Shown: piece by piece, positions 1 through 50,561 of the stretch
How the letters are laid out: each line of letters opens with the position of its first letter
How positions within the stretch are numbered: the first letter of the stretch is position 1
From: Roseibacillus ishigakijimensis
GTDB taxonomy: Bacteria; Verrucomicrobiota; Verrucomicrobiia; Verrucomicrobiales; Akkermansiaceae
DNA: 50,561 bases
Direction of reading: 5' to 3'
Assembly: GCF_016595415.1 (NCBI RefSeq)
Contig: NZ_JAENIO010000030.1
Coordinates: 1 to 50,561 of the forward strand
Program-made: the position numbers and the translations under genes
The notes under the pieces: model-generated
What the model was told of the DNA's origin: nothing
Databases searched by the model: none
The model's input: only the letters and a program-made list of their open reading frames with translations

Positions 1-311
1 CTCCCCCCTCCCCGCACTGTCCTATTCTGAACGCATCGATTTTCAGCTTGTCGAAAAAGAGCTTTGGAGAACTCGAAACCCCACCCCCTCAGCGAGCAGA
101 GCAATCATTTTCGCTTGGGCGTGCTCTTCAATGGGGAACCCCTAGGGATTCGCCCCCCTACCCGGTAGGAGGATGGCGAGCAGGCGGGCGAAAAAGTGTT
201 GCCCGTTTGTTGCCCGTTTGCCCCTGCTTTGGGCTGCATTTTACCGCAATTCGACTGCTTTTTTGAACAAATCAGGCAGTCTCTAAAAATGCGCGTAACT
301 TGTTGAAAATC
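1..311. other. Intergenic flank downstream of tRNA-Ser
   Basis: No credible gene is visible here; the short open frames have no recognisable protein features. The stretch holds an exact 11-base tandem duplication (GTTGCCCGTTT at 198-208 and 209-219). It lies on the 3' side of the tRNA-Ser gene, where integrative elements often insert, but no integrase and no second copy of the tRNA end were seen in the window. Confidence 0.6.
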
Positions 312-403
312 TGGCAGAGGGAGAGGGATTCGAACCCTCGGTGACATTCCTGCCACGCACGATTTCGAATCGTGTGCCTTAAACCGGACTCAGCCATCCC
401 TCC
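312..403 (-). tRNA. tRNA-Ser (anticodon CGA)
   Basis: Read on the minus strand, the acceptor arm GGAGGGA (403 to 397) pairs with TCCCTCT, followed by discriminator G and an encoded CCA at 314-312. The anticodon stem CACGA/TCGTG encloses the loop TTCGAAA, giving anticodon CGA, which reads the serine codon UCG. A long variable arm makes this a class II tRNA, as expected for serine. The T arm is GAGGG-TTCGAAT-CCCTC. It lies 23 bases after the stop codon of the MATE gene on the same strand. Confidence 0.95.
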
Positions 404-426
404 GATGCGTGCGGAGGCGGAAGCTA

Positions 427-1824
427 CTATGGGAGCTGCCGTTTTGACAAGTCCTCATTTAGTGAGTTTTCACCGGTATCCGGAGCGGGGGGAGTGAAGG
501 TGAGGGGATCGGTCTTTTGCCAAATGCGCCAGCAGAGGGTGAAGCAGGCAGCCGCGAGACCGGCGGCGAGGCCCCACCAGACGCCGACCGCCCGCCATTG
601 CCAACCACTGGAGAGCCAGATGGCGATGGGGATACCACAGAGCCAGTAGGCGACGAAGCCGATGAGGGCGGGCACCCGGGTGTCGTGCAGACCGCGCAGG
701 AGGGCGCTGGCGGTGATTTGCAGGCTATCGAAGAGTTGGAAAAGGCCGACCACGACGAGGATGGCGGCGGCGAGGGAGATGACGGCGGGTTTCTCGTTGA
801 AGAGGGAGGCGAGGTTGTCGCCCAAGGTGAGAAAAACAGTGGCGGAGAGGAGGGCCCAGAAGGCGGCGATGAGCCAGCCGGACAAGACGATGGGGCGGAG
901 TCGATCGGGTTCCTGGCGTCCGGCGGCTTCTCCGATGCGCACTCCCAGGGCCATAGCGAGGCCGAGGGGGACCATGAAGGCGGTGGCGGCGCACATGAGG
1001 GCAATCTGGTGGGCGGCAAGAGCGGTTTCGCCAAAGCGGCCGATAAGAAGGGCGGCGGCGGAAAAGGCGGCCACTTCGCAGGTCATCTGGATGCTAGCGG
1101 GAAAGCCGATGCCAAAAAAGCGACGGATTTCGGTTCGCCGGGGTGGGGTGAGCCAGCGTTGGGGCACCCAGTCCGCGAGGTCGCGTGATTTGATGAGCCA
1201 GGCGAGCATGCCCAGGACGATGGCGACGCGGGAGACCAGAGTGGCGATCCCAGCGCCCTCCAGACCGAGGGTCGGGCTACCAAGGTTGCCGTAGATGAGA
1301 ATCCAGTTGAGGAAGATATTGAGGACGACGCCGGCGAGAAAGATCCAGAAGGCGGGCCAGGGGCGGTCCATGGCATCGGCGTGGCTTTTCAGCGCCATGG
1401 CCATGAGGGCGGGGAGGAGGGAGCTCATGATGAGCAGGTAGAAGGTGGGGGTGCGGGCAACGACTTCCGCAGGTTGGTCAAAGCGATCGAGAAAGGGGGT
1501 GAGCGCGCAGAAGAGCAGGGCGAGGAGGGCACCGAGAACGGTGGCGACTTGGAAGCCATGGCGGCAACTGGCGCGCCCGGCGGCGGGTTGGTTGGCCCCC
1601 CGGGCATTGGCGGTGAAGACCGAAATCGCGGTGAGCACGCCGATGCCGAAGACGAAGGGGAGATAGAACAGGGAGTTGGCAAAGGTCAGGACCGCGAGCT
1701 CGGTGACGCCTACTTGACCCAGCATGACGGTGTCGGCGACCCCCAGCAGCATTTGGCTGACTTGCCCGATGACGAGGGGAAAGGCGAGCTTGAGGGTGAG
1801 GCGGGCTTCTTGGGCGAGGATCAT
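427..1824 (-). CDS. MATE family multidrug/sodium antiporter (NorM-like)
   Basis: This is a 465-residue polytopic inner-membrane protein of the MATE family, which exports cationic drugs or metabolites in exchange for Na+ or H+. About twelve hydrophobic segments are visible. The N-terminal signature (FPLVIGQVSQMLLGVADTVM, then GQVG) is the usual first-helix MATE pattern, and the second half (FGIGFPASIQMTCEVAAFSA) repeats the fold. Length fits the family (440-480). The open frame extends to a TTG at 1911, but the ATG at 1822-1824 starts MILAQEARLTLKLAFP, where family members normally begin, so I chose it. No Shine-Dalgarno motif supports either start. The substrate cannot be told from sequence. 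tRNA-Ser follows on the same strand. Confidence 0.9.
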   Translation of the reverse strand: MILAQEARLTLKLAFPLVIGQVSQMLLGVADTVMLGQVGVTELAVLTFANSLFYLPFVFGIGVLTAISVFTANARGANQPAAGRASCRHGFQVATVLGALLALLFCALTPFLDRFDQPAEVVARTPTFYLLIMSSLLPALMAMALKSHADAMDRPWPAFWIFLAGVVLNIFLNWILIYGNLGSPTLGLEGAGIATLVSRVAIVLGMLAWLIKSRDLADWVPQRWLTPPRRTEIRRFFGIGFPASIQMTCEVAAFSAAALLIGRFGETALAAHQIALMCAATAFMVPLGLAMALGVRIGEAAGRQEPDRLRPIVLSGWLIAAFWALLSATVFLTLGDNLASLFNEKPAVISLAAAILVVVGLFQLFDSLQITASALLRGLHDTRVPALIGFVAYWLCGIPIAIWLSSGWQWRAVGVWWGLAAGLAAACFTLCWRIWQKTDPLTFTPPAPDTGENSLNEDLSKRQLP

Positions 1825-2054
1825 GGGCGGGTGGAGAAGTAAGCGGGGCAGCCCCTCTTTGGGAAGCGGGAAGATGGCGCTCTTTTCTTCCTTCCTTCGG
1901 CGGGCCTGCAACTGGGCAATTTGCGGGATTTAGCGGATTTTTCCGTGCATTTTGCCCGATAATGAAAGGAGGCTGCTGCGTTAAGGAGTGGACCTCAGGG
2001 GATCATTGGCTAGGCTGGGGTGGAATGCTTGCTGCGAACCCCCTGCGAACTGAT
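1825..2054. promoter_or_regulatory. Divergent intergenic region between MATE and trehalose genes
   Basis: The region separates the minus-strand MATE gene from the plus-strand trehalose operon and should hold both promoters. A GATAAT hexamer at 1958-1963 (5 of 6 matches to a -10 box, plus strand) is the best candidate for the trehalose operon. No convincing -35 box lies 16-18 bases upstream of it, so the assignment is weak. Confidence 0.3.
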
Positions 2055-4262
2055 ATGAAACGACTGATCATGGTATCCAACCGCTTGCCGGTAAAAATTT
2101 CTGCTGATGGAACGGCTACTCGAACGGCGGGAGGGCTGGCCTCCGCGCTGGAGGGTGCGGAGCTGGAGGTGGAACAGCTGTGGGTGGGCTGGCCGGGAGG
2201 GGCGGAAGAGGACTTCGCGGATACCGGGGCGATTGCGGATCAATTGCGGGAGCAGGGAGTGTGGCCGGTCTTCCTCTCCCAGAAGGATTTGGATGGCTTT
2301 TACGAGGGGTATGCCAATTCCACTCTCTGGCCATTGTTGCATTATATGGTGGAGCGCACCCACTTTTCCCAGGAATGGTGGGAGGCCTATGTGCGCGTGA
2401 ACCAACGCTTTGCGGACAAGGTCCTCGAGGTGGCGGAGGAGGGCGATATGATTTGGGTGCACGATTATCATCTCTTCCTGTTGCCGGAGCTTTTGCGAGG
2501 CACGGGCAAGAATCTTCGCGTGGGCTTTTTCCTGCACACTCCCTTCTGCAGTAGCGAGATATTTCGGGTTCTGCCTCATCGCGCCGAGTTGTTGCGCGGC
2601 TTGCTGGGAGCGGATGTCATTGGCTTCCACACCCATTCTTATCTCCGCCATTTCCGGTCTTCCCTTTTGCGGGTTCTGGGCTTGGAGTCGGCGATGGATC
2701 GCATTTGGCACGGGGGACGGGAGGTGCGCTTCCTGGCGGCTCCCATTGGCCACAATCACATCGGATTCGAGAAGTGCATGCAGCGGGATGACTTTGAGAG
2801 CATTGTCGAAACACATCGCAAGGAGTTGAATGGCAAGAGATTGGTTCTCAGTGTGGAGCGGCTTGATTACACGAAAGGGGTGCCGCAGAAGCTGGCGGGA
2901 ATCCGGCGATTTTTGGAAAACAATCCCTCCAAGCGGGAAGAAGTGGTCTTTGTGCTCATCTCGGTTCCCTCGCGGCAGGGGGTGGAGGAGTATGACCAGC
3001 TGACTGAGGAGGTGCAGCGTTCAGTGGGCGCGATCAATGGCGATTTCGGCGGGGTGGGTCATTCTCCCGTGCAGTTCCTGCACCGGGGGTTTCCTCCTCA
3101 GGATTTGGCCGCGCTCTATGCCCTCTCGGAGGTGTGCCTGGTGACACCCCTGCGCGATGGCATGAACCTCGTCGCCAAAGAGTTTCTCGATTGCCAGCGG
3201 GAGGAGGTTTCCGGCCGGCCGGGGGTGCTCATTCTGAGTGAATTGGCTGGCGCGGCGGAGGAGCTTTCCAATGCCATCCAAGTCAATCCCCACAACACCG
3301 ACGAGGTGGCGGGAGCCATTGCGCGGGCTTTGGAGATGCCGGATGGGGAACGGCGCAAGCGCATCCAGTCCATGCAAAAGCGTCTGCGCCTCCGCCATAG
3401 TGGTCCTTGGGCGCAGAGCTTCGTGGAGGAGCTCGACCGGGTGCCGGAGCGGGAGCAGCGGGTCGCCATCGCCGAGATGGTGCCTTTGGCGAAAAAGATA
3501 GCGGCCAGCTGGCGGGAAGGCCAATCGGTGGGGCTCTTTTTGGATTATGATGGCACTTTGCGGGACTTTACCGATAAGCCGGAGGATGCGGTGCCCGATG
3601 AGGAGCTGCCTCCTCTGCTGCAATCGCTGGCAGAATTGGAAAGGATGAAGGTGGCCATCGTGAGCGGGCGTCCCCCGGCTTTCTTGCAAGAGCACCTCGG
3701 TGGCTTGGGGCTGACCCTGGTGGGCGAGCACGGCTACCGGTGGTTGGGTGAAGGCATGACGGAGTGGGAGCTGCTCAATCCCCATGTGGACATCGACTGG
3801 CGGCACCAGATTCGCGAGCATCTCGAGGAGGCCGCGCTCTTTACCCCGGGCACCCATGTGGAGGAAAAGCAGTCGGCGGTGGTCTGGCACTATCGCAATG
3901 CCGAGCCCGAGTTCGGGGCCTGGCGGGCGCGGGGGCTCCTCGACGAGCTCACCGCCATGGCGGCCAATATGCCGGTGACGGTTCATCATGGGAAAAAGAT
4001 CGTGGAGGTCTCCAGCCTGCAGGTGAGCAAAGGAGCCGCAGTGGATCATCTTCTAGATCGCTGGCAGAGCAAGATTGCCTTCGCAGCCGGGGATGATCAG
4101 ACAGATGAGACCATGTTTGCCCTCACCCCGAGCGCGAGGGAGTTCTATACTGTCAAAGTTGGTTCTGGCTCGACCCGTGCTGATTATCGGACCGATACCA
4201 GTGGCGTGCGCGTCTTTCTCGAAAGCCTGCAGCACGAACTTTCCCACTCAAGCAACCGATGA
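2055..4262 (+). CDS. otsBA: Bifunctional trehalose-6-phosphate synthase/phosphatase (OtsA-OtsB fusion)
   Basis: The 735-residue cytoplasmic enzyme joins both steps of trehalose synthesis: UDP-glucose plus glucose-6-phosphate to trehalose-6-phosphate, then dephosphorylation. Residues 1-470 are a GT20 synthase with MVSNRLPV at the N-terminus, HDYHLFLLPELLR, FFLHTPFCSSEIFRVLP, ERLDYTKGVPQKL and TPLRDGMNLVAKEF. Residues from about 490 are a HAD phosphatase with LFLDYDGTL (DxDGT motif I), VAIVSGRP (motif II) and AAGDDQTDETMF (metal-binding acidic motif). All key residues expected for both activities are present, so the fusion looks active. The frame is open to an ATG at 1962, but the ATG at 2055 puts the start 2 residues before the conserved LIMVSNRLP stretch. 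It overlaps the next gene by 4 bases (ATGA), implying translational coupling. Trehalose here probably serves as an osmolyte or stress protectant (inference). Confidence 0.93.
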   Translation: MKRLIMVSNRLPVKISADGTATRTAGGLASALEGAELEVEQLWVGWPGGAEEDFADTGAIADQLREQGVWPVFLSQKDLDGFYEGYANSTLWPLLHYMVERTHFSQEWWEAYVRVNQRFADKVLEVAEEGDMIWVHDYHLFLLPELLRGTGKNLRVGFFLHTPFCSSEIFRVLPHRAELLRGLLGADVIGFHTHSYLRHFRSSLLRVLGLESAMDRIWHGGREVRFLAAPIGHNHIGFEKCMQRDDFESIVETHRKELNGKRLVLSVERLDYTKGVPQKLAGIRRFLENNPSKREEVVFVLISVPSRQGVEEYDQLTEEVQRSVGAINGDFGGVGHSPVQFLHRGFPPQDLAALYALSEVCLVTPLRDGMNLVAKEFLDCQREEVSGRPGVLILSELAGAAEELSNAIQVNPHNTDEVAGAIARALEMPDGERRKRIQSMQKRLRLRHSGPWAQSFVEELDRVPEREQRVAIAEMVPLAKKIAASWREGQSVGLFLDYDGTLRDFTDKPEDAVPDEELPPLLQSLAELERMKVAIVSGRPPAFLQEHLGGLGLTLVGEHGYRWLGEGMTEWELLNPHVDIDWRHQIREHLEEAALFTPGTHVEEKQSAVVWHYRNAEPEFGAWRARGLLDELTAMAANMPVTVHHGKKIVEVSSLQVSKGAAVDHLLDRWQSKIAFAAGDDQTDETMFALTPSAREFYTVKVGSGSTRADYRTDTSGVRVFLESLQHELSHSSNR

Positions 4263-6112
4263 CCGACCTCAAAAGTAATCCTTCTTTGCCTGACCTTTCC
4301 GACGATTATCATATGGCTCTCATTGGCAACGGGCGCACCTGCGCTCTCGTCGATGCCGTGGGCTCCATTGTCTTTGCCTGCCTGCCGGACTTCGATTCCG
4401 GCACCGTTTTCGCCTCGCTCTTGGATGAGCAAAAGGGCGGCCGTTTCGGCATCGCGATGGTGGATGGGCAAGTGGTGTCGCAGCAATATGAGCGGCATAC
4501 CAATATTCTCGTCACTCGCTTTCAGGGAGCGGCGGGCATCTTCGAACTGATCGATTTCATGCCGCGCTACACCACTGATAGCCGAGTGGAGAGTCGGGAG
4601 GACGTGAGCTCCGATATCGTCCGGGTTTTGCGCGTGGTGGAAGGGGAACCGCAGGTGAGAGTGACCTTTGATCCAAAGCTGGAATATGCCCGGGGGGAAA
4701 CTTGGGTGGAAGAGCACGGGCAGGGCCTCAAAGCCACCACCCACTGGGAAGGTCCCAGCTGTGAGATCTATGAATCGGTCTATCTCTGGACCAACCTGGA
4801 TGCAGGAGCGATTCGGCGGGGAGAGGGGTTTTCCCTGAAGAAGGACGGGTTTTTGCTTTTGAGCTATCACGACAAGGTGCAGGTGCCCAATCCCGCGCGG
4901 GTGGAACTCATGCTGCAGCGGACGCGCGCCTACTGGATGCTCTGGGTGGAGCGCACCCACAAGACCAAGCTCTATCAGGAGGAGATGATCCGGAGTGCAC
5001 TGCTGCTGAAGATGCTGCAATTCAGTCCTTCCGGTGCGTTGGTGGCGGCGGCCACCACCTCGCTGCCCGAGACCATTGGGGAAGAGCGCAATTGGGATTA
5101 CCGCTTTTGTTGGATTCGCGATGCCTCCATGACCGTTGCGGTCTTGCATAAGATCGGGCACCCCTCCATGGCTTCCCGGTTCATCGACTGGATGTTGCAA
5201 ACCATGCCCACCAAGGATGATTCTTTGCAAATCATGTATGGGATCCGCGGGGAGAGGGAGTTGACCGAGAAGTCTCTCGACCACTTGTCCGGTTACCAAG
5301 GCTCTCAGCCGGTGCGCATTGGCAATGCTGCCTACACCCAGAATCAGCATGATATCTACGGGGTGATGCTGGATGTCATCTATCAGGATTTGATGCTGCG
5401 GCGGCGCACTCCCGAGTCCCTCGACCAGATCTGGACGCGGGTGCGTTCGGTGGCCCGGATTGTCCTCGCCACCTGGCAGGAGCCTGATCGGGGAATCTGG
5501 GAAATCCGGGGCGAGAAACGGCATTTCGTTTTTTCCAAGATGCTTTGCTGGGTAGCGATTGATCGGGCCATCAAGATTGCCGAGCTGCTCGGCAAGACCA
5601 CTTGGGCCGACTCCCAACGCCCCGCCCTGGCGCGCATCCACGAGGATATTCATGCCAAGGGCTGGTCAGAGAGCAAACAAGCCTTCGTGCAAGCCTACGG
5701 GGCGGACGACCTCGATGCCTCGAACTTGCTGATGGCCGAGTATGGCTTCATCGATCCCACTCATCCTCGCTTCGTTTCTACCGTCGAGCAGTCGGAAAAG
5801 GAGCTCTGCGAAGATGGCCTCATGTTCCGCTATCGCAATGAGGATGATTTCGGAAAGCCTCAGAGTGCCTTTACGGTCTGTTCCTTCTGGATGGTGAAAG
5901 CCCTGGTCCAAATCAAGCAAAAGGAGCGGGGGCGGGAGATGTTCGAGTCCCTGCTCGCGGCTGCCAACGAGCACAAACTCTACGGTGAGGACCTCGATAT
6001 CAGGACTCGACGCCATTTGGGCAACTTTCCGCAGGCCTATTGCCATCTTGCCCTCATCGATTGCGCGCTGGCTCTTTCCGCCGAGGAAGATGACGAACTC
6101 ATTCAGTCCTGA
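4259..6112 (+). CDS. Glycoside hydrolase family 15 protein (trehalase or glucoamylase-like)
   Basis: A 617-residue GH15 enzyme with no signal peptide, so probably cytoplasmic. The N-terminal beta-sandwich has the family opening (ALIGNGRTCALVDAVGSIVF, then CLPDFDSGTVFASLL). The (alpha/alpha)6 barrel carries ERNWDYRFCWIRDASMTV, GNAAYTQNQHDIYGVMLDVI and DRGIWEIRGEKRHFVFSKML. The Glu in IWEIRG is the expected general acid, and the Glu in LYGEDLD, just before HLGNFPQAYCHLALID, is the expected base. GH15 members cleave alpha-1,4-glucans or alpha,alpha-trehalose. The 4-base overlap with the trehalose synthase/phosphatase gene favours trehalose or a derivative as substrate, but this is inference. Its stop codon directly abuts the stop of the convergent gene at 6113. 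Confidence 0.9.
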   Translation: MTDLKSNPSLPDLSDDYHMALIGNGRTCALVDAVGSIVFACLPDFDSGTVFASLLDEQKGGRFGIAMVDGQVVSQQYERHTNILVTRFQGAAGIFELIDFMPRYTTDSRVESREDVSSDIVRVLRVVEGEPQVRVTFDPKLEYARGETWVEEHGQGLKATTHWEGPSCEIYESVYLWTNLDAGAIRRGEGFSLKKDGFLLLSYHDKVQVPNPARVELMLQRTRAYWMLWVERTHKTKLYQEEMIRSALLLKMLQFSPSGALVAAATTSLPETIGEERNWDYRFCWIRDASMTVAVLHKIGHPSMASRFIDWMLQTMPTKDDSLQIMYGIRGERELTEKSLDHLSGYQGSQPVRIGNAAYTQNQHDIYGVMLDVIYQDLMLRRRTPESLDQIWTRVRSVARIVLATWQEPDRGIWEIRGEKRHFVFSKMLCWVAIDRAIKIAELLGKTTWADSQRPALARIHEDIHAKGWSESKQAFVQAYGADDLDASNLLMAEYGFIDPTHPRFVSTVEQSEKELCEDGLMFRYRNEDDFGKPQSAFTVCSFWMVKALVQIKQKERGREMFESLLAAANEHKLYGEDLDIRTRRHLGNFPQAYCHLALIDCALALSAEEDDELIQS

Positions 6113-6400
6113 TCACTGGACGCGGAGGATGACCTTCTCGGTCAGTTGAAAGTCCTCGATGAGGCAGACCTCGACCTTTCGCTCTCCCGCGCGATAGGCG
6201 AGGTAGGCTGTCGCGCCTTCGGCGAGGAGTTCGGCGGCAAAGGCCTTGGCTTTTTCGCCTTCGCCTTCCGGAGAAAGGGGGCAATCCAGAATGCGGAAGG
6301 GATCCTCCGTCGCGACGAGATAGAGCGAGGGGTGGAAGCCCTCGTAACCTTGCCGGGCGACCACTGCTTGCATCAGCTCCTGGTAATCCTCGTAGCTCAT
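6113..6400 (-). CDS. Hypothetical 95-residue protein
   Basis: The protein begins MSYEDYQELMQAVVARQGYE and has no signal peptide or membrane segment. It is acidic in the middle (SPEGEGEKAKAF) and ends in an alternating hydrophobic stretch (VCLIEDFQLTEKVILRV) that looks like beta strands, suggesting a small compact alpha/beta fold. I recognise no family. The ATG overlaps the stop of the upstream 58-residue membrane-protein gene by 4 bases, so the two are probably translated together. Its stop codon is immediately next to the stop of the GH15 gene on the other strand. Confidence 0.7.
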   Translation of the reverse strand: MSYEDYQELMQAVVARQGYEGFHPSLYLVATEDPFRILDCPLSPEGEGEKAKAFAAELLAEGATAYLAYRAGERKVEVCLIEDFQLTEKVILRVQ

Positions 6401-6573
6401 TCGCTAGCAGGCGGCTCGGCTGGCGGGGCTGGGGCGGAGGTGGCGGGGAGAGCGCTCTCCTCGCTGCGCCGCTCCAATTTCAAATCTTTGGAAATGAGAA
6501 CGAAAAAGGCGCCCGAACCCAAAAAGGCAATCAGCAGCAGGATGGCGAGGGTGAAGTTCATCATCGTTCTCAT
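6397..6573 (-). CDS. Small single-pass membrane protein (58 residues)
   Basis: A short open frame with ATG at 6573 and TGA at 6399-6397 encodes a three-part protein. It has a short N-terminus (MRTMMN), one hydrophobic helix (residues 7-28, FTLAILLLIAFLGSGAFFVL), and then a charged segment (SKDLKLERRSEE) with a Pro/Ala-rich tail (residues 41-58). By the positive-inside rule, the basic cluster after the helix suggests a cytoplasmic C-terminus. The stop overlaps the ATG of the next gene by 4 bases (ATGA), which strongly supports it being real. The layout resembles small accessory or anchoring subunits, but no family is recognised. No Shine-Dalgarno motif precedes it. Confidence 0.7.
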   Translation of the reverse strand: MRTMMNFTLAILLLIAFLGSGAFFVLISKDLKLERRSEESALPATSAPAPPAEPPASE

Positions 6574-6649
6574 GCCCCGACTCTATTGCAGGCTAAGACC
6601 GGAGAGCAAGGGCGGGGTAGGAAATTTCTCTCGGATGGAAAAACGCGAA

Positions 6650-6684
6650 AAAGCCCTGCCCGGAGTCTTTCCCGGCAGGGCTTT
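6650..6684 (-). terminator. Intrinsic terminator for the repeat-protein gene
   Basis: A perfect 11-base inverted repeat (AAAGCCCTGCC at 6650-6660, GGCAGGGCTTT at 6674-6684) surrounds a 13-base loop. On the minus strand the hairpin runs into a T-rich tract. It lies 36 bases past the stop of the secreted repeat protein (6721), as expected for its terminator, and insulates the two small genes downstream. Confidence 0.8.
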
Positions 6685-6720
6685 CGGTTGCTAGACGGAA
6701 AAATGCAAGCACCCGGGGGA

Positions 6721-9700
6721 TCAGGGCGCACTTCCTTCTTTGACCCGAATCAGAAGGGTGGACGTTGTCGAAAAGTCCGTGCTCAAAATGATATCTTGGG
6801 CGCTTCCGGTAGCGGTGAAAGTGGACTCGGCAAGGGGGCTGAAGGTCATGGCTCCGGGTTGCAGGGTCTCAAGGTGATAATCCTGTCCCGCGCTCAGGCC
6901 TGCCACCTTGAGGGTCGTTTCTCCCGCCGAGGGATCGACCGTGATGCCGTCGATTTCAAGGCCGCTAGTCACCGGGGTGTTGACGGAGGCAAAGGGGAGG
7001 ACGAGGGCAGGGGCCGGATCGCTTTCATGCTCCTTCATTGTGATTCCATGCCAACGGTTGCCATTGGAAGCATCGAGGAAAAGGGTCACCAGTCCGTCCT
7101 CGTCTCGTTCGAGGAAGGTCGACAAATCCAAATTCTTGGGATTGGAGATGAAAACTCCTTCCCCATTGGGCGTGAAAGTGCCGAGTAAGACCACTTGGCG
7201 GGGATCAGACGCAAAGACGTTGCGCACGCCGCGCTCGGCCTCAATGATGCCGGGGGCGTTGGCGTAGCTGGTGCTGGTCTCGTCCCAATCTTCGCCCGCA
7301 CTTCCATCGAGGAGTCCGTAAACGTTGATCGTGCCTCCTGTGCTGGAGGCCCAGGGCACATGCAAGCGGAGTGCTGCCTGGCTCAGGTCGCCGCTCAGCA
7401 GTGAGATGTCGAAGCGGAGCAAGGGAATGTGCAGCCGGCTGGAGCGGTTGTTGCGGATAGCGATGGCTGCCACCTCTCCAAAAGTAGAATCCGGGGTGTT
7501 TTGGTCGTCATTGGCAAGGTCGGTGTCCGCCCCGCGTCCCAATTCGGTGCTCAGGATTCCCGGATTTGGGGTCGAGCTGGCATCGCTCGGATCGGTGCCG
7601 GCCAAGTATTCGAGTAGGTTGCTGTGGCCATCACTGTCGGAGTCGTCTTGTCCGGTTTGGGTGGTTTCGTCTCCATTGAAGAAGGAGCGCTCCCAGCCCT
7701 CGGGCAAGCCATCGCCATCGGTATCCGGGGTAGAGAGAGGATCGTTCCCATTGGAACCGGCCGCAAATTCCTCGCTGTTGAGGTAGCCATCGCCATCGGG
7801 ATCCCCGCTCAGAATAAGGGTCGGATCTTCCAAATCCCGCTCCCCGGGATCATCGGTGGTGCTGGTATCACCAAAGGAGTGAATTTCCCAGGCATCGCCC
7901 AAGCCGTCGCCGAAGCCGCCTTCGCCATCGTTGTCCGGGGCGTTGTTGGTTAGGGTGGGGCTGGTTTCGCCAGAAATATTGTCCTGCTCTTCCAGATTGG
8001 TCGCGAAGTCGCCATCTGGATCATCGTCGGCTCCATAGAGAGCCACCGTGCCAAAGTAGAATTCCTCGAATTCGTCATCCAAACCGTCGCCATCCCGGTC
8101 CCCCGGTCCCGAATCCCCGTTGTTTGGATCCGACCCGGCGAGGTATTCCTCCTGGGCGGTCGCGCCGTCGCCATCACTATCGTCGGAGGCGTCATCGACC
8201 ACGGTGATGGCTCCGTAGACTTCTTCCTCCCAACGGTCATTCAGTTCGTCCCCGTCGCTGTCGAGAAAGGAGCTTTCATCGAGAGGATCGGTGCCCGCCG
8301 TTTCTTCCTCCTCATTGGTGTAGAGGTCGCCGTCCGGATCGTGGAGGCCATTTTGTTCGGCCAAATCAAGGAAGTAGGTGAGTTCCCAGTCGTCTTGCAG
8401 TTGATCGCCGTCTGAGTCTCCAGGCACGGAGTTGATGTTGTTCGGGTCGGAAGGGACGGGGGTCGCGGTCGCTTCCTGAAAATTGGTGGCACCATCGCCA
8501 TCAAGATCATCCTCCGGAAAGTCCGAGGTGGTCAAATTCCCAAAATACTGCAGTTCCCAGCCATCGGGGAGAGTGTCGCCATCAATGTCGCCCACGACGG
8601 ATTGGTTCCAGTTGGGGTCCGAGCCGCCCTCGTATTCTTCCTGATTGGTGTCGCCGTCGCCATCATTGTCGCCCGCCGGATCGGTCGCTGTCGTGGTGTT
8701 GAAAAAGTAGTGGTTTTCCCACCAATCGTTCAGGCCATCGCCAGAGCCGCCATTGTCTTCATCCAGGAAATCCAAGGCATTTTGCGGGTCGGTGCCGGCT
8801 TCTTCCTCGGCGGTATTATCGCCAAAGTCGCCATCCGGATCGTCGAGACCTGATTGGAGAGCCAGTTCTGCCTCGTCAATCACTCCGTCATTGTTCCCAA
8901 ACCACTCATCCTCCCAAAGATCAGTGAGCTCATCACCGTCAATGTCTCCGGGGATCGAGAAGAAGTCATCGGGGTTTGAGCCAGCCTCGAATTCCTGAAT
9001 GTTGGAGAATCCGTCGCTATCCGGGTCGTCATCTTTACCATAAGTGGTGATGTCTCCAAAGTTGCTGATTTCCCAATCATCAGGAAGGTCGTCGTTGTCG
9101 GTGTCCAAATTGGAGACGAGGGTGAGAGTCGGCATCCGGTTGACGTCGGTATCATTGTCCGAGTAGGGGAGGTATTGGGAGTTTCCGCCATGAATGATAA
9201 ATGTTAGAAAGCCGTCTCCGTCAAGAGCCTCTTTAACTGCGGCCAAGAAGTCGGCGTTATCATCACCAAAAGTGACCGTCGTTCCTTCATCGCTGGTGTT
9301 GTTAAAGGTTAGTAGGTTCTGGGTCGTTCCGGTGGCGAAGTCAACATCCCCTACCACTTCTCCTTCTGCCGGATAGGCGTCGTCGATGAATGGATTGGCC
9401 GCATCGTAGCGCAAGTTCTCGTCAATGAGGGAGTCGTCGCCAAGAAAAAGTTCCAAATTGCGGCCCCGCACATTGCCGGATGAGCCTTGCGCGGTGAGGG
9501 TGATGCTGGCAGACGAAACATCGTCACCTGAGAGGCCGCTCGCGGAAACATCGAACTTCAGGACAATGAGGAGATGTCTCAGATTTCCGTTCTGATAGAC
9601 GTTGTTGCGATAGGAGGTGGTGTCGAAGCCACCGTCATAAACTCCACTGTAGTTGATTTCGGTTAGCGTGCCGTCGAATCCGTTGCCATCTGCAGTGGTG

Positions 9701-9786
9701 ATATCGACTCCCCAGGTCTGTCCGCTCAGGGCGAAACCTGCGCCGAGGGGGAGGAGGGTTTTCAAAAAGGTTGGGTTGGTTTTCAT
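6721..9786 (-). CDS. Secreted protein with DNRLRE-like domains and nine thrombospondin-3/EF-hand-type calcium repeats
   Basis: A 1,021-residue exported protein. The ATG at 9784-9786 starts a clear signal peptide (MKTNPTFLKTLLPLGAGFAL, then SGQTWG), so I preferred it over the open frame to 9849. Residues about 27-225 form a beta-rich domain that resembles DNRLRE domains. Residues about 227-735 contain nine repeats of roughly 50-65 residues, each opening with a D-x-D-x-D-G-x-x-D-x-W-E loop and closing with a second acidic loop and an AGTDP-like turn. These are thrombospondin type 3/EF-hand-like calcium-binding patterns. The C-terminal part has a second DNRLRE-type domain (VYGLLDGSAGEDWDETSTSY). 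No PEP-CTERM or LPXTG anchor is visible. A role as a calcium-stiffened extracellular spacer or surface protein is inferred. Confidence 0.85.
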   Translation of the reverse strand: MKTNPTFLKTLLPLGAGFALSGQTWGVDITTADGNGFDGTLTEINYSGVYDGGFDTTSYRNNVYQNGNLRHLLIVLKFDVSASGLSGDDVSSASITLTAQGSSGNVRGRNLELFLGDDSLIDENLRYDAANPFIDDAYPAEGEVVGDVDFATGTTQNLLTFNNTSDEGTTVTFGDDNADFLAAVKEALDGDGFLTFIIHGGNSQYLPYSDNDTDVNRMPTLTLVSNLDTDNDDLPDDWEISNFGDITTYGKDDDPDSDGFSNIQEFEAGSNPDDFFSIPGDIDGDELTDLWEDEWFGNNDGVIDEAELALQSGLDDPDGDFGDNTAEEEAGTDPQNALDFLDEDNGGSGDGLNDWWENHYFFNTTTATDPAGDNDGDGDTNQEEYEGGSDPNWNQSVVGDIDGDTLPDGWELQYFGNLTTSDFPEDDLDGDGATNFQEATATPVPSDPNNINSVPGDSDGDQLQDDWELTYFLDLAEQNGLHDPDGDLYTNEEEETAGTDPLDESSFLDSDGDELNDRWEEEVYGAITVVDDASDDSDGDGATAQEEYLAGSDPNNGDSGPGDRDGDGLDDEFEEFYFGTVALYGADDDPDGDFATNLEEQDNISGETSPTLTNNAPDNDGEGGFGDGLGDAWEIHSFGDTSTTDDPGERDLEDPTLILSGDPDGDGYLNSEEFAAGSNGNDPLSTPDTDGDGLPEGWERSFFNGDETTQTGQDDSDSDGHSNLLEYLAGTDPSDASSTPNPGILSTELGRGADTDLANDDQNTPDSTFGEVAAIAIRNNRSSRLHIPLLRFDISLLSGDLSQAALRLHVPWASSTGGTINVYGLLDGSAGEDWDETSTSYANAPGIIEAERGVRNVFASDPRQVVLLGTFTPNGEGVFISNPKNLDLSTFLERDEDGLVTLFLDASNGNRWHGITMKEHESDPAPALVLPFASVNTPVTSGLEIDGITVDPSAGETTLKVAGLSAGQDYHLETLQPGAMTFSPLAESTFTATGSAQDIILSTDFSTTSTLLIRVKEGSAP
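7580..9108 (-). repeat. Nine degenerate calcium-binding protein repeats
   Basis: The coding sequence contains nine successive copies of a 50-65-codon unit with the core D(G/S/N)D-x-DG-x-x-D-x-WE. They differ substantially in sequence and length, so this is an old protein-level repeat and not a recent DNA duplication. Copies can be recognised by openings such as DTDNDDLPDDWE, GDIDGDTLPDGWE, GDSDGDQLQDDWE and DTDGDGLPEGWE. Confidence 0.85.
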
Positions 9787-9791
9787 TTGCT

Positions 9792-9823
9792 TGAAGGAGT
9801 GAATGAAGGAGTGAATGAAGGAG
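9792..9823. repeat. 12-base tandem repeat just upstream of the repeat-protein start
   Basis: The unit TGAAGGAGTGAA occurs twice exactly (9792-9803, 9804-9815) with a further 8 bases of a third copy (9816-9823). It ends 5 bases before the chosen ATG of the minus-strand gene, so it occupies the 5' leader. If translation started further upstream it would be read as an in-frame FIHS repeat. Confidence 0.85.
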
Positions 9824-9906
9824 CCGATGGGGCGTGCTCCGGTTATCAATCACTATCATTCAAGCGCAAAACCACTCTCCGGGGATATACCTCTTCGTGG
9901 GTATTT

Positions 9907-10575
9907 TCAGCTTCCCCCGAGCCAGGTGCCGGCTTGGCGGGAGTCGCGGTATTTCATGGCGGCCTCCGTGCGGGAACGGACGTGAAGCTTCTCGTATATG
10001 TGCTTGAGGTGGACCCGCACCGTTTCCACCGAGATCCCGAGCCGATCGGCGATTTCCTTATTGGCGAGGCCTTCGCAGAGCTGCTCGAGGATGTCATTCT
10101 CGCGAGGGGAAAGATTCATCTCCTCGGGGGCTTCGGCAGAGGGCTGATGAAAGGCTTCCACGATGCGCCGCGCGATCTCGGCACTCATGGGCGCTCCTCC
10201 CGTGCAGACGCCCAGGATGGCTTCGCGCACTTCGGCCGGCGAAGAGCGCTTGAGCAGATAGCCCGAGGCCCCGGCCTTGAGAGCGGCAAAAATTTTGTCG
10301 TGGTCACGGTAAACGGTGACCATGATGACTTGGATCTCGGGGAGAAATTGTTTCAGCCGAGCAGTGGCTTCGATGCCGGACATCCCGGGTAAATTGATAT
10401 CCATGAGCACGACCTGGGGGCGGAAGGCATCGATTTTTTTGAGGGCATCCTCACCCGTTCCCCACACGCCGAGGCAGCGGAGGCGGTCGCTGGATTCCAC
10501 GATTTTGCGGAGACTTTCACCCAAAGGGGCGTTGTCTTCGACGATTCCGACATCGATCACTGGTTGGCTATTCAT
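9907..10575 (-). CDS. NarL/LuxR-type response regulator
   Basis: A 222-residue transcription factor. Residues 6-122 are a receiver domain (VGIVEDNAPLGESL; phospho-acceptor Asp59 in VVLMDINLPGMSG; conserved Thr in VIMVTVY; Lys in GYLLKRSS). Residues about 157-215 are a LuxR-type helix-turn-helix (LSPRENDILEQLCEGLANKE, then IADRLGISVETVRVHLKHIY). The ATG at 10573-10575 overlaps the stop of the sensor kinase gene by 4 bases, so the two are translationally coupled and form a cognate pair. Its likely targets are the nearby pectin lyase genes, inferred from position. The reading frame stays open further upstream, but that extension has no receiver-domain residues. Confidence 0.95.
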   Translation of the reverse strand: MNSQPVIDVGIVEDNAPLGESLRKIVESSDRLRCLGVWGTGEDALKKIDAFRPQVVLMDINLPGMSGIEATARLKQFLPEIQVIMVTVYRDHDKIFAALKAGASGYLLKRSSPAEVREAILGVCTGGAPMSAEIARRIVEAFHQPSAEAPEEMNLSPRENDILEQLCEGLANKEIADRLGISVETVRVHLKHIYEKLHVRSRTEAAMKYRDSRQAGTWLGGS

Positions 10576-13370
10576 AGTGGAGAAGGGGTTTTTCGGTAGA
10601 GAGGGAGAGTGAGGAGAACGGTGGTTCCCTGGCCGGGTTCGCTGGAGATTTCGCAATTTCCTCCACAGCTTTGCATCCGGCGGGGAAGGTTGGAAAGACC
10701 ATTTCCACGGTGGCGGTTCTCACACGGCGTGAAGCCTTTTCCCTCATCCCGGATTTCTACAAGCATCAATTCCCGCTCCCGATCGATGGCGATGCGGAAG
10801 TGAATCACCGGGCTCTCCGAATGTTTGACCGCGTTGTTGAGAACCTCCCGGATACTGAGGTAGACGCCGTGGCGGCGGCGGGGACCGATGGGGAGATCGG
10901 GAATGTCGCGGGTGATGTCGGTGCGGAGAGTGACTTGCGCGGCATCGAGGAATTCCCGGGCGAAGGCGCTGAGGTATTCCACCAAGGAGTGCAGGCTGTC
11001 CTCGGTCGGGGTGGTGGCCCAAACGATCTCGTCCAAGGCGGTGACCACCTGTCGGGTCTTTTGGGAGAGATTTCGCAAAGCCGGACGCAGGGTGCTCTCG
11101 TCGGGGTCCTCTTCCGCGAGGGCGGAGAGGAGGGACAACTCGGTGAGGGAGGCCCCCAAATCGTCGTGCAGATCCCGGGAGATCCGGGAGCGCTCGTTTT
11201 CCAGCGCTCCCTGCAGGCGGAGCTGCTGGAGCTTGCCCTTCATCCGGCGTCGCGCGAAATAGGCGCTGAGCAGAGCGGCCAAACCCAGCGCGCTGGCCAG
11301 GGTGAGGAGCAAAAACCAGGGGGTCTGCCAAAAGTGGGGTTGCACCCGGACGGCGACGACGGTGGGCTCTTCGGTGGCGAAGCCATCGCCATTGCGGGCC
11401 GTGACGAGGAAGCGGTAGGAGCCGGGCGCGACCGCCGGGTAGCTCACCTCGCGTTGGGTGCCGAGGAAGCGGGGCGCATCATCATGGCCCTCCAGCTGCA
11501 CGCGATAGGTGACCTTTTCGGGAGCACTGAGGTTCAGTCCGGTGAAGTGGAAGCCGAGTCGCATCTCGCCCGGACCGACGGTGATGTTTTTCGCCCGCAG
11601 GGGCCGCGGCTGACCATTGACGGTGATTTGATCCACCGTCAGGGAGGGGGGTGTTCTTTGGATGGGGAATCTCTGGGGCTCGATACCGGCGAGACCGTTG
11701 ACGGTGGGAAACCAGAGGCGGTCTTGTTGGTCGCGGATAATGGCGGGGTGGGCCCCTCCCACGCACTCGCGGGTGGGGAGTCCGTCGGAGCGATCCAAGC
11801 GCATCCAGCCGGGGGGAGAGGCTCCCGCCAGGAGGTGGGCGAGAAGGGCCTGGCGCGAGACTTGGAGAATGCCGCCCAACGAGCCCAGCCAGAGGGCGTC
11901 TTCGTTGCCGGGAGCGATCGCGAGGCCGGTCAAGCGCGTCTCGGGCAAGCCAGAAGAGGGGGCGAGGGGGTGCCAGTGGCCATTTTTCCAGAGCAGCAGG
12001 CCTTCCCCGAGAGTGGTGGCCCAGAGCTCGTCGGAGGCGAGGGGGAGGAGGCTCGATATCCAGCGGCGACCGCCCTCGCCGGGTTCCCTCACCAGCTGCC
12101 AATTTTTCTCATGGTAGGAAAGAATGCGACCAGAGGTGGTTCCCAGATAAAGTTTGCCCCCGGGGGCAAATGCCAAGGTGGAGATTTCCTGCCCGGCCAA
12201 GAGGGGCTCCCCGGCGAAAGAGGTGATGACCTCCCGATCCCAATGGTAGAGGCCGTTGCTGCCCCCAAACCACAAATGGCCTTTTTCGTCTTCCGCAATG
12301 GCCTTGACTTTGGAGATGCCCTCCTCCCCGGTGAAGACGGGCAGGATGCGGCCATTGGGCTTGTGGAAAAGGGAGCCATCCCGGGCGGCAAACCAGAGCT
12401 GGCCCTGGCTGTCTTCCAGCATGCTGACGATGGGGCGGGGGTAGCCCCCCGAGACCAGCTCGTGGTGGGTGAGCTGTCCCGCCCGGATTTCATCGATTCC
12501 GCCACTGCGGGGGCCGATCCACCAAGTGCCGTCCCGGGTTTCCATCGCGGCGTAGGAGGCCTTGCGATAGGGTCCCTGGTCGGTGGCAAAGAGGGAGACG
12601 CGGCGGGGCCGGAGGCGCACGAGGCCTTGCACCGGACTTGCCAGCCAGAGATTGCCTTCCCGGTCAAAGAGCATGTCGTTGATCAGCAGGCGACCCTGTA
12701 GCTCGGCCGCTACCGGGTGGGCGTGGCGGCTACCAGGTGCCTGGTAGGTGAGCTCCTGGCCTGCAAGCCGCCAGCGGCCACCCTCGGGATCGAGCAATTG
12801 GTGGGGAGATTTGAGTTGTTCGTCGCGTCCCCGTTGTTGCTGGCGGGCGAGGTCCTCGCGAGAGGCGTGGGCCAGCTCGGGAGCAGGGGAGGTAATTTTC
12901 CCCTTCTCGGGAGCGACCTGCCAGAGAGTTCGACTACGAACGCAGTAGGTGGACCCTTCGTGCTGGAAAAGGCGTGTGATCACCGGCGAGGGCTCTTCTC
13001 CACCCGTGGGGGGCAGGGTTGTCTCTCGCAGCTGCCCGCTTTCTTTCTCCACTTGAAAGAGTCGGCCGTCGAAGGTGGAGACCCAAATGCTATCGTCGTT
13101 CAGAGTGAAGAGGCGGAAAAATTGCAGCCGTTCGCCCTGACTCTGGCCGGGAGGGGAGAGCTTGGCGAACTCGATGCCGTTGAATTGAGCCAAGCCTTCC
13201 GCAGTCGCGACCCAAAGGGCACCATCCCGGGTCTGGGTGAGGGAGCGAACCACATTGCCGGGGAGGCCGTCTTCTGATTGCCAAATCCGCACGAGAAATT
13301 CTTGCTTCTGTCCGGCTGCACCGAGCGCCCCTGCGAGGAGGAAGCAGACGAGCAGAAGGAAGGGTTGCAT
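10572..13370 (-). CDS. Sensor histidine kinase with periplasmic two-component propeller and Y_Y_Y domain
   Basis: A 932-residue membrane sensor. It starts with a signal peptide (MQPFLLLVCFLLAGALGAAG). About 560 residues of Reg_prop beta-propeller follow, opening with IWQSEDGLPGNVV and with repeated GxLWxx blade motifs (DGALWVATAEGLAQFNGI, GHLWFGGSNGLYHWD). A Y_Y_Y-type beta domain comes next (LSAPEKVTYRVQLEGHDD to PGSYRFLVTARNGDG). One transmembrane helix lies near residue 690-710 (FLLLTLASALGLAALLSAYF). The cytoplasmic part has a HisKA_3 domain (SRISRDLHDDLGASLTELS, phospho-His near residue 735) and a HATPase domain (REVLNNAVKHS N-box, EIRDEGKGF, GNGLSNLPRRM). This is the architecture used for polysaccharide fragment sensing in Bacteroidetes hybrid systems, but here the regulator is a separate coupled gene. 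The start at 13370 was chosen for the signal peptide. Confidence 0.94.
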   Translation of the reverse strand: MQPFLLLVCFLLAGALGAAGQKQEFLVRIWQSEDGLPGNVVRSLTQTRDGALWVATAEGLAQFNGIEFAKLSPPGQSQGERLQFFRLFTLNDDSIWVSTFDGRLFQVEKESGQLRETTLPPTGGEEPSPVITRLFQHEGSTYCVRSRTLWQVAPEKGKITSPAPELAHASREDLARQQQRGRDEQLKSPHQLLDPEGGRWRLAGQELTYQAPGSRHAHPVAAELQGRLLINDMLFDREGNLWLASPVQGLVRLRPRRVSLFATDQGPYRKASYAAMETRDGTWWIGPRSGGIDEIRAGQLTHHELVSGGYPRPIVSMLEDSQGQLWFAARDGSLFHKPNGRILPVFTGEEGISKVKAIAEDEKGHLWFGGSNGLYHWDREVITSFAGEPLLAGQEISTLAFAPGGKLYLGTTSGRILSYHEKNWQLVREPGEGGRRWISSLLPLASDELWATTLGEGLLLWKNGHWHPLAPSSGLPETRLTGLAIAPGNEDALWLGSLGGILQVSRQALLAHLLAGASPPGWMRLDRSDGLPTRECVGGAHPAIIRDQQDRLWFPTVNGLAGIEPQRFPIQRTPPSLTVDQITVNGQPRPLRAKNITVGPGEMRLGFHFTGLNLSAPEKVTYRVQLEGHDDAPRFLGTQREVSYPAVAPGSYRFLVTARNGDGFATEEPTVVAVRVQPHFWQTPWFLLLTLASALGLAALLSAYFARRRMKGKLQQLRLQGALENERSRISRDLHDDLGASLTELSLLSALAEEDPDESTLRPALRNLSQKTRQVVTALDEIVWATTPTEDSLHSLVEYLSAFAREFLDAAQVTLRTDITRDIPDLPIGPRRRHGVYLSIREVLNNAVKHSESPVIHFRIAIDRERELMLVEIRDEGKGFTPCENRHRGNGLSNLPRRMQSCGGNCEISSEPGQGTTVLLTLPLYRKTPSPL

Positions 13371-13437
13371 GAGGATGGAATCTGCCCTTCCGGCCGCCCC
13401 CTGTCGAGCCCCGGAGCGAGGAAAGTCATTGCCCCGG

Positions 13438-13475
13438 GAGGCGAATAACCCTTTTGGGGTAAGGGTTTGAGCCTC
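13438..13475. promoter_or_regulatory. Bipartite inverted repeat in the kinase/PL11 divergent promoter region
   Basis: Nested inverted repeats lie between the divergent kinase and PL11 genes. The outer arms are GAGGC (13438-13442) and GCCTC (13471-13475); the inner arms are AACCCTT (13447-13453) and AAGGGTT (13461-13467), with a 7-base spacer. The position, 71 bases before the PL11 start, fits either an operator for the neighbouring response regulator or a leader hairpin. No T-run follows, so a terminator is unlikely. Confidence 0.5.
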
Positions 13476-13535
13476 GCTCTGCCGAAATGCAAAAACTTGC
13501 CCTTTGCCTGATAGCTGGGGAGGTCGCGGTCGGTA

Positions 13536-13543
13536 GGAGGGGC
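13536..13543 (+). promoter_or_regulatory. Strong ribosome binding site of the PL11 gene
   Basis: AGGAGGGG ends 2 bases before the ATG at 13546 (the GGAG core is about 6 bases away). It is the only clear Shine-Dalgarno sequence I found in front of a gene in this window, and it fixes the PL11 start. Confidence 0.75.
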
Positions 13544-13545
13544 AA

Positions 13546-15348
13546 ATGACGAGGGGAAAAACAACGTTGGCGGCACTCTTCCTCCTGCTCCTGACGGGGC
13601 AGGGTGCGGAGCAGCTCGGCCGGGGCTTGGTGGCGGTGAAAACGGACAAGGGCGAGGCCTTTGTCAGCTGGCGGGCCCTGGCCAGTGAGGCCGGAGATGC
13701 TGTCTACGAGCTTTATCGTATCAATGGTGACCAGGAAGAGCGGGTGGCCCTTCCCGGGCCCGGGACCAATTATCTCGACCCTTCTCCCGCCCCCTCCTAT
13801 CGCGTCTCTTTGGCCGGAGAAGAGGGGGGGATGACGGTTGAGCTACGGGAGGAATCGTATTGGGAAATCCCTTTGCAGGAAAAGGAGGGCTATCGCGCCG
13901 GGGACTGCTCGCTTGCGGATCTGGATGGTGATGGCGAGTATGAATTTGTCGTTCATTTTGTGGGTGAAAGCCGTGACAATGGTTCTGCCGGGATGACCAG
14001 TCCCCCTATTTTGGAGGCCTACGAGTTGGACGGCACCTGCCTATGGACCATCGAGCTCGGGCGCAACATTCGTGAGGGCGAGCATTACACCCAGTTCATG
14101 GTCTACGACTTGGATGGAGATGGGCGGGCTGAGGTCGCTTGCAAGACTGCCGATGGCACCCGCGATGGGGAGGGAAAGATCATCGGAGATGAGGCGGCTG
14201 ATTGGGTCAACCGGGAGGAAGGGAGCAAGAGCTACGGCCGCATCCTTGCTGGCCCGGAATTTTTGACCATTTTTGAGGGGCGGAGTGGGGCGGAATTGAT
14301 CACCACCGACTACTTGCCCGGGCGGGACCCCATCGATGGCTGGGGTGGGCGTGGGGGCAATGGGGGCACGGATTCCTATGGCAATCGCTGTGATCGCTTC
14401 CTCGCCTGTGTTGCCTATCTCGATGGCGAGCGACCCAGCCTGGTGATGGCGCGGGGCGTCTACGGGCGCACGGCTCTGGTGGCGTGGGATTGGCGGGAGG
14501 GGCAGCTCACGCGCCGTTGGACCTTCGATACCGGGCCGGCCTACCCTCCCTACGAAGGGGTGTCCGAGTTCGCCGGGATGGGAGGTCATTCCCTCGCGGT
14601 GGCTGATGTCGACGGCGATGGTCGCGATGAAATCGTCTATCAGGCCATGACGGTGGATGATGATGGCAGCGGCCTCTACTCCACCGGACGGCGCCATGGC
14701 GATACCTTGGCGGTGGGCGACCTCGACCCGCGTCGTGAGGGCTTGGAGCTCTATCTCGTCACTGAGAATGAGGGTCACACCGTGCGTTGGCAAACCCCGG
14801 GAGCGGGTTTGCACGACGCGGGCACGGGCGCGCCCCTCTGGACACACAGCCCGGGGCGCGACATCAGTGTGGGGCTGGTGGCCAATATCGATCCGCGCCA
14901 TCCGGGGATGGAGGTCTGGGGCCATCGCACGGGGTTGCGCACCATCGAGGGAGAAGTCTTTGCGCAAGAGCCACGCCAGACGGATTGGCTGGTGTGGTGG
15001 GATGGCGACTTGATGCGCGAAATCTACGGCGGCTATCGTCTTTTCAAATGGAATTGGCAGCAGGAAGAGACTGAGGAACTCCATCGCTTTCCCTGGCCCT
15101 ACGAGAACCGTCGTCGCGGGCGCTACCTCTCGCGCTGGCCCAATCTCACCGGAGACTTTCTGGGAGATTGGCGGGAGGAAGTGCTTCTGCTCGGGCCCGG
15201 GGGCAAGAGTTTGCGCCTCTACACCACCACCATTCCCAGTGAACATCGGGTCACCTGCCTGATGCAGGATCGCGCTTACCGGCTCTCGGTGGCCTTGCAG
15301 AATGTGGTCTACAACAAGGCTCCGCGTCTTAGCTATTTCCTAGAGTAA
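13546..15348 (+). CDS. Rhamnogalacturonan lyase, polysaccharide lyase family 11
   Basis: A 600-residue secreted enzyme that cleaves the rhamnogalacturonan I backbone of pectin by beta-elimination. An N-terminal signal peptide (TTLAALFLLLLTGQGAEQ) is followed by a fibronectin-like opening (GRGLVAVKTDKGEAFVSWR) and the eight-bladed propeller typical of PL11. Calcium-binding loops recur as DLDGDGEYEF, DLDGDGRAEVACKTADGT and DVDGDGRDEIVYQ. The C-terminus (HRVTCLMQDRAYRLSVALQN, then VVYNKAPRLSYFL) matches the diagnostic PL11 end. Length fits the family (about 600). It is transcribed divergently from the propeller-kinase/response-regulator pair, which suggests control by pectin fragments. The neighbouring stop of csaA is only 6 bases away on the other strand. 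Confidence 0.93.
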   Translation: MTRGKTTLAALFLLLLTGQGAEQLGRGLVAVKTDKGEAFVSWRALASEAGDAVYELYRINGDQEERVALPGPGTNYLDPSPAPSYRVSLAGEEGGMTVELREESYWEIPLQEKEGYRAGDCSLADLDGDGEYEFVVHFVGESRDNGSAGMTSPPILEAYELDGTCLWTIELGRNIREGEHYTQFMVYDLDGDGRAEVACKTADGTRDGEGKIIGDEAADWVNREEGSKSYGRILAGPEFLTIFEGRSGAELITTDYLPGRDPIDGWGGRGGNGGTDSYGNRCDRFLACVAYLDGERPSLVMARGVYGRTALVAWDWREGQLTRRWTFDTGPAYPPYEGVSEFAGMGGHSLAVADVDGDGRDEIVYQAMTVDDDGSGLYSTGRRHGDTLAVGDLDPRREGLELYLVTENEGHTVRWQTPGAGLHDAGTGAPLWTHSPGRDISVGLVANIDPRHPGMEVWGHRTGLRTIEGEVFAQEPRQTDWLVWWDGDLMREIYGGYRLFKWNWQQEETEELHRFPWPYENRRRGRYLSRWPNLTGDFLGDWREEVLLLGPGGKSLRLYTTTIPSEHRVTCLMQDRAYRLSVALQNVVYNKAPRLSYFLE

Positions 15349-15354
15349 GGGGAA

Positions 15355-15705
15355 TCACAGCAGGCGGGTGCCATTGGGCACGGGGGAGTCGGGAGCGGCC
15401 AGCACGACCGCGCCGTCCTCACGGTGAAAGCCGGTGACGAGGCATTCCGAGCGCACGGGACCAATTTGCTTGGGAGGGAAGTTGACCACCCCCAGCACCT
15501 GGCGGCCGACCAGCTCCTCTGGTGAATAGAGAGCGGTGATTTGGGCACTGGATTTGCGCAGGCCAATCCCGGGCCCGAAGTCCACCTGCAGTTTGTAAGC
15601 AGGCTTGCGCGCTTCTGGAAATTCCTCCGCGGACACGATGGTGCCGACGCGGAGGTCCACTTTGGTGAAGTCCGCCCACTCGATCGAGGGATTCTCGTCT
15701 GTCAT
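15355..15705 (-). CDS. csaA: CsaA-type tRNA-binding domain protein
   Basis: A 116-residue cytoplasmic protein that is essentially a single OB-fold tRNA-binding domain. Diagnostic stretches are [46 protein letters not shown] and [18 protein letters not shown]. Bacillus CsaA is described as an export-related chaperone and dimeric tRNA-binding protein. The size (about 110 residues) and the near-complete match to the domain support the call. It lies 30 bases behind the DUF1501 gene on the same strand, so it may be cotranscribed with the exported DUF1501/PSCyt1 pair. A functional link to their export would be speculation. Confidence 0.9.
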
Positions 15706-15735
15706 TGCGGACCCTTTTTGGGGAAAGAACTGTCT

Positions 15736-17205
15736 TCAGGCAAGGATGTCATGAACCACCTTGGGCGCACTGGTTGGCCCGATGAGCCGCTGATTGAGCC
15801 CTTGATAGGGGAAAGAATGCTGGTGGGGATTGAGCCCGAGCAAATGCTGGATGGTGGCCTGGAAGTCGTGCACATGCACTGGATTCTCGGTCACCGAGTA
15901 GCCCAGCTCATCGGTGGCCCCGTAGGTGAGGCCGGGCTTCACGCCGCCGCCCGCCATCCAGGTGGTGAAGCAGTCCGGATGGTGATCGCGGCCCAGCAGT
16001 TTGGACCCGCCACGGGCTTCATTCATCGGGGTGCGGCCGAATTCTCCTCCCCAAACGACCAGGGTGTCTTCCAGCAAGCCGCGCTCCTTGAGGTCGGAGA
16101 GCAAGGCCGCGATGGGGCGGTCGGTTTCGAGGCATTTTTTGGGGAATTGGGTTTCGAGGTCATCCACTTTGGCCGTCCCGTGGAGGTCCCAGCCCCAGTC
16201 GAAGAGTTGCACGAAGCGCACCCCTTGCTCGATGAGTCGCCGGGCGAGCACGCAGTTGTTGGCAAAGGAGGCTTCGCCGGGCTTGGCGCCATATTTTTCC
16301 AGGGTCGCCGGACTTTCTTTGCTGATATCCATCACTCCCGGCACGGCCACCTGCATGCGGTAGGCGAGCTCGTATTGCTCGATGCGGGTGAGGGTTTCCG
16401 GGTCTTGGAATTGTTGCAATTCCATTCGGTTCAGTTGATTGAGAGTGTCCAGGCTGCGACGGCGAATGTCGCGGGACATGCCGTCGGGATTGGAGACATA
16501 GAGGATGGGATCGCCCTTGGCGCGACATTGCACCCCCTGGTAGACCGAGGGGAGGAAGCTGCTTCCCCAAAGTGATTTGCCGCCCGAAGGGTTCTTGCCT
16601 CCAGAGACCATGACCATGTAGCCGGGCAAGTTATTGTTCATCGAGCCGAGGCCGTAGGTGACCCAAGCGCCCATGGAAGCGCCTCCAAACTGGGCATTGC
16701 CGGTGTGCAAGAGCAGCTGCGCGGGAGCGTGGTTAAACTGGTCCGTGCGCATGGACTTGATGAAGCACAAATCATCCACGTGCTGGGCGAGGTGGGGCAT
16801 GGTTTCCCCTACCCAGGCCCCCGACTCCCCATATTGCTGGAAGTCGTAAATGGAGCCCAAGAGCTTGGGACGGCCTTTGATGAAGGCAAAGGTCTTGCCT
16901 TCAATGAATTCTTCCGGACAAGGCTGGAGGTGATGCTTCATCAGCTCCGGCTTGTAATCGAACATCTCGTGCTGCGGCGGCGAGCCGGCCATGTGCAGGT
17001 AGATGACCTGCTTGGCCTTGGGGGCAAACATCGGGATCTGGGGCTGGGCCTCGGGGACGGCACTGGCCGCCCCGGCGGATTGACCGAGAAGCTGGTTCAG
17101 GGCAATCGCACCCAGTCCGGCATTGCAGCGTTGCAAAAAGTGACGGCGGGTAAGGGCCTGCGCGCGAGCCAGGCTGACTTCGTTGACGGGGTCGATTCGG
17201 TTCAT
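15736..17205 (-). CDS. DUF1501 family Tat-exported protein
   Basis: A 489-residue protein of the DUF1501 family, a sulfatase/alkaline-phosphatase-like fold common in Planctomycetes and Verrucomicrobia. The N-terminus has a twin-arginine signal (TRRHFLQRCNAGLGAIALNQ), indicating folded export. Conserved stretches include KQVIYLHMAGSPPQHEMFDY, LPGYMVMVSGGKNPSGGKSL, RLIEQGVRFVQLFDWGWDLH, LVVWGGEFGRTP and GRDHHPDCFTTWMAGGGVK, all typical of the family. The ATG at 17205 was chosen because it gives the normal distance to the RR motif and lies 1 base after the stop of the PSCyt1 gene, so the two are coupled. The biochemical activity of DUF1501 proteins is not established. Partner choice suggests breakdown or modification of sulfated or complex polysaccharides (inference). 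Confidence 0.92.
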   Translation of the reverse strand: MNRIDPVNEVSLARAQALTRRHFLQRCNAGLGAIALNQLLGQSAGAASAVPEAQPQIPMFAPKAKQVIYLHMAGSPPQHEMFDYKPELMKHHLQPCPEEFIEGKTFAFIKGRPKLLGSIYDFQQYGESGAWVGETMPHLAQHVDDLCFIKSMRTDQFNHAPAQLLLHTGNAQFGGASMGAWVTYGLGSMNNNLPGYMVMVSGGKNPSGGKSLWGSSFLPSVYQGVQCRAKGDPILYVSNPDGMSRDIRRRSLDTLNQLNRMELQQFQDPETLTRIEQYELAYRMQVAVPGVMDISKESPATLEKYGAKPGEASFANNCVLARRLIEQGVRFVQLFDWGWDLHGTAKVDDLETQFPKKCLETDRPIAALLSDLKERGLLEDTLVVWGGEFGRTPMNEARGGSKLLGRDHHPDCFTTWMAGGGVKPGLTYGATDELGYSVTENPVHVHDFQATIQHLLGLNPHQHSFPYQGLNQRLIGPTSAPKVVHDILA

Positions 17206-17206
17206 C

Positions 17207-20089
17207 TTATTTGCAAAGGAAAGCGTCGAGGTTGAGCATGACATTGGCGACGACGGTCAAAGCGGCCACTTCGGCTGCCTCCTCGTCGCTCACGGGTTCC
17301 GGAACGGTGCCTGCCAACTGGTGGGCCTCGTCGCGGTTGTTCTGATAAGTGGGGAGAGTCTCTTCGTAGAGGGCGCGCAGGGCGTCCACCTGGGAAGAGG
17401 TTCCCTCCGTCAAGAGCACCTGGCGGAAGCCCTCTTGGATTTGCTCCTCCAGGTTGTCTGAGGACTTTTTCATGGTCCGGGCGAGGGCTTGGGCGGCTTC
17501 CACAAAGACCACATCGTTGAGAGTCATGAAGGACTGCAAGGGGGTATTGGTGCGGAAGCGGCGCAGCACGCAGACATCCCGGGAGGCCATGTCAAAGGTC
17601 TCGAAGAGGGGGTGGGGATTGGAGCGCTTGAGGTAAGTGTAAATCGCCCGCCGGTAGCGGTCCGGTCCTTCGCTCTCGACCCAGATGGTGTCGCCGAGGA
17701 AGGCGTTGGCAAAGCGCTTGATGGGGGTCGGCGGGTAGACCGGTTCACCATAGAGCTCGCGATTGAGCAGGCCGGAAACGGCGAGGGCTTGGTCGCGCAC
17801 CACTTCGGCGGTCAGGCGGAAGCGGGGACCGCGGGAGAGATAGATATTGCGCGGATCCTTCTCCAGGCGGTCCGGAGTGGCCGCCGAACCCTGCTGGTAG
17901 GCGGCCGAAGTGACGAGCAGCTTGAGCAAGGCCTTCTGGTCCCAGCCCGTTTCGACAAAGCGATGGGCCAGCCAGTCGAGCAAGTCGGGGTGGGAGGGCA
18001 GGGTTCCCTGCATACCGAAGTCTTCTTCAGTCTCCACAATGCCAATGCCGAAGAGGCGTGCCCAGTAGCGATTGACCGCTACCCGCGGGGTGAGGGGATT
18101 GTCAGCGGCGACCAGCCATTGCGCCACTCCCAGGCGATTGCGGGGAGCATCGGCAGGCAATTCACCAAAGGCCTTGGGCAGAGCCGGAGAAACCTTCTGG
18201 CCCAGTTGCATGAAGGAGCCGCGGGTCATGAGATGGGTCTCGCGCTGCTTGTCGGCCGGCAAATCCTCGGTCACCGGCACGCGAATGGGCTGGGGCAGCT
18301 CTTTCTTCAGTTCCGCGATTTGCCGCTCGATGGGATTGAGGGTGTTCTCGGTGAATTTCTTGGCAGGCTCACTGACTGCGGTGGTGGCAAGGCGAACGCG
18401 ACCGGCGCTGGTGCGCACCCAGGGACCCTCGAAAACCAGTTCCACTTCGAGGCGGGAGTCGGGGGCGAGGGTGACGGGAGAGGCCAGCTCCAGCACTGCT
18501 GTGCGGCGCGCGCGGAGACCTTCCTTGTCATGCTTCACCGCCCAACCGTATTTCTCGGGCTTTTCGCCGATGACCTTGCTGATGTCGTGGTTCGGCTGCG
18601 AGTGATCGGCCACGGCCTTGCTGAAGCGATGCCACTCCTGCGTGCCGTCGGCTTTCTTCTCCAGCAGCCGCACATGGGTCAGCACCACTGCGCCGCCACT
18701 GGCGCGACCAACGAATTCGTTGTGACTGACGTCGGGAATGAGCTCGAGGCGCAGGGCCGAGACGGGGCCGGCGGGCGCTGGTGCGGAGAGGCGATAAGTC
18801 GGGTAGTCCGGATTCGGGCCGCTGGCGAGCACCGAGCCGTCGTCTTGGGATTGCAGGACCACACCGTCGGTGCCCTCCATCTGGTCAAAGGTGAGAACTT
18901 GCCACGGCTTATGAGCGTCCACTTGAGTCTCCAGCTCGGCAATGCGGGCCTTGATTTCGCGGGTTTTCTCTTCGTGGCCGAAGGGCATCACCGGCATGCG
19001 CGGGCGGTCGTCGCGCTTGTCGGAGTCCGCCGTCTGGTTGAAGAAGGCGTAGAGTTGATAATACTCCTCGTGGCTGATGGGATCGTATTTGTGGGTGTGG
19101 CACTCGGCACAACGCACGGTCAGTCCCATGGTGGAGTTCACCGTCGTGCTCAAGCGGTCCTTCACCGCGATGGTGCGGAACTCCTCGTCATTGGTGCCGC
19201 CTTCGTTGTTGTTCAGGGTGAGGCGGTGGAAGGCGGTGGCGAGCTTCTGTTGCTCGCTGGCTTGGGGTAGCAAATCGCCTGCGACCTGCTCGATGATGAA
19301 CTGGTCGTAAGGCATGTTGTCGTTGTAGGCCTTGATGACCCAGTCGCGCCAAGGCCAGATGTCGCGATGCTCGTCGCCGGAGTAGCCCACGGTGTCGGCG
19401 TAGCGGGCGATATCGAGCCACATGGAGGCCCAGTGCTCGCCATAGGCCGGAGAGGCGAGCAGGCGGTCGGCCGCCTCCGCCACCGCTTGCTGGGGATTCT
19501 CGCGATAGGCTTCTTTGAATGTAGAGACCTCCGCAAGGGTGGGGGGCAAGCCGGTGAGGTCCAGCGCCAGGCGACGGAGCAGCTCCACCGGATTGGCCGG
19601 AGCGGTGGGTGCCAGGCCCAGCTTCTCAAGCTGGGCGAGGACAAAGTGGTCGACCTCGTTTTGGGGCCAGGCCGAGGATGCGACTGCCGGGGGCTCGGGA
19701 TTGGCGACAGGCGCGAAGGACCAGTGGGTCTCGTATTCCGCTCCTTCGCGAATCCATTGTTCCAAGAGCGCAATTTGTTCGGCGGAGAGCTTGTGGCCGT
19801 GTTCCGGCGGGGGCATGACGTCGTCAGGGTCATCGGTGAGGACCCGTTCCATGAAGAGGCTTTCCTCCGGTTTTCCGGGGATGATGACCGCATCGCCACT
19901 CTCCGGATTGGTCACTCCCGCAAAGGTGTCCAAGCGCAGATCCGCCTTGCGATCCCCCGGGTCCGGTCCATGACAGCCGATGCAGTTCTTGGAAAGAATG
20001 GGACGGATCTGGAAATTGAAGGAAATATCAGCAGCGAGACTTCCGGAGCCAAGGCTGAGGAGGAGTAGGTGACGGAGAACTCTGGACAT
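17207..20089 (-). CDS. PSCyt1/DUF1549/DUF1553 cytochrome-type exported protein
   Basis: A 960-residue exported protein. It has a signal peptide (MSRVLRHLLLLSLGSGSLAA) and then the Planctomycete cytochrome C1 domain with a heme-binding CIGCH in LSKNCIGCHGPDPGDRKADL. DUF1549 (PSCyt2) follows, about residues 150-370, with a second CxxCH (CAECHTHKYDPISHEEYY). A middle lectin-like beta domain precedes C-terminal DUF1553 (PSD1), which contains VAQWLVAADNPLTPRVAVNR, YWARLFGIGIVETEEDFGMQ and HPDLLDWLAHRFVETGWD. It therefore probably binds c-type heme in the periplasm and pairs with the DUF1501 protein encoded 1 base downstream. Its reaction is unknown. The start at 20089 was set by the signal peptide. 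It is divergent from the PL1 pectate lyase. Confidence 0.93.
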   Translation of the reverse strand: MSRVLRHLLLLSLGSGSLAADISFNFQIRPILSKNCIGCHGPDPGDRKADLRLDTFAGVTNPESGDAVIIPGKPEESLFMERVLTDDPDDVMPPPEHGHKLSAEQIALLEQWIREGAEYETHWSFAPVANPEPPAVASSAWPQNEVDHFVLAQLEKLGLAPTAPANPVELLRRLALDLTGLPPTLAEVSTFKEAYRENPQQAVAEAADRLLASPAYGEHWASMWLDIARYADTVGYSGDEHRDIWPWRDWVIKAYNDNMPYDQFIIEQVAGDLLPQASEQQKLATAFHRLTLNNNEGGTNDEEFRTIAVKDRLSTTVNSTMGLTVRCAECHTHKYDPISHEEYYQLYAFFNQTADSDKRDDRPRMPVMPFGHEEKTREIKARIAELETQVDAHKPWQVLTFDQMEGTDGVVLQSQDDGSVLASGPNPDYPTYRLSAPAPAGPVSALRLELIPDVSHNEFVGRASGGAVVLTHVRLLEKKADGTQEWHRFSKAVADHSQPNHDISKVIGEKPEKYGWAVKHDKEGLRARRTAVLELASPVTLAPDSRLEVELVFEGPWVRTSAGRVRLATTAVSEPAKKFTENTLNPIERQIAELKKELPQPIRVPVTEDLPADKQRETHLMTRGSFMQLGQKVSPALPKAFGELPADAPRNRLGVAQWLVAADNPLTPRVAVNRYWARLFGIGIVETEEDFGMQGTLPSHPDLLDWLAHRFVETGWDQKALLKLLVTSAAYQQGSAATPDRLEKDPRNIYLSRGPRFRLTAEVVRDQALAVSGLLNRELYGEPVYPPTPIKRFANAFLGDTIWVESEGPDRYRRAIYTYLKRSNPHPLFETFDMASRDVCVLRRFRTNTPLQSFMTLNDVVFVEAAQALARTMKKSSDNLEEQIQEGFRQVLLTEGTSSQVDALRALYEETLPTYQNNRDEAHQLAGTVPEPVSDEEAAEVAALTVVANVMLNLDAFLCK

Positions 20090-20108
20090 GGTTGAAGGAG
20101 GAATCGGG

Positions 20109-20134
20109 GGGCAGGTAAGCAATTAAGCACCTGC
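20109..20134. promoter_or_regulatory. Inverted repeat in the PSCyt1 leader
   Basis: Seven-base arms GGCAGGT (20109-20115) and ACCTGCC (20128-20134) enclose 12 bases, with T5 right after on the plus strand (20135-20139). It starts 19 bases upstream of the minus-strand PSCyt1 ATG. No plus-strand gene ends nearby, so it is more likely an operator or leader hairpin for the PSCyt1 operon than a functional plus-strand terminator. Confidence 0.45.
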
Positions 20135-20191
20135 CTTTTTCGGGGTTGCCGGCGGGGTCGTTTCCCGCTCTTTGCTACTTGTTTACTGCCA

Positions 20192-20229
20192 TCCGGACCG
20201 GAAATTACCCAAAAATCGGGATTTTTGGG
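20192..20229. promoter_or_regulatory. Two adjacent palindromes upstream of the PL1 gene
   Basis: TCCGG-A-CCGGA (20192-20202) is followed 5 bases later by perfect 10-base arms CCCAAAAATC (20208-20217) and GATTTTTGGG (20220-20229) with a 2-base centre. They lie 61 bases before the chosen PL1 start, a usual place for operators. The protein that would bind is unknown; the response regulator at 9907 is a candidate. Confidence 0.5.
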
Positions 20230-20289
20230 CCAGGGAAGAGGAGGGTTGGAGCTTGTCGGCCCCGGTTTCATTTGGCAGCTTGGCGAGTG

Positions 20290-21252
20290 ATGGAACAACA
20301 GACTTTTGGAAAAAATCGCCCCTTGGGAAGAGGAGGGGCCGTCCTTGTTTGTCTACTCGCGCTTGCTGGGGGACCGCTCTGGGCGGAGCTGCAGGCCGAC
20401 GGTTTTGCGGCTCTGGGAAAAGGCACTTCGGGAGGGGGAGAAGCCAGACCGGTCCGGGTGGCGGATGAGGCCTCTTTCCTCGCCGCGGTGAAAGGTCATG
20501 AGAAAAAGGTGATCCACGTCGCGGGTCCGATTGTTCTCAGTAAAAGTGTCTCTATCGGCTCCCACACCACTCTTTCCGGGGTGGCCGCGGATGCGGGCTT
20601 CTCGGGGGGGGCTTTCAAAATCCAAGGCGAGAACGTCATCGTGCAGGGGCTTAGCTTTGGGCCCGCGAAAGGCGACTTGATGGAGATTTCCGGGGCCCGC
20701 CGTGTTTTCGTGACCCAGTGCGATTTTCGCGATAGCAGTGACGAACTTTGTTCCATTGTGCGGGGGGCAGATCTGGTGACCATCTCCTGGTGCCGGTTTT
20801 TCTTCGAGAACCCGGATAGCCATTCTTTTGCGCATCTCATTGGCAATAGTGACAAGGCAACCGGGGATCGGGGCAAGTTACGGGTCACTCTCCATCACAA
20901 TTGGTACACGACCGGGGTGCGTGGACGGCAGCCCCGGGTTCGCTTTGGCCAAGTCCATCTCTACAACAATCTTTATGATTTTGCCGACACCGGCTACGCC
21001 ATTGGCACGGGCAAAGAGTGCCAGGTCCGCGTCGAAGCCACTCATTTCGCCGGAGTTCGCCAGGCGTGGAAGGACCACGGTGGCAGCAAGGATGGGCGTA
21101 TCGGCTGGCGGCACCTCAAGTTTTCACAAGGCTCGCATGAGCCCGGCTACATGGAAAATTCCTTTCCGGTCTTTGAGGTGCCTTACGAGTTCCAGCCCGA
21201 TCCGGTGGAGCGGGTTGCCGAAATCGTGCGCGAACGGGCGGGCCACCGCTAG
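20290..21252 (+). CDS. Pectate lyase, polysaccharide lyase family 1
   Basis: A 320-residue secreted beta-helix enzyme that cleaves polygalacturonate (pectate) by beta-elimination, normally using calcium. The N-terminus has a basic start, a hydrophobic core (GGAVLVCLLALAGGPLWAEL) and a plausible cleavage site. The beta-helix shows the usual PL1 progression: VIHVAGPIVLSKSVSIGSHT, TLSGVAADAGFSGGAFKI, VIVQGLSFGPAKGD, VTISWCRFFFE, and the signature VTLHHNWYTTGVRGRQPRVR, then FGQVHLYNNLY. The Arg of RQPRVR is the expected catalytic base region. The ATG at 20290 was chosen over the open frame to 20146 because the signal peptide follows it directly. With PL11 it forms a pectin-degrading pair. The stop overlaps that of convergent tag. 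Confidence 0.92.
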   Translation: MEQQTFGKNRPLGRGGAVLVCLLALAGGPLWAELQADGFAALGKGTSGGGEARPVRVADEASFLAAVKGHEKKVIHVAGPIVLSKSVSIGSHTTLSGVAADAGFSGGAFKIQGENVIVQGLSFGPAKGDLMEISGARRVFVTQCDFRDSSDELCSIVRGADLVTISWCRFFFENPDSHSFAHLIGNSDKATGDRGKLRVTLHHNWYTTGVRGRQPRVRFGQVHLYNNLYDFADTGYAIGTGKECQVRVEATHFAGVRQAWKDHGGSKDGRIGWRHLKFSQGSHEPGYMENSFPVFEVPYEFQPDPVERVAEIVRERAGHR

Positions 21253-21842
21253 CGAAAAGAGCAGCCTTCGAGGTGGTCGTTGACCAGTCCGCAGGCCTGC
21301 ATCAGGGAATAGGCGGTCGTCGGCCCTACGAACTTCCACCCTCTCGCTTTCAGCTCCTTGGCCAGTCGGGTGGAGGTGGGGCTGTGGGCGGGCAGAGAGG
21401 CTTTCTCCACGTGGGCCGGGCGTTCGCTAGCCGGGGGGACGAATTGCCAGAAAAAGTGGTCGAGGCTGCCGTAGTCGCCCACCAGCTCGCAGGCGCGGCG
21501 GGCATTGTTGATGGTGGCTTCGATCTTGCCCCGATGGCGGATGATGCCGGCATCGCCGAGGAGGCGGGCGACATCCTTCTCGTCAAAGCGGGCGACTTTT
21601 TCGAAGTCGAAGTTGGCGAAGGCGGCACGGAAATGGTCGCGCTTGCGTAGAATGGTGAGCCAGCTCAGGCCGGACTGAAAGCTCTCCAAGGCGACTTTTT
21701 GAAAGAGGAGGTGGTCGTCATGGACCGGACGTCCCCATTCGTGGTCATGGTAATGGCGGTAATCGTCCGCTGAATTGCCCCACCAGCAGCGGGGCAATCC
21801 GTCAGGACCATAGGCCAAGCCCTCTGGGAGCTCACTCGTCAC
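21249..21842 (-). CDS. tag: DNA-3-methyladenine glycosylase I
   Basis: A 197-residue base-excision repair enzyme that removes 3-methyladenine from alkylated DNA. Signature stretches are RCWWGNSADDYRHYHDHEWG, RPVHDDHLLFQKVALESFQS and GLSWLTILRKRDHFRAAFAN. The Glu in VALESFQSGLSW is the conserved catalytic-pocket residue. The zinc site typical of Tag is complete: an N-terminal Cys/His (RCWW, HDHEW) and a C-terminal His/Cys (NDHLEGC). The start codon is GTG at 21842-21840. It overlaps the end of the DUF2059 gene by 11 bases on the same strand, so it is the last gene of the ilvB-ilvN-DUF2059-tag transcription direction. Its stop overlaps the PL1 stop. Confidence 0.95.
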   Translation of the reverse strand: MTSELPEGLAYGPDGLPRCWWGNSADDYRHYHDHEWGRPVHDDHLLFQKVALESFQSGLSWLTILRKRDHFRAAFANFDFEKVARFDEKDVARLLGDAGIIRHRGKIEATINNARRACELVGDYGSLDHFFWQFVPPASERPAHVEKASLPAHSPTSTRLAKELKARGWKFVGPTTAYSLMQACGLVNDHLEGCSFR

Positions 21843-22347
21843 CAGCGGCGTCCTCCGCGTCGGCTTGATCTTCCATCACCTTTTCCTGGAAGGCCTGCAT
21901 GCGCTTCTTGAGAGCCTCCTGTTCGTTCTGGGCTGCTTCCATCCCGATTTGCATGCCCTTCTGGGTCAGCTCGGGCATGGTGTGGAGGACCTTCTGGCCG
22001 AGAGGAGTTTGGTAAAAGGCGTCGAGTTCGCGCAGCTCCTCCAAGGTGAAAGTCTCGGTGTAAAGTTCGGTGAACTTGGCGATGACTGCCTCCTGATCGA
22101 TATCTTCTTCCCACCAGGCGGTGAAGATCGTGTTCAGTTCGGCCACTTGGGCCTCATTGAGACCCATCTGCTCGATCATGGGCTGCAGGCTGGGTCCCAT
22201 GGCGGCATGAAAGCCGACGGCCATCTGCTCGCGCACCTTCATGGTGTCGAGGAGTTGGGCGGCCGCAGCGGCTTTGGGCTCCCCGTCTTGAGCTGGTGCC
22301 AAGAGGGTGAGCAGGGCGAGAGTTGAGGAGATAAGAAGTGCTTTCAT
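21832..22347 (-). CDS. DUF2059 domain exported protein
   Basis: A 171-residue helical protein with a signal peptide (MKALLISSTLALLTLLAPAQ). The mature part carries the DUF2059 pattern: AAQLLDTMKVREQM near the start and FTLEELRELDAFYQTPLGQK, then VLHTMPELTQKGMQIG. A charged tail follows (MEDQADAEDAAGDE). DUF2059 proteins are small periplasmic proteins of unknown function found in many Gram-negatives. It follows ilvN by 12 bases on the same strand and overlaps tag by 11, but nothing in the sequence links it to amino-acid synthesis or DNA repair. Confidence 0.85.
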   Translation of the reverse strand: MKALLISSTLALLTLLAPAQDGEPKAAAAAQLLDTMKVREQMAVGFHAAMGPSLQPMIEQMGLNEAQVAELNTIFTAWWEEDIDQEAVIAKFTELYTETFTLEELRELDAFYQTPLGQKVLHTMPELTQKGMQIGMEAAQNEQEALKKRMQAFQEKVMEDQADAEDAAGDE

Positions 22348-22359
22348 CGCACCCCCACT

Positions 22360-22896
22360 CTAGGTGGGTTGCTCGCCCCTGGCCATGACAACTTTTCCGG
22401 TGCGGACCGTTTCGATGATCTTGAAGGAAGAGAGCATGCCGATGGCAGCATCGATCTTCGGGCTATCACCTTGAAACATCGTGATCATGGACTTCGGAGT
22501 GAGATCGAGGGCCTTGCCGCCGAAATGGTCGACGATTTGCAGCGCTTCGGTGCGCTGGCTGGCGTCGACGAGCACTTTGACGAGGAGCATTTCCTTCACC
22601 ACCGCGTTCTCGGCGGTGTGCTCGTAGCAGTGAATGACGTCGATGAGCTTGTTGACCTGCTTGATGATTTGCTCCAAGCCCTCGGGATCACCTGAGATGC
22701 CGATGGTCATGCGGGAGAATTGCTTTTTGCGGCCTTCCGAGACCACCAGTGAGTCGATGTTGAAGCCCCGTCGGGCGAAAACCTGACAAATGCGCATGAG
22801 CACGCCGGGGTTGTTGTTGACGAGAACGGAAAGAGTGTGGGCGCCGCCGCGGGAAGTGTCCTCGGCCGGGGTGTCGGTAGTGACAATCGTTTTCAT
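22360..22896 (-). CDS. ilvN: Acetolactate synthase small (regulatory) subunit
   Basis: A 178-residue regulatory subunit of acetohydroxyacid synthase, which confers valine feedback inhibition on IlvB. Residues about 20-95 are an ACT domain (HTLSVLVNNNPGVLMRICQV, then FARRGFNIDSLVVSEG), and SRMTIGISGDPEGLEQIIKQ with VNKLIDVIHC matches the family closely. The C-terminal half (KEMLLVKVLVDASQRTEALQ; KSMITMFQGDSPKIDAAIGM) is the usual ALS_ss_C domain. It lies 88 bases behind ilvB on the same strand with a hairpin in between. The leader directly before its ATG is strikingly pyrimidine-rich and has no Shine-Dalgarno motif. Confidence 0.95.
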   Translation of the reverse strand: MKTIVTTDTPAEDTSRGGAHTLSVLVNNNPGVLMRICQVFARRGFNIDSLVVSEGRKKQFSRMTIGISGDPEGLEQIIKQVNKLIDVIHCYEHTAENAVVKEMLLVKVLVDASQRTEALQIVDHFGGKALDLTPKSMITMFQGDSPKIDAAIGMLSSFKIIETVRTGKVVMARGEQPT

Positions 22897-22943
22897 GGAA
22901 AGAGTTTAAAAGTTGAAGAAAATGAAGAAGGAGACAAGGAAAA

Positions 22944-22965
22944 GCGGGCGACCGGAGCCGCCCGC
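22944..22965 (-). terminator. Terminator-like hairpin between ilvB and ilvN
   Basis: Seven-base G+C arms (GCGGGCG at 22944-22950, CGCCCGC at 22959-22965) with an 8-base loop are followed on the minus strand by TTTTCC. It sits in the 88-base gap after the ilvB stop. The T-tract is short, so partial termination or an RNA-stabilising hairpin that lowers ilvN expression is more likely than full termination. Confidence 0.55.
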
Positions 22966-22984
22966 GTGAAGGGAAGGTCTGGCT

Positions 22985-24715
22985 TCAGGTGGAGCCAACG
23001 GGCTTGGCCATCTTGGTCTTGGGCGGCTCGGTGATCATGTCTTCAATCGCTGCACCGGCGGGAATCATGGGGAAGACGTTCTCGGTCTTCACGCACTCGG
23101 CATGAATGAGAATGGGACCGTCGTTGTAGGCGAGCGCTTCCTCGATCTTGCGGGAGACATCGGCCGGGCGCTTGATGTTGACGCTGGGAATGTCGTAGGC
23201 GGCGGCGAGTTTACAGAAGTCGGGGTTGCCGAGGAGATCGACCCCGGATTCCCGGTTGTCGAAGAAGAGTTCCTGCCATTGGCGCACCATGCCGAGGTAG
23301 TGGTTGTTGAGGACCACGATCTTGATGGGGAGCTTGTGAATCTGCGCGGTGGCCAATTCGAACAAGGTCATTTGGAAGCCGCCATCACCAGCGATGGAAA
23401 TGACGCATTTCTCAGGCTGTGCCAATTGCGCTCCGATGGCCGCGGGGAAGCCAAAGCCCATTGTGCCGGCCCCGCCGGAGGAAATCCAGTGGAAGGACTC
23501 GTCGTTCTTGTAAAACTGGGCGGCCCACATCTGGTGTTGGCCCACGTCGGTGGTCACGATGGCCTTGCCTTCGGTTTGCTCGTAAAGCTCGGCGATGACC
23601 TGCTGCATACGCAGACCACCCTGCTTGCGGTAGCTGAGAGGGAACTTCTTCTTGTAACCATCCAGGCGGGTGAGCCACTCGGCGGTCTCGAGGGGCTGCA
23701 CTTTTTCCAAGAGGTGGTTGAGAGCGGCTTTGGCATCACCCACGATCTGGACATCGGGGCGGATCATCTTGTCCATCTCCGCCGGGTCGATATCGATATG
23801 GATGATCTTGGCGTCCTGACAGAATTTGTCGGGCTTGCCGATGATGCGGTCATCGAAGCGGGAGCCGACATTGATGAGGAGGTCGCATTCCACCATGGCC
23901 TTGTTGGCATAGGCGGTCCCGTGCATGCCCAACATACCCAGAGAGAGGTCATGTGTCTCGGGGAAGACGCCCTTGCCGAGCAAGGTGGAAGTCACCGGGC
24001 TGCCCAGGGTGGTGGCCAGCTGCATGAGCTCCTTGTCCGCTCGTGCAATCATGCAACCCTGTCCGGCCAAGATGACGGGGCGTTTGGCCTGAGCGATGAG
24101 AGCCGCCGCCTCCTCCACTGGAGTGGGATCGATGGTCATCGACTCGGTGGGATCGTAGCCGGGCAAGTCCAGGGGAGGATTGAGGTCTCCGGTGAAATCT
24201 CCCGAGGAAATGTCCTTGGGAATATCGATCAAAACAGGGCCGGGGCGCCCGGTGGTAGAGATGTGATACGCCTCGCGGGCGATGCGAGCGAGCGCGTTGG
24301 TGTCCTTCACCAGATAGTTGTGCTTCACCACCGGGATGGTGATTCCGAAAATGTCAGCCTCTTGGAAGGCGTCCTTACCCAACATCCAGGTCACTTGCTG
24401 GCCGCAAAGCACAATCATGGGCACCGAGTCCATCATCGCGGTCATCAGTCCGGTCACGGTATTTCCTGCCCCAGGGCCGGAAGTGACCAGCACGGCGGCG
24501 GGTTTGCCCGTGGCCCGGGCGTATCCGTCTGCCATGTGGACTGCGCCTTGTTCGTGGCGGACCAGAATAAACTTCATCTTGGTCTTGACCGTTTCGAGCG
24601 CGTCGAAGATAGGAATGGCAGCCCCGCCCGAGTAACCGAAAATATATTCGATCCCGAGGTCATCGAGGGTTTTGATGAGCGCTTGCGCGCCGTCGAGTGC
24701 TTGTTTCTTGGCCAT
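22985..24715 (-). CDS. ilvB: Acetolactate synthase large (catalytic) subunit
   Basis: A 576-residue thiamine-diphosphate enzyme catalysing the first common step of valine, leucine and isoleucine synthesis (two pyruvate to acetolactate, or pyruvate plus 2-ketobutyrate). The catalytic Glu lies in [20 protein letters not shown], the substrate loop in [20 protein letters not shown], and FAD-region segments in [13 protein letters not shown]. The ThDP motif [15 protein letters not shown] runs to [18 protein letters not shown]. Length and end match the family. The ATG at 24715 gives [20 protein letters not shown], a normal N-terminus. It heads the ilvB-ilvN-DUF2059-tag series. I looked for an attenuation leader peptide rich in Ile/Leu/Val upstream and found none. 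Confidence 0.97.
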
Positions 24716-25112
24716 AATTTGGGTTGAGAGGGTTTTTCGTCTCTGGTGGCTCGATTTGCAAGTCGAAAATTGTTATTTTTGGGCAAAAAGGTGATTTTTT
24801 AGGGTGCTCTCAACCTGAAAACGACGTTTTTTTCGGGAAATTGAGGTTTCTTCGCTTCTCTGGTGAGGGAAAGCGCGCCATTTTTGCCAATTGTTCTCTC
24901 CTTCGGTAAGGTGGACTCTGCGGTCTCTGGGAGGCCGTCTGCAGACTGTTTAAGGTTTCTGAAGCAAAAAGGGCCCGTTTGGGAAAAGCTTTGTGAGTTG
25001 GGGAGAGGTTTGTTTTTCAAGTGTTTTTATAAGGTCTGGTCAGGAGAAAGAGTGAAGGGGTTTGCCGTTCTTCGGAAATTCTCTTAAAGATAGAGGGAAT
25101 CATTCGGGGACT
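24716..25112. other. A+T-rich divergent intergenic region between ilvB and the giant gene
   Basis: This 397-base gap has visibly lower G+C than its surroundings and many short A and T runs. It must hold the promoters of ilvB (minus) and the giant gene (plus). No Ile/Leu/Val-rich leader peptide and no convincing -35/-10 pair was found. The 9-mer CCCAAAAAT of the PL1 palindrome recurs here on the minus strand (24774-24782). The last 40 bases before the giant gene's ATG contain no AGGAGG motif. Confidence 0.5.
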
Positions 25113-28100
25113 ATGAAAATGCACGCTTGTTTACTGGCGAGTCTGGGGGGGCTCGTCCTTGGGGGAATGTCGGTCTTTGCCCAATCGCCGCCGGTGGCGG
25201 ACCCGGAGGTTTGGTTGCGAGCGGATTTGGGGGTGGTGGTCGATGGCTCTGGAGGCGTGGAGCGCTGGGAGGATCAGTCGGGGAATGGGCATCATTTCGA
25301 ACAGGCCAGTGAGGACAAGCGCCCGAGCGTGGCGACGAGGGGGCTGGTGCTGGCCGGGGGGCAGCTGGGCCGTGTTCCCCGCAACCTCAATGGCAGTTCA
25401 AATTATGGCGGCACCCTGGCCACCGATTTTGTGGTCGAGGAAGCGATCGAAGTCACCGAGTTGGGGATTTTCGACCAGGATGGCGACGGGCTGAGCGAAG
25501 ACATCACGGTTGCGATCTGGCAGCGTCTGGACAATGGCACTCCCGGGGATCCTTCTGATGATGCCGAGGGGGCCATTCTTTTGCAGGTGATTTTCACCCC
25601 TGCGGACTCCGGTTTGCTGGTGGGCCGGGAGCGTTGGAAGCCTCTGGCCAGTCCGCTCACCCTTGCTCCGGGCAATTACACCATCGGGGGCTGGGGCTAC
25701 GGGGGGCAGCGTTACCAGTATCTGAGCAATGACAGCGGTTGGCCCCGGCAAGCGGTGCGGCGGGTGGGGTCGCGCAACTCCGCCAGCAATGCGCCGGGGA
25801 GCTGGGGAACCAGTTTTTCGACGCTGGATGATCGCTACCTGAGTGCGGCCAATTTCCGCTTCCAGCTGGCAGGGGAGACTCCGGTCGAGCGGCCCGCTCT
25901 CCGCTTCGATGGGAGCAATGATGGTCTTCAAGCTGTCGAGACCCTGGCCCTGGGTCGGCCGGGCAGCGTTTTCGCCGTTTATGAGCGCGATTGGAATGAC
26001 AGCGGTTTTGTCCTCCAAAATAGCGCGGGCAATCATTGGTATCTGGACCACGATACCGCCTATGCCCTGGGTTCGGTGAGCCAGCGCAATCGCGACTGGC
26101 GGCAGCCCTGGCGGGTGGAGGTGGCCAGCCTTGCCAGTGAGACCCGGGCCTTTGTGCAAGGGGAGGACTGGACGGACAACCCCGCTCCCAACAATGCCGT
26201 CCCCGGTCGCCTGGCCTTGGGGGGCGGGGCCGGACGGTCCAATTCCCCGCTGGCGGTCCGCATCGCCGAGGTGCTGGTTTATGAGCGGGAGCTGACTGCC
26301 AGCGAGCGCTGGGAGGTGAATGCTTATTTGGCGGAACGCTACGAACCCACTCCTGTGGCGGTGGCCAACCCGGAAATCTCTCCGGCGGTGGCCGTGGGCA
26401 GCGGCCCGGTGGAGGTCACCCTCAGTTGTCCCACCCCGGGGGCGGAAATCCGCTACACCCTCGATGGCTCTGAACCCACGGCGGCAGACTCGCTCTACAG
26501 CGCTCCCTTCACTGTGGCCCGGGGCAGCGAGGTGCGGGCGCGCGCCTTTCTGGCTGATCATCCGGCGAGTGGAAGCGCGGCCCGCTATTATGAAGACAGT
26601 GCGGCGAGTGAAGTGCCGGTGGCCAATGCCGTGATGTGGCTGCGGGCGGGACTGGGAGTCGAGCGCGATGAAAAGGGGCTCATCCGCCGTTGGCAGGACC
26701 TGAGCGGCCACGGCAATGATCTCACCCAGGAGATTTCCGCGCTCCGTCCCACTTGGCGCGAGCGGGGAATGGAGGTTGGCCAGGGGCAGGCAATTGTGCC
26801 CTCCTCCCAATCGACCGCTGGGGGTCACAACTTCAATGGCACTCTGGGCATGGATTTTGTGGTGGATGAGGAAATTTCAGTCACTGAAATGTTGGCTTTT
26901 GACCATTTGGAGGATGGTTTTGCCTCCAGTGTGACGGTGGCTATTTGGTCGCGCAACGATGGGGGCACGACTCTCACCCCCCAAGACGATACGGCGGGGA
27001 GCTCTCTCATTGAAATGGAATTCACCCCGGCCGATCCCGGAATTCTCGGGGAAGGGGGTTTCCGCACCAAGGTATTGCCCGCTCCGGTGACCCTGCCTCC
27101 TGGCGATTACACTCTTCTGGCCTGGGGCTTCTCGGGCTCCAATCGGTATCACAACAGCTCCAATGGGAGTTGGAGCCGGGGGCAGGGGGTGGAGTTTGTC
27201 AATCGCTCCCGCAATGGCTCCGGGGCCGGGGCTTGGCCCACGACGATCGATTCCCATCCGGTGAAGTATGAGGCCTCGGGCAACTTTCGCTTTGTGCGCA
27301 GCGGGGCCTCGCCGACGTCCTACCCGACAGTGACCTTTGATGGCTCCAATGATGGCCTCATCGCCGTGGAGGGCTCGACCCTGCCCGCCGAGTCCACGGT
27401 CTTTACCGTCTACAATCGACGGGGGACGGACGCTGGCTATGTGCTGCAGAGTGCGACCAGCAATGATTGGTGGTTCTTGCGGGATGACGGGGCTTATCTG
27501 GATGGCTGGATCAACAATCGTGCCATCCCCCGGGGGCAGATCACGGTCGCTTCTTTGCGGATGACGGCGGGCGGCAGCGACTTTTTCATCAACAGCGACC
27601 TCTGGAATGAATTCTCCACCCGCACGGGAGCTCCCGGGCGCCTGACCCTCGGGGGCGGGGAAGGGCACTCCATCGATCCTCTCTGGGTTGATGTCGCCGA
27701 GGTGGTGGCCTTTGAGCGCGCGCTCTCCGAGGATGAGCGGCTGCAGGTGGAGAACTGGCTGCGCACCCGTTACACGGGCAGCGACCCCGTGGTGCCGGCG
27801 GTGGTCTTTTCTCCTCGCGGGAATTACGGAACGGGCGCGGTCACGGTGGGCCTGGAGGCTCCCCTGACGGGCACGGAAATCCGCTTCACGACCGACGGCA
27901 GCGAGCCTGATGCGGGCAGCAATCTCTACGCCGGGCCGCTCACCGTCGCTCGCGGCACTCTTCTCCGCGCGCGCGCTTACTTGGGCGGGGTGGCCGGTCC
28001 CCTCGGCGAGGAGTTCTACGGTGAGGAGAGTGCTCTGGAGCTGCCCGTGGCGGGAGCGCGCATGTGGTTGCGCTCTGATCGGGGACTGACCTTGGATGCG

Positions 28101-31100
28101 AACGAGGGCGTCGTGGAGTGGCAGGATTTGACCGGAAACGGCAATCATGTGCGACAGGGCATTGCCGAGCTGCGCCCGCACTGGCACCCGCAGGGCTTGC
28201 GGGGGGAGGAAGGCCTGATTCAGGGCACCGGTGCGCCCGGCAACCGGAATTATGGCGGGAGTCTGGGCGAGGACTTCACTGTTTCCGAGGCCGTCGAGGT
28301 CACGCATCTGGGGGCCTTCGATCATTTGGGTGATGGCTTCTCCGGCACCATCACGGTGGAGCTTTGGTCCCGTGACGACCAAGGCACAGCCAGCCGGAGC
28401 GACGATAGCGGGACAACTCTTTTGGCGAGCGAAACCTTCACTGCGGCCGCTCCCGGCGAGTTGGTAAAGACCCAACAGCGGCTCAAGGCTCTCGCCAGTC
28501 CCGTGACCCTGCCGCCCGGTCACTACACCGTCTTTGCTTGGGGCTATACGGGAGGGGACCTCTATTACGAAGGTGGGGGGGCCACGACTCTTTCCGATGA
28601 CAGACTGGCTTTCACGGGGGCGATCTACCACGGCACGGGCGGGATGTTCCCTTCCATCGTCGATGGGGGGGGCGCTCTGGACTACCACGGGGCCGCCAAT
28701 TTCCGGATTTTGCCCGAGGGCGAAAGTTCGGCCGTCCCGGCCCTGGTCTTCGATGGCGTGAATGATGTCTTGCAGGGGGGGGAGGAGATGGATTTCGGGC
28801 GTCCCTCCACCGTGCTGGTGGTCTTTGAACTGGATCGCGAGGACTCCGGTGATGTCTTGCAGAATACCAGCGGCTTCAATTGGTCGATTGACCGGGGCGG
28901 CTACTATGTGAATGGCTGGGTGCGGGACGAGAACTTCGCGCTCCAGCAGCCCACTCTCGCTGCGATGGTCAATGGACCGGATTTCACCACGGCCTGGCGC
29001 AACGGGCAGGAGGTGACGACCAACCGATCGCTGGCCAGTGCCAATCCCGGGCGCCTTCTTCTCGGAGGAGGGGAAAATGGCGTTTCGACCAATCCTCTCG
29101 CCGTGCGTATCTCGGAATTGCTGGTCTACGACCGGGTCCTCGATGAGACCGAGATGAATGAGATTTCCAACTATCTCGCCGCTCGCAATGGCCTCTATCA
29201 GCCCAAGGCTGAAATTCCTGAAATCGGGCCGCTGGCGGGCTATGGCACGGGGTCGGTGGAGGTCGATCTTTCTTCCGTCACCCCGGGGGTGGAGATTCGC
29301 TACACCTTGGATGGCAGTGAGCCGACGGCTTCCTCAGCCCTCTACGCCGGACCTTTTTCGGTCCCCCGGGGCACGCTGGTGCGCGCGCGGGCTTTCGGTC
29401 CCGGTCTGGCGGCCAGTCCCATTGCGGAGAGCTTCTTCGGCGATCTGGCCGCCCATCCTCTCCCGGTCACCGATCCCGCTCTTTGGCTGCGAGCCGATGT
29501 GGGGGTGGAATTGGATGAAGCGGGCCGGGTGGAGCGCTGGCGAGACTTGTCGGGATTCGGCCGCGATGCCTCCCAAGTGTCTTCCGAGCGAGCACCGGTG
29601 CGGGAGAGAAGCCAGTTTGGAGGTCAAGGACAGTCCCGGATTCTTGCCCCTTATTCCGCGGCAACCGCGCCTCATACCTACAATGGTTTCCTCGCTGCCG
29701 ATTTTCAGGTCGATGAACCGGTCGAGGTCACCCACCTGGGAGCGATGGACTCCGATGGCGACGGTATCGCCGGGTCTATTACCGTGCGCCTCTTCCGCAT
29801 GGATGACGGGGGAACCAGCGGAAATAGCAGTGGCGATCGGGCGGATGATACGCTGGGGGAAGAGTTGGCCGCGATGACCTTTACCAATGCTGAGCCGGGA
29901 GTGCTGGAGGAAGGGGTGCGCCTCCGTCCTTTGGCTGCTCCCGTGTTGCTGGAACCGGGGACTTATACCCTTTACGCCACGGGTTATGTGGGGGCGGACA
30001 GATATCTCAGCCAGGATTTGAATAACCAGCCCCAGCACTTTGGCATCACTTATCTCAATCGCAGTCGCTACTCTGTTCTCGAAGAAGATTTGTTCCCGGG
30101 CATCCCGGTGAATGATGATCGTTATCTCATGATGGCGAATGCCAAGTTCCGCCCGGCGGGCTTCGACCAGACCGCGCCAGCGACCGACGTGGTGGTTTTC
30201 GACGGTATAAATGATGGCTTGCTCGGTCCGGATGATTTTCTGGTCGAAAGACCCTCCACCATTTTCCTTGTCTTTGAACAACGGGAGGGAAGATCGGGTC
30301 GCCTGCTGCAAAGTGGCAGTGGCGCGAACTGGCTCCTGGGCACCTATTCTTCAAACCGTCATGGCTATTATGCCAACGGCTGGGTCTACCTGGATAGCTT
30401 CTTCCTCGGTCAACCTGCTTTGGCCATCGCTGAGCAAGGAGAGTCGGTGAGCCGCTACTTCCTCAATGGTTATCAGCTAGCGGAGACCCCCAATATCCTG
30501 GGAAATCTCGGTCGCGTGGCTCTGGGGGGAGGGGAAGGAACCTACAGTGGTGAGACGGGCAATACCGCGCTGGCCGAGGTTCTCATCTATGATCGGGTCT
30601 TGACCCCGGGAGAACGGCAGGAGGTCTCCCGCTATCTCTCGCACAAGCACGGACTGGCCGCCCAGTCCCTGCCCGAGCCGACCATGAGCCCGCTGGGGGG
30701 ACTCTATGCCTCCAGCCAGAGTGTGACCCTGACCCCGGCGGTAGCGGGCGCGGAGGTGCGTTACACTCTGGATGGCTCCGAGCCTGATGAGAGTTCGGCC
30801 CTCTACACCGGCAGCTTGACCGTCTCGGCAGACACCGTGGTCAAAGCCCGCTCGTATCTGGCGGGTTACCGGCCCAGCCCGGTGAGCGAAGGGATTTTTT
30901 ACATCGATTCCTCCGCTCCCGAGCCTCCTTCCCGAGCCGACATGCTTCTCTGGTTGAGTGCCGCGAAAGGTATCGAGAGCGATGGCGCGGGAGTCTCACG
31001 CTGGCGCGATCTTTCCGGTCAAGGAGCCGACGCGCTGGCTCTGGAGGTGAGCCAATCTCCCCAACTCGAGCCTGCCGCAATCGGCTCGGGGCCGGGCGTG

Positions 31101-34100
31101 GTCTTCGATGGTGTGGACGATCATCTTTCTCTGGCCCCCGGATACGAGGACTTTAGTCGGGGAGTGACGGCGATCTTCGTCTTCAATCCCGATGAGAACC
31201 TGACCAGGTGGGGGCGCTTGCTGGAGCTCGGACAGGGACAGAATAACGACAATTTGATTTTTGCTCGCAACGGCACGACCACCGATTTTGCTTACATCAC
31301 TCGGGTGGGAGGTGCGTGGGATGAGCTGGTCGCTCCCAATGCCTTCCGCTCCGAAACCGCGCAAATCCTCACCGTGGTGCAGGCTCCGGATGGTCAAACG
31401 CGCATCTTCCGTAATGGTAATCTGGAAGTGGAGGAGGCCGTCAACATGCCCTCCAATGTTCTGCGGCACCTCAACTATTTGGCCCGGAGTAACTGGGTTT
31501 CCGATCAGTATTATTCCGGTGCGATCGGGGAAGTGATTCTTTATCAGTCTGCTCTTGATGATTTTGAGCGGGAAAACTTTGAAGCCGAGATTCGCGCAAA
31601 CTATGGCATCGCCAGTTCCGCGACCGGGATCGTGGGGATTTCTCCCGATAGCTCGCCTCTTTATCCCTCGGGAGTGACCGTCACGCTGCAAAGCAGCACG
31701 CCGGGAGCGACCATCTATTACACCCTGGATGGCTCCGTGCCGGATGAAAGCGCGACTGCTTATGCGGCCCCCTTCACTCTCACGGGGTCCGCGCGGGTGC
31801 GGGCCCGGGCCTTTGCCGCCGGGCTGAATCCAAGCAACCTCTCGGAAGCCACCTACCTCGTGGGTGATCCGCCGGGAGGGGGGGACGGCTTGCTGGGCAC
31901 CTACTACAACAACGATGACTTCACCGGTTCTTCGTTGGTGCGCCTGGATCCCAATGTCGACTTCAACTGGGGAAGTGGCAGTCCGGATCCGGCCATCGAC
32001 CCCGACTCCTTTTCGGTGCGCTGGACGGGAAAAATTCTCGCCCGCTTCACGGAGGATTACATTTTCTCCACGCGGGACGATGGCTCGCGCCTGCGCATTG
32101 ACCTCAATCAGAACGGCACTTTTGAGGACGAAAGCGAGCTCCTCATCGATGAGTTGGATTCCTCCAGCCTCGTCGAGCGGTTCGCCGCCCCGGTGTCGCT
32201 GGTGGCTGGTGAACTCTACGATATCGAGCTGGAGTATGTGGAGGAAACCAGCACGGCTTTCATGAGTTTCCGTTGGCAATCCTTCAGCGAACCCTTTGCC
32301 CCCGTCCCGCAAAGCCAGCTCTTCAGCAATGCCGAGTTCACTCAGACCGTGAGCACCCCAGTCATCTCTCCCGCCGGAGGCACCTATACTGAGGCCGTTG
32401 AAGTGACCATTGCCACCGCGACGGAGAACGCCACTCTCTACTACACCGCTGATGGCACCGACCCCGATGAAACTTCTGCCGTGTATACCGGACCCTTTAT
32501 GGTGGCGGCAGATTCCGAAGTGCGGGCTCGCGCTTACAAGGCGGGCTTCAATCCCTCGGGCGTGGCCAGCGAGTTCTACGATATCGATGCCCAGCCGCCG
32601 CTGATCACCTCTTTTGATTGGAACGGCAGTCCGCTCCTCGGCGGGGAAGTCTTTGCGGCCACGGGCGAGCTTTCGGTGACCGCGACAGACAACCAGGGGG
32701 TGGCCAGCGCCGAGTTCTTCTACCGGCCTGTGGCGGGCACGAGCCGGGTGCTGCTCGGGCGCGATACCAGTGTCGGCAACGGTTTGCGCAGCAGTTGGAA
32801 TGTTGGCAATCTTTCCGATGGTTCCTATGAACTTATTGTCAGGGTCTACGACACGGCGGGGACCTACTCGGAGGAAAGCCTCACTATCTCCATTGCGCTG
32901 GCTCCGCTGCCTGCCCCGAGCATCACCCAGCCGCTTGATGGACTGGAGGTCGAGGTGCCTACCGTGAGCCTGCGAGTCGAGTCGCAGCCTTCAGCCAATG
33001 TCCGCATCCGGCGCGACGGGGTGTTGATTTTCTCGGGCTATACCAATTCCTCCGGGGTGCTCACTTACCATGCCACCTTGCCCACCGGCCTGAGTTCCTT
33101 TGTGGCCACCGCCGTCAACCGGGCGGGCAGCAGCGCTGATTCCAATATCGTCTCGGTCACGCGGGTGCGCGAGTTTCCCCAGCTCACTCTTAGCTTTCCG
33201 GATAATACCTTGGTGGAAGGCATGCCCATGCGGGGCACGCTTTCTCTCCCCACGGCCGCTCCCGAGGAGGTGACGGTCAGCCTCCGCACCACTCATGCAG
33301 GGGAAATTCAAAGCCTTCCCTTGGTGACCATTCCGCTGGGGGCTTCCAGCGTGGAGTTTGATTTCGTTCCCATTCAAGATTCGCGGGTGGAGGCCCCGCT
33401 GAACCTGCAGGTGACGGCGACCGCCCTGAATCACCGCGATGGCGTCGCCAGCTTGCTCTTGCTGGATGATGACACCCCGGTGCTCACTTTGGAAGTGGAC
33501 GAGACCACGGTCTCCGAGGGCGCGGGCACCGTGACCGCGCGCGTGCGACGGGGCAGTGCGACCGGATTGGCCCAATTGGTCTACCTGAGCAATTCCGCGC
33601 CCGATCAAGCGAGCGTGCCAACTTCGGTCACGATTCCAGCCGGGGCGACCGAGATTGGCTTTGTGGTCAATGTGAATGACGATTTGCTGGCAGACGGCAA
33701 TCAAATGGTGGACCTGCAGGCCAGTGTGCGCGTGGGTAATCAGGTGGTTTCCACCTCCGCGGTGGTGAGCTTGGAAGTGCGTGATAACGAGGGGCCTTCC
33801 TTGACCCTGATTTCCAATGCGAGTTTGCTCAATGAAGGCAGTCTCAATACTTTCACTCTGCGTCGTTCGGGAATCTCTACGGCCCAAGCGGTGACCGCGA
33901 CCTTGACCCAGATGCCGGAGGGCGAGATCAATTCTCCGGCGACCCTCACCATCCCGGCTGGAGCGGAGGAAGCGACTTTCACCGTCACGGCTCTGGAGAG
34001 CGCCGCCAGCGGGACCCGCAACGTCATTCTGCGGGCGGCTGCGACAGGGTATACCGATGGCTTGGCGCGCTTTGCGGTCACCGATGTGCTCTTGCCTGAT

Positions 34101-37100
34101 TTGGCTGTTGATCGTTTAACGGCTCCCTTGACCGCGCGCACGGAGTCGACCATCGCGGTCGATTACCGGGTGCGTAATCTCGGGCTGGCCGACTTGCGCG
34201 AGACCACCTTTTTGGAGCGGGTTTACCTCTCGCTGGACCCGTCGCCCAGCGGGGATGATGTGTTGGTTCGCCAGGTCGAGCAGAGTGGGGATATTTTGGC
34301 CGGGGGAAGTTATTCCCGCAGTGTTTCCCTCTTTGTGCCTCGCGAGGTGGGGACCTATTATCTCATCGCCACCCTCGACCCGGTCAATGCGGTGGCGGAG
34401 GTTCTGGAGACCAACAACACCACGGTGCGGGCGATTCCCCTGGAGGTCACTGCTGCCTACTCGGCGGTGGTCTCGGCGCATGAGACCGTGATCCCGGCCA
34501 ACACCCCGATTGAGTTCACTGGCTCCGCCACGAAGGGGGATGGCTCGGCGGCAGCCAATGCCATGGTCAATATCCACATCGGGCGGGGGGATTCCGAGCG
34601 TGTCATCTCCGCCTTTACAAACTCGGTGGGTCAGTTTGCCACAACCTGGACTCCGCTCCCCAACGAGGGTGGCTCCTACACCATCGGCGCGACCCATCCC
34701 GGGACGTCCGTTGCCCCGGTGCAGGATGCCTTCGATATCTTGACCATTGGGTTCGATCGGCCTCCCCCGGTGCGCTTGGACGAAGGAGAAACGGTGGTGG
34801 TGGAGACCATCCTGCGCAATCCCAACAATGTCGATCTCACCGGAGTTTCCGTGGCGGTGATAGGTGATGTGCCGAGCGGGTTGACCATCGCTCCCATGGT
34901 CCCGAATACCACTTTGGCCGCCGGAGCAGAGATGACGGTTGCCCTTTCAGTTTCGGCCGCCAGTGGTTTCTCCGGCAGCGGGCAGTTTGGGCTCGAGGTG
35001 ACCACCGCAGAGGGGGTGGCCCGTGGGCAACGTTTCTCCATCCAAGCCGATTTGCTTGTTCCGGCGCTGAGCTTTGTGCCGTCCAGCTTGAATGCCTCGG
35101 TGTTGCGAGGGGGCTCGAAGGTGGTGAACCTGCAGGTGACCAATACCGGAGGTTTGGCGACGGGTGCGGTGCAAGTGCTCTTACCAGAGGTTTCTTGGAT
35201 CAGCTTGACCTCTCCGGCCGTCATTTCCAATTTGGCCCCTGGAGAAACCACTTCCGTCGATATCCTGTTGGCCCCCGGCGTGGATGTTCCCCTCAATCTT
35301 TATTCGGGAACCCTCGTCCTCCGGCCTGAGAATGGACGGGACCGATCAGTCTCCTACCGCTTCCGCGTCGTCTCCGATTTGACGGGTGACTTGGCAATCG
35401 AAGTGGTGGACGAACTCTACTACTTCACCGAAGCTGCTCCCAAGCTGGAGGGGGCCAAGGTGACGGTGCGGGATGCGATTTCTTCCTCGCAAGTGGCCTC
35501 CGCGACGACTGGAGTCGATGGGCTGGCCCTCTTCGAGGACTTGCCGGAAGGCTGGTATCGCGTGGAGGTGAATGCTCCCGAGCACGATCGCTTTTCGGGC
35601 AATTATTATGTCAGTGCCGAAGAGGTCAGAACGGAGCAGATTTTCATTTCCAAGCAGTTGGTCAAGGTGTCCTGGACGGTGGAAGAAGTGGAGATCGAGG
35701 ATGTCTATCGCATCAAAATCGAGACCACTTTCGAGACCAATGTGCCTGCCCCCGTGGTAGTGGCCTCTCCCAACCGCTTTGACGTCGAGGATTTGGTTGC
35801 CCTGGGTCAATCCAAGGTCGTCAATGTCACCTTGACCAATGAGGGTTTCATTGCCGCGCAGGAGTCGGCCTTCCGCTTCACGGATCATCCCTTCTACAAG
35901 TTCCAACCCTTGGTGGAGAATATTGGCACCATCCCTGCCAAGTCCTCGCTGGTGGTGCCCGTGACGATCACGCGGGTGGGAGTCTTCGGGGAGGATGGTT
36001 CGGTGGTGACCCTGGACAAGGCGGGTAAAAACAAAGGACTGGAAACCGCCAAAGGTCTGCCGAAGTCGACGAGCGTGCCTTGCAATGCTGCTGGAGCCGT
36101 GGACTACAGCTATCCGTGTGGACCCCACTTGGTGGACAAGGTGGTCGCCCTCGTCGTCAGTGGCGTGCAGGGCAACTGCGGGGGAGCGGGAGGAGGTTCA
36201 GGGGGCTATTACGGCTTCGTCGGCTGGTTTGGCGGGGGAGGTGGTGGCGGCGGCGGCGGTGGCGGGGGACCAGGGATTTCCTCGAATAGTTTCAGCTCTC
36301 CCGACCCCTGCACGCCTCTTTGCATTGCCCGGGCGACCTTGGATTGTCTGGTGGGGTTCACTCCTCTGGGATGCCCTTATGCAATCGCCAACTGTATCGC
36401 TTCAGAGGGTGATCCCCTGACTTGCGCAGGAGCAGCCTTTTGTTGGGCTGGTCCGGTGGCCAATAGCCTGTTTTGTGTGGGAGGCTACATCAATTGCTAC
36501 ATCAATTCTCTTAACTCTTCTTCTGCCAAATCCTTTCCCAGTGGTGAAAAATCGGCCGGGGCAGTGCTTTTCTCGGAAGAGCAACGGAATTTTGATCCGG
36601 CCGTGGCATCTGCATTCGATCGACTGAATACGATCCTCGATATGCAAGAGGTGATTCTTGGCTCCGCCGATAGGGTCCTGTTGCAACGGGAAGCTCGCTA
36701 CAAGGGCTGGTTCGAAGCCATGGGAGCCGCCAGCTCCAACGGGAGTCCTGGAGATCGAGTTATCACGGCCGATGAGCAAGCCGACCTGGCCAATATCGTG
36801 GCTTCCGAGGGCCTTGATGCGGCTGAGACTGATGCCATCATTGCCCGGTGGAACCGGACCATGAATTATTGGGAGGAGGGGGTCTTGGAAGTAGAGGATG
36901 TTCCTTCCGGTCAGAGTGTGGACTTCATTCCTCTCAGTGATTGGCAGGCCGCATCGGCTCTGGTGATTGATGCCTATGCGGTCAGTCAGACCAAAGGATA
37001 CTTGGACCCCTTCGAGGAATTTGTAGATGCCTTTGGCGATTTGCGGGAAGCGCTGGAAGGGGGACAGGGAGGCACCTGTGCCACCGTCAAAATCGAGCTG

Positions 37101-39911
37101 AGTCAAGATTTGATGCTCACGCGCACCGCCTTCGAAGCGAGCCTGGTGCTCGAAAACGAAAGAGAGGATAGCACGGTCTCCAATATTTCCTTCGAGATGA
37201 TCATTCGCGATGAAAGCGGACAGCCGGCCGATGATCTTTTCAATATTCAGGATCCGGAATTGACCGGCCTGTCCGCAGTGGATGGCACTGGTGAGATTGC
37301 GGTGGCCAGCACGGGACGGGCCCGCTGGACCTTGATTCCGCGGGATACTGCGGCGTTGGAAGAAGAGCGCATCTACACGGTGGGTGGAGTGGTGACCTAT
37401 GTGCAAAATGGCACCGAGTTCACCATCCCGCTTGAGAATGTGCCCATCACCGTGCGTCCGGATGCGTCCCTTTCCTTGAAATATTTCCATCAGCGCGATG
37501 TCTTCAGTGACGATCCGCACACCGATGCCATCGAGCCCGCCATCCCTTACAAGCTGGCCGTCCTGGTGGAAAACAGCGGCTATGGCACCGCGCGGGACCT
37601 GAAGATCATTTCCGGCCAACCGGAAATTGTGGAGAATGAGAAAGGGCTCTTCATCGACTTCAAGGTCATCGCCACTCAAGTTGACGGCCAATCGGTGACT
37701 CCTTCCCTGACGGCCAATTTTGGTGACTTGGGGCCCCAGGAGAGCTCGGTGGCCACTTGGTTCCTGACCTCCACACTGCAAGGTCTCTTCATTGACTACG
37801 AAGCCACCTTCGAGCACGTGACGGGTCTCGGCGACGAGCGCATCTCTTTGCTGCAAAATGTGGAAATTCACGAGATGATTCGCTTGATTGAGGCCAAGGA
37901 CGGTTCTCCGGCCTTCCTCGTCAACGACGTCGTGGATGTGAACGATTACCCGGATACCATCCATTTCGAGAATGGCGACATTGAGCTCGTCACCGTTCAG
38001 GAGAGTGGCACCGTGACGGGGAGCCTGGGAGGGGGGAACCTGACGGTGACCCTCGACACCGGAGCCTTCACCGGATGGTCTTACCTGCGCATTCCCGACC
38101 CAGGGGATGGGGCCTATCGCTTGGTGGGGGTGACTCGCCAGGATAACGCTGTTTTGCCCTTGGATTTCAATGCCTGGACCAGCGACCGAACTTTCATTGG
38201 CCGGGGCCGTCGTCCCGTTTACGAGAACATTTTGCATCTGGTGGACTGCGATAGCCCGGGGCAATACACCTTGCGCTATGAGGTCGATCCGGAGGCCGAT
38301 TCGCTGCCTCCCAGCAGCGCTGTCACCGCCTTGCCAGCGACGAGTTCCGCCAATATCCCCGTGGTCTGGAGTGGCACCGACAACGTGGGAATCGCTCTCT
38401 ACGACATCTATGTCTCGACCAACGGAGGTCCTTGGACCCGCTGGAAGAGCAAGACGACCGCGACCGGAGCCGTTTATCCCGGCACCGTAGGGGAGACTTA
38501 TTCCTTCTACTCCATTGCGCTGGATGCGGCGGGGAATCAGGAAAGCAAAAGTCCCGTGGGGGAGGCGACTACGGAGGTGGTTGATGACAATCAGCCGCCC
38601 GTTCTCACCGCCATCGCGGATCAGACCATTCAAGAAGGAGAAACCTTCTCACTGCAAGCGAGAGCGACCGATCCTGATGGTAGTGCGAGCGATATCCGCT
38701 ACTCGGTGGGCTCCTCGGCCACGGGGGTGACCATTGATCCTGTCACGGGCCAAATGCGCTGGGTGACGGGCGAGAACTCGGGTGGCACCGTGGTGACCGT
38801 CGTGGTGGTGGCGAGGGATGCCAATGAACCTGCCGGGGTGGCCAATGAGGAGTTCACCATCACCGTGCAGGAGGTCAATAGTGCCCCGATTCTCAGCCAG
38901 GTCCCTCCCCAGACCATCGCGGCGGGGGGGCTCATGCTTGTGGGCTTCACTGCCAGCGATGGCGATTTGCCGACCCAGGCTCTGAGCTTCTCGCTGCTCG
39001 ATTCCCCTGCTGGAGCCGGCATCGATGCCGCAACTGGAGTGCTCTCCTGGAGTCCCGCCAATGGCGATGCCGGTCGGAGCCATGTCTTCACCGTGGCGGT
39101 GACTGATAGTGGCATCCCGGCCCGGACCGCGCAGACGAGCTTCTCGGTGACTGTGCCCGAGCTGGAGAGTGATTTGCCACCGGTCTTTACCACCTTGCCG
39201 GTTCTCCTTTGGCTGGAAGGCCGTAGTTACACCTTCGAGGTGATGGCGAGTGATCCCGATGGCGACGCGGTCGCGCTGAGTGCCAACCTTACCGGGGCTC
39301 CGGGGGCGAGCTTCTCCGACTTGGGCGCCGGGACCGGGCGGGTGAGCTGGGACACCACGGGAGTGGCCGCCCAGAGCTATCTCATCCCCTTGACGGCCAC
39401 CGCGAACGGGCTCTCGACCAATGGGCAACTGCAGATTCGAGTGGAGGAGGAAGACCTCTACTGGTCTTGGGCGAGCGAGATGTTCGGGGAGGTCCTGCCT
39501 GCGGGAATCACGGAGGCCGACCTCGCACTGGAGGCTAATCCTGATGGCGATGGACGGGCGAATGTGCATGAGATGGCGCTTCTCACCCATCCGCTCAAGG
39601 ATGACGAGCCTCCCATTGCTATCCAACTCCTGAACCAAGAAGGCTTCCGGGTCGTTCAGGTCAGCCTGCATCGCCGCAAGGGATCCGAGGATTATGTCCG
39701 TCTCGCTCCCCAGCGCAGCGATGATTTGCAGGGTCCTTGGCAGGCCATTCCCTCCTATGACTACGGAGCTGATCTTGATCGGAATGGCGATGATGACTCT
39801 CGCCCCGAGACCGAGTCGGTGGATTTCTCCATCTTCCAATTCGGGGCTGAAGAAGACTGGGATCCGCGCGAATTCTTCCGCATCCAGTCGACTGTGATTC
39901 CTGCCAACTAG
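25113..39911 (+). CDS. Giant secreted multidomain protein (LamG/chitobiase-C modules, PA14, Calx-beta, CARDB, cadherin-like)
   Basis: A single uninterrupted frame of 4,932 codons. Signal peptide: MHACLLASLGGLVLGGMSVF, cleaved near AQS. Approximate residue order: four modules (26-1935) of LamG-like fold with an inserted beta domain and a chitobiase C-terminal-type domain (IRYTLDGSEP); a shorter fifth (1936-2250); PA14 (GLLGTYYNNDDFTGSSLV, 2256-2406); a sixth chitobiase-C copy (2414-2490); Ig-like domains; three Calx-beta-like domains (2691-2990); CARDB (2994-3115); Ig/NEW3-like domains to 3410; a carboxypeptidase-regulatory-like region; a Gly/Cys-rich stretch (3653-3803); an unrecognised block (3816-4393); fibronectin-like (4397-4490) and cadherin/Ig-like domains to 4780. 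No catalytic domain, LPXTG or PEP-CTERM is seen. It is probably an extracellular glycan-binding or adhesive fibre (inference). The ATG at 25113 was chosen for the signal peptide; 25119 is possible. Confidence 0.9.
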   Translation: MKMHACLLASLGGLVLGGMSVFAQSPPVADPEVWLRADLGVVVDGSGGVERWEDQSGNGHHFEQASEDKRPSVATRGLVLAGGQLGRVPRNLNGSSNYGGTLATDFVVEEAIEVTELGIFDQDGDGLSEDITVAIWQRLDNGTPGDPSDDAEGAILLQVIFTPADSGLLVGRERWKPLASPLTLAPGNYTIGGWGYGGQRYQYLSNDSGWPRQAVRRVGSRNSASNAPGSWGTSFSTLDDRYLSAANFRFQLAGETPVERPALRFDGSNDGLQAVETLALGRPGSVFAVYERDWNDSGFVLQNSAGNHWYLDHDTAYALGSVSQRNRDWRQPWRVEVASLASETRAFVQGEDWTDNPAPNNAVPGRLALGGGAGRSNSPLAVRIAEVLVYERELTASERWEVNAYLAERYEPTPVAVANPEISPAVAVGSGPVEVTLSCPTPGAEIRYTLDGSEPTAADSLYSAPFTVARGSEVRARAFLADHPASGSAARYYEDSAASEVPVANAVMWLRAGLGVERDEKGLIRRWQDLSGHGNDLTQEISALRPTWRERGMEVGQGQAIVPSSQSTAGGHNFNGTLGMDFVVDEEISVTEMLAFDHLEDGFASSVTVAIWSRNDGGTTLTPQDDTAGSSLIEMEFTPADPGILGEGGFRTKVLPAPVTLPPGDYTLLAWGFSGSNRYHNSSNGSWSRGQGVEFVNRSRNGSGAGAWPTTIDSHPVKYEASGNFRFVRSGASPTSYPTVTFDGSNDGLIAVEGSTLPAESTVFTVYNRRGTDAGYVLQSATSNDWWFLRDDGAYLDGWINNRAIPRGQITVASLRMTAGGSDFFINSDLWNEFSTRTGAPGRLTLGGGEGHSIDPLWVDVAEVVAFERALSEDERLQVENWLRTRYTGSDPVVPAVVFSPRGNYGTGAVTVGLEAPLTGTEIRFTTDGSEPDAGSNLYAGPLTVARGTLLRARAYLGGVAGPLGEEFYGEESALELPVAGARMWLRSDRGLTLDANEGVVEWQDLTGNGNHVRQGIAELRPHWHPQGLRGEEGLIQGTGAPGNRNYGGSLGEDFTVSEAVEVTHLGAFDHLGDGFSGTITVELWSRDDQGTASRSDDSGTTLLASETFTAAAPGELVKTQQRLKALASPVTLPPGHYTVFAWGYTGGDLYYEGGGATTLSDDRLAFTGAIYHGTGGMFPSIVDGGGALDYHGAANFRILPEGESSAVPALVFDGVNDVLQGGEEMDFGRPSTVLVVFELDREDSGDVLQNTSGFNWSIDRGGYYVNGWVRDENFALQQPTLAAMVNGPDFTTAWRNGQEVTTNRSLASANPGRLLLGGGENGVSTNPLAVRISELLVYDRVLDETEMNEISNYLAARNGLYQPKAEIPEIGPLAGYGTGSVEVDLSSVTPGVEIRYTLDGSEPTASSALYAGPFSVPRGTLVRARAFGPGLAASPIAESFFGDLAAHPLPVTDPALWLRADVGVELDEAGRVERWRDLSGFGRDASQVSSERAPVRERSQFGGQGQSRILAPYSAATAPHTYNGFLAADFQVDEPVEVTHLGAMDSDGDGIAGSITVRLFRMDDGGTSGNSSGDRADDTLGEELAAMTFTNAEPGVLEEGVRLRPLAAPVLLEPGTYTLYATGYVGADRYLSQDLNNQPQHFGITYLNRSRYSVLEEDLFPGIPVNDDRYLMMANAKFRPAGFDQTAPATDVVVFDGINDGLLGPDDFLVERPSTIFLVFEQREGRSGRLLQSGSGANWLLGTYSSNRHGYYANGWVYLDSFFLGQPALAIAEQGESVSRYFLNGYQLAETPNILGNLGRVALGGGEGTYSGETGNTALAEVLIYDRVLTPGERQEVSRYLSHKHGLAAQSLPEPTMSPLGGLYASSQSVTLTPAVAGAEVRYTLDGSEPDESSALYTGSLTVSADTVVKARSYLAGYRPSPVSEGIFYIDSSAPEPPSRADMLLWLSAAKGIESDGAGVSRWRDLSGQGADALALEVSQSPQLEPAAIGSGPGVVFDGVDDHLSLAPGYEDFSRGVTAIFVFNPDENLTRWGRLLELGQGQNNDNLIFARNGTTTDFAYITRVGGAWDELVAPNAFRSETAQILTVVQAPDGQTRIFRNGNLEVEEAVNMPSNVLRHLNYLARSNWVSDQYYSGAIGEVILYQSALDDFERENFEAEIRANYGIASSATGIVGISPDSSPLYPSGVTVTLQSSTPGATIYYTLDGSVPDESATAYAAPFTLTGSARVRARAFAAGLNPSNLSEATYLVGDPPGGGDGLLGTYYNNDDFTGSSLVRLDPNVDFNWGSGSPDPAIDPDSFSVRWTGKILARFTEDYIFSTRDDGSRLRIDLNQNGTFEDESELLIDELDSSSLVERFAAPVSLVAGELYDIELEYVEETSTAFMSFRWQSFSEPFAPVPQSQLFSNAEFTQTVSTPVISPAGGTYTEAVEVTIATATENATLYYTADGTDPDETSAVYTGPFMVAADSEVRARAYKAGFNPSGVASEFYDIDAQPPLITSFDWNGSPLLGGEVFAATGELSVTATDNQGVASAEFFYRPVAGTSRVLLGRDTSVGNGLRSSWNVGNLSDGSYELIVRVYDTAGTYSEESLTISIALAPLPAPSITQPLDGLEVEVPTVSLRVESQPSANVRIRRDGVLIFSGYTNSSGVLTYHATLPTGLSSFVATAVNRAGSSADSNIVSVTRVREFPQLTLSFPDNTLVEGMPMRGTLSLPTAAPEEVTVSLRTTHAGEIQSLPLVTIPLGASSVEFDFVPIQDSRVEAPLNLQVTATALNHRDGVASLLLLDDDTPVLTLEVDETTVSEGAGTVTARVRRGSATGLAQLVYLSNSAPDQASVPTSVTIPAGATEIGFVVNVNDDLLADGNQMVDLQASVRVGNQVVSTSAVVSLEVRDNEGPSLTLISNASLLNEGSLNTFTLRRSGISTAQAVTATLTQMPEGEINSPATLTIPAGAEEATFTVTALESAASGTRNVILRAAATGYTDGLARFAVTDVLLPDLAVDRLTAPLTARTESTIAVDYRVRNLGLADLRETTFLERVYLSLDPSPSGDDVLVRQVEQSGDILAGGSYSRSVSLFVPREVGTYYLIATLDPVNAVAEVLETNNTTVRAIPLEVTAAYSAVVSAHETVIPANTPIEFTGSATKGDGSAAANAMVNIHIGRGDSERVISAFTNSVGQFATTWTPLPNEGGSYTIGATHPGTSVAPVQDAFDILTIGFDRPPPVRLDEGETVVVETILRNPNNVDLTGVSVAVIGDVPSGLTIAPMVPNTTLAAGAEMTVALSVSAASGFSGSGQFGLEVTTAEGVARGQRFSIQADLLVPALSFVPSSLNASVLRGGSKVVNLQVTNTGGLATGAVQVLLPEVSWISLTSPAVISNLAPGETTSVDILLAPGVDVPLNLYSGTLVLRPENGRDRSVSYRFRVVSDLTGDLAIEVVDELYYFTEAAPKLEGAKVTVRDAISSSQVASATTGVDGLALFEDLPEGWYRVEVNAPEHDRFSGNYYVSAEEVRTEQIFISKQLVKVSWTVEEVEIEDVYRIKIETTFETNVPAPVVVASPNRFDVEDLVALGQSKVVNVTLTNEGFIAAQESAFRFTDHPFYKFQPLVENIGTIPAKSSLVVPVTITRVGVFGEDGSVVTLDKAGKNKGLETAKGLPKSTSVPCNAAGAVDYSYPCGPHLVDKVVALVVSGVQGNCGGAGGGSGGYYGFVGWFGGGGGGGGGGGGGPGISSNSFSSPDPCTPLCIARATLDCLVGFTPLGCPYAIANCIASEGDPLTCAGAAFCWAGPVANSLFCVGGYINCYINSLNSSSAKSFPSGEKSAGAVLFSEEQRNFDPAVASAFDRLNTILDMQEVILGSADRVLLQREARYKGWFEAMGAASSNGSPGDRVITADEQADLANIVASEGLDAAETDAIIARWNRTMNYWEEGVLEVEDVPSGQSVDFIPLSDWQAASALVIDAYAVSQTKGYLDPFEEFVDAFGDLREALEGGQGGTCATVKIELSQDLMLTRTAFEASLVLENEREDSTVSNISFEMIIRDESGQPADDLFNIQDPELTGLSAVDGTGEIAVASTGRARWTLIPRDTAALEEERIYTVGGVVTYVQNGTEFTIPLENVPITVRPDASLSLKYFHQRDVFSDDPHTDAIEPAIPYKLAVLVENSGYGTARDLKIISGQPEIVENEKGLFIDFKVIATQVDGQSVTPSLTANFGDLGPQESSVATWFLTSTLQGLFIDYEATFEHVTGLGDERISLLQNVEIHEMIRLIEAKDGSPAFLVNDVVDVNDYPDTIHFENGDIELVTVQESGTVTGSLGGGNLTVTLDTGAFTGWSYLRIPDPGDGAYRLVGVTRQDNAVLPLDFNAWTSDRTFIGRGRRPVYENILHLVDCDSPGQYTLRYEVDPEADSLPPSSAVTALPATSSANIPVVWSGTDNVGIALYDIYVSTNGGPWTRWKSKTTATGAVYPGTVGETYSFYSIALDAAGNQESKSPVGEATTEVVDDNQPPVLTAIADQTIQEGETFSLQARATDPDGSASDIRYSVGSSATGVTIDPVTGQMRWVTGENSGGTVVTVVVVARDANEPAGVANEEFTITVQEVNSAPILSQVPPQTIAAGGLMLVGFTASDGDLPTQALSFSLLDSPAGAGIDAATGVLSWSPANGDAGRSHVFTVAVTDSGIPARTAQTSFSVTVPELESDLPPVFTTLPVLLWLEGRSYTFEVMASDPDGDAVALSANLTGAPGASFSDLGAGTGRVSWDTTGVAAQSYLIPLTATANGLSTNGQLQIRVEEEDLYWSWASEMFGEVLPAGITEADLALEANPDGDGRANVHEMALLTHPLKDDEPPIAIQLLNQEGFRVVQVSLHRRKGSEDYVRLAPQRSDDLQGPWQAIPSYDYGADLDRNGDDDSRPETESVDFSIFQFGAEEDWDPREFFRIQSTVIPAN
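25189..30918 (+). repeat. Four tandem ~1.42-kb modules in the giant gene
   Basis: Four successive units start near 25189, 26610, 28038 and 29455, with lengths of about 1421, 1428, 1417 and 1464 bases. Each opens with a VWLRADLGV-like LamG strand (VWLRADLGVVVD, MWLRAGLGVERD, MWLRSDRGLTLD, LWLRADVGVELD). Each then has a W-(E/Q/R)-D-x-(S/T)-G-x-G motif and an inserted domain ending in a PGxYT strand, and closes with IRYTLDGSEP or a close variant. Sequences have diverged, so the duplications are not recent. A fifth unit (about 30919-31860) lacks the inserted domain. Confidence 0.85.
36231..36269 (+). repeat. Thirteen consecutive glycine codons
   Basis: Codons GGC, GGG, GGA and GGT in mixed order encode 13 glycines followed by Pro, in the Gly/Cys-rich centre of the giant protein. 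Mixed codon use argues that protein-level flexibility is selected and that this is not a simple slippage tract. The frame stays open through it. Confidence 0.9.
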
Positions 39912-39933
39912 AATTCCGCAACTTTGATTCGTT

Positions 39934-40668
39934 ATGAAAACACCCCTCCTCTTGCTCACCGTTCTGTTGTTACTACCCGTTCTTTCGGCTCAGGAATCGC
40001 CGAGGTGGCTTGTGCCCGAACGCCAGGCCGGGGGGATTGCCCTTCTCGGTTCGGCCGGGGAACCGGTCACCACGGCGGTGCTGGATGTCGGGCAAGGGCA
40101 GTATCTCAGTGGGGATTTCCTCGCCACTTCTCTGGTTGCTTCCCGTTGGCAGGGAGCAGATGCCCTTCCTGTGGGCGGGGGGGTGGTCGGGATGGGGCTC
40201 CGTGTCGCGCCCAGTGCCGGGGTCGCTGCCTGGACCTTGACCATGGATGTCTCGCGTCCTGGCGAGTGGTTTCTGGTCGTGGGCGGGCTCTTTCGCGATG
40301 ATTCTTTCGCCCACGGCCCGATTGAGATTCTCGCTTCTTCCGCTGCCGGGACCGTGCCCCTCACCTTTTTGGGGAGTGGCACTTGGAATGACGGCGTTTC
40401 GCACTTGACCGGGGCCTTGGATTGGGATGCGGGCACGGGGAGTCTCTCTCCGGCAGTCGGCAATCAGGGTGATTCCGGTCTCGCCTTCTTCTCTCTTTCT
40501 AATGAGACGGGGGAGGTGGAATCCCTCGCTCTTTCGATTGCCCAAGGGTTTCCGCAGGGCGCGGGAGATGAGATTTTCGTCGCCGTCGGCTTCGAGCCCA
40601 TTCCCGAGCCTTCCGTGATTGCTCTCATCGCACTTGGCCTCGGCAGCTTGTGGCGGCGGGTGCGGTGA
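39934..40668 (+). CDS. PEP-CTERM sorting domain protein
   Basis: A 244-residue exported protein. It has a signal peptide (MKTPLLLLTVLLLLPVLSAQ), a beta-rich body without a recognised domain, and a C-terminal tripartite sorting signal: PEP motif, hydrophobic helix and basic tail (PEPSVIALIALGLGSLWRRV). Such signals are processed by exosortase and place proteins on the surface or in extracellular polysaccharide matrix. No exosortase gene is in the window, so it must lie elsewhere. The ATG is 22 bases after the giant gene's stop on the same strand, with no terminator between, so cotranscription is likely. It may help anchor or assemble the giant protein, but this is inference. Confidence 0.88.
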   Translation: MKTPLLLLTVLLLLPVLSAQESPRWLVPERQAGGIALLGSAGEPVTTAVLDVGQGQYLSGDFLATSLVASRWQGADALPVGGGVVGMGLRVAPSAGVAAWTLTMDVSRPGEWFLVVGGLFRDDSFAHGPIEILASSAAGTVPLTFLGSGTWNDGVSHLTGALDWDAGTGSLSPAVGNQGDSGLAFFSLSNETGEVESLALSIAQGFPQGAGDEIFVAVGFEPIPEPSVIALIALGLGSLWRRVR

Positions 40669-40738
40669 GTAAAATTTCGCTGCTGCCTGACGGAGGTTTC
40701 TTTCGCCCTTTCGGCGCATTGCGCTAGACTGGGCCGTC

Positions 40739-41347
40739 ATGGCGAGAGTGGATTATCCGGCGGTGGTCGGGGATTTGATTGGGGAATTGAAGCGTCTCCC
40801 GGGCGTTGGTCCGCGGAGCGCGGAACGCATTGCGATCTGGCTCTTGCAAAATGAGAGGGCCAAACCGCTGGAGCTGGCCGCCGCTCTCCATTCGGCAAAG
40901 ACCGAGGTGCGCAATTGCCCGGTCTGCGGCTTTTTCGCGACGCTGGAAGGGTGTCCCGTCTGTGACGACACTCGTCGGGAGGATAGTCACATCTGCGTGG
41001 TGGAGCAGCCCGCCGAGGTGCTGCCCATCGAGCGCTCGGGGGCTTTCAAGGGGCGTTATCACTGTCTGGGTGGCAAACTTTCTCCGCTCGACAACGTCAC
41101 CCCTGAGGACCTGCGCATTGGCCCCCTCGTGCGCCGGGTGAGCGAGAGCGCGGAACCGGTGGAAGTCGTGCTCGCCGTCGGTGCTGATGTCGAGGGAGAG
41201 GCCACTGCCAGCTATCTCGCGGACGTGCTGCGGGGAAAGAATTGTCAGGTCACGCGTCTGGCCCAGGGCCTGCCAGCTGGAGGCGGCCTGGAATTTGCCG
41301 ATGATCTGACCCTCACCCGCGCTTTCGAGGGGCGAAAGCATTTTTAG
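40739..41347 (+). CDS. recR: Recombination mediator protein RecR
   Basis: A 202-residue DNA-repair protein that works with RecF/RecO in loading RecA at gaps. The N-terminal helix-hairpin-helix is visible (RLPGVGPRSAERIAIWLLQN), followed by a C4 zinc finger (CPVCGFFATLEGCPVC) and a Toprim domain beginning ICVVEQPAEVLPIE. A C-terminal DADVEGEAT-like segment reads VGADVEGEATASYLADVL. Length (about 200) and order are canonical. The ATG at 40739 fits the family N-terminus; no Shine-Dalgarno motif is present. It converges on rpoD across a strong terminator. Confidence 0.97.
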   Translation: MARVDYPAVVGDLIGELKRLPGVGPRSAERIAIWLLQNERAKPLELAAALHSAKTEVRNCPVCGFFATLEGCPVCDDTRREDSHICVVEQPAEVLPIERSGAFKGRYHCLGGKLSPLDNVTPEDLRIGPLVRRVSESAEPVEVVLAVGADVEGEATASYLADVLRGKNCQVTRLAQGLPAGGGLEFADDLTLTRAFEGRKHF

Positions 41348-41356
41348 CACGGCTCC

Positions 41357-41390
41357 AAAAAAAACCCGGAGGACACGAGGGTCGTCCGGG
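41357..41390 (-). terminator. Intrinsic terminator of rpoD
   Basis: A 10-base stem with one mismatch (CCCGGAGGAC at 41365-41374, GTCGTCCGGG at 41381-41390) is followed on the minus strand by eight T residues (41364-41357). It begins 23 bases past the rpoD stop. The A8 tract precedes it on the plus strand, so it is directional for rpoD and would be weak for recR. Confidence 0.88.
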
Positions 41391-41412
41391 CGATTTGGGA
41401 AAAGCTTTTTTC

Positions 41413-43263
41413 CTAGTCGGTGGGGAGCTCGATGAAGCCCTCCAGCTTGCGGATGCGGGTGGGGTGGCGCATTTTCCGCAGGGCCTTCGCTTCGATTTGG
41501 CGAATCCGTTCGCGGGTGACTTGGAACTGGCGGCCCACCTCTTCCAGAGTGCGGCTGTAGCCATCCTTGAGTCCGAAGCGCTGCTCGAGGACCTCGCGCT
41601 CGCGTTCGGTGAGGGAGTCGAGCACTTCGATGATCTTGTCCTTCAGCATGGCAAAGCCCGCTTCCTCCATGGGGTTGTCGGCGGCCTTGTCCTCAATGAA
41701 GTCGCCAAAGCTGGTGTCGTCGCTATCCCCGACGGGCGCTTGCAGGGAAATGGGCTGCTGGGCCATCTTGAGAACGGCGCGCACGCGCTCGACGGGAAGG
41801 TGAATCTCCTCTGCGATCTCGTCCGGAGAGGGCTCGCGGCCATACTCCTGCACCAGCTGCTTCTGCACGCGCATCAGCTTGTTGATGGTCTCGATCATGT
41901 GCACCGGAATGCGGATGGTGCGGGCCTGGTCCGCGATGGAGCGGGTGATGGCCTGGCGAATCCACCAAGTGGCGTAAGTCGAGAACTTGTAACCCCGGCG
42001 GTATTCGAATTTCTCCACCGCCTTCATCAGGCCCATGTTGCCTTCCTGAATGAGGTCGAGGAAGGAGAGGCCGCGGTTGGTGTATTTCTTGGCGATGGAA
42101 ATGACGAGACGGAGGTTGGCTTCCACCATCTCGGTCTTGGCTTTGTGAGCTTCCCGCATCCAGTGGCGCAGGTCGCTCTTGGTCTCTTCAAAGGACTCAG
42201 TCGTGCACCAGGTTTCTTGCTGGATTTCGCGCAGCTTGGTCTCGAATTCCTCGGCATCCTTGCCACCGGCTTCCACTTTGCGGGTGTAGCGCCAGAACTT
42301 GGTTTCGTAGTCATCAATGCGGTCGCAAAAGTCCTCCACCACTTTCTGTTTGAAGTAAAAGCGGCCGTATTGACGGGCCAGGCTGGTGAGGTTCTTGGCA
42401 AATTCCTCTTCCAGTTTCTTTTTGCCCCGGGGATTTTTGGCGGAAAGCTTGCGCCAGATGGAGGAAGTCTCCTCATGCAGGGTTTGCACCGAGAGGCAGA
42501 GCTTGGGCAAGATTTTCATGTAGCGCTCCCGGCTCTCGATTTTCTTGTCGAGAATCACGCGGTCGAAGCGCTCCTTGCCGCGCTCCAGCTTCTGCGCCAG
42601 TTCGAGATAGCATTGCGCCACGTAGCCAAAGCGGTGGAGATACTTCTGCACGTTGATCTCCGCGTCCTCGATGCGTTTGGAGATCTCGACCTCCTGCTCG
42701 CGAGTGAGGAGGGGGACTTGTCCCATCTGCTTAAGATACATGCGGACGGGGTCGTCGAGAATGTCCAGTTTCTCCGCCTTGCCGTCGTCGCTGGTGGCTG
42801 AGTCGTCGCTTTTCTTGTCCTTGAAGCGGTCGACATCGGAGGCGTCGATGATGTCGAACTCCATGCTGCGCAGGCGCTCGTAAATACCCTCGATGTCGGC
42901 GGGCTCGACCATGTCCTTGGGCAGGAGGTCGTTGACGTCATCGTGGGTCAGATAGCCCTGTTCCTTGGCCAGCTTGATGAGCTCGCGGATGACTTCCTGG
43001 ATTTCCGGAGAGTCGAGGCGGCTTTTCGCCTTTTTGGGGGCAGAAGCGGCTTTCTCTTTGGGCGCTGCTTCTTTCTTGGCGGGAGCTGCTTTTTTAGCGG
43101 GCTTGGCCTCGGTCTTCTTGGCCGCGGCTTTCTTGGCCGGTGCTGCCTTTTTGGCTGCGGTTTTCTTGGCAGCAGGCTTTTTCGGAGCAGTTTTTTTGGA
43201 AGCTGTCTTCTTTTTAGCCGTAGAGGAGGTTGTCTTTGTTGCAGCTACCTTTTTTTTCGCCAT
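41413..43263 (-). CDS. rpoD: Primary RNA polymerase sigma factor RpoD with basic N-terminal tail
   Basis: The 616-residue housekeeping sigma factor. Region 1.2 is [20 protein letters not shown]; a long non-conserved insert follows. Region 2 has [20 protein letters not shown], then [20 protein letters not shown] and [20 protein letters not shown]. Region 3 begins [13 protein letters not shown]. Region 4.2 is [20 protein letters not shown]. Unusually, residues 1-83 are almost entirely Lys, Ala, Pro and Thr (repeats like [19 protein letters not shown]), resembling histone H1/HctB-type DNA-binding tails. This precedes a normal region 1.1-like segment ([20 protein letters not shown]). It follows dnaG by 119 bases on the same strand, the classic macromolecular synthesis arrangement. 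A TTGACG about 120 bases upstream could be a -35, but the -10 is poor. Confidence 0.97.
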
Positions 43264-43382
43264 GATTTTGTTGGAAGATGAGAGCTAGGGGCGCCTTGCT
43301 TGCGAAAAGCGACAATTCACCCATAATAGCAAGCGGAGAAGCCCGCAAGGGCCGAGACTCATGGACAAGGTTTCCTGATTCG

Positions 43383-45182
43383 TCAAGGACTATTGCTGTC
43401 GCGCAGCATCTTGTTGATTTCGTTGGCTTCGTTTAAGAGTTGTCCGATTTTTTCCGCGTCCAGGTGCGCTTCTTTGAGCTGGGAAGAAATTTCATTCAGT
43501 CGTTTTTGCAAAGACTTTTTGGCCAACTGGTTGAGGGCGCGGATGGCGTGGTCGAGGGGGCTGGCGGGGGCGGGTTTTTCCAGGGCGTCGGCCAGGGTGA
43601 GGCCCTCTTCCGGGGGAAGTTCGCCGAGAAAGCGGTTGAGCGCCGCCGGGTTGCCCGGATTGGGGCGGTGCCCCAGAATGCGGGCGAGACTTTCCGCCCC
43701 CGAAAGGCCGGAGACGGTCTCGAGCAGGCTTTCGGTCTGCTCGCAAAGCCAATCCTGCACGGTCAGGGACTGCAGGGCGAGCTGGCAGAGGAGGAGAACG
43801 GAGGGCTCGTAGACCTTGGCCTCCACGCGGGCGGGCTCGTCTTCCGCCGGGCTCTGATAGACTTTCTCGGCCTTGGTGCGGGCAAAGGTTTCGCGAAATT
43901 CTGGCAGTCCAAGTCCCAGGCGGGTGGCACAATGGGCCATCAGAGAATCCCGCGTGACTGGATCGCTGATTTTTTTCAGGTAGATGGCGAGGGTTTTGGC
44001 CAGATTGGCTTTTTTGACCGGTTGGCTCAGGTCGGTGGTGAGGATGGCGTGGTCGATTTGGTAGTCGAAGAATCCGCTCGCCTTTTCCAGCAGGGCGCGG
44101 AAGGCCTCCGGGCCCCGGGCTTTGATGAGGGAGTCGGGGTCTTCTTTCTCAGGGAGTGGGGCCACTTTCACTTCCAGCCCGGCTTCGGAGAGTTCGTTGA
44201 AGGCCTTGCCCACGGCCTTGTGTCCGGCCGCGTCGGAGTCGTAGCAGAGGATGGCGGTGTCGGTGTAGCGCTTCAGCAGGCGGGCATGGTCACTGGTCAG
44301 GGCGGTGCCGAGCCCGGCAATGGCGTTTTCCAGCCCGGCTTCGTGACAAGCGATGACGTCGATTTGTCCTTCGCACAGGAGGGCGAATTTTTCCCGGCCG
44401 ATGGGGCGGCGGGCTTTGTCGAGACCAAAGAAGACCTTTGATTTCTTGAAAAGAGCGGTCTCGGGGGAGTTGATGTATTTGCCCGATTTCTTGTCCTCCA
44501 CCAGCTGGCGACCGGAGAAGGCGATGATGTCGCCGTAGTCGTTGTGGATGGGGAACATGAGGCGATTGCGGAAGCGCACGTAGAGCCCCGCGCGGGGATT
44601 TTTCTCATCGCGGGGGGAGGCCATGCCGGTGCCGCAGAGCTCGCGGCCGTTGAAGCCTTCTTTCTTGGCCCAGGCGAGGAATTGGCGGGGATCATCGGGC
44701 ATCCAGCCGACCAGCCAATGCTCCGCCATCTCCTTCCCGTAGCCGCGGCTGCGCAGGTAGGCCCGGGCGTGGCGGGCTTCGGGATCCTTCACCAGCAGCT
44801 CATGCATGTGGCGGGCGGCCTTGTTTTGGAGCTCGAGCAGGCGGGAGCGCTGGCGACGGGCCCGCTCGGCTTCGGGGTTCTCCACTTCTTCGATGATGGT
44901 CACGCCTGCCCGTTGGGCCAGCTCGCGCAGGGCATCGGGGAAGGGCATGTTTTTGAAATTCATCAGAAAGGCGATGGCATCCCCGCTGGCCTGACAGCCG
45001 AAGCACTTGTAGCGCTGGGTGGCGGGGGTCACGTAGAAGGAGGGGGACTTTTCGTTGTGAAAGGGGCACAGGGCGCGGAATTGCGAGCCCGCCCGCTGCA
45101 AGGGGACGTAGCCGTTGACCAGATCGACGAGGTCGGTCTGGGCGAGAATCAGTTCTTTGGTCTCGGGAGGGATGGTGGCCAC
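43383..45182 (-). CDS. dnaG: DNA primase DnaG (GTG start)
   Basis: A 599-residue primase that synthesises RNA primers at the replication fork. The N-terminal CHC2 zinc finger reads CPFHNEKSPSFYVTPATQRY, then KCFGCQASGD. The catalytic core and Toprim domain contain GRQLVEDKKSGKYINSPETA, LLCEGQIDVIACHEAGLENA and ILCYDSDAAGHKAVGKAF (acidic metal ligands). A C-terminal helical helicase-binding region follows. The frame is open far upstream, but GTG at 45182-45180 gives MATIPPETKELILAQTDLVD, the normal N-terminus. A TTGCCA-17-TTAACT on the minus strand ends about 12 bases before this GTG, so a very short leader is possible (weak). It is divergent from the DUF481 gene and cotranscribed in direction with rpoD. 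Confidence 0.95.
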   Translation of the reverse strand: MATIPPETKELILAQTDLVDLVNGYVPLQRAGSQFRALCPFHNEKSPSFYVTPATQRYKCFGCQASGDAIAFLMNFKNMPFPDALRELAQRAGVTIIEEVENPEAERARRQRSRLLELQNKAARHMHELLVKDPEARHARAYLRSRGYGKEMAEHWLVGWMPDDPRQFLAWAKKEGFNGRELCGTGMASPRDEKNPRAGLYVRFRNRLMFPIHNDYGDIIAFSGRQLVEDKKSGKYINSPETALFKKSKVFFGLDKARRPIGREKFALLCEGQIDVIACHEAGLENAIAGLGTALTSDHARLLKRYTDTAILCYDSDAAGHKAVGKAFNELSEAGLEVKVAPLPEKEDPDSLIKARGPEAFRALLEKASGFFDYQIDHAILTTDLSQPVKKANLAKTLAIYLKKISDPVTRDSLMAHCATRLGLGLPEFRETFARTKAEKVYQSPAEDEPARVEAKVYEPSVLLLCQLALQSLTVQDWLCEQTESLLETVSGLSGAESLARILGHRPNPGNPAALNRFLGELPPEEGLTLADALEKPAPASPLDHAIRALNQLAKKSLQKRLNEISSQLKEAHLDAEKIGQLLNEANEINKMLRDSNSP

Positions 45183-45314
45183 GGTCGGGACCCAGTTAAT
45201 CTGCTCCGCCTGCCGTTGGCAAAGGGAAGGAGAGAGATTTTTTCGGTCGCGGGGTCGGATTTCGTTGACCTTTTTCCTTTTCGCTTGGTCTCTAGCGCGC
45301 AGACCCGATTGAAA

Positions 45315-46793
45315 ATGAATCCCAGCAAGACCTTTTCCCTCCTTCTCGCCAGTGCTCCCGTCCTCTTGGCCGCCACCGAAAAGCCCCTCGATCTGGAGGA
45401 AAAAATCGATCTCTCCGGAGTGGTCACCGGCTCGCCCTGGGAGGTCACTGCCGCTGCCAGCGTGGCCTTGGCGCAGGGCAATGCCGAGAGCCTGGCCTAT
45501 TCCCTGCAAGGTCTGGCGACTTACGAGGGGCCGCAATGGGAGGGTTTGTTGGGTGCTGACTACTTTTATGCTGAAAATGAGGGCGTGACCTCCACCGATT
45601 CCTTGCGCTTGTTCGGGCAAGGCCAGCGCCTGTTGGGTGAGCGTTTCTACCTGGGAGCGGCCGCGAGTTATCTCCAGGACGAGCTCGCCGACCTCGACTA
45701 TCGGGTCGATGCCGCCGGGGTGCTGGGTTATCATTTCCTCAAGGATGATCGCACGAAGCTCTCCTTTGAGTTCGGTCCCGGCTATGCCTGGGAGCAGCAG
45801 GGCGACGAGCGCGATGACTTTGTGACGCTGCGTTTCGCGCAACGCTTCGAGCACGAACTGAGCGTGCGTTCCAAGGTGTGGCAAAGTGTGGTCATGACCC
45901 CGCGGGTGGAGGATTTCGGCGACTACTTTCTCACCTTCGAAGCTGGAGTGGAATCCCGTCTCAGCGAGCACTGGGCCTGGCGTGCCAGCCTGCGCTACCT
46001 TCACGACAGCACTCCCGAGGCGGACAAGGAGGAGGGGGATCTGGCCCTGCTCTTCGGCCTCTCTTATGCCTTGGGGGGGCTTCCGGAAGCCGCTGAAGAA
46101 GGTCGCCGCACTCTGAAGCCTGTCGAGGAGGCGGCCACCGACCCCAAGATGGGCTGGGTCTCGACCGCCGCGCTGGGTCTCTCTTTGGCGAAAGGAAACT
46201 CCGACAGCCTGCAGGGCAACGTGGCTTACCACAGCGCCTTCCGCAGCGAGCGTCGCGAGTTCTTTTTCGATGGCTCCTACGCCTATGGCCAGAGCGATGG
46301 GGATACCTCCACCGACGCGCTGGCCGCCGATGCCCGGTTCAATTGGCTTTTCAACGAGCGCCTCTACCTCGGCACCGGGGTAGGGTATCTGCGCGATGAC
46401 GTTGCGGAGGTGTCCTACCGGCTCACTCCCAATGTCCTGCTCGGTTATTACCTGCTCAAGAACGAGACCATGACCCTCGCCCTGGAGGGTGGACCGGCCT
46501 ATGTCTTTGAGGAAGTGGATGGGGTGAGCGACAACTACTTTGCCTTGCGGGCGGCCGAGCGCTTCACTTGGAACATCGGTCCCCGTCTCGACTTCAAGCA
46601 ATCGCTGGTGGTGGATATCGACCCCAGTGATGCCGACAATACCCTCACCACCCTCAGTGCCCATCTCGACGCCGACCTCAGCGAGAAACTGGCCTGGCGC
46701 TTGGCCGGGACCTACGTCTATGACAATCAGCCCGGAGAGGGGCTCAAGGAAGAGGACCTCACTCTGACTTCTGGGATCGCTTACGAATTTTAA
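45315..46793 (+). CDS. Tandem DUF481 outer-membrane beta-barrel protein
   Basis: A 492-residue exported protein with a signal peptide (MNPSKTFSLLLASAPVLLAA). It holds two DUF481 domains in a row, about residues 35-255 and 275-492. Each opens with an Ala-rich strand and a GN-x-x-S motif (VALAQGNAESLAYSLQGLAT and LGLSLAKGNSDSLQGNVAYH). Amphipathic beta strands follow, with parallel landmarks such as LLGERFYLGAAASYLQDELA against NERLYLGTGVGYLRDDVAEV. DUF481 proteins are salt- or alkali-responsive outer-membrane barrels of unclear function; a single domain of about 250 residues is usual, so this is a duplicated version. The ATG at 45315 was chosen for the signal peptide; the frame is open upstream only as an antisense artefact of dnaG. 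Confidence 0.85.
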   Translation: MNPSKTFSLLLASAPVLLAATEKPLDLEEKIDLSGVVTGSPWEVTAAASVALAQGNAESLAYSLQGLATYEGPQWEGLLGADYFYAENEGVTSTDSLRLFGQGQRLLGERFYLGAAASYLQDELADLDYRVDAAGVLGYHFLKDDRTKLSFEFGPGYAWEQQGDERDDFVTLRFAQRFEHELSVRSKVWQSVVMTPRVEDFGDYFLTFEAGVESRLSEHWAWRASLRYLHDSTPEADKEEGDLALLFGLSYALGGLPEAAEEGRRTLKPVEEAATDPKMGWVSTAALGLSLAKGNSDSLQGNVAYHSAFRSERREFFFDGSYAYGQSDGDTSTDALAADARFNWLFNERLYLGTGVGYLRDDVAEVSYRLTPNVLLGYYLLKNETMTLALEGGPAYVFEEVDGVSDNYFALRAAERFTWNIGPRLDFKQSLVVDIDPSDADNTLTTLSAHLDADLSEKLAWRLAGTYVYDNQPGEGLKEEDLTLTSGIAYEF

Positions 46794-46810
46794 GGGGAGG
46801 CTTTTCTCTT

Positions 46811-46828
46811 GCCGACTCTGGAGTCGGC
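46811..46828. terminator. Hairpin between convergent genes
   Basis: GCCGACTC (46811-46818) and GAGTCGGC (46821-46828) form a compact inverted repeat 17 bases after the DUF481 stop and 23 bases after the stop of the convergent small gene. T-rich sequence flanks it modestly on both sides, so it may serve both directions. The short T-tracts keep confidence moderate. Confidence 0.6.
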
Positions 46829-46851
46829 TTCAAAGGCATAGGAACAAGGGT

Positions 46852-47226
46852 TCAAGATGGCTTCGATAGTGAACTCGGAGGTAGCAATAGGACTTCTCCG
46901 TGACCCTTGTTCTTCAGTTTTTTCTTGATGTGGGAAAGTTCTTCACTTGTGAGTTCTCGGCTATCGAGGACTTCAATGAAAAAGAGCGGTGCTTCACTGA
47001 TTGAGGGGATGCCTTCTTTTGGGGCTGAGTAGACGGGGCTAAATTGATAGCCCTTTTTTGGGAAATAGCTCTCAAACTCACGCGCCAGCTGCTCTCCTTC
47101 ATCTAAAAAGTTCTGCAGTTGAGACCATTCCTGTTGAGTCATGCTCGAAGATTGGGTGTTTTCTTTTTTGCATGCGCTAGACAGGATGGCTATCGCGAGA
47201 AAGAGTTTGATAGAGAGCGGCTTCAT
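46852..47226 (-). CDS. Small putative lipoprotein, low G+C
   Basis: A 124-residue protein with an N-terminal hydrophobic signal ending in Cys (SIKLFLAIAILSSACKKENT). It looks like a lipoprotein signal, although the residue at -3 is Ser and not the usual Leu. The mature part is charged, with KKGYQFSPVY and a possible alpha/beta segment (APLFFIEVLDSRELTSEELS). No family is recognised. Its base composition stands out: 46921-47100 is about 48% G+C by hand count, while the adjacent gene is far richer. This suggests recent acquisition or relaxed selection. It lies 32 bases behind the VWA gene on the same strand. Confidence 0.75.
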   Translation of the reverse strand: MKPLSIKLFLAIAILSSACKKENTQSSSMTQQEWSQLQNFLDEGEQLAREFESYFPKKGYQFSPVYSAPKEGIPSISEAPLFFIEVLDSRELTSEELSHIKKKLKNKGHGEVLLLPPSSLSKPS

Positions 47227-47258
47227 AGGGCGTGCTTTGGTTGAGGCAAGAAGAGGCT

Positions 47259-49991
47259 CTACCTCCTCCGCTTGGCGCGATCGAAGCGGGAGCTGCGGCT
47301 GTTGGAGGAAGCTTGGGCCGAAGGTTGCGTTGGTTGCGGACGCTGGGACGGGGTCTCTTTGCTCGGTTCGGTGGCCTGGTGCGCGGTAGCGGTGGCTTTG
47401 ACCGGTTGGCGGGTTCTCTTGGCCGTGGTTTTTTTCGCAAAGGCAAATTGCGGCAAGTGCCAGCCCATGCGGGTGATGAGGGCATCGGCGAGCATGAGGA
47501 GAAGGGCGGCGAGAGCCAGGGGGACACGCAAGTCCGAACTAGCGGTCAGAGGAGGGTGTTGCCAGGCTTGGGAGAGGTCGAGGAGTTCGCGGCCTCCGCT
47601 GGCGAGGGAGGTGGCCCGCAGCTCGGCCAGCCGCGTGGGGTCGAAGTCCCATTCGGTGGAGGAGCCCACCGCGAGGGGGCCAAAGGAGAAGGCGTGGGGC
47701 CCGGCTTGCACCGCGCCCCGGATGACGGCGCCTTCTTCCAGCTCCCGGGTCAGGCTGAAGTGTCCGGGGGCCAGCCGCTGCCAGGTCACTTCGTAGGGCT
47801 GGCCACTGCCTTCGCCATCAAGGAGCTTGATCACGGGGGGGTGGAGGGCAAAGATGGGATCCCATTCCTCCAAATCGTAGTGCAAATCGAGGGTGAGGGT
47901 GGTGCCTTCCAGCCGGTGGCGGAGACCGAGACCGGGGGGAATGGCATCTCCGGCCAGCCAATTGGTCACCGATTGCAGGAAGTCGCCGTAGCCAGGCCAT
48001 TGCCGCGTCCTTTGGGAAAATTCCCCGCCCAGCGGAAAGGAGATTGCCATCGTGCGCCCAAGCCCGCGTCGGGCATGGGCCACCAGTGGGGCCAGATATT
48101 CGTCCTGGGCCACCAGCAAGGTGGTGGCTTCGGGCCGGGCATAGGAGAGATTGTAGCCATCGACTTCCTCCAGCCAGGCGATTTCCTTTTGAAAAATCTC
48201 TGCCCCCCGCCCGCTGGCCAGAGTGCCCACCGGGTCGTTGAGAAAGGCTGACCGCGCAATGGTCACCGTCTCTTGGGCAAAGAGTTTGGGAATATCGAGA
48301 GGCTTGTCGGTGAAGAAGATGCGGCCATTGCCTCGGGTGGCGATGTCTTCCAGCAGGGCGGCATCGGGGTCGGCCTTGGTGCCGAGACCAATGACCGAGA
48401 CCGTGGCCCCGGCATTCTCCATCTCTTGCAGGAGAGTCTTGTAGTTGCCCGGTTCTTCACTATCAGCGGCGTCGGAAAAAAGGATGATGTGCTTGGTGCC
48501 CACTTGTGAGGTCTTCAGCTGGTCCCAGGCCGCCTTGAGCCCGCGGTAGACGAAGATGCCACCGCCTTGCGATTGCATGCGCAGGGCTTTGTCGATGAAT
48601 TCGTTCTTGCGATTGCCAATGCGGGTCAAAGGCAGGATGCGGTGGGGCTCGGAGTCCACCGCCAGCAGGGCCACCTCATCCATCGCTCCCAGCAGCTTGA
48701 TGGCCTCGGCGGTGCCGTTATTGGCCAGCTGCATTTTGGTCACCGGTTTGCCGGCCGCAGGCACGGTCATGGCCATGGAGCCGGAGCGGTCGATGATCAC
48801 GGCCATCGCGACCGAGAGCTTGCGGTGCTCGTTTTTCAACTCCATGGAGACGGGCAAAAGCTCGTCGAGAGCGGATTGAAAGTAGCCGCCAGCCCCGAAG
48901 GACTGCTTGCCGCCAGCCATCAGAAAGCCGCCTCCTTGCTCCTGCACATAAAAGGGTAGGGCGGCGAGGAAGTCGCCGGGAATTTCAAAGGCAGGGACGT
49001 TGTTGAAAATGACTGCTTTTGCTCCGGAGAGCTGGCCCGGGCGCAGGGTGGCGGGGTCGCGCACGACGTCCAGGGTGTAGCTTTGGTTGACCAGCACCTG
49101 CTCCAGCGGGTCGGGCTCGTATTTGCTCACCAGCAGCACGCGGGGCCCGCCGGTGATGGTGATCCAGCGCTCGGTTCCATTGTTGCCCGGGTGGGCATCG
49201 GGGATGGGAGGCTCTGCGGCGGCGGGAACGATTTCCGCCCGATAATGGTAGGAGCCGGTTGCCGCCAATCGGTCGGTGAACTCGCTCTGCGCCACTCCGT
49301 TGACCAGAGTCACGAGGGTCTCGCTGAGCAGTTGATCGTTGCGGTAGATTTTGAGGGGCAGCTCCTTGTCCTCGGCTCCGCGCACCGTGAGGGACAGGAC
49401 AAAGGGCTCGCCGCTCTGGGCTTGGTCGGGCAGGACGAGACGAGTGAGGGCGTAGTCGTCGGTGGTCTCGTCGCGCACCAGGCGATAGTCCAGAGGCACC
49501 CCGCGGGCTTTCAGCTGGGCGGTGGCGGCGGCGAGCGATTCGGTGGCGAAGCCGTCGGTAAAGGCTAGGACCCGGGCGGGCCGATCGTCCTCGGCCAGCG
49601 CGAGGGCATTCTGGATGGCCAGTCCGGTGCGGGTGAGCTTGCGCGAGCCGGTGTAGAGCCCCCGGTCGTTTTGCTCTTGCGCGATGACTTCCGCTCCGTA
49701 GTCGATGAAGCGCAGCCTATCCTTGCGCCCCGGACGGCTTTTTTCCAAAAGCTCCCGCCACTCCGGCAGCCCCCGGTCGATGAGGTCCTCAGTGGAGTCC
49801 GAGCGGTCGAGAAGGACCCAGAGGTCGAGCACCTTTTGTTGGCGACTGTGGTGGGGGTCGGCCAACAGGAGGGTGAGGAGGGCCAGCAGGAGGAGACGCA
49901 GGGGACGGAAGAGGCGGAGGCGCCGCCAGACTAGCCCGAGCACCAGCAGCGCGGGGAAGAGGAGCAGGAACTCGGGGTGGGCAAAGGACAC
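47259..49991 (-). CDS. Membrane-anchored VWA/glutamine-amidotransferase-like protein
   Basis: A 910-residue inner-membrane protein. Two N-terminal hydrophobic helices (FLLLFPALLVLGLVWRRLRL; LRLLLLALLTLLLA) are followed by a first VWA-like domain with a DxSxS metal site (LLDRSDSTEDL, residues 62-66). A beta-sandwich and a class I glutamine-amidotransferase-like domain come next (GGGFLMAGGKQSFGAGGYFQ; no catalytic Cys seen). A second, clearer VWA domain has the MIDAS motif (AVIIDRSGSMAMT, near residue 400). A C-terminal helix (LALAALLLMLADALI) leads to a basic, Pro/Gln-rich cytoplasmic tail ending DRAKRRR. Such proteins are frequent in Planctomycetes and Verrucomicrobia; their function is unknown, probably metal-dependent protein interaction. 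The open frame reaches 50060, but GTG at 49991 gives MSFAHPEFLLLFPALL and avoids overlapping OsmC. Confidence 0.85.
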   Translation of the reverse strand: MSFAHPEFLLLFPALLVLGLVWRRLRLFRPLRLLLLALLTLLLADPHHSRQQKVLDLWVLLDRSDSTEDLIDRGLPEWRELLEKSRPGRKDRLRFIDYGAEVIAQEQNDRGLYTGSRKLTRTGLAIQNALALAEDDRPARVLAFTDGFATESLAAATAQLKARGVPLDYRLVRDETTDDYALTRLVLPDQAQSGEPFVLSLTVRGAEDKELPLKIYRNDQLLSETLVTLVNGVAQSEFTDRLAATGSYHYRAEIVPAAAEPPIPDAHPGNNGTERWITITGGPRVLLVSKYEPDPLEQVLVNQSYTLDVVRDPATLRPGQLSGAKAVIFNNVPAFEIPGDFLAALPFYVQEQGGGFLMAGGKQSFGAGGYFQSALDELLPVSMELKNEHRKLSVAMAVIIDRSGSMAMTVPAAGKPVTKMQLANNGTAEAIKLLGAMDEVALLAVDSEPHRILPLTRIGNRKNEFIDKALRMQSQGGGIFVYRGLKAAWDQLKTSQVGTKHIILFSDAADSEEPGNYKTLLQEMENAGATVSVIGLGTKADPDAALLEDIATRGNGRIFFTDKPLDIPKLFAQETVTIARSAFLNDPVGTLASGRGAEIFQKEIAWLEEVDGYNLSYARPEATTLLVAQDEYLAPLVAHARRGLGRTMAISFPLGGEFSQRTRQWPGYGDFLQSVTNWLAGDAIPPGLGLRHRLEGTTLTLDLHYDLEEWDPIFALHPPVIKLLDGEGSGQPYEVTWQRLAPGHFSLTRELEEGAVIRGAVQAGPHAFSFGPLAVGSSTEWDFDPTRLAELRATSLASGGRELLDLSQAWQHPPLTASSDLRVPLALAALLLMLADALITRMGWHLPQFAFAKKTTAKRTRQPVKATATAHQATEPSKETPSQRPQPTQPSAQASSNSRSSRFDRAKRRR

Positions 49992-50011
49992 GGCGGCGCG
50001 GGGAAGGCGGG

Positions 50012-50458
50012 CTAGAGAATGGTGACGATTTCGGTCTTCACCGAGTTGGCGAGGAAGCACTCCTCATGGGCCTTGTGGTGCAGTTCGGCGAGCTTCTCGG
50101 CGGAAACCTCCACCCCGTCGGCGAAGGTGACTTGCGGGTGGAGCTCCACCCGGGTCAGGACGGGTTTACCCTTTTCCCCTTTCTCCAAGAGGCCCACGGC
50201 CTCGTCCTGGTAGCTTTCAACGGTCAGTTTTTGCAAAGAGCAGAAGGCGAGGAAGGTGAGCATGTGACAGCTGGCGAGGGAGGCGGTGAAGACTTGCTCG
50301 GGGTCGGGCAGTTCGGCCTCGCCCTGATACTCGGCTGCCGCGCTGCAGGGGAGGCGGTGGCCATGGCCAAAGCTGACCTCGTGATTGCGGGAGAATTCCT
50401 TGTAAGTGAAGGGGGCTTCGTCGCGGGTCCAGCTCAGGTGGGTGGTGTGTTGGGACAT
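50012..50458 (-). CDS. OsmC family peroxiredoxin-like protein
   Basis: A 148-residue cytoplasmic protein of the OsmC/Ohr superfamily, thiol-dependent enzymes that reduce organic hydroperoxides. Both redox cysteines are present: one in FTASLASCHMLTFLAFCSLQ and the other in HEECFLANSVKTEI. The pairing and spacing fit the family. The N-terminal part (HTTHLSWTRDEAPFTYKEFS, then RNHEVSFG) is typical of the OsmC branch that starts with a small beta-sheet. The ATG at 50458 was chosen over the longer frame to 50551, whose extra residues are Pro-rich and unlike the family. It lies 20 bases before the GTG of the VWA gene on the same strand. The 103 bases beyond its start hold no recognisable gene. Confidence 0.9.
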   Translation of the reverse strand: MSQHTTHLSWTRDEAPFTYKEFSRNHEVSFGHGHRLPCSAAAEYQGEAELPDPEQVFTASLASCHMLTFLAFCSLQKLTVESYQDEAVGLLEKGEKGKPVLTRVELHPQVTFADGVEVSAEKLAELHHKAHEECFLANSVKTEIVTIL

Positions 50459-50561
50459 GCCACTACTGTGGCCAGTGCAGAGGGGTTGGCAAAGTGGAAA
50501 ATGGAAAATGGGACGGGGCTTGGGGGGACGGGGCTGCGGTTCAAAAGACAAAAAAAGCGGC

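Follow-up and report, generated by a model that had tools for sequence, protein, structure and literature searches.

The window, that is, the whole 50,561-nt stretch of DNA analyzed here, corresponds to contig 116 of a draft genome (4.14 Mb, 192 contigs, 95% complete), which falls in the same genus as genome G001 in the kinship tables. It contains a giant gene consisting of a single open frame that runs from ATG to stop without any undetermined base and encodes 4,932 residues, and both its coordinates and its length are exactly those assigned by an earlier sequence-only reading (Table 1). The gene occupies 14,799 of the 50,561 bases, and the measured share of 29% agrees with the “nearly 30%” given in that reading. 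Base composition by codon position was coding-like all along the gene, and translation might begin further upstream, at an in-frame TTG (25062). Judged by eye, the N-terminus, MKMHACLLASLGGLVLGGMSVFAQSPP, resembles a signal peptide.

A draft of 192 contigs leaves some room for the giant being an assembly error, a frameshifted gene or a gene that is not expressed. However, this is extremely improbable given the intact full-length orthologues: six complete orthologous genes (the window giant, L040, L041, L142, L144 and L151), with open frames of 4,932 (from the window ATG) to 5,125 residues, have the same architecture, and one of them sits in a single-contig genome. Repeat collapse is not expected, as the identity of modules 2, 3 and 4 to module 1 is just 41%, 44% and 37%, respectively. 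An assembly artefact within the modules, on which the sequence-only reading had agreed to give up its claim, is therefore very unlikely.

Table 1. Features of the giant gene and its downstream partner in the window (residues refer to the encoded protein in question).
Feature	Position	Strand	Basis
Giant secreted protein (predicted), 4,932 aa	25113..39911	+	frame; six complete orthologous genes
Probable signal peptide, residues 1-24	25113..25184	+	judged by eye from sequence
Module 1: LamG with nested insert, then chitobiase-C	25188..26585	+	own profiles, model, fold
Nested insert of module 1, residues 95-254	25395..25874	+	own profiles; free-standing relatives L033, L034, L036
Module 2, plan as module 1	26613..28013	+	own profiles, module tree
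Nested insert of module 2, residues 570-731	26820..27305	+	own profiles
Module 3, plan as module 1	28041..29435	+	own profiles, module tree
Nested insert of module 3, residues 1044-1203	28242..28721	+	own profiles
Module 4, plan as module 1	29460..30893	+	own profiles, module tree
Nested insert of module 4, residues 1519-1683	29667..30161	+	own profiles
Module 5: LamG without insert, then chitobiase-C	30930..31850	+	own profiles, module tree
PA14 domain, residues 2258-2390	31884..32282	+	PF07691 3e-16
Sixth chitobiase-C domain, residues 2420-2485	32370..32567	+	PF13290
Front chassis, residues 2503-3630: Ig-like, Calx-like, CARDB, NEW3-like, CarboxypepD_reg-like, WTV segment	32619..36002	+	Pfam and own profiles
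Hinge, residues 3631-3984, Cys/Gly-rich, insertion place in relatives	36003..37064	+	composition; comparison of relatives
VKIE segment, residues 3985-4395, separate gene in some relatives	37065..38297	+	profiles, tree, model
Fn3-like and three He_PIG-type domains, residues 4396-4780	38298..39452	+	He_PIG PF05345 5.3e-07; own profiles
C-terminal domain, residues 4784-4932	39462..39908	+	present in relatives having the partner
Partner, 244-aa protein with PEP-CTERM tail	39934..40668	+	profile matches, alignment, gene neighbourhood
PEP-CTERM tail of partner, residues 223-243	40600..40662	+	TIGR02595 16.9 bits, cut-off 16

Pfam scanning of the giant returned chitobiase-C (PF13290) in six stretches (1.6e-94), which confirms the six domains of this type noticed from the sequence, as well as Fn3_assoc (PF13287), also in six stretches, and Laminin_G_3 (PF13385) in four (57.7 bits against a cut-off of 27.6). 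PA14, CARDB and He_PIG each scored above cut-off, and CarboxypepD_reg scored below. NCBIfam gave three matches, all far under their cut-offs, and no catalytic family was above cut-off in either collection, in keeping with the absence of visible catalysis reported before; neither dockerin nor cohesin was found by Pfam. With a length above 5 kb, repeated binding domains and no enzyme domain, the gene has features by which giant-adhesin genes are recognized.

Whole-protein self-BLAST of the giant produced the full-length match only, and self-comparison with 300-residue tiles revealed the repeats. Direct repeats are spaced 1431, 1416 and 1461 nt, followed by 957 nt to the fifth module, so that the four modules of near-constant length (~1.42 kb) were found as described. 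The fifth module had been taken as truncated; it is instead a LamG plus chitobiase-C unit without the ~160-residue domain that is nested in modules 1 to 4. Similarly, the earlier count of about 20 domains is too low, as segmentation gives ~34 when each LamG is counted once and with borders chosen by the analyst. Other proteins (L033, L034 and L036) have the insert domain but no LamG with it; it adjoins lamin-tail domains in L033 and bacterial TSP3 repeats in L036. Its likeness to DUF4082 stays below cut-off: inserts 1 and 3 of the window gave no match, and the relatives in L033 and L036 scored 16.9 and 13.6 bits, respectively, against a cut-off of 28.4.

The structure of module 1, predicted from 34 module sequences with a pLDDT of 91.1 and a pTM of 0.87, showed a ConA-like/LamG lectin jelly-roll fold both by Foldseek and on a second look. 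Its best fold match was 9vyh (Z 19.9, rmsd 2.4 over 195); 50 entries were listed with Z of 15.5 to 19.9, and Z was at least 8 in 414 of 984 chains. In the top rows, the alignments spanned model residues 1 to ~386 of 466 with at most ~210 aligned, and so few aligned residues over such a long span would be explained by the interruption of the fold by the insert. The LamG part of the model has its fold in common with other ConA-like lectin domains and with AbnA domain 4 bound to arabinotriose (5hon_A, Z 18.8, rmsd 2.6 over 181); the identity to AbnA domain 4 is 15%, and the window module differs from it by the nested domain. The fold lists also include clostridial neurotoxin binding domains, which were read as the common ConA-like lectin fold and no more. 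Alignment of the modules against PDB sequences gave two matches, both to the chitobiase-C part. The lectin fold of the model, together with the lack of a catalytic family, supports the earlier suggestion of an extracellular, non-enzymatic and adhesin-like protein. ConA-like folds also act as spacers.

The array of four modules with and one without the insert (4+1) was found in all six complete orthologous genes, which span at least two genera in the kinship tables and more by record names, and likewise in a seventh gene, L143, that is cut by a contig end. In a tree of 46 modules from 9 proteins, the modules grouped by position, with supports of 100/99, 100/94, 100/99 and 99/95 for modules 1, 2, 3 and 5, respectively, and of 94/91, just short of the star level, for module 4. 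This indicates that the array dates to the common ancestor of the seven genes and has not been homogenized since; that is, on the evidence of the module sequences, the 4+1 array is a trait fixed in the common ancestor of the orthologous genes. Exceptions exist. The paralogue L145 (= L055), a second copy in the L144 genome, has 3+1 modules, which is consistent in the module tree with the loss of module 2 alone, and L042 has three modules with and four without the insert, its modules 1 to 3 lying outside the positional groups. Thus, of the length-defined fibre or adhesin proposed earlier, the fixed geometry stands for the orthologous genes, and the fibre would be a further step from it.

At a threshold of 1e-5, the module query matched 34 of 58 related genomes, the best-covered matches being confined to G000, G001, G003 and G037 and the others arising mainly via chitobiase-C or insert regions. 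This indicates that lectin-type pieces alone are common and not diagnostic.

Comparison with relatives further indicates that the lectin array is the head only, and that the ~2,400 residues after it form a chassis, non-catalytic and widely shared (the names VKIE, WTV, Calx-like, NEW3-like and the other “-like” labels were coined in this analysis). VKIE relatives were collected as the best 80 of 388 genome-contig stretches plus one from a viral collection, and as far as each of these 81 loci reaches, the segment order was Calx-like, CARDB, Ig-like, NEW3-like, CarboxypepD_reg-like, WTV, hinge, VKIE, Fn3-like and He_PIG. VKIE was present in 81, Fn3-like in 74, WTV in 72 and CARDB in 62 of these 81 best-matching loci; LamG was found in six and the insert in five, with many frames cut by the locus end. 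Among the 32 loci closed on the 5′ side, of which L077, L116 and L131 start at or near the hinge and are uninformative on heads, just one (L102) carries LamG. These distributions suggest that heads vary while the chassis stays, and, as most chassis bearers have no lectins, lectin adhesion cannot be the general chassis role. The records are mostly labelled Verrucomicrobiota and some Planctomycetota, and further ones come from Nostoc and Aphanothece (cyanobacterial, two records), a Kiritimatiellota isolate and a bin labelled Bacteroidetes. Within the order, the VKIE alignment matched 14 of 141 genomes, two of them via the Fn3-like end alone, and the front chassis was found patchily, in 13 of 141. 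Behind the chassis, the Nostoc member (L125:11219-14752) has a subtilase, Calx-beta and RTX repeats; the Pirellulales member (L122:11237-15166) has FG-GAP repeats and a weak dockerin match.

Of the 15 cysteines in the mature window protein, 12 lie in the hinge. In the 83 hinges for which both borders were found, nine duplicate records included, cysteine amounts to 3.4% compared with 0.55% in the whole set; after removal of the duplicates, the pattern C-x9-13-C-x15-21-C was present in the first part of the hinge in 69 of 74 and a Gly run of at least five in 40 of 74. Phase variation via the Gly run was considered and found no support, since the tract consists of GGN codons and whole-unit slippage would stay in frame.

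In some relatives the hinge place is filled differently and the chassis is split over two genes. The front chassis gene of L049 (L049:5342-9502) has RHS repeats there (PF05593, 1.5e-84, 14 stretches), and hinge starts and gene splits near-identical to it were found in two further genomes, L147 and L148, with open fronts of 6,672 and 6,669 aa, the Pfam scan for RHS among these three being that of L049. The hinge place of L048 (L048:4552-5508) gave a weak PT-HINT match (1.2e-4, 22.8 bits, below the cut-off of 27.7). In all four, VKIE is the gene next to the front gene; it stands alone in L149 and L131, where no front gene was seen alongside, the L131 copy lying on a viral-collection contig. The separate VKIE genes start with stretches that look signal-like by eye. 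Overlapping frames near the hinge in L077 and L116 were not counted as true splits; those of L116 hold one undetermined residue, and the frame changes could be sequencing error or real. The RHS-bearing and Hint-like forms point to a reading in which the chassis is an RHS-type carrier, with the hinge as cargo site and the cargo of the window member reduced to a Cys/Gly plug. We regard this as quite improbable. Pfam found no RHS repeats in the giant, and in its hinge scanned alone no RHS, Hint or toxin-like family. Moreover, in an unrooted tree of 71 VKIE sequences, one 100/100 branch splits the six separate from the 65 fused ones, which indicates that the RHS form is one distant lineage; L131 has a long branch and odd composition in this tree. 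The VKIE model was of good quality (pLDDT 92.4, pTM 0.85), but in the fold search the best match reached Z 8.2 (102 residues) and many others tied near 7, for which reason no family is named; VKIE against PDB sequences gave a single chance-level match (E 0.24).

The partner gene, which lies beyond the span covered by the earlier reading, starts 22 nt after the stop codon of the giant. The C-termini of all eight aligned partner proteins consist of PEP followed by a hydrophobic stretch and arginines, and TIGR02595 is passed by three of the eight (window, L040 and L046) and missed by five; PF07589 is below cut-off in both proteins scored (18.9 bits for the window partner, cut-off 20.7). In Pfam and NCBIfam no family above cut-off was found for the partner ectodomain, and a PDB sequence match to YehD at E 0.032 was not used. 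A partner homologue lies directly 3′ of the giant in L040, L041, L142, L144 and L151 (in L151 cut by the locus end) and also behind the lectin-free relatives L046, L056 and L058, the partners of L056 and L058 being detected by a profile that was not seeded with them. In R. persicicus the family is present twice, as a giant with (L041) and a giant without (L046) a lectin head, and behind each lies a separate PEP-CTERM partner. The paralogue L145 has the C-terminal domain and no adjoining partner. Of 82 loci counted, 66 extend at least 900 nt downstream; eight of these have both C-terminal domain and partner, one the domain alone, none the partner alone and 57 neither (Fisher 1.6e-9, which is descriptive only, the sequences being related and non-independent). 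In 58 related genomes, with up to 45 candidates scored per genome, a partner search gave five strong matches, all adjoining a giant, four weak matches over the tail or little more, and no further full-length homologue; as the five strong matches are themselves rows of the query alignment, what is new from the search is the lack of other full-length members. An exosortase is present in the window genome (PF09721, 9.3e-31, 107.6 bits, cut-off 25.7). These associations suggest that the partner may be a dedicated anchor of the giant, which would account for a giant C-terminus without visible sorting signal.

To our knowledge, the role of most PEP-CTERM proteins is poorly known. The PEP-CTERM/exosortase system has reportedly been linked to exopolysaccharide, and this, along with the long chain of Ig-like domains, would also suit a structural component of the matrix or cell coat, for which length and elasticity matter and whose lectins bind the exopolysaccharide of the cell itself. 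Such a role is unlikely in our estimate, the patchy occurrence of the front chassis within the order being odd for a basic coat protein.

The surroundings of the giant bear on a feeding role. Upstream of it by ~4-12 kb, the window has genes for a rhamnogalacturonan lyase (RGL11) and a pectate lyase (13546-15348 and 20146-21252), with DUF1501 and PSD1 genes lying between them. Given these genes and the resemblance of the module fold to the arabinan-binding domain of AbnA, the lectins could keep pectin- or arabinan-like polymers close to enzymes that the cell secretes, in a polysaccharide-capturing scaffold whose gain is degradation and not attachment. However, in R. persicicus, which shares the order DUF2059-ilvH-ilvB-giant-partner-recR-rpoD-dnaG-VWA with the window, no homologue of the pectin genes was found within ~19 kb beyond DUF2059, and in JB023, Haloferula and L151 none was found in the stretches read around the giant, where the partner alone of the neighbours in the window recurs. 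In the relatives read, the pectin genes thus do not accompany the giant, and a link of the giant to pectin was dropped. As the giant is also devoid of dockerin, cohesin and any catalytic family, we hold the feeding scaffold to be unlikely, too.

We therefore lean slightly towards the giant being a secreted, non-catalytic glycan adhesin of fixed valency that an exosortase-sorted PEP-CTERM partner keeps at the envelope. In this scheme, the signal peptide would export a chain of ~4,900 residues, the N-terminal head of which would display five LamG lectin modules, four of them enclosing another domain within the fold, along with spacers of PA14 and chitobiase-C type; their number and order appear to have been fixed since the common ancestor. 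The head would be carried away from the cell by a long series of domains, most of them beta-sandwiches, which is interrupted by a disulfide-capable hinge. The giant, which has no recognizable anchor of its own, would be held at the envelope by the partner, probably via its C-terminal domain. A broader version, which we consider doubtful, would see in the whole family a modular surface machine: heads would be exchanged on a constant, non-catalytic chassis, the hinge would be a plug-in site (Cys/Gly plug, RHS repeats or Hint-like domain) at which the chain is encoded by one or two genes, and an exosortase-sorted protein would serve as dedicated anchor. The hinge of the fused form might then be processed or disulfide-locked, the giant acting as a two-chain complex.

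Giant surface proteins with carbohydrate-binding domains are already known (PMC5177795, PMC10066038, PMC12863079). The giant genes of planctomycetes (PMC5177795) and Giant1-5 of Apilactobacillus kunkeei (PMC12863079) likewise concern very large proteins with a predicted surface or secreted location, and roles in adhesion or carbohydrate binding have been proposed for them; the A. kunkeei giants start with a beta-solenoid, unlike the window giant, and the accessible parts of both reports describe no fixed LamG array, window-type chassis or PEP-CTERM neighbour. Some giant ORFs of Omnitrophota contain laminin_G_3 and have been proposed to act in adhesion, as in the window, but that report presents them as poorly conserved or with few annotated domains, whereas order and number are conserved in the window giant (PMC10066038). 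The probable PEP-CTERM tail of the neighbour and the exosortase of the genome match the known sorting system as outlined in PMC4960237. The partner departs from that system in its ectodomain without family match and in being kept behind one giant family. Among RHS/YD-repeat proteins, the distant relative L049 combines the same front chassis with RHS repeats at the hinge, and the window giant has none. In the open-access literature searched, no description of the giant architecture or of the giant-partner pair was found, nor any paper combining giant proteins, LamG and Verrucomicrobia; a term search of the main text of PMC13174399 returned none of “giant”, “LamG”, “adhesin” and “PEP-CTERM”. The conserved giant and PEP-CTERM pair offers a concrete two-gene hypothesis, adhesin plus anchor, in cultured species; the fixed array turns the question of why there are this many lectins into a testable one; and the common chassis joins lectin-bearing and RHS-bearing giants in one family.

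Two minor observations concern the same genome. On contig 122, a 1,458-residue open frame (L050) has two LamG-like stretches and a trace of the C-terminal domain of the giant. Within the window, at 1962-6112, a trehalose-phosphate synthase/phosphatase gene overlaps a GH15-family gene by four bases.
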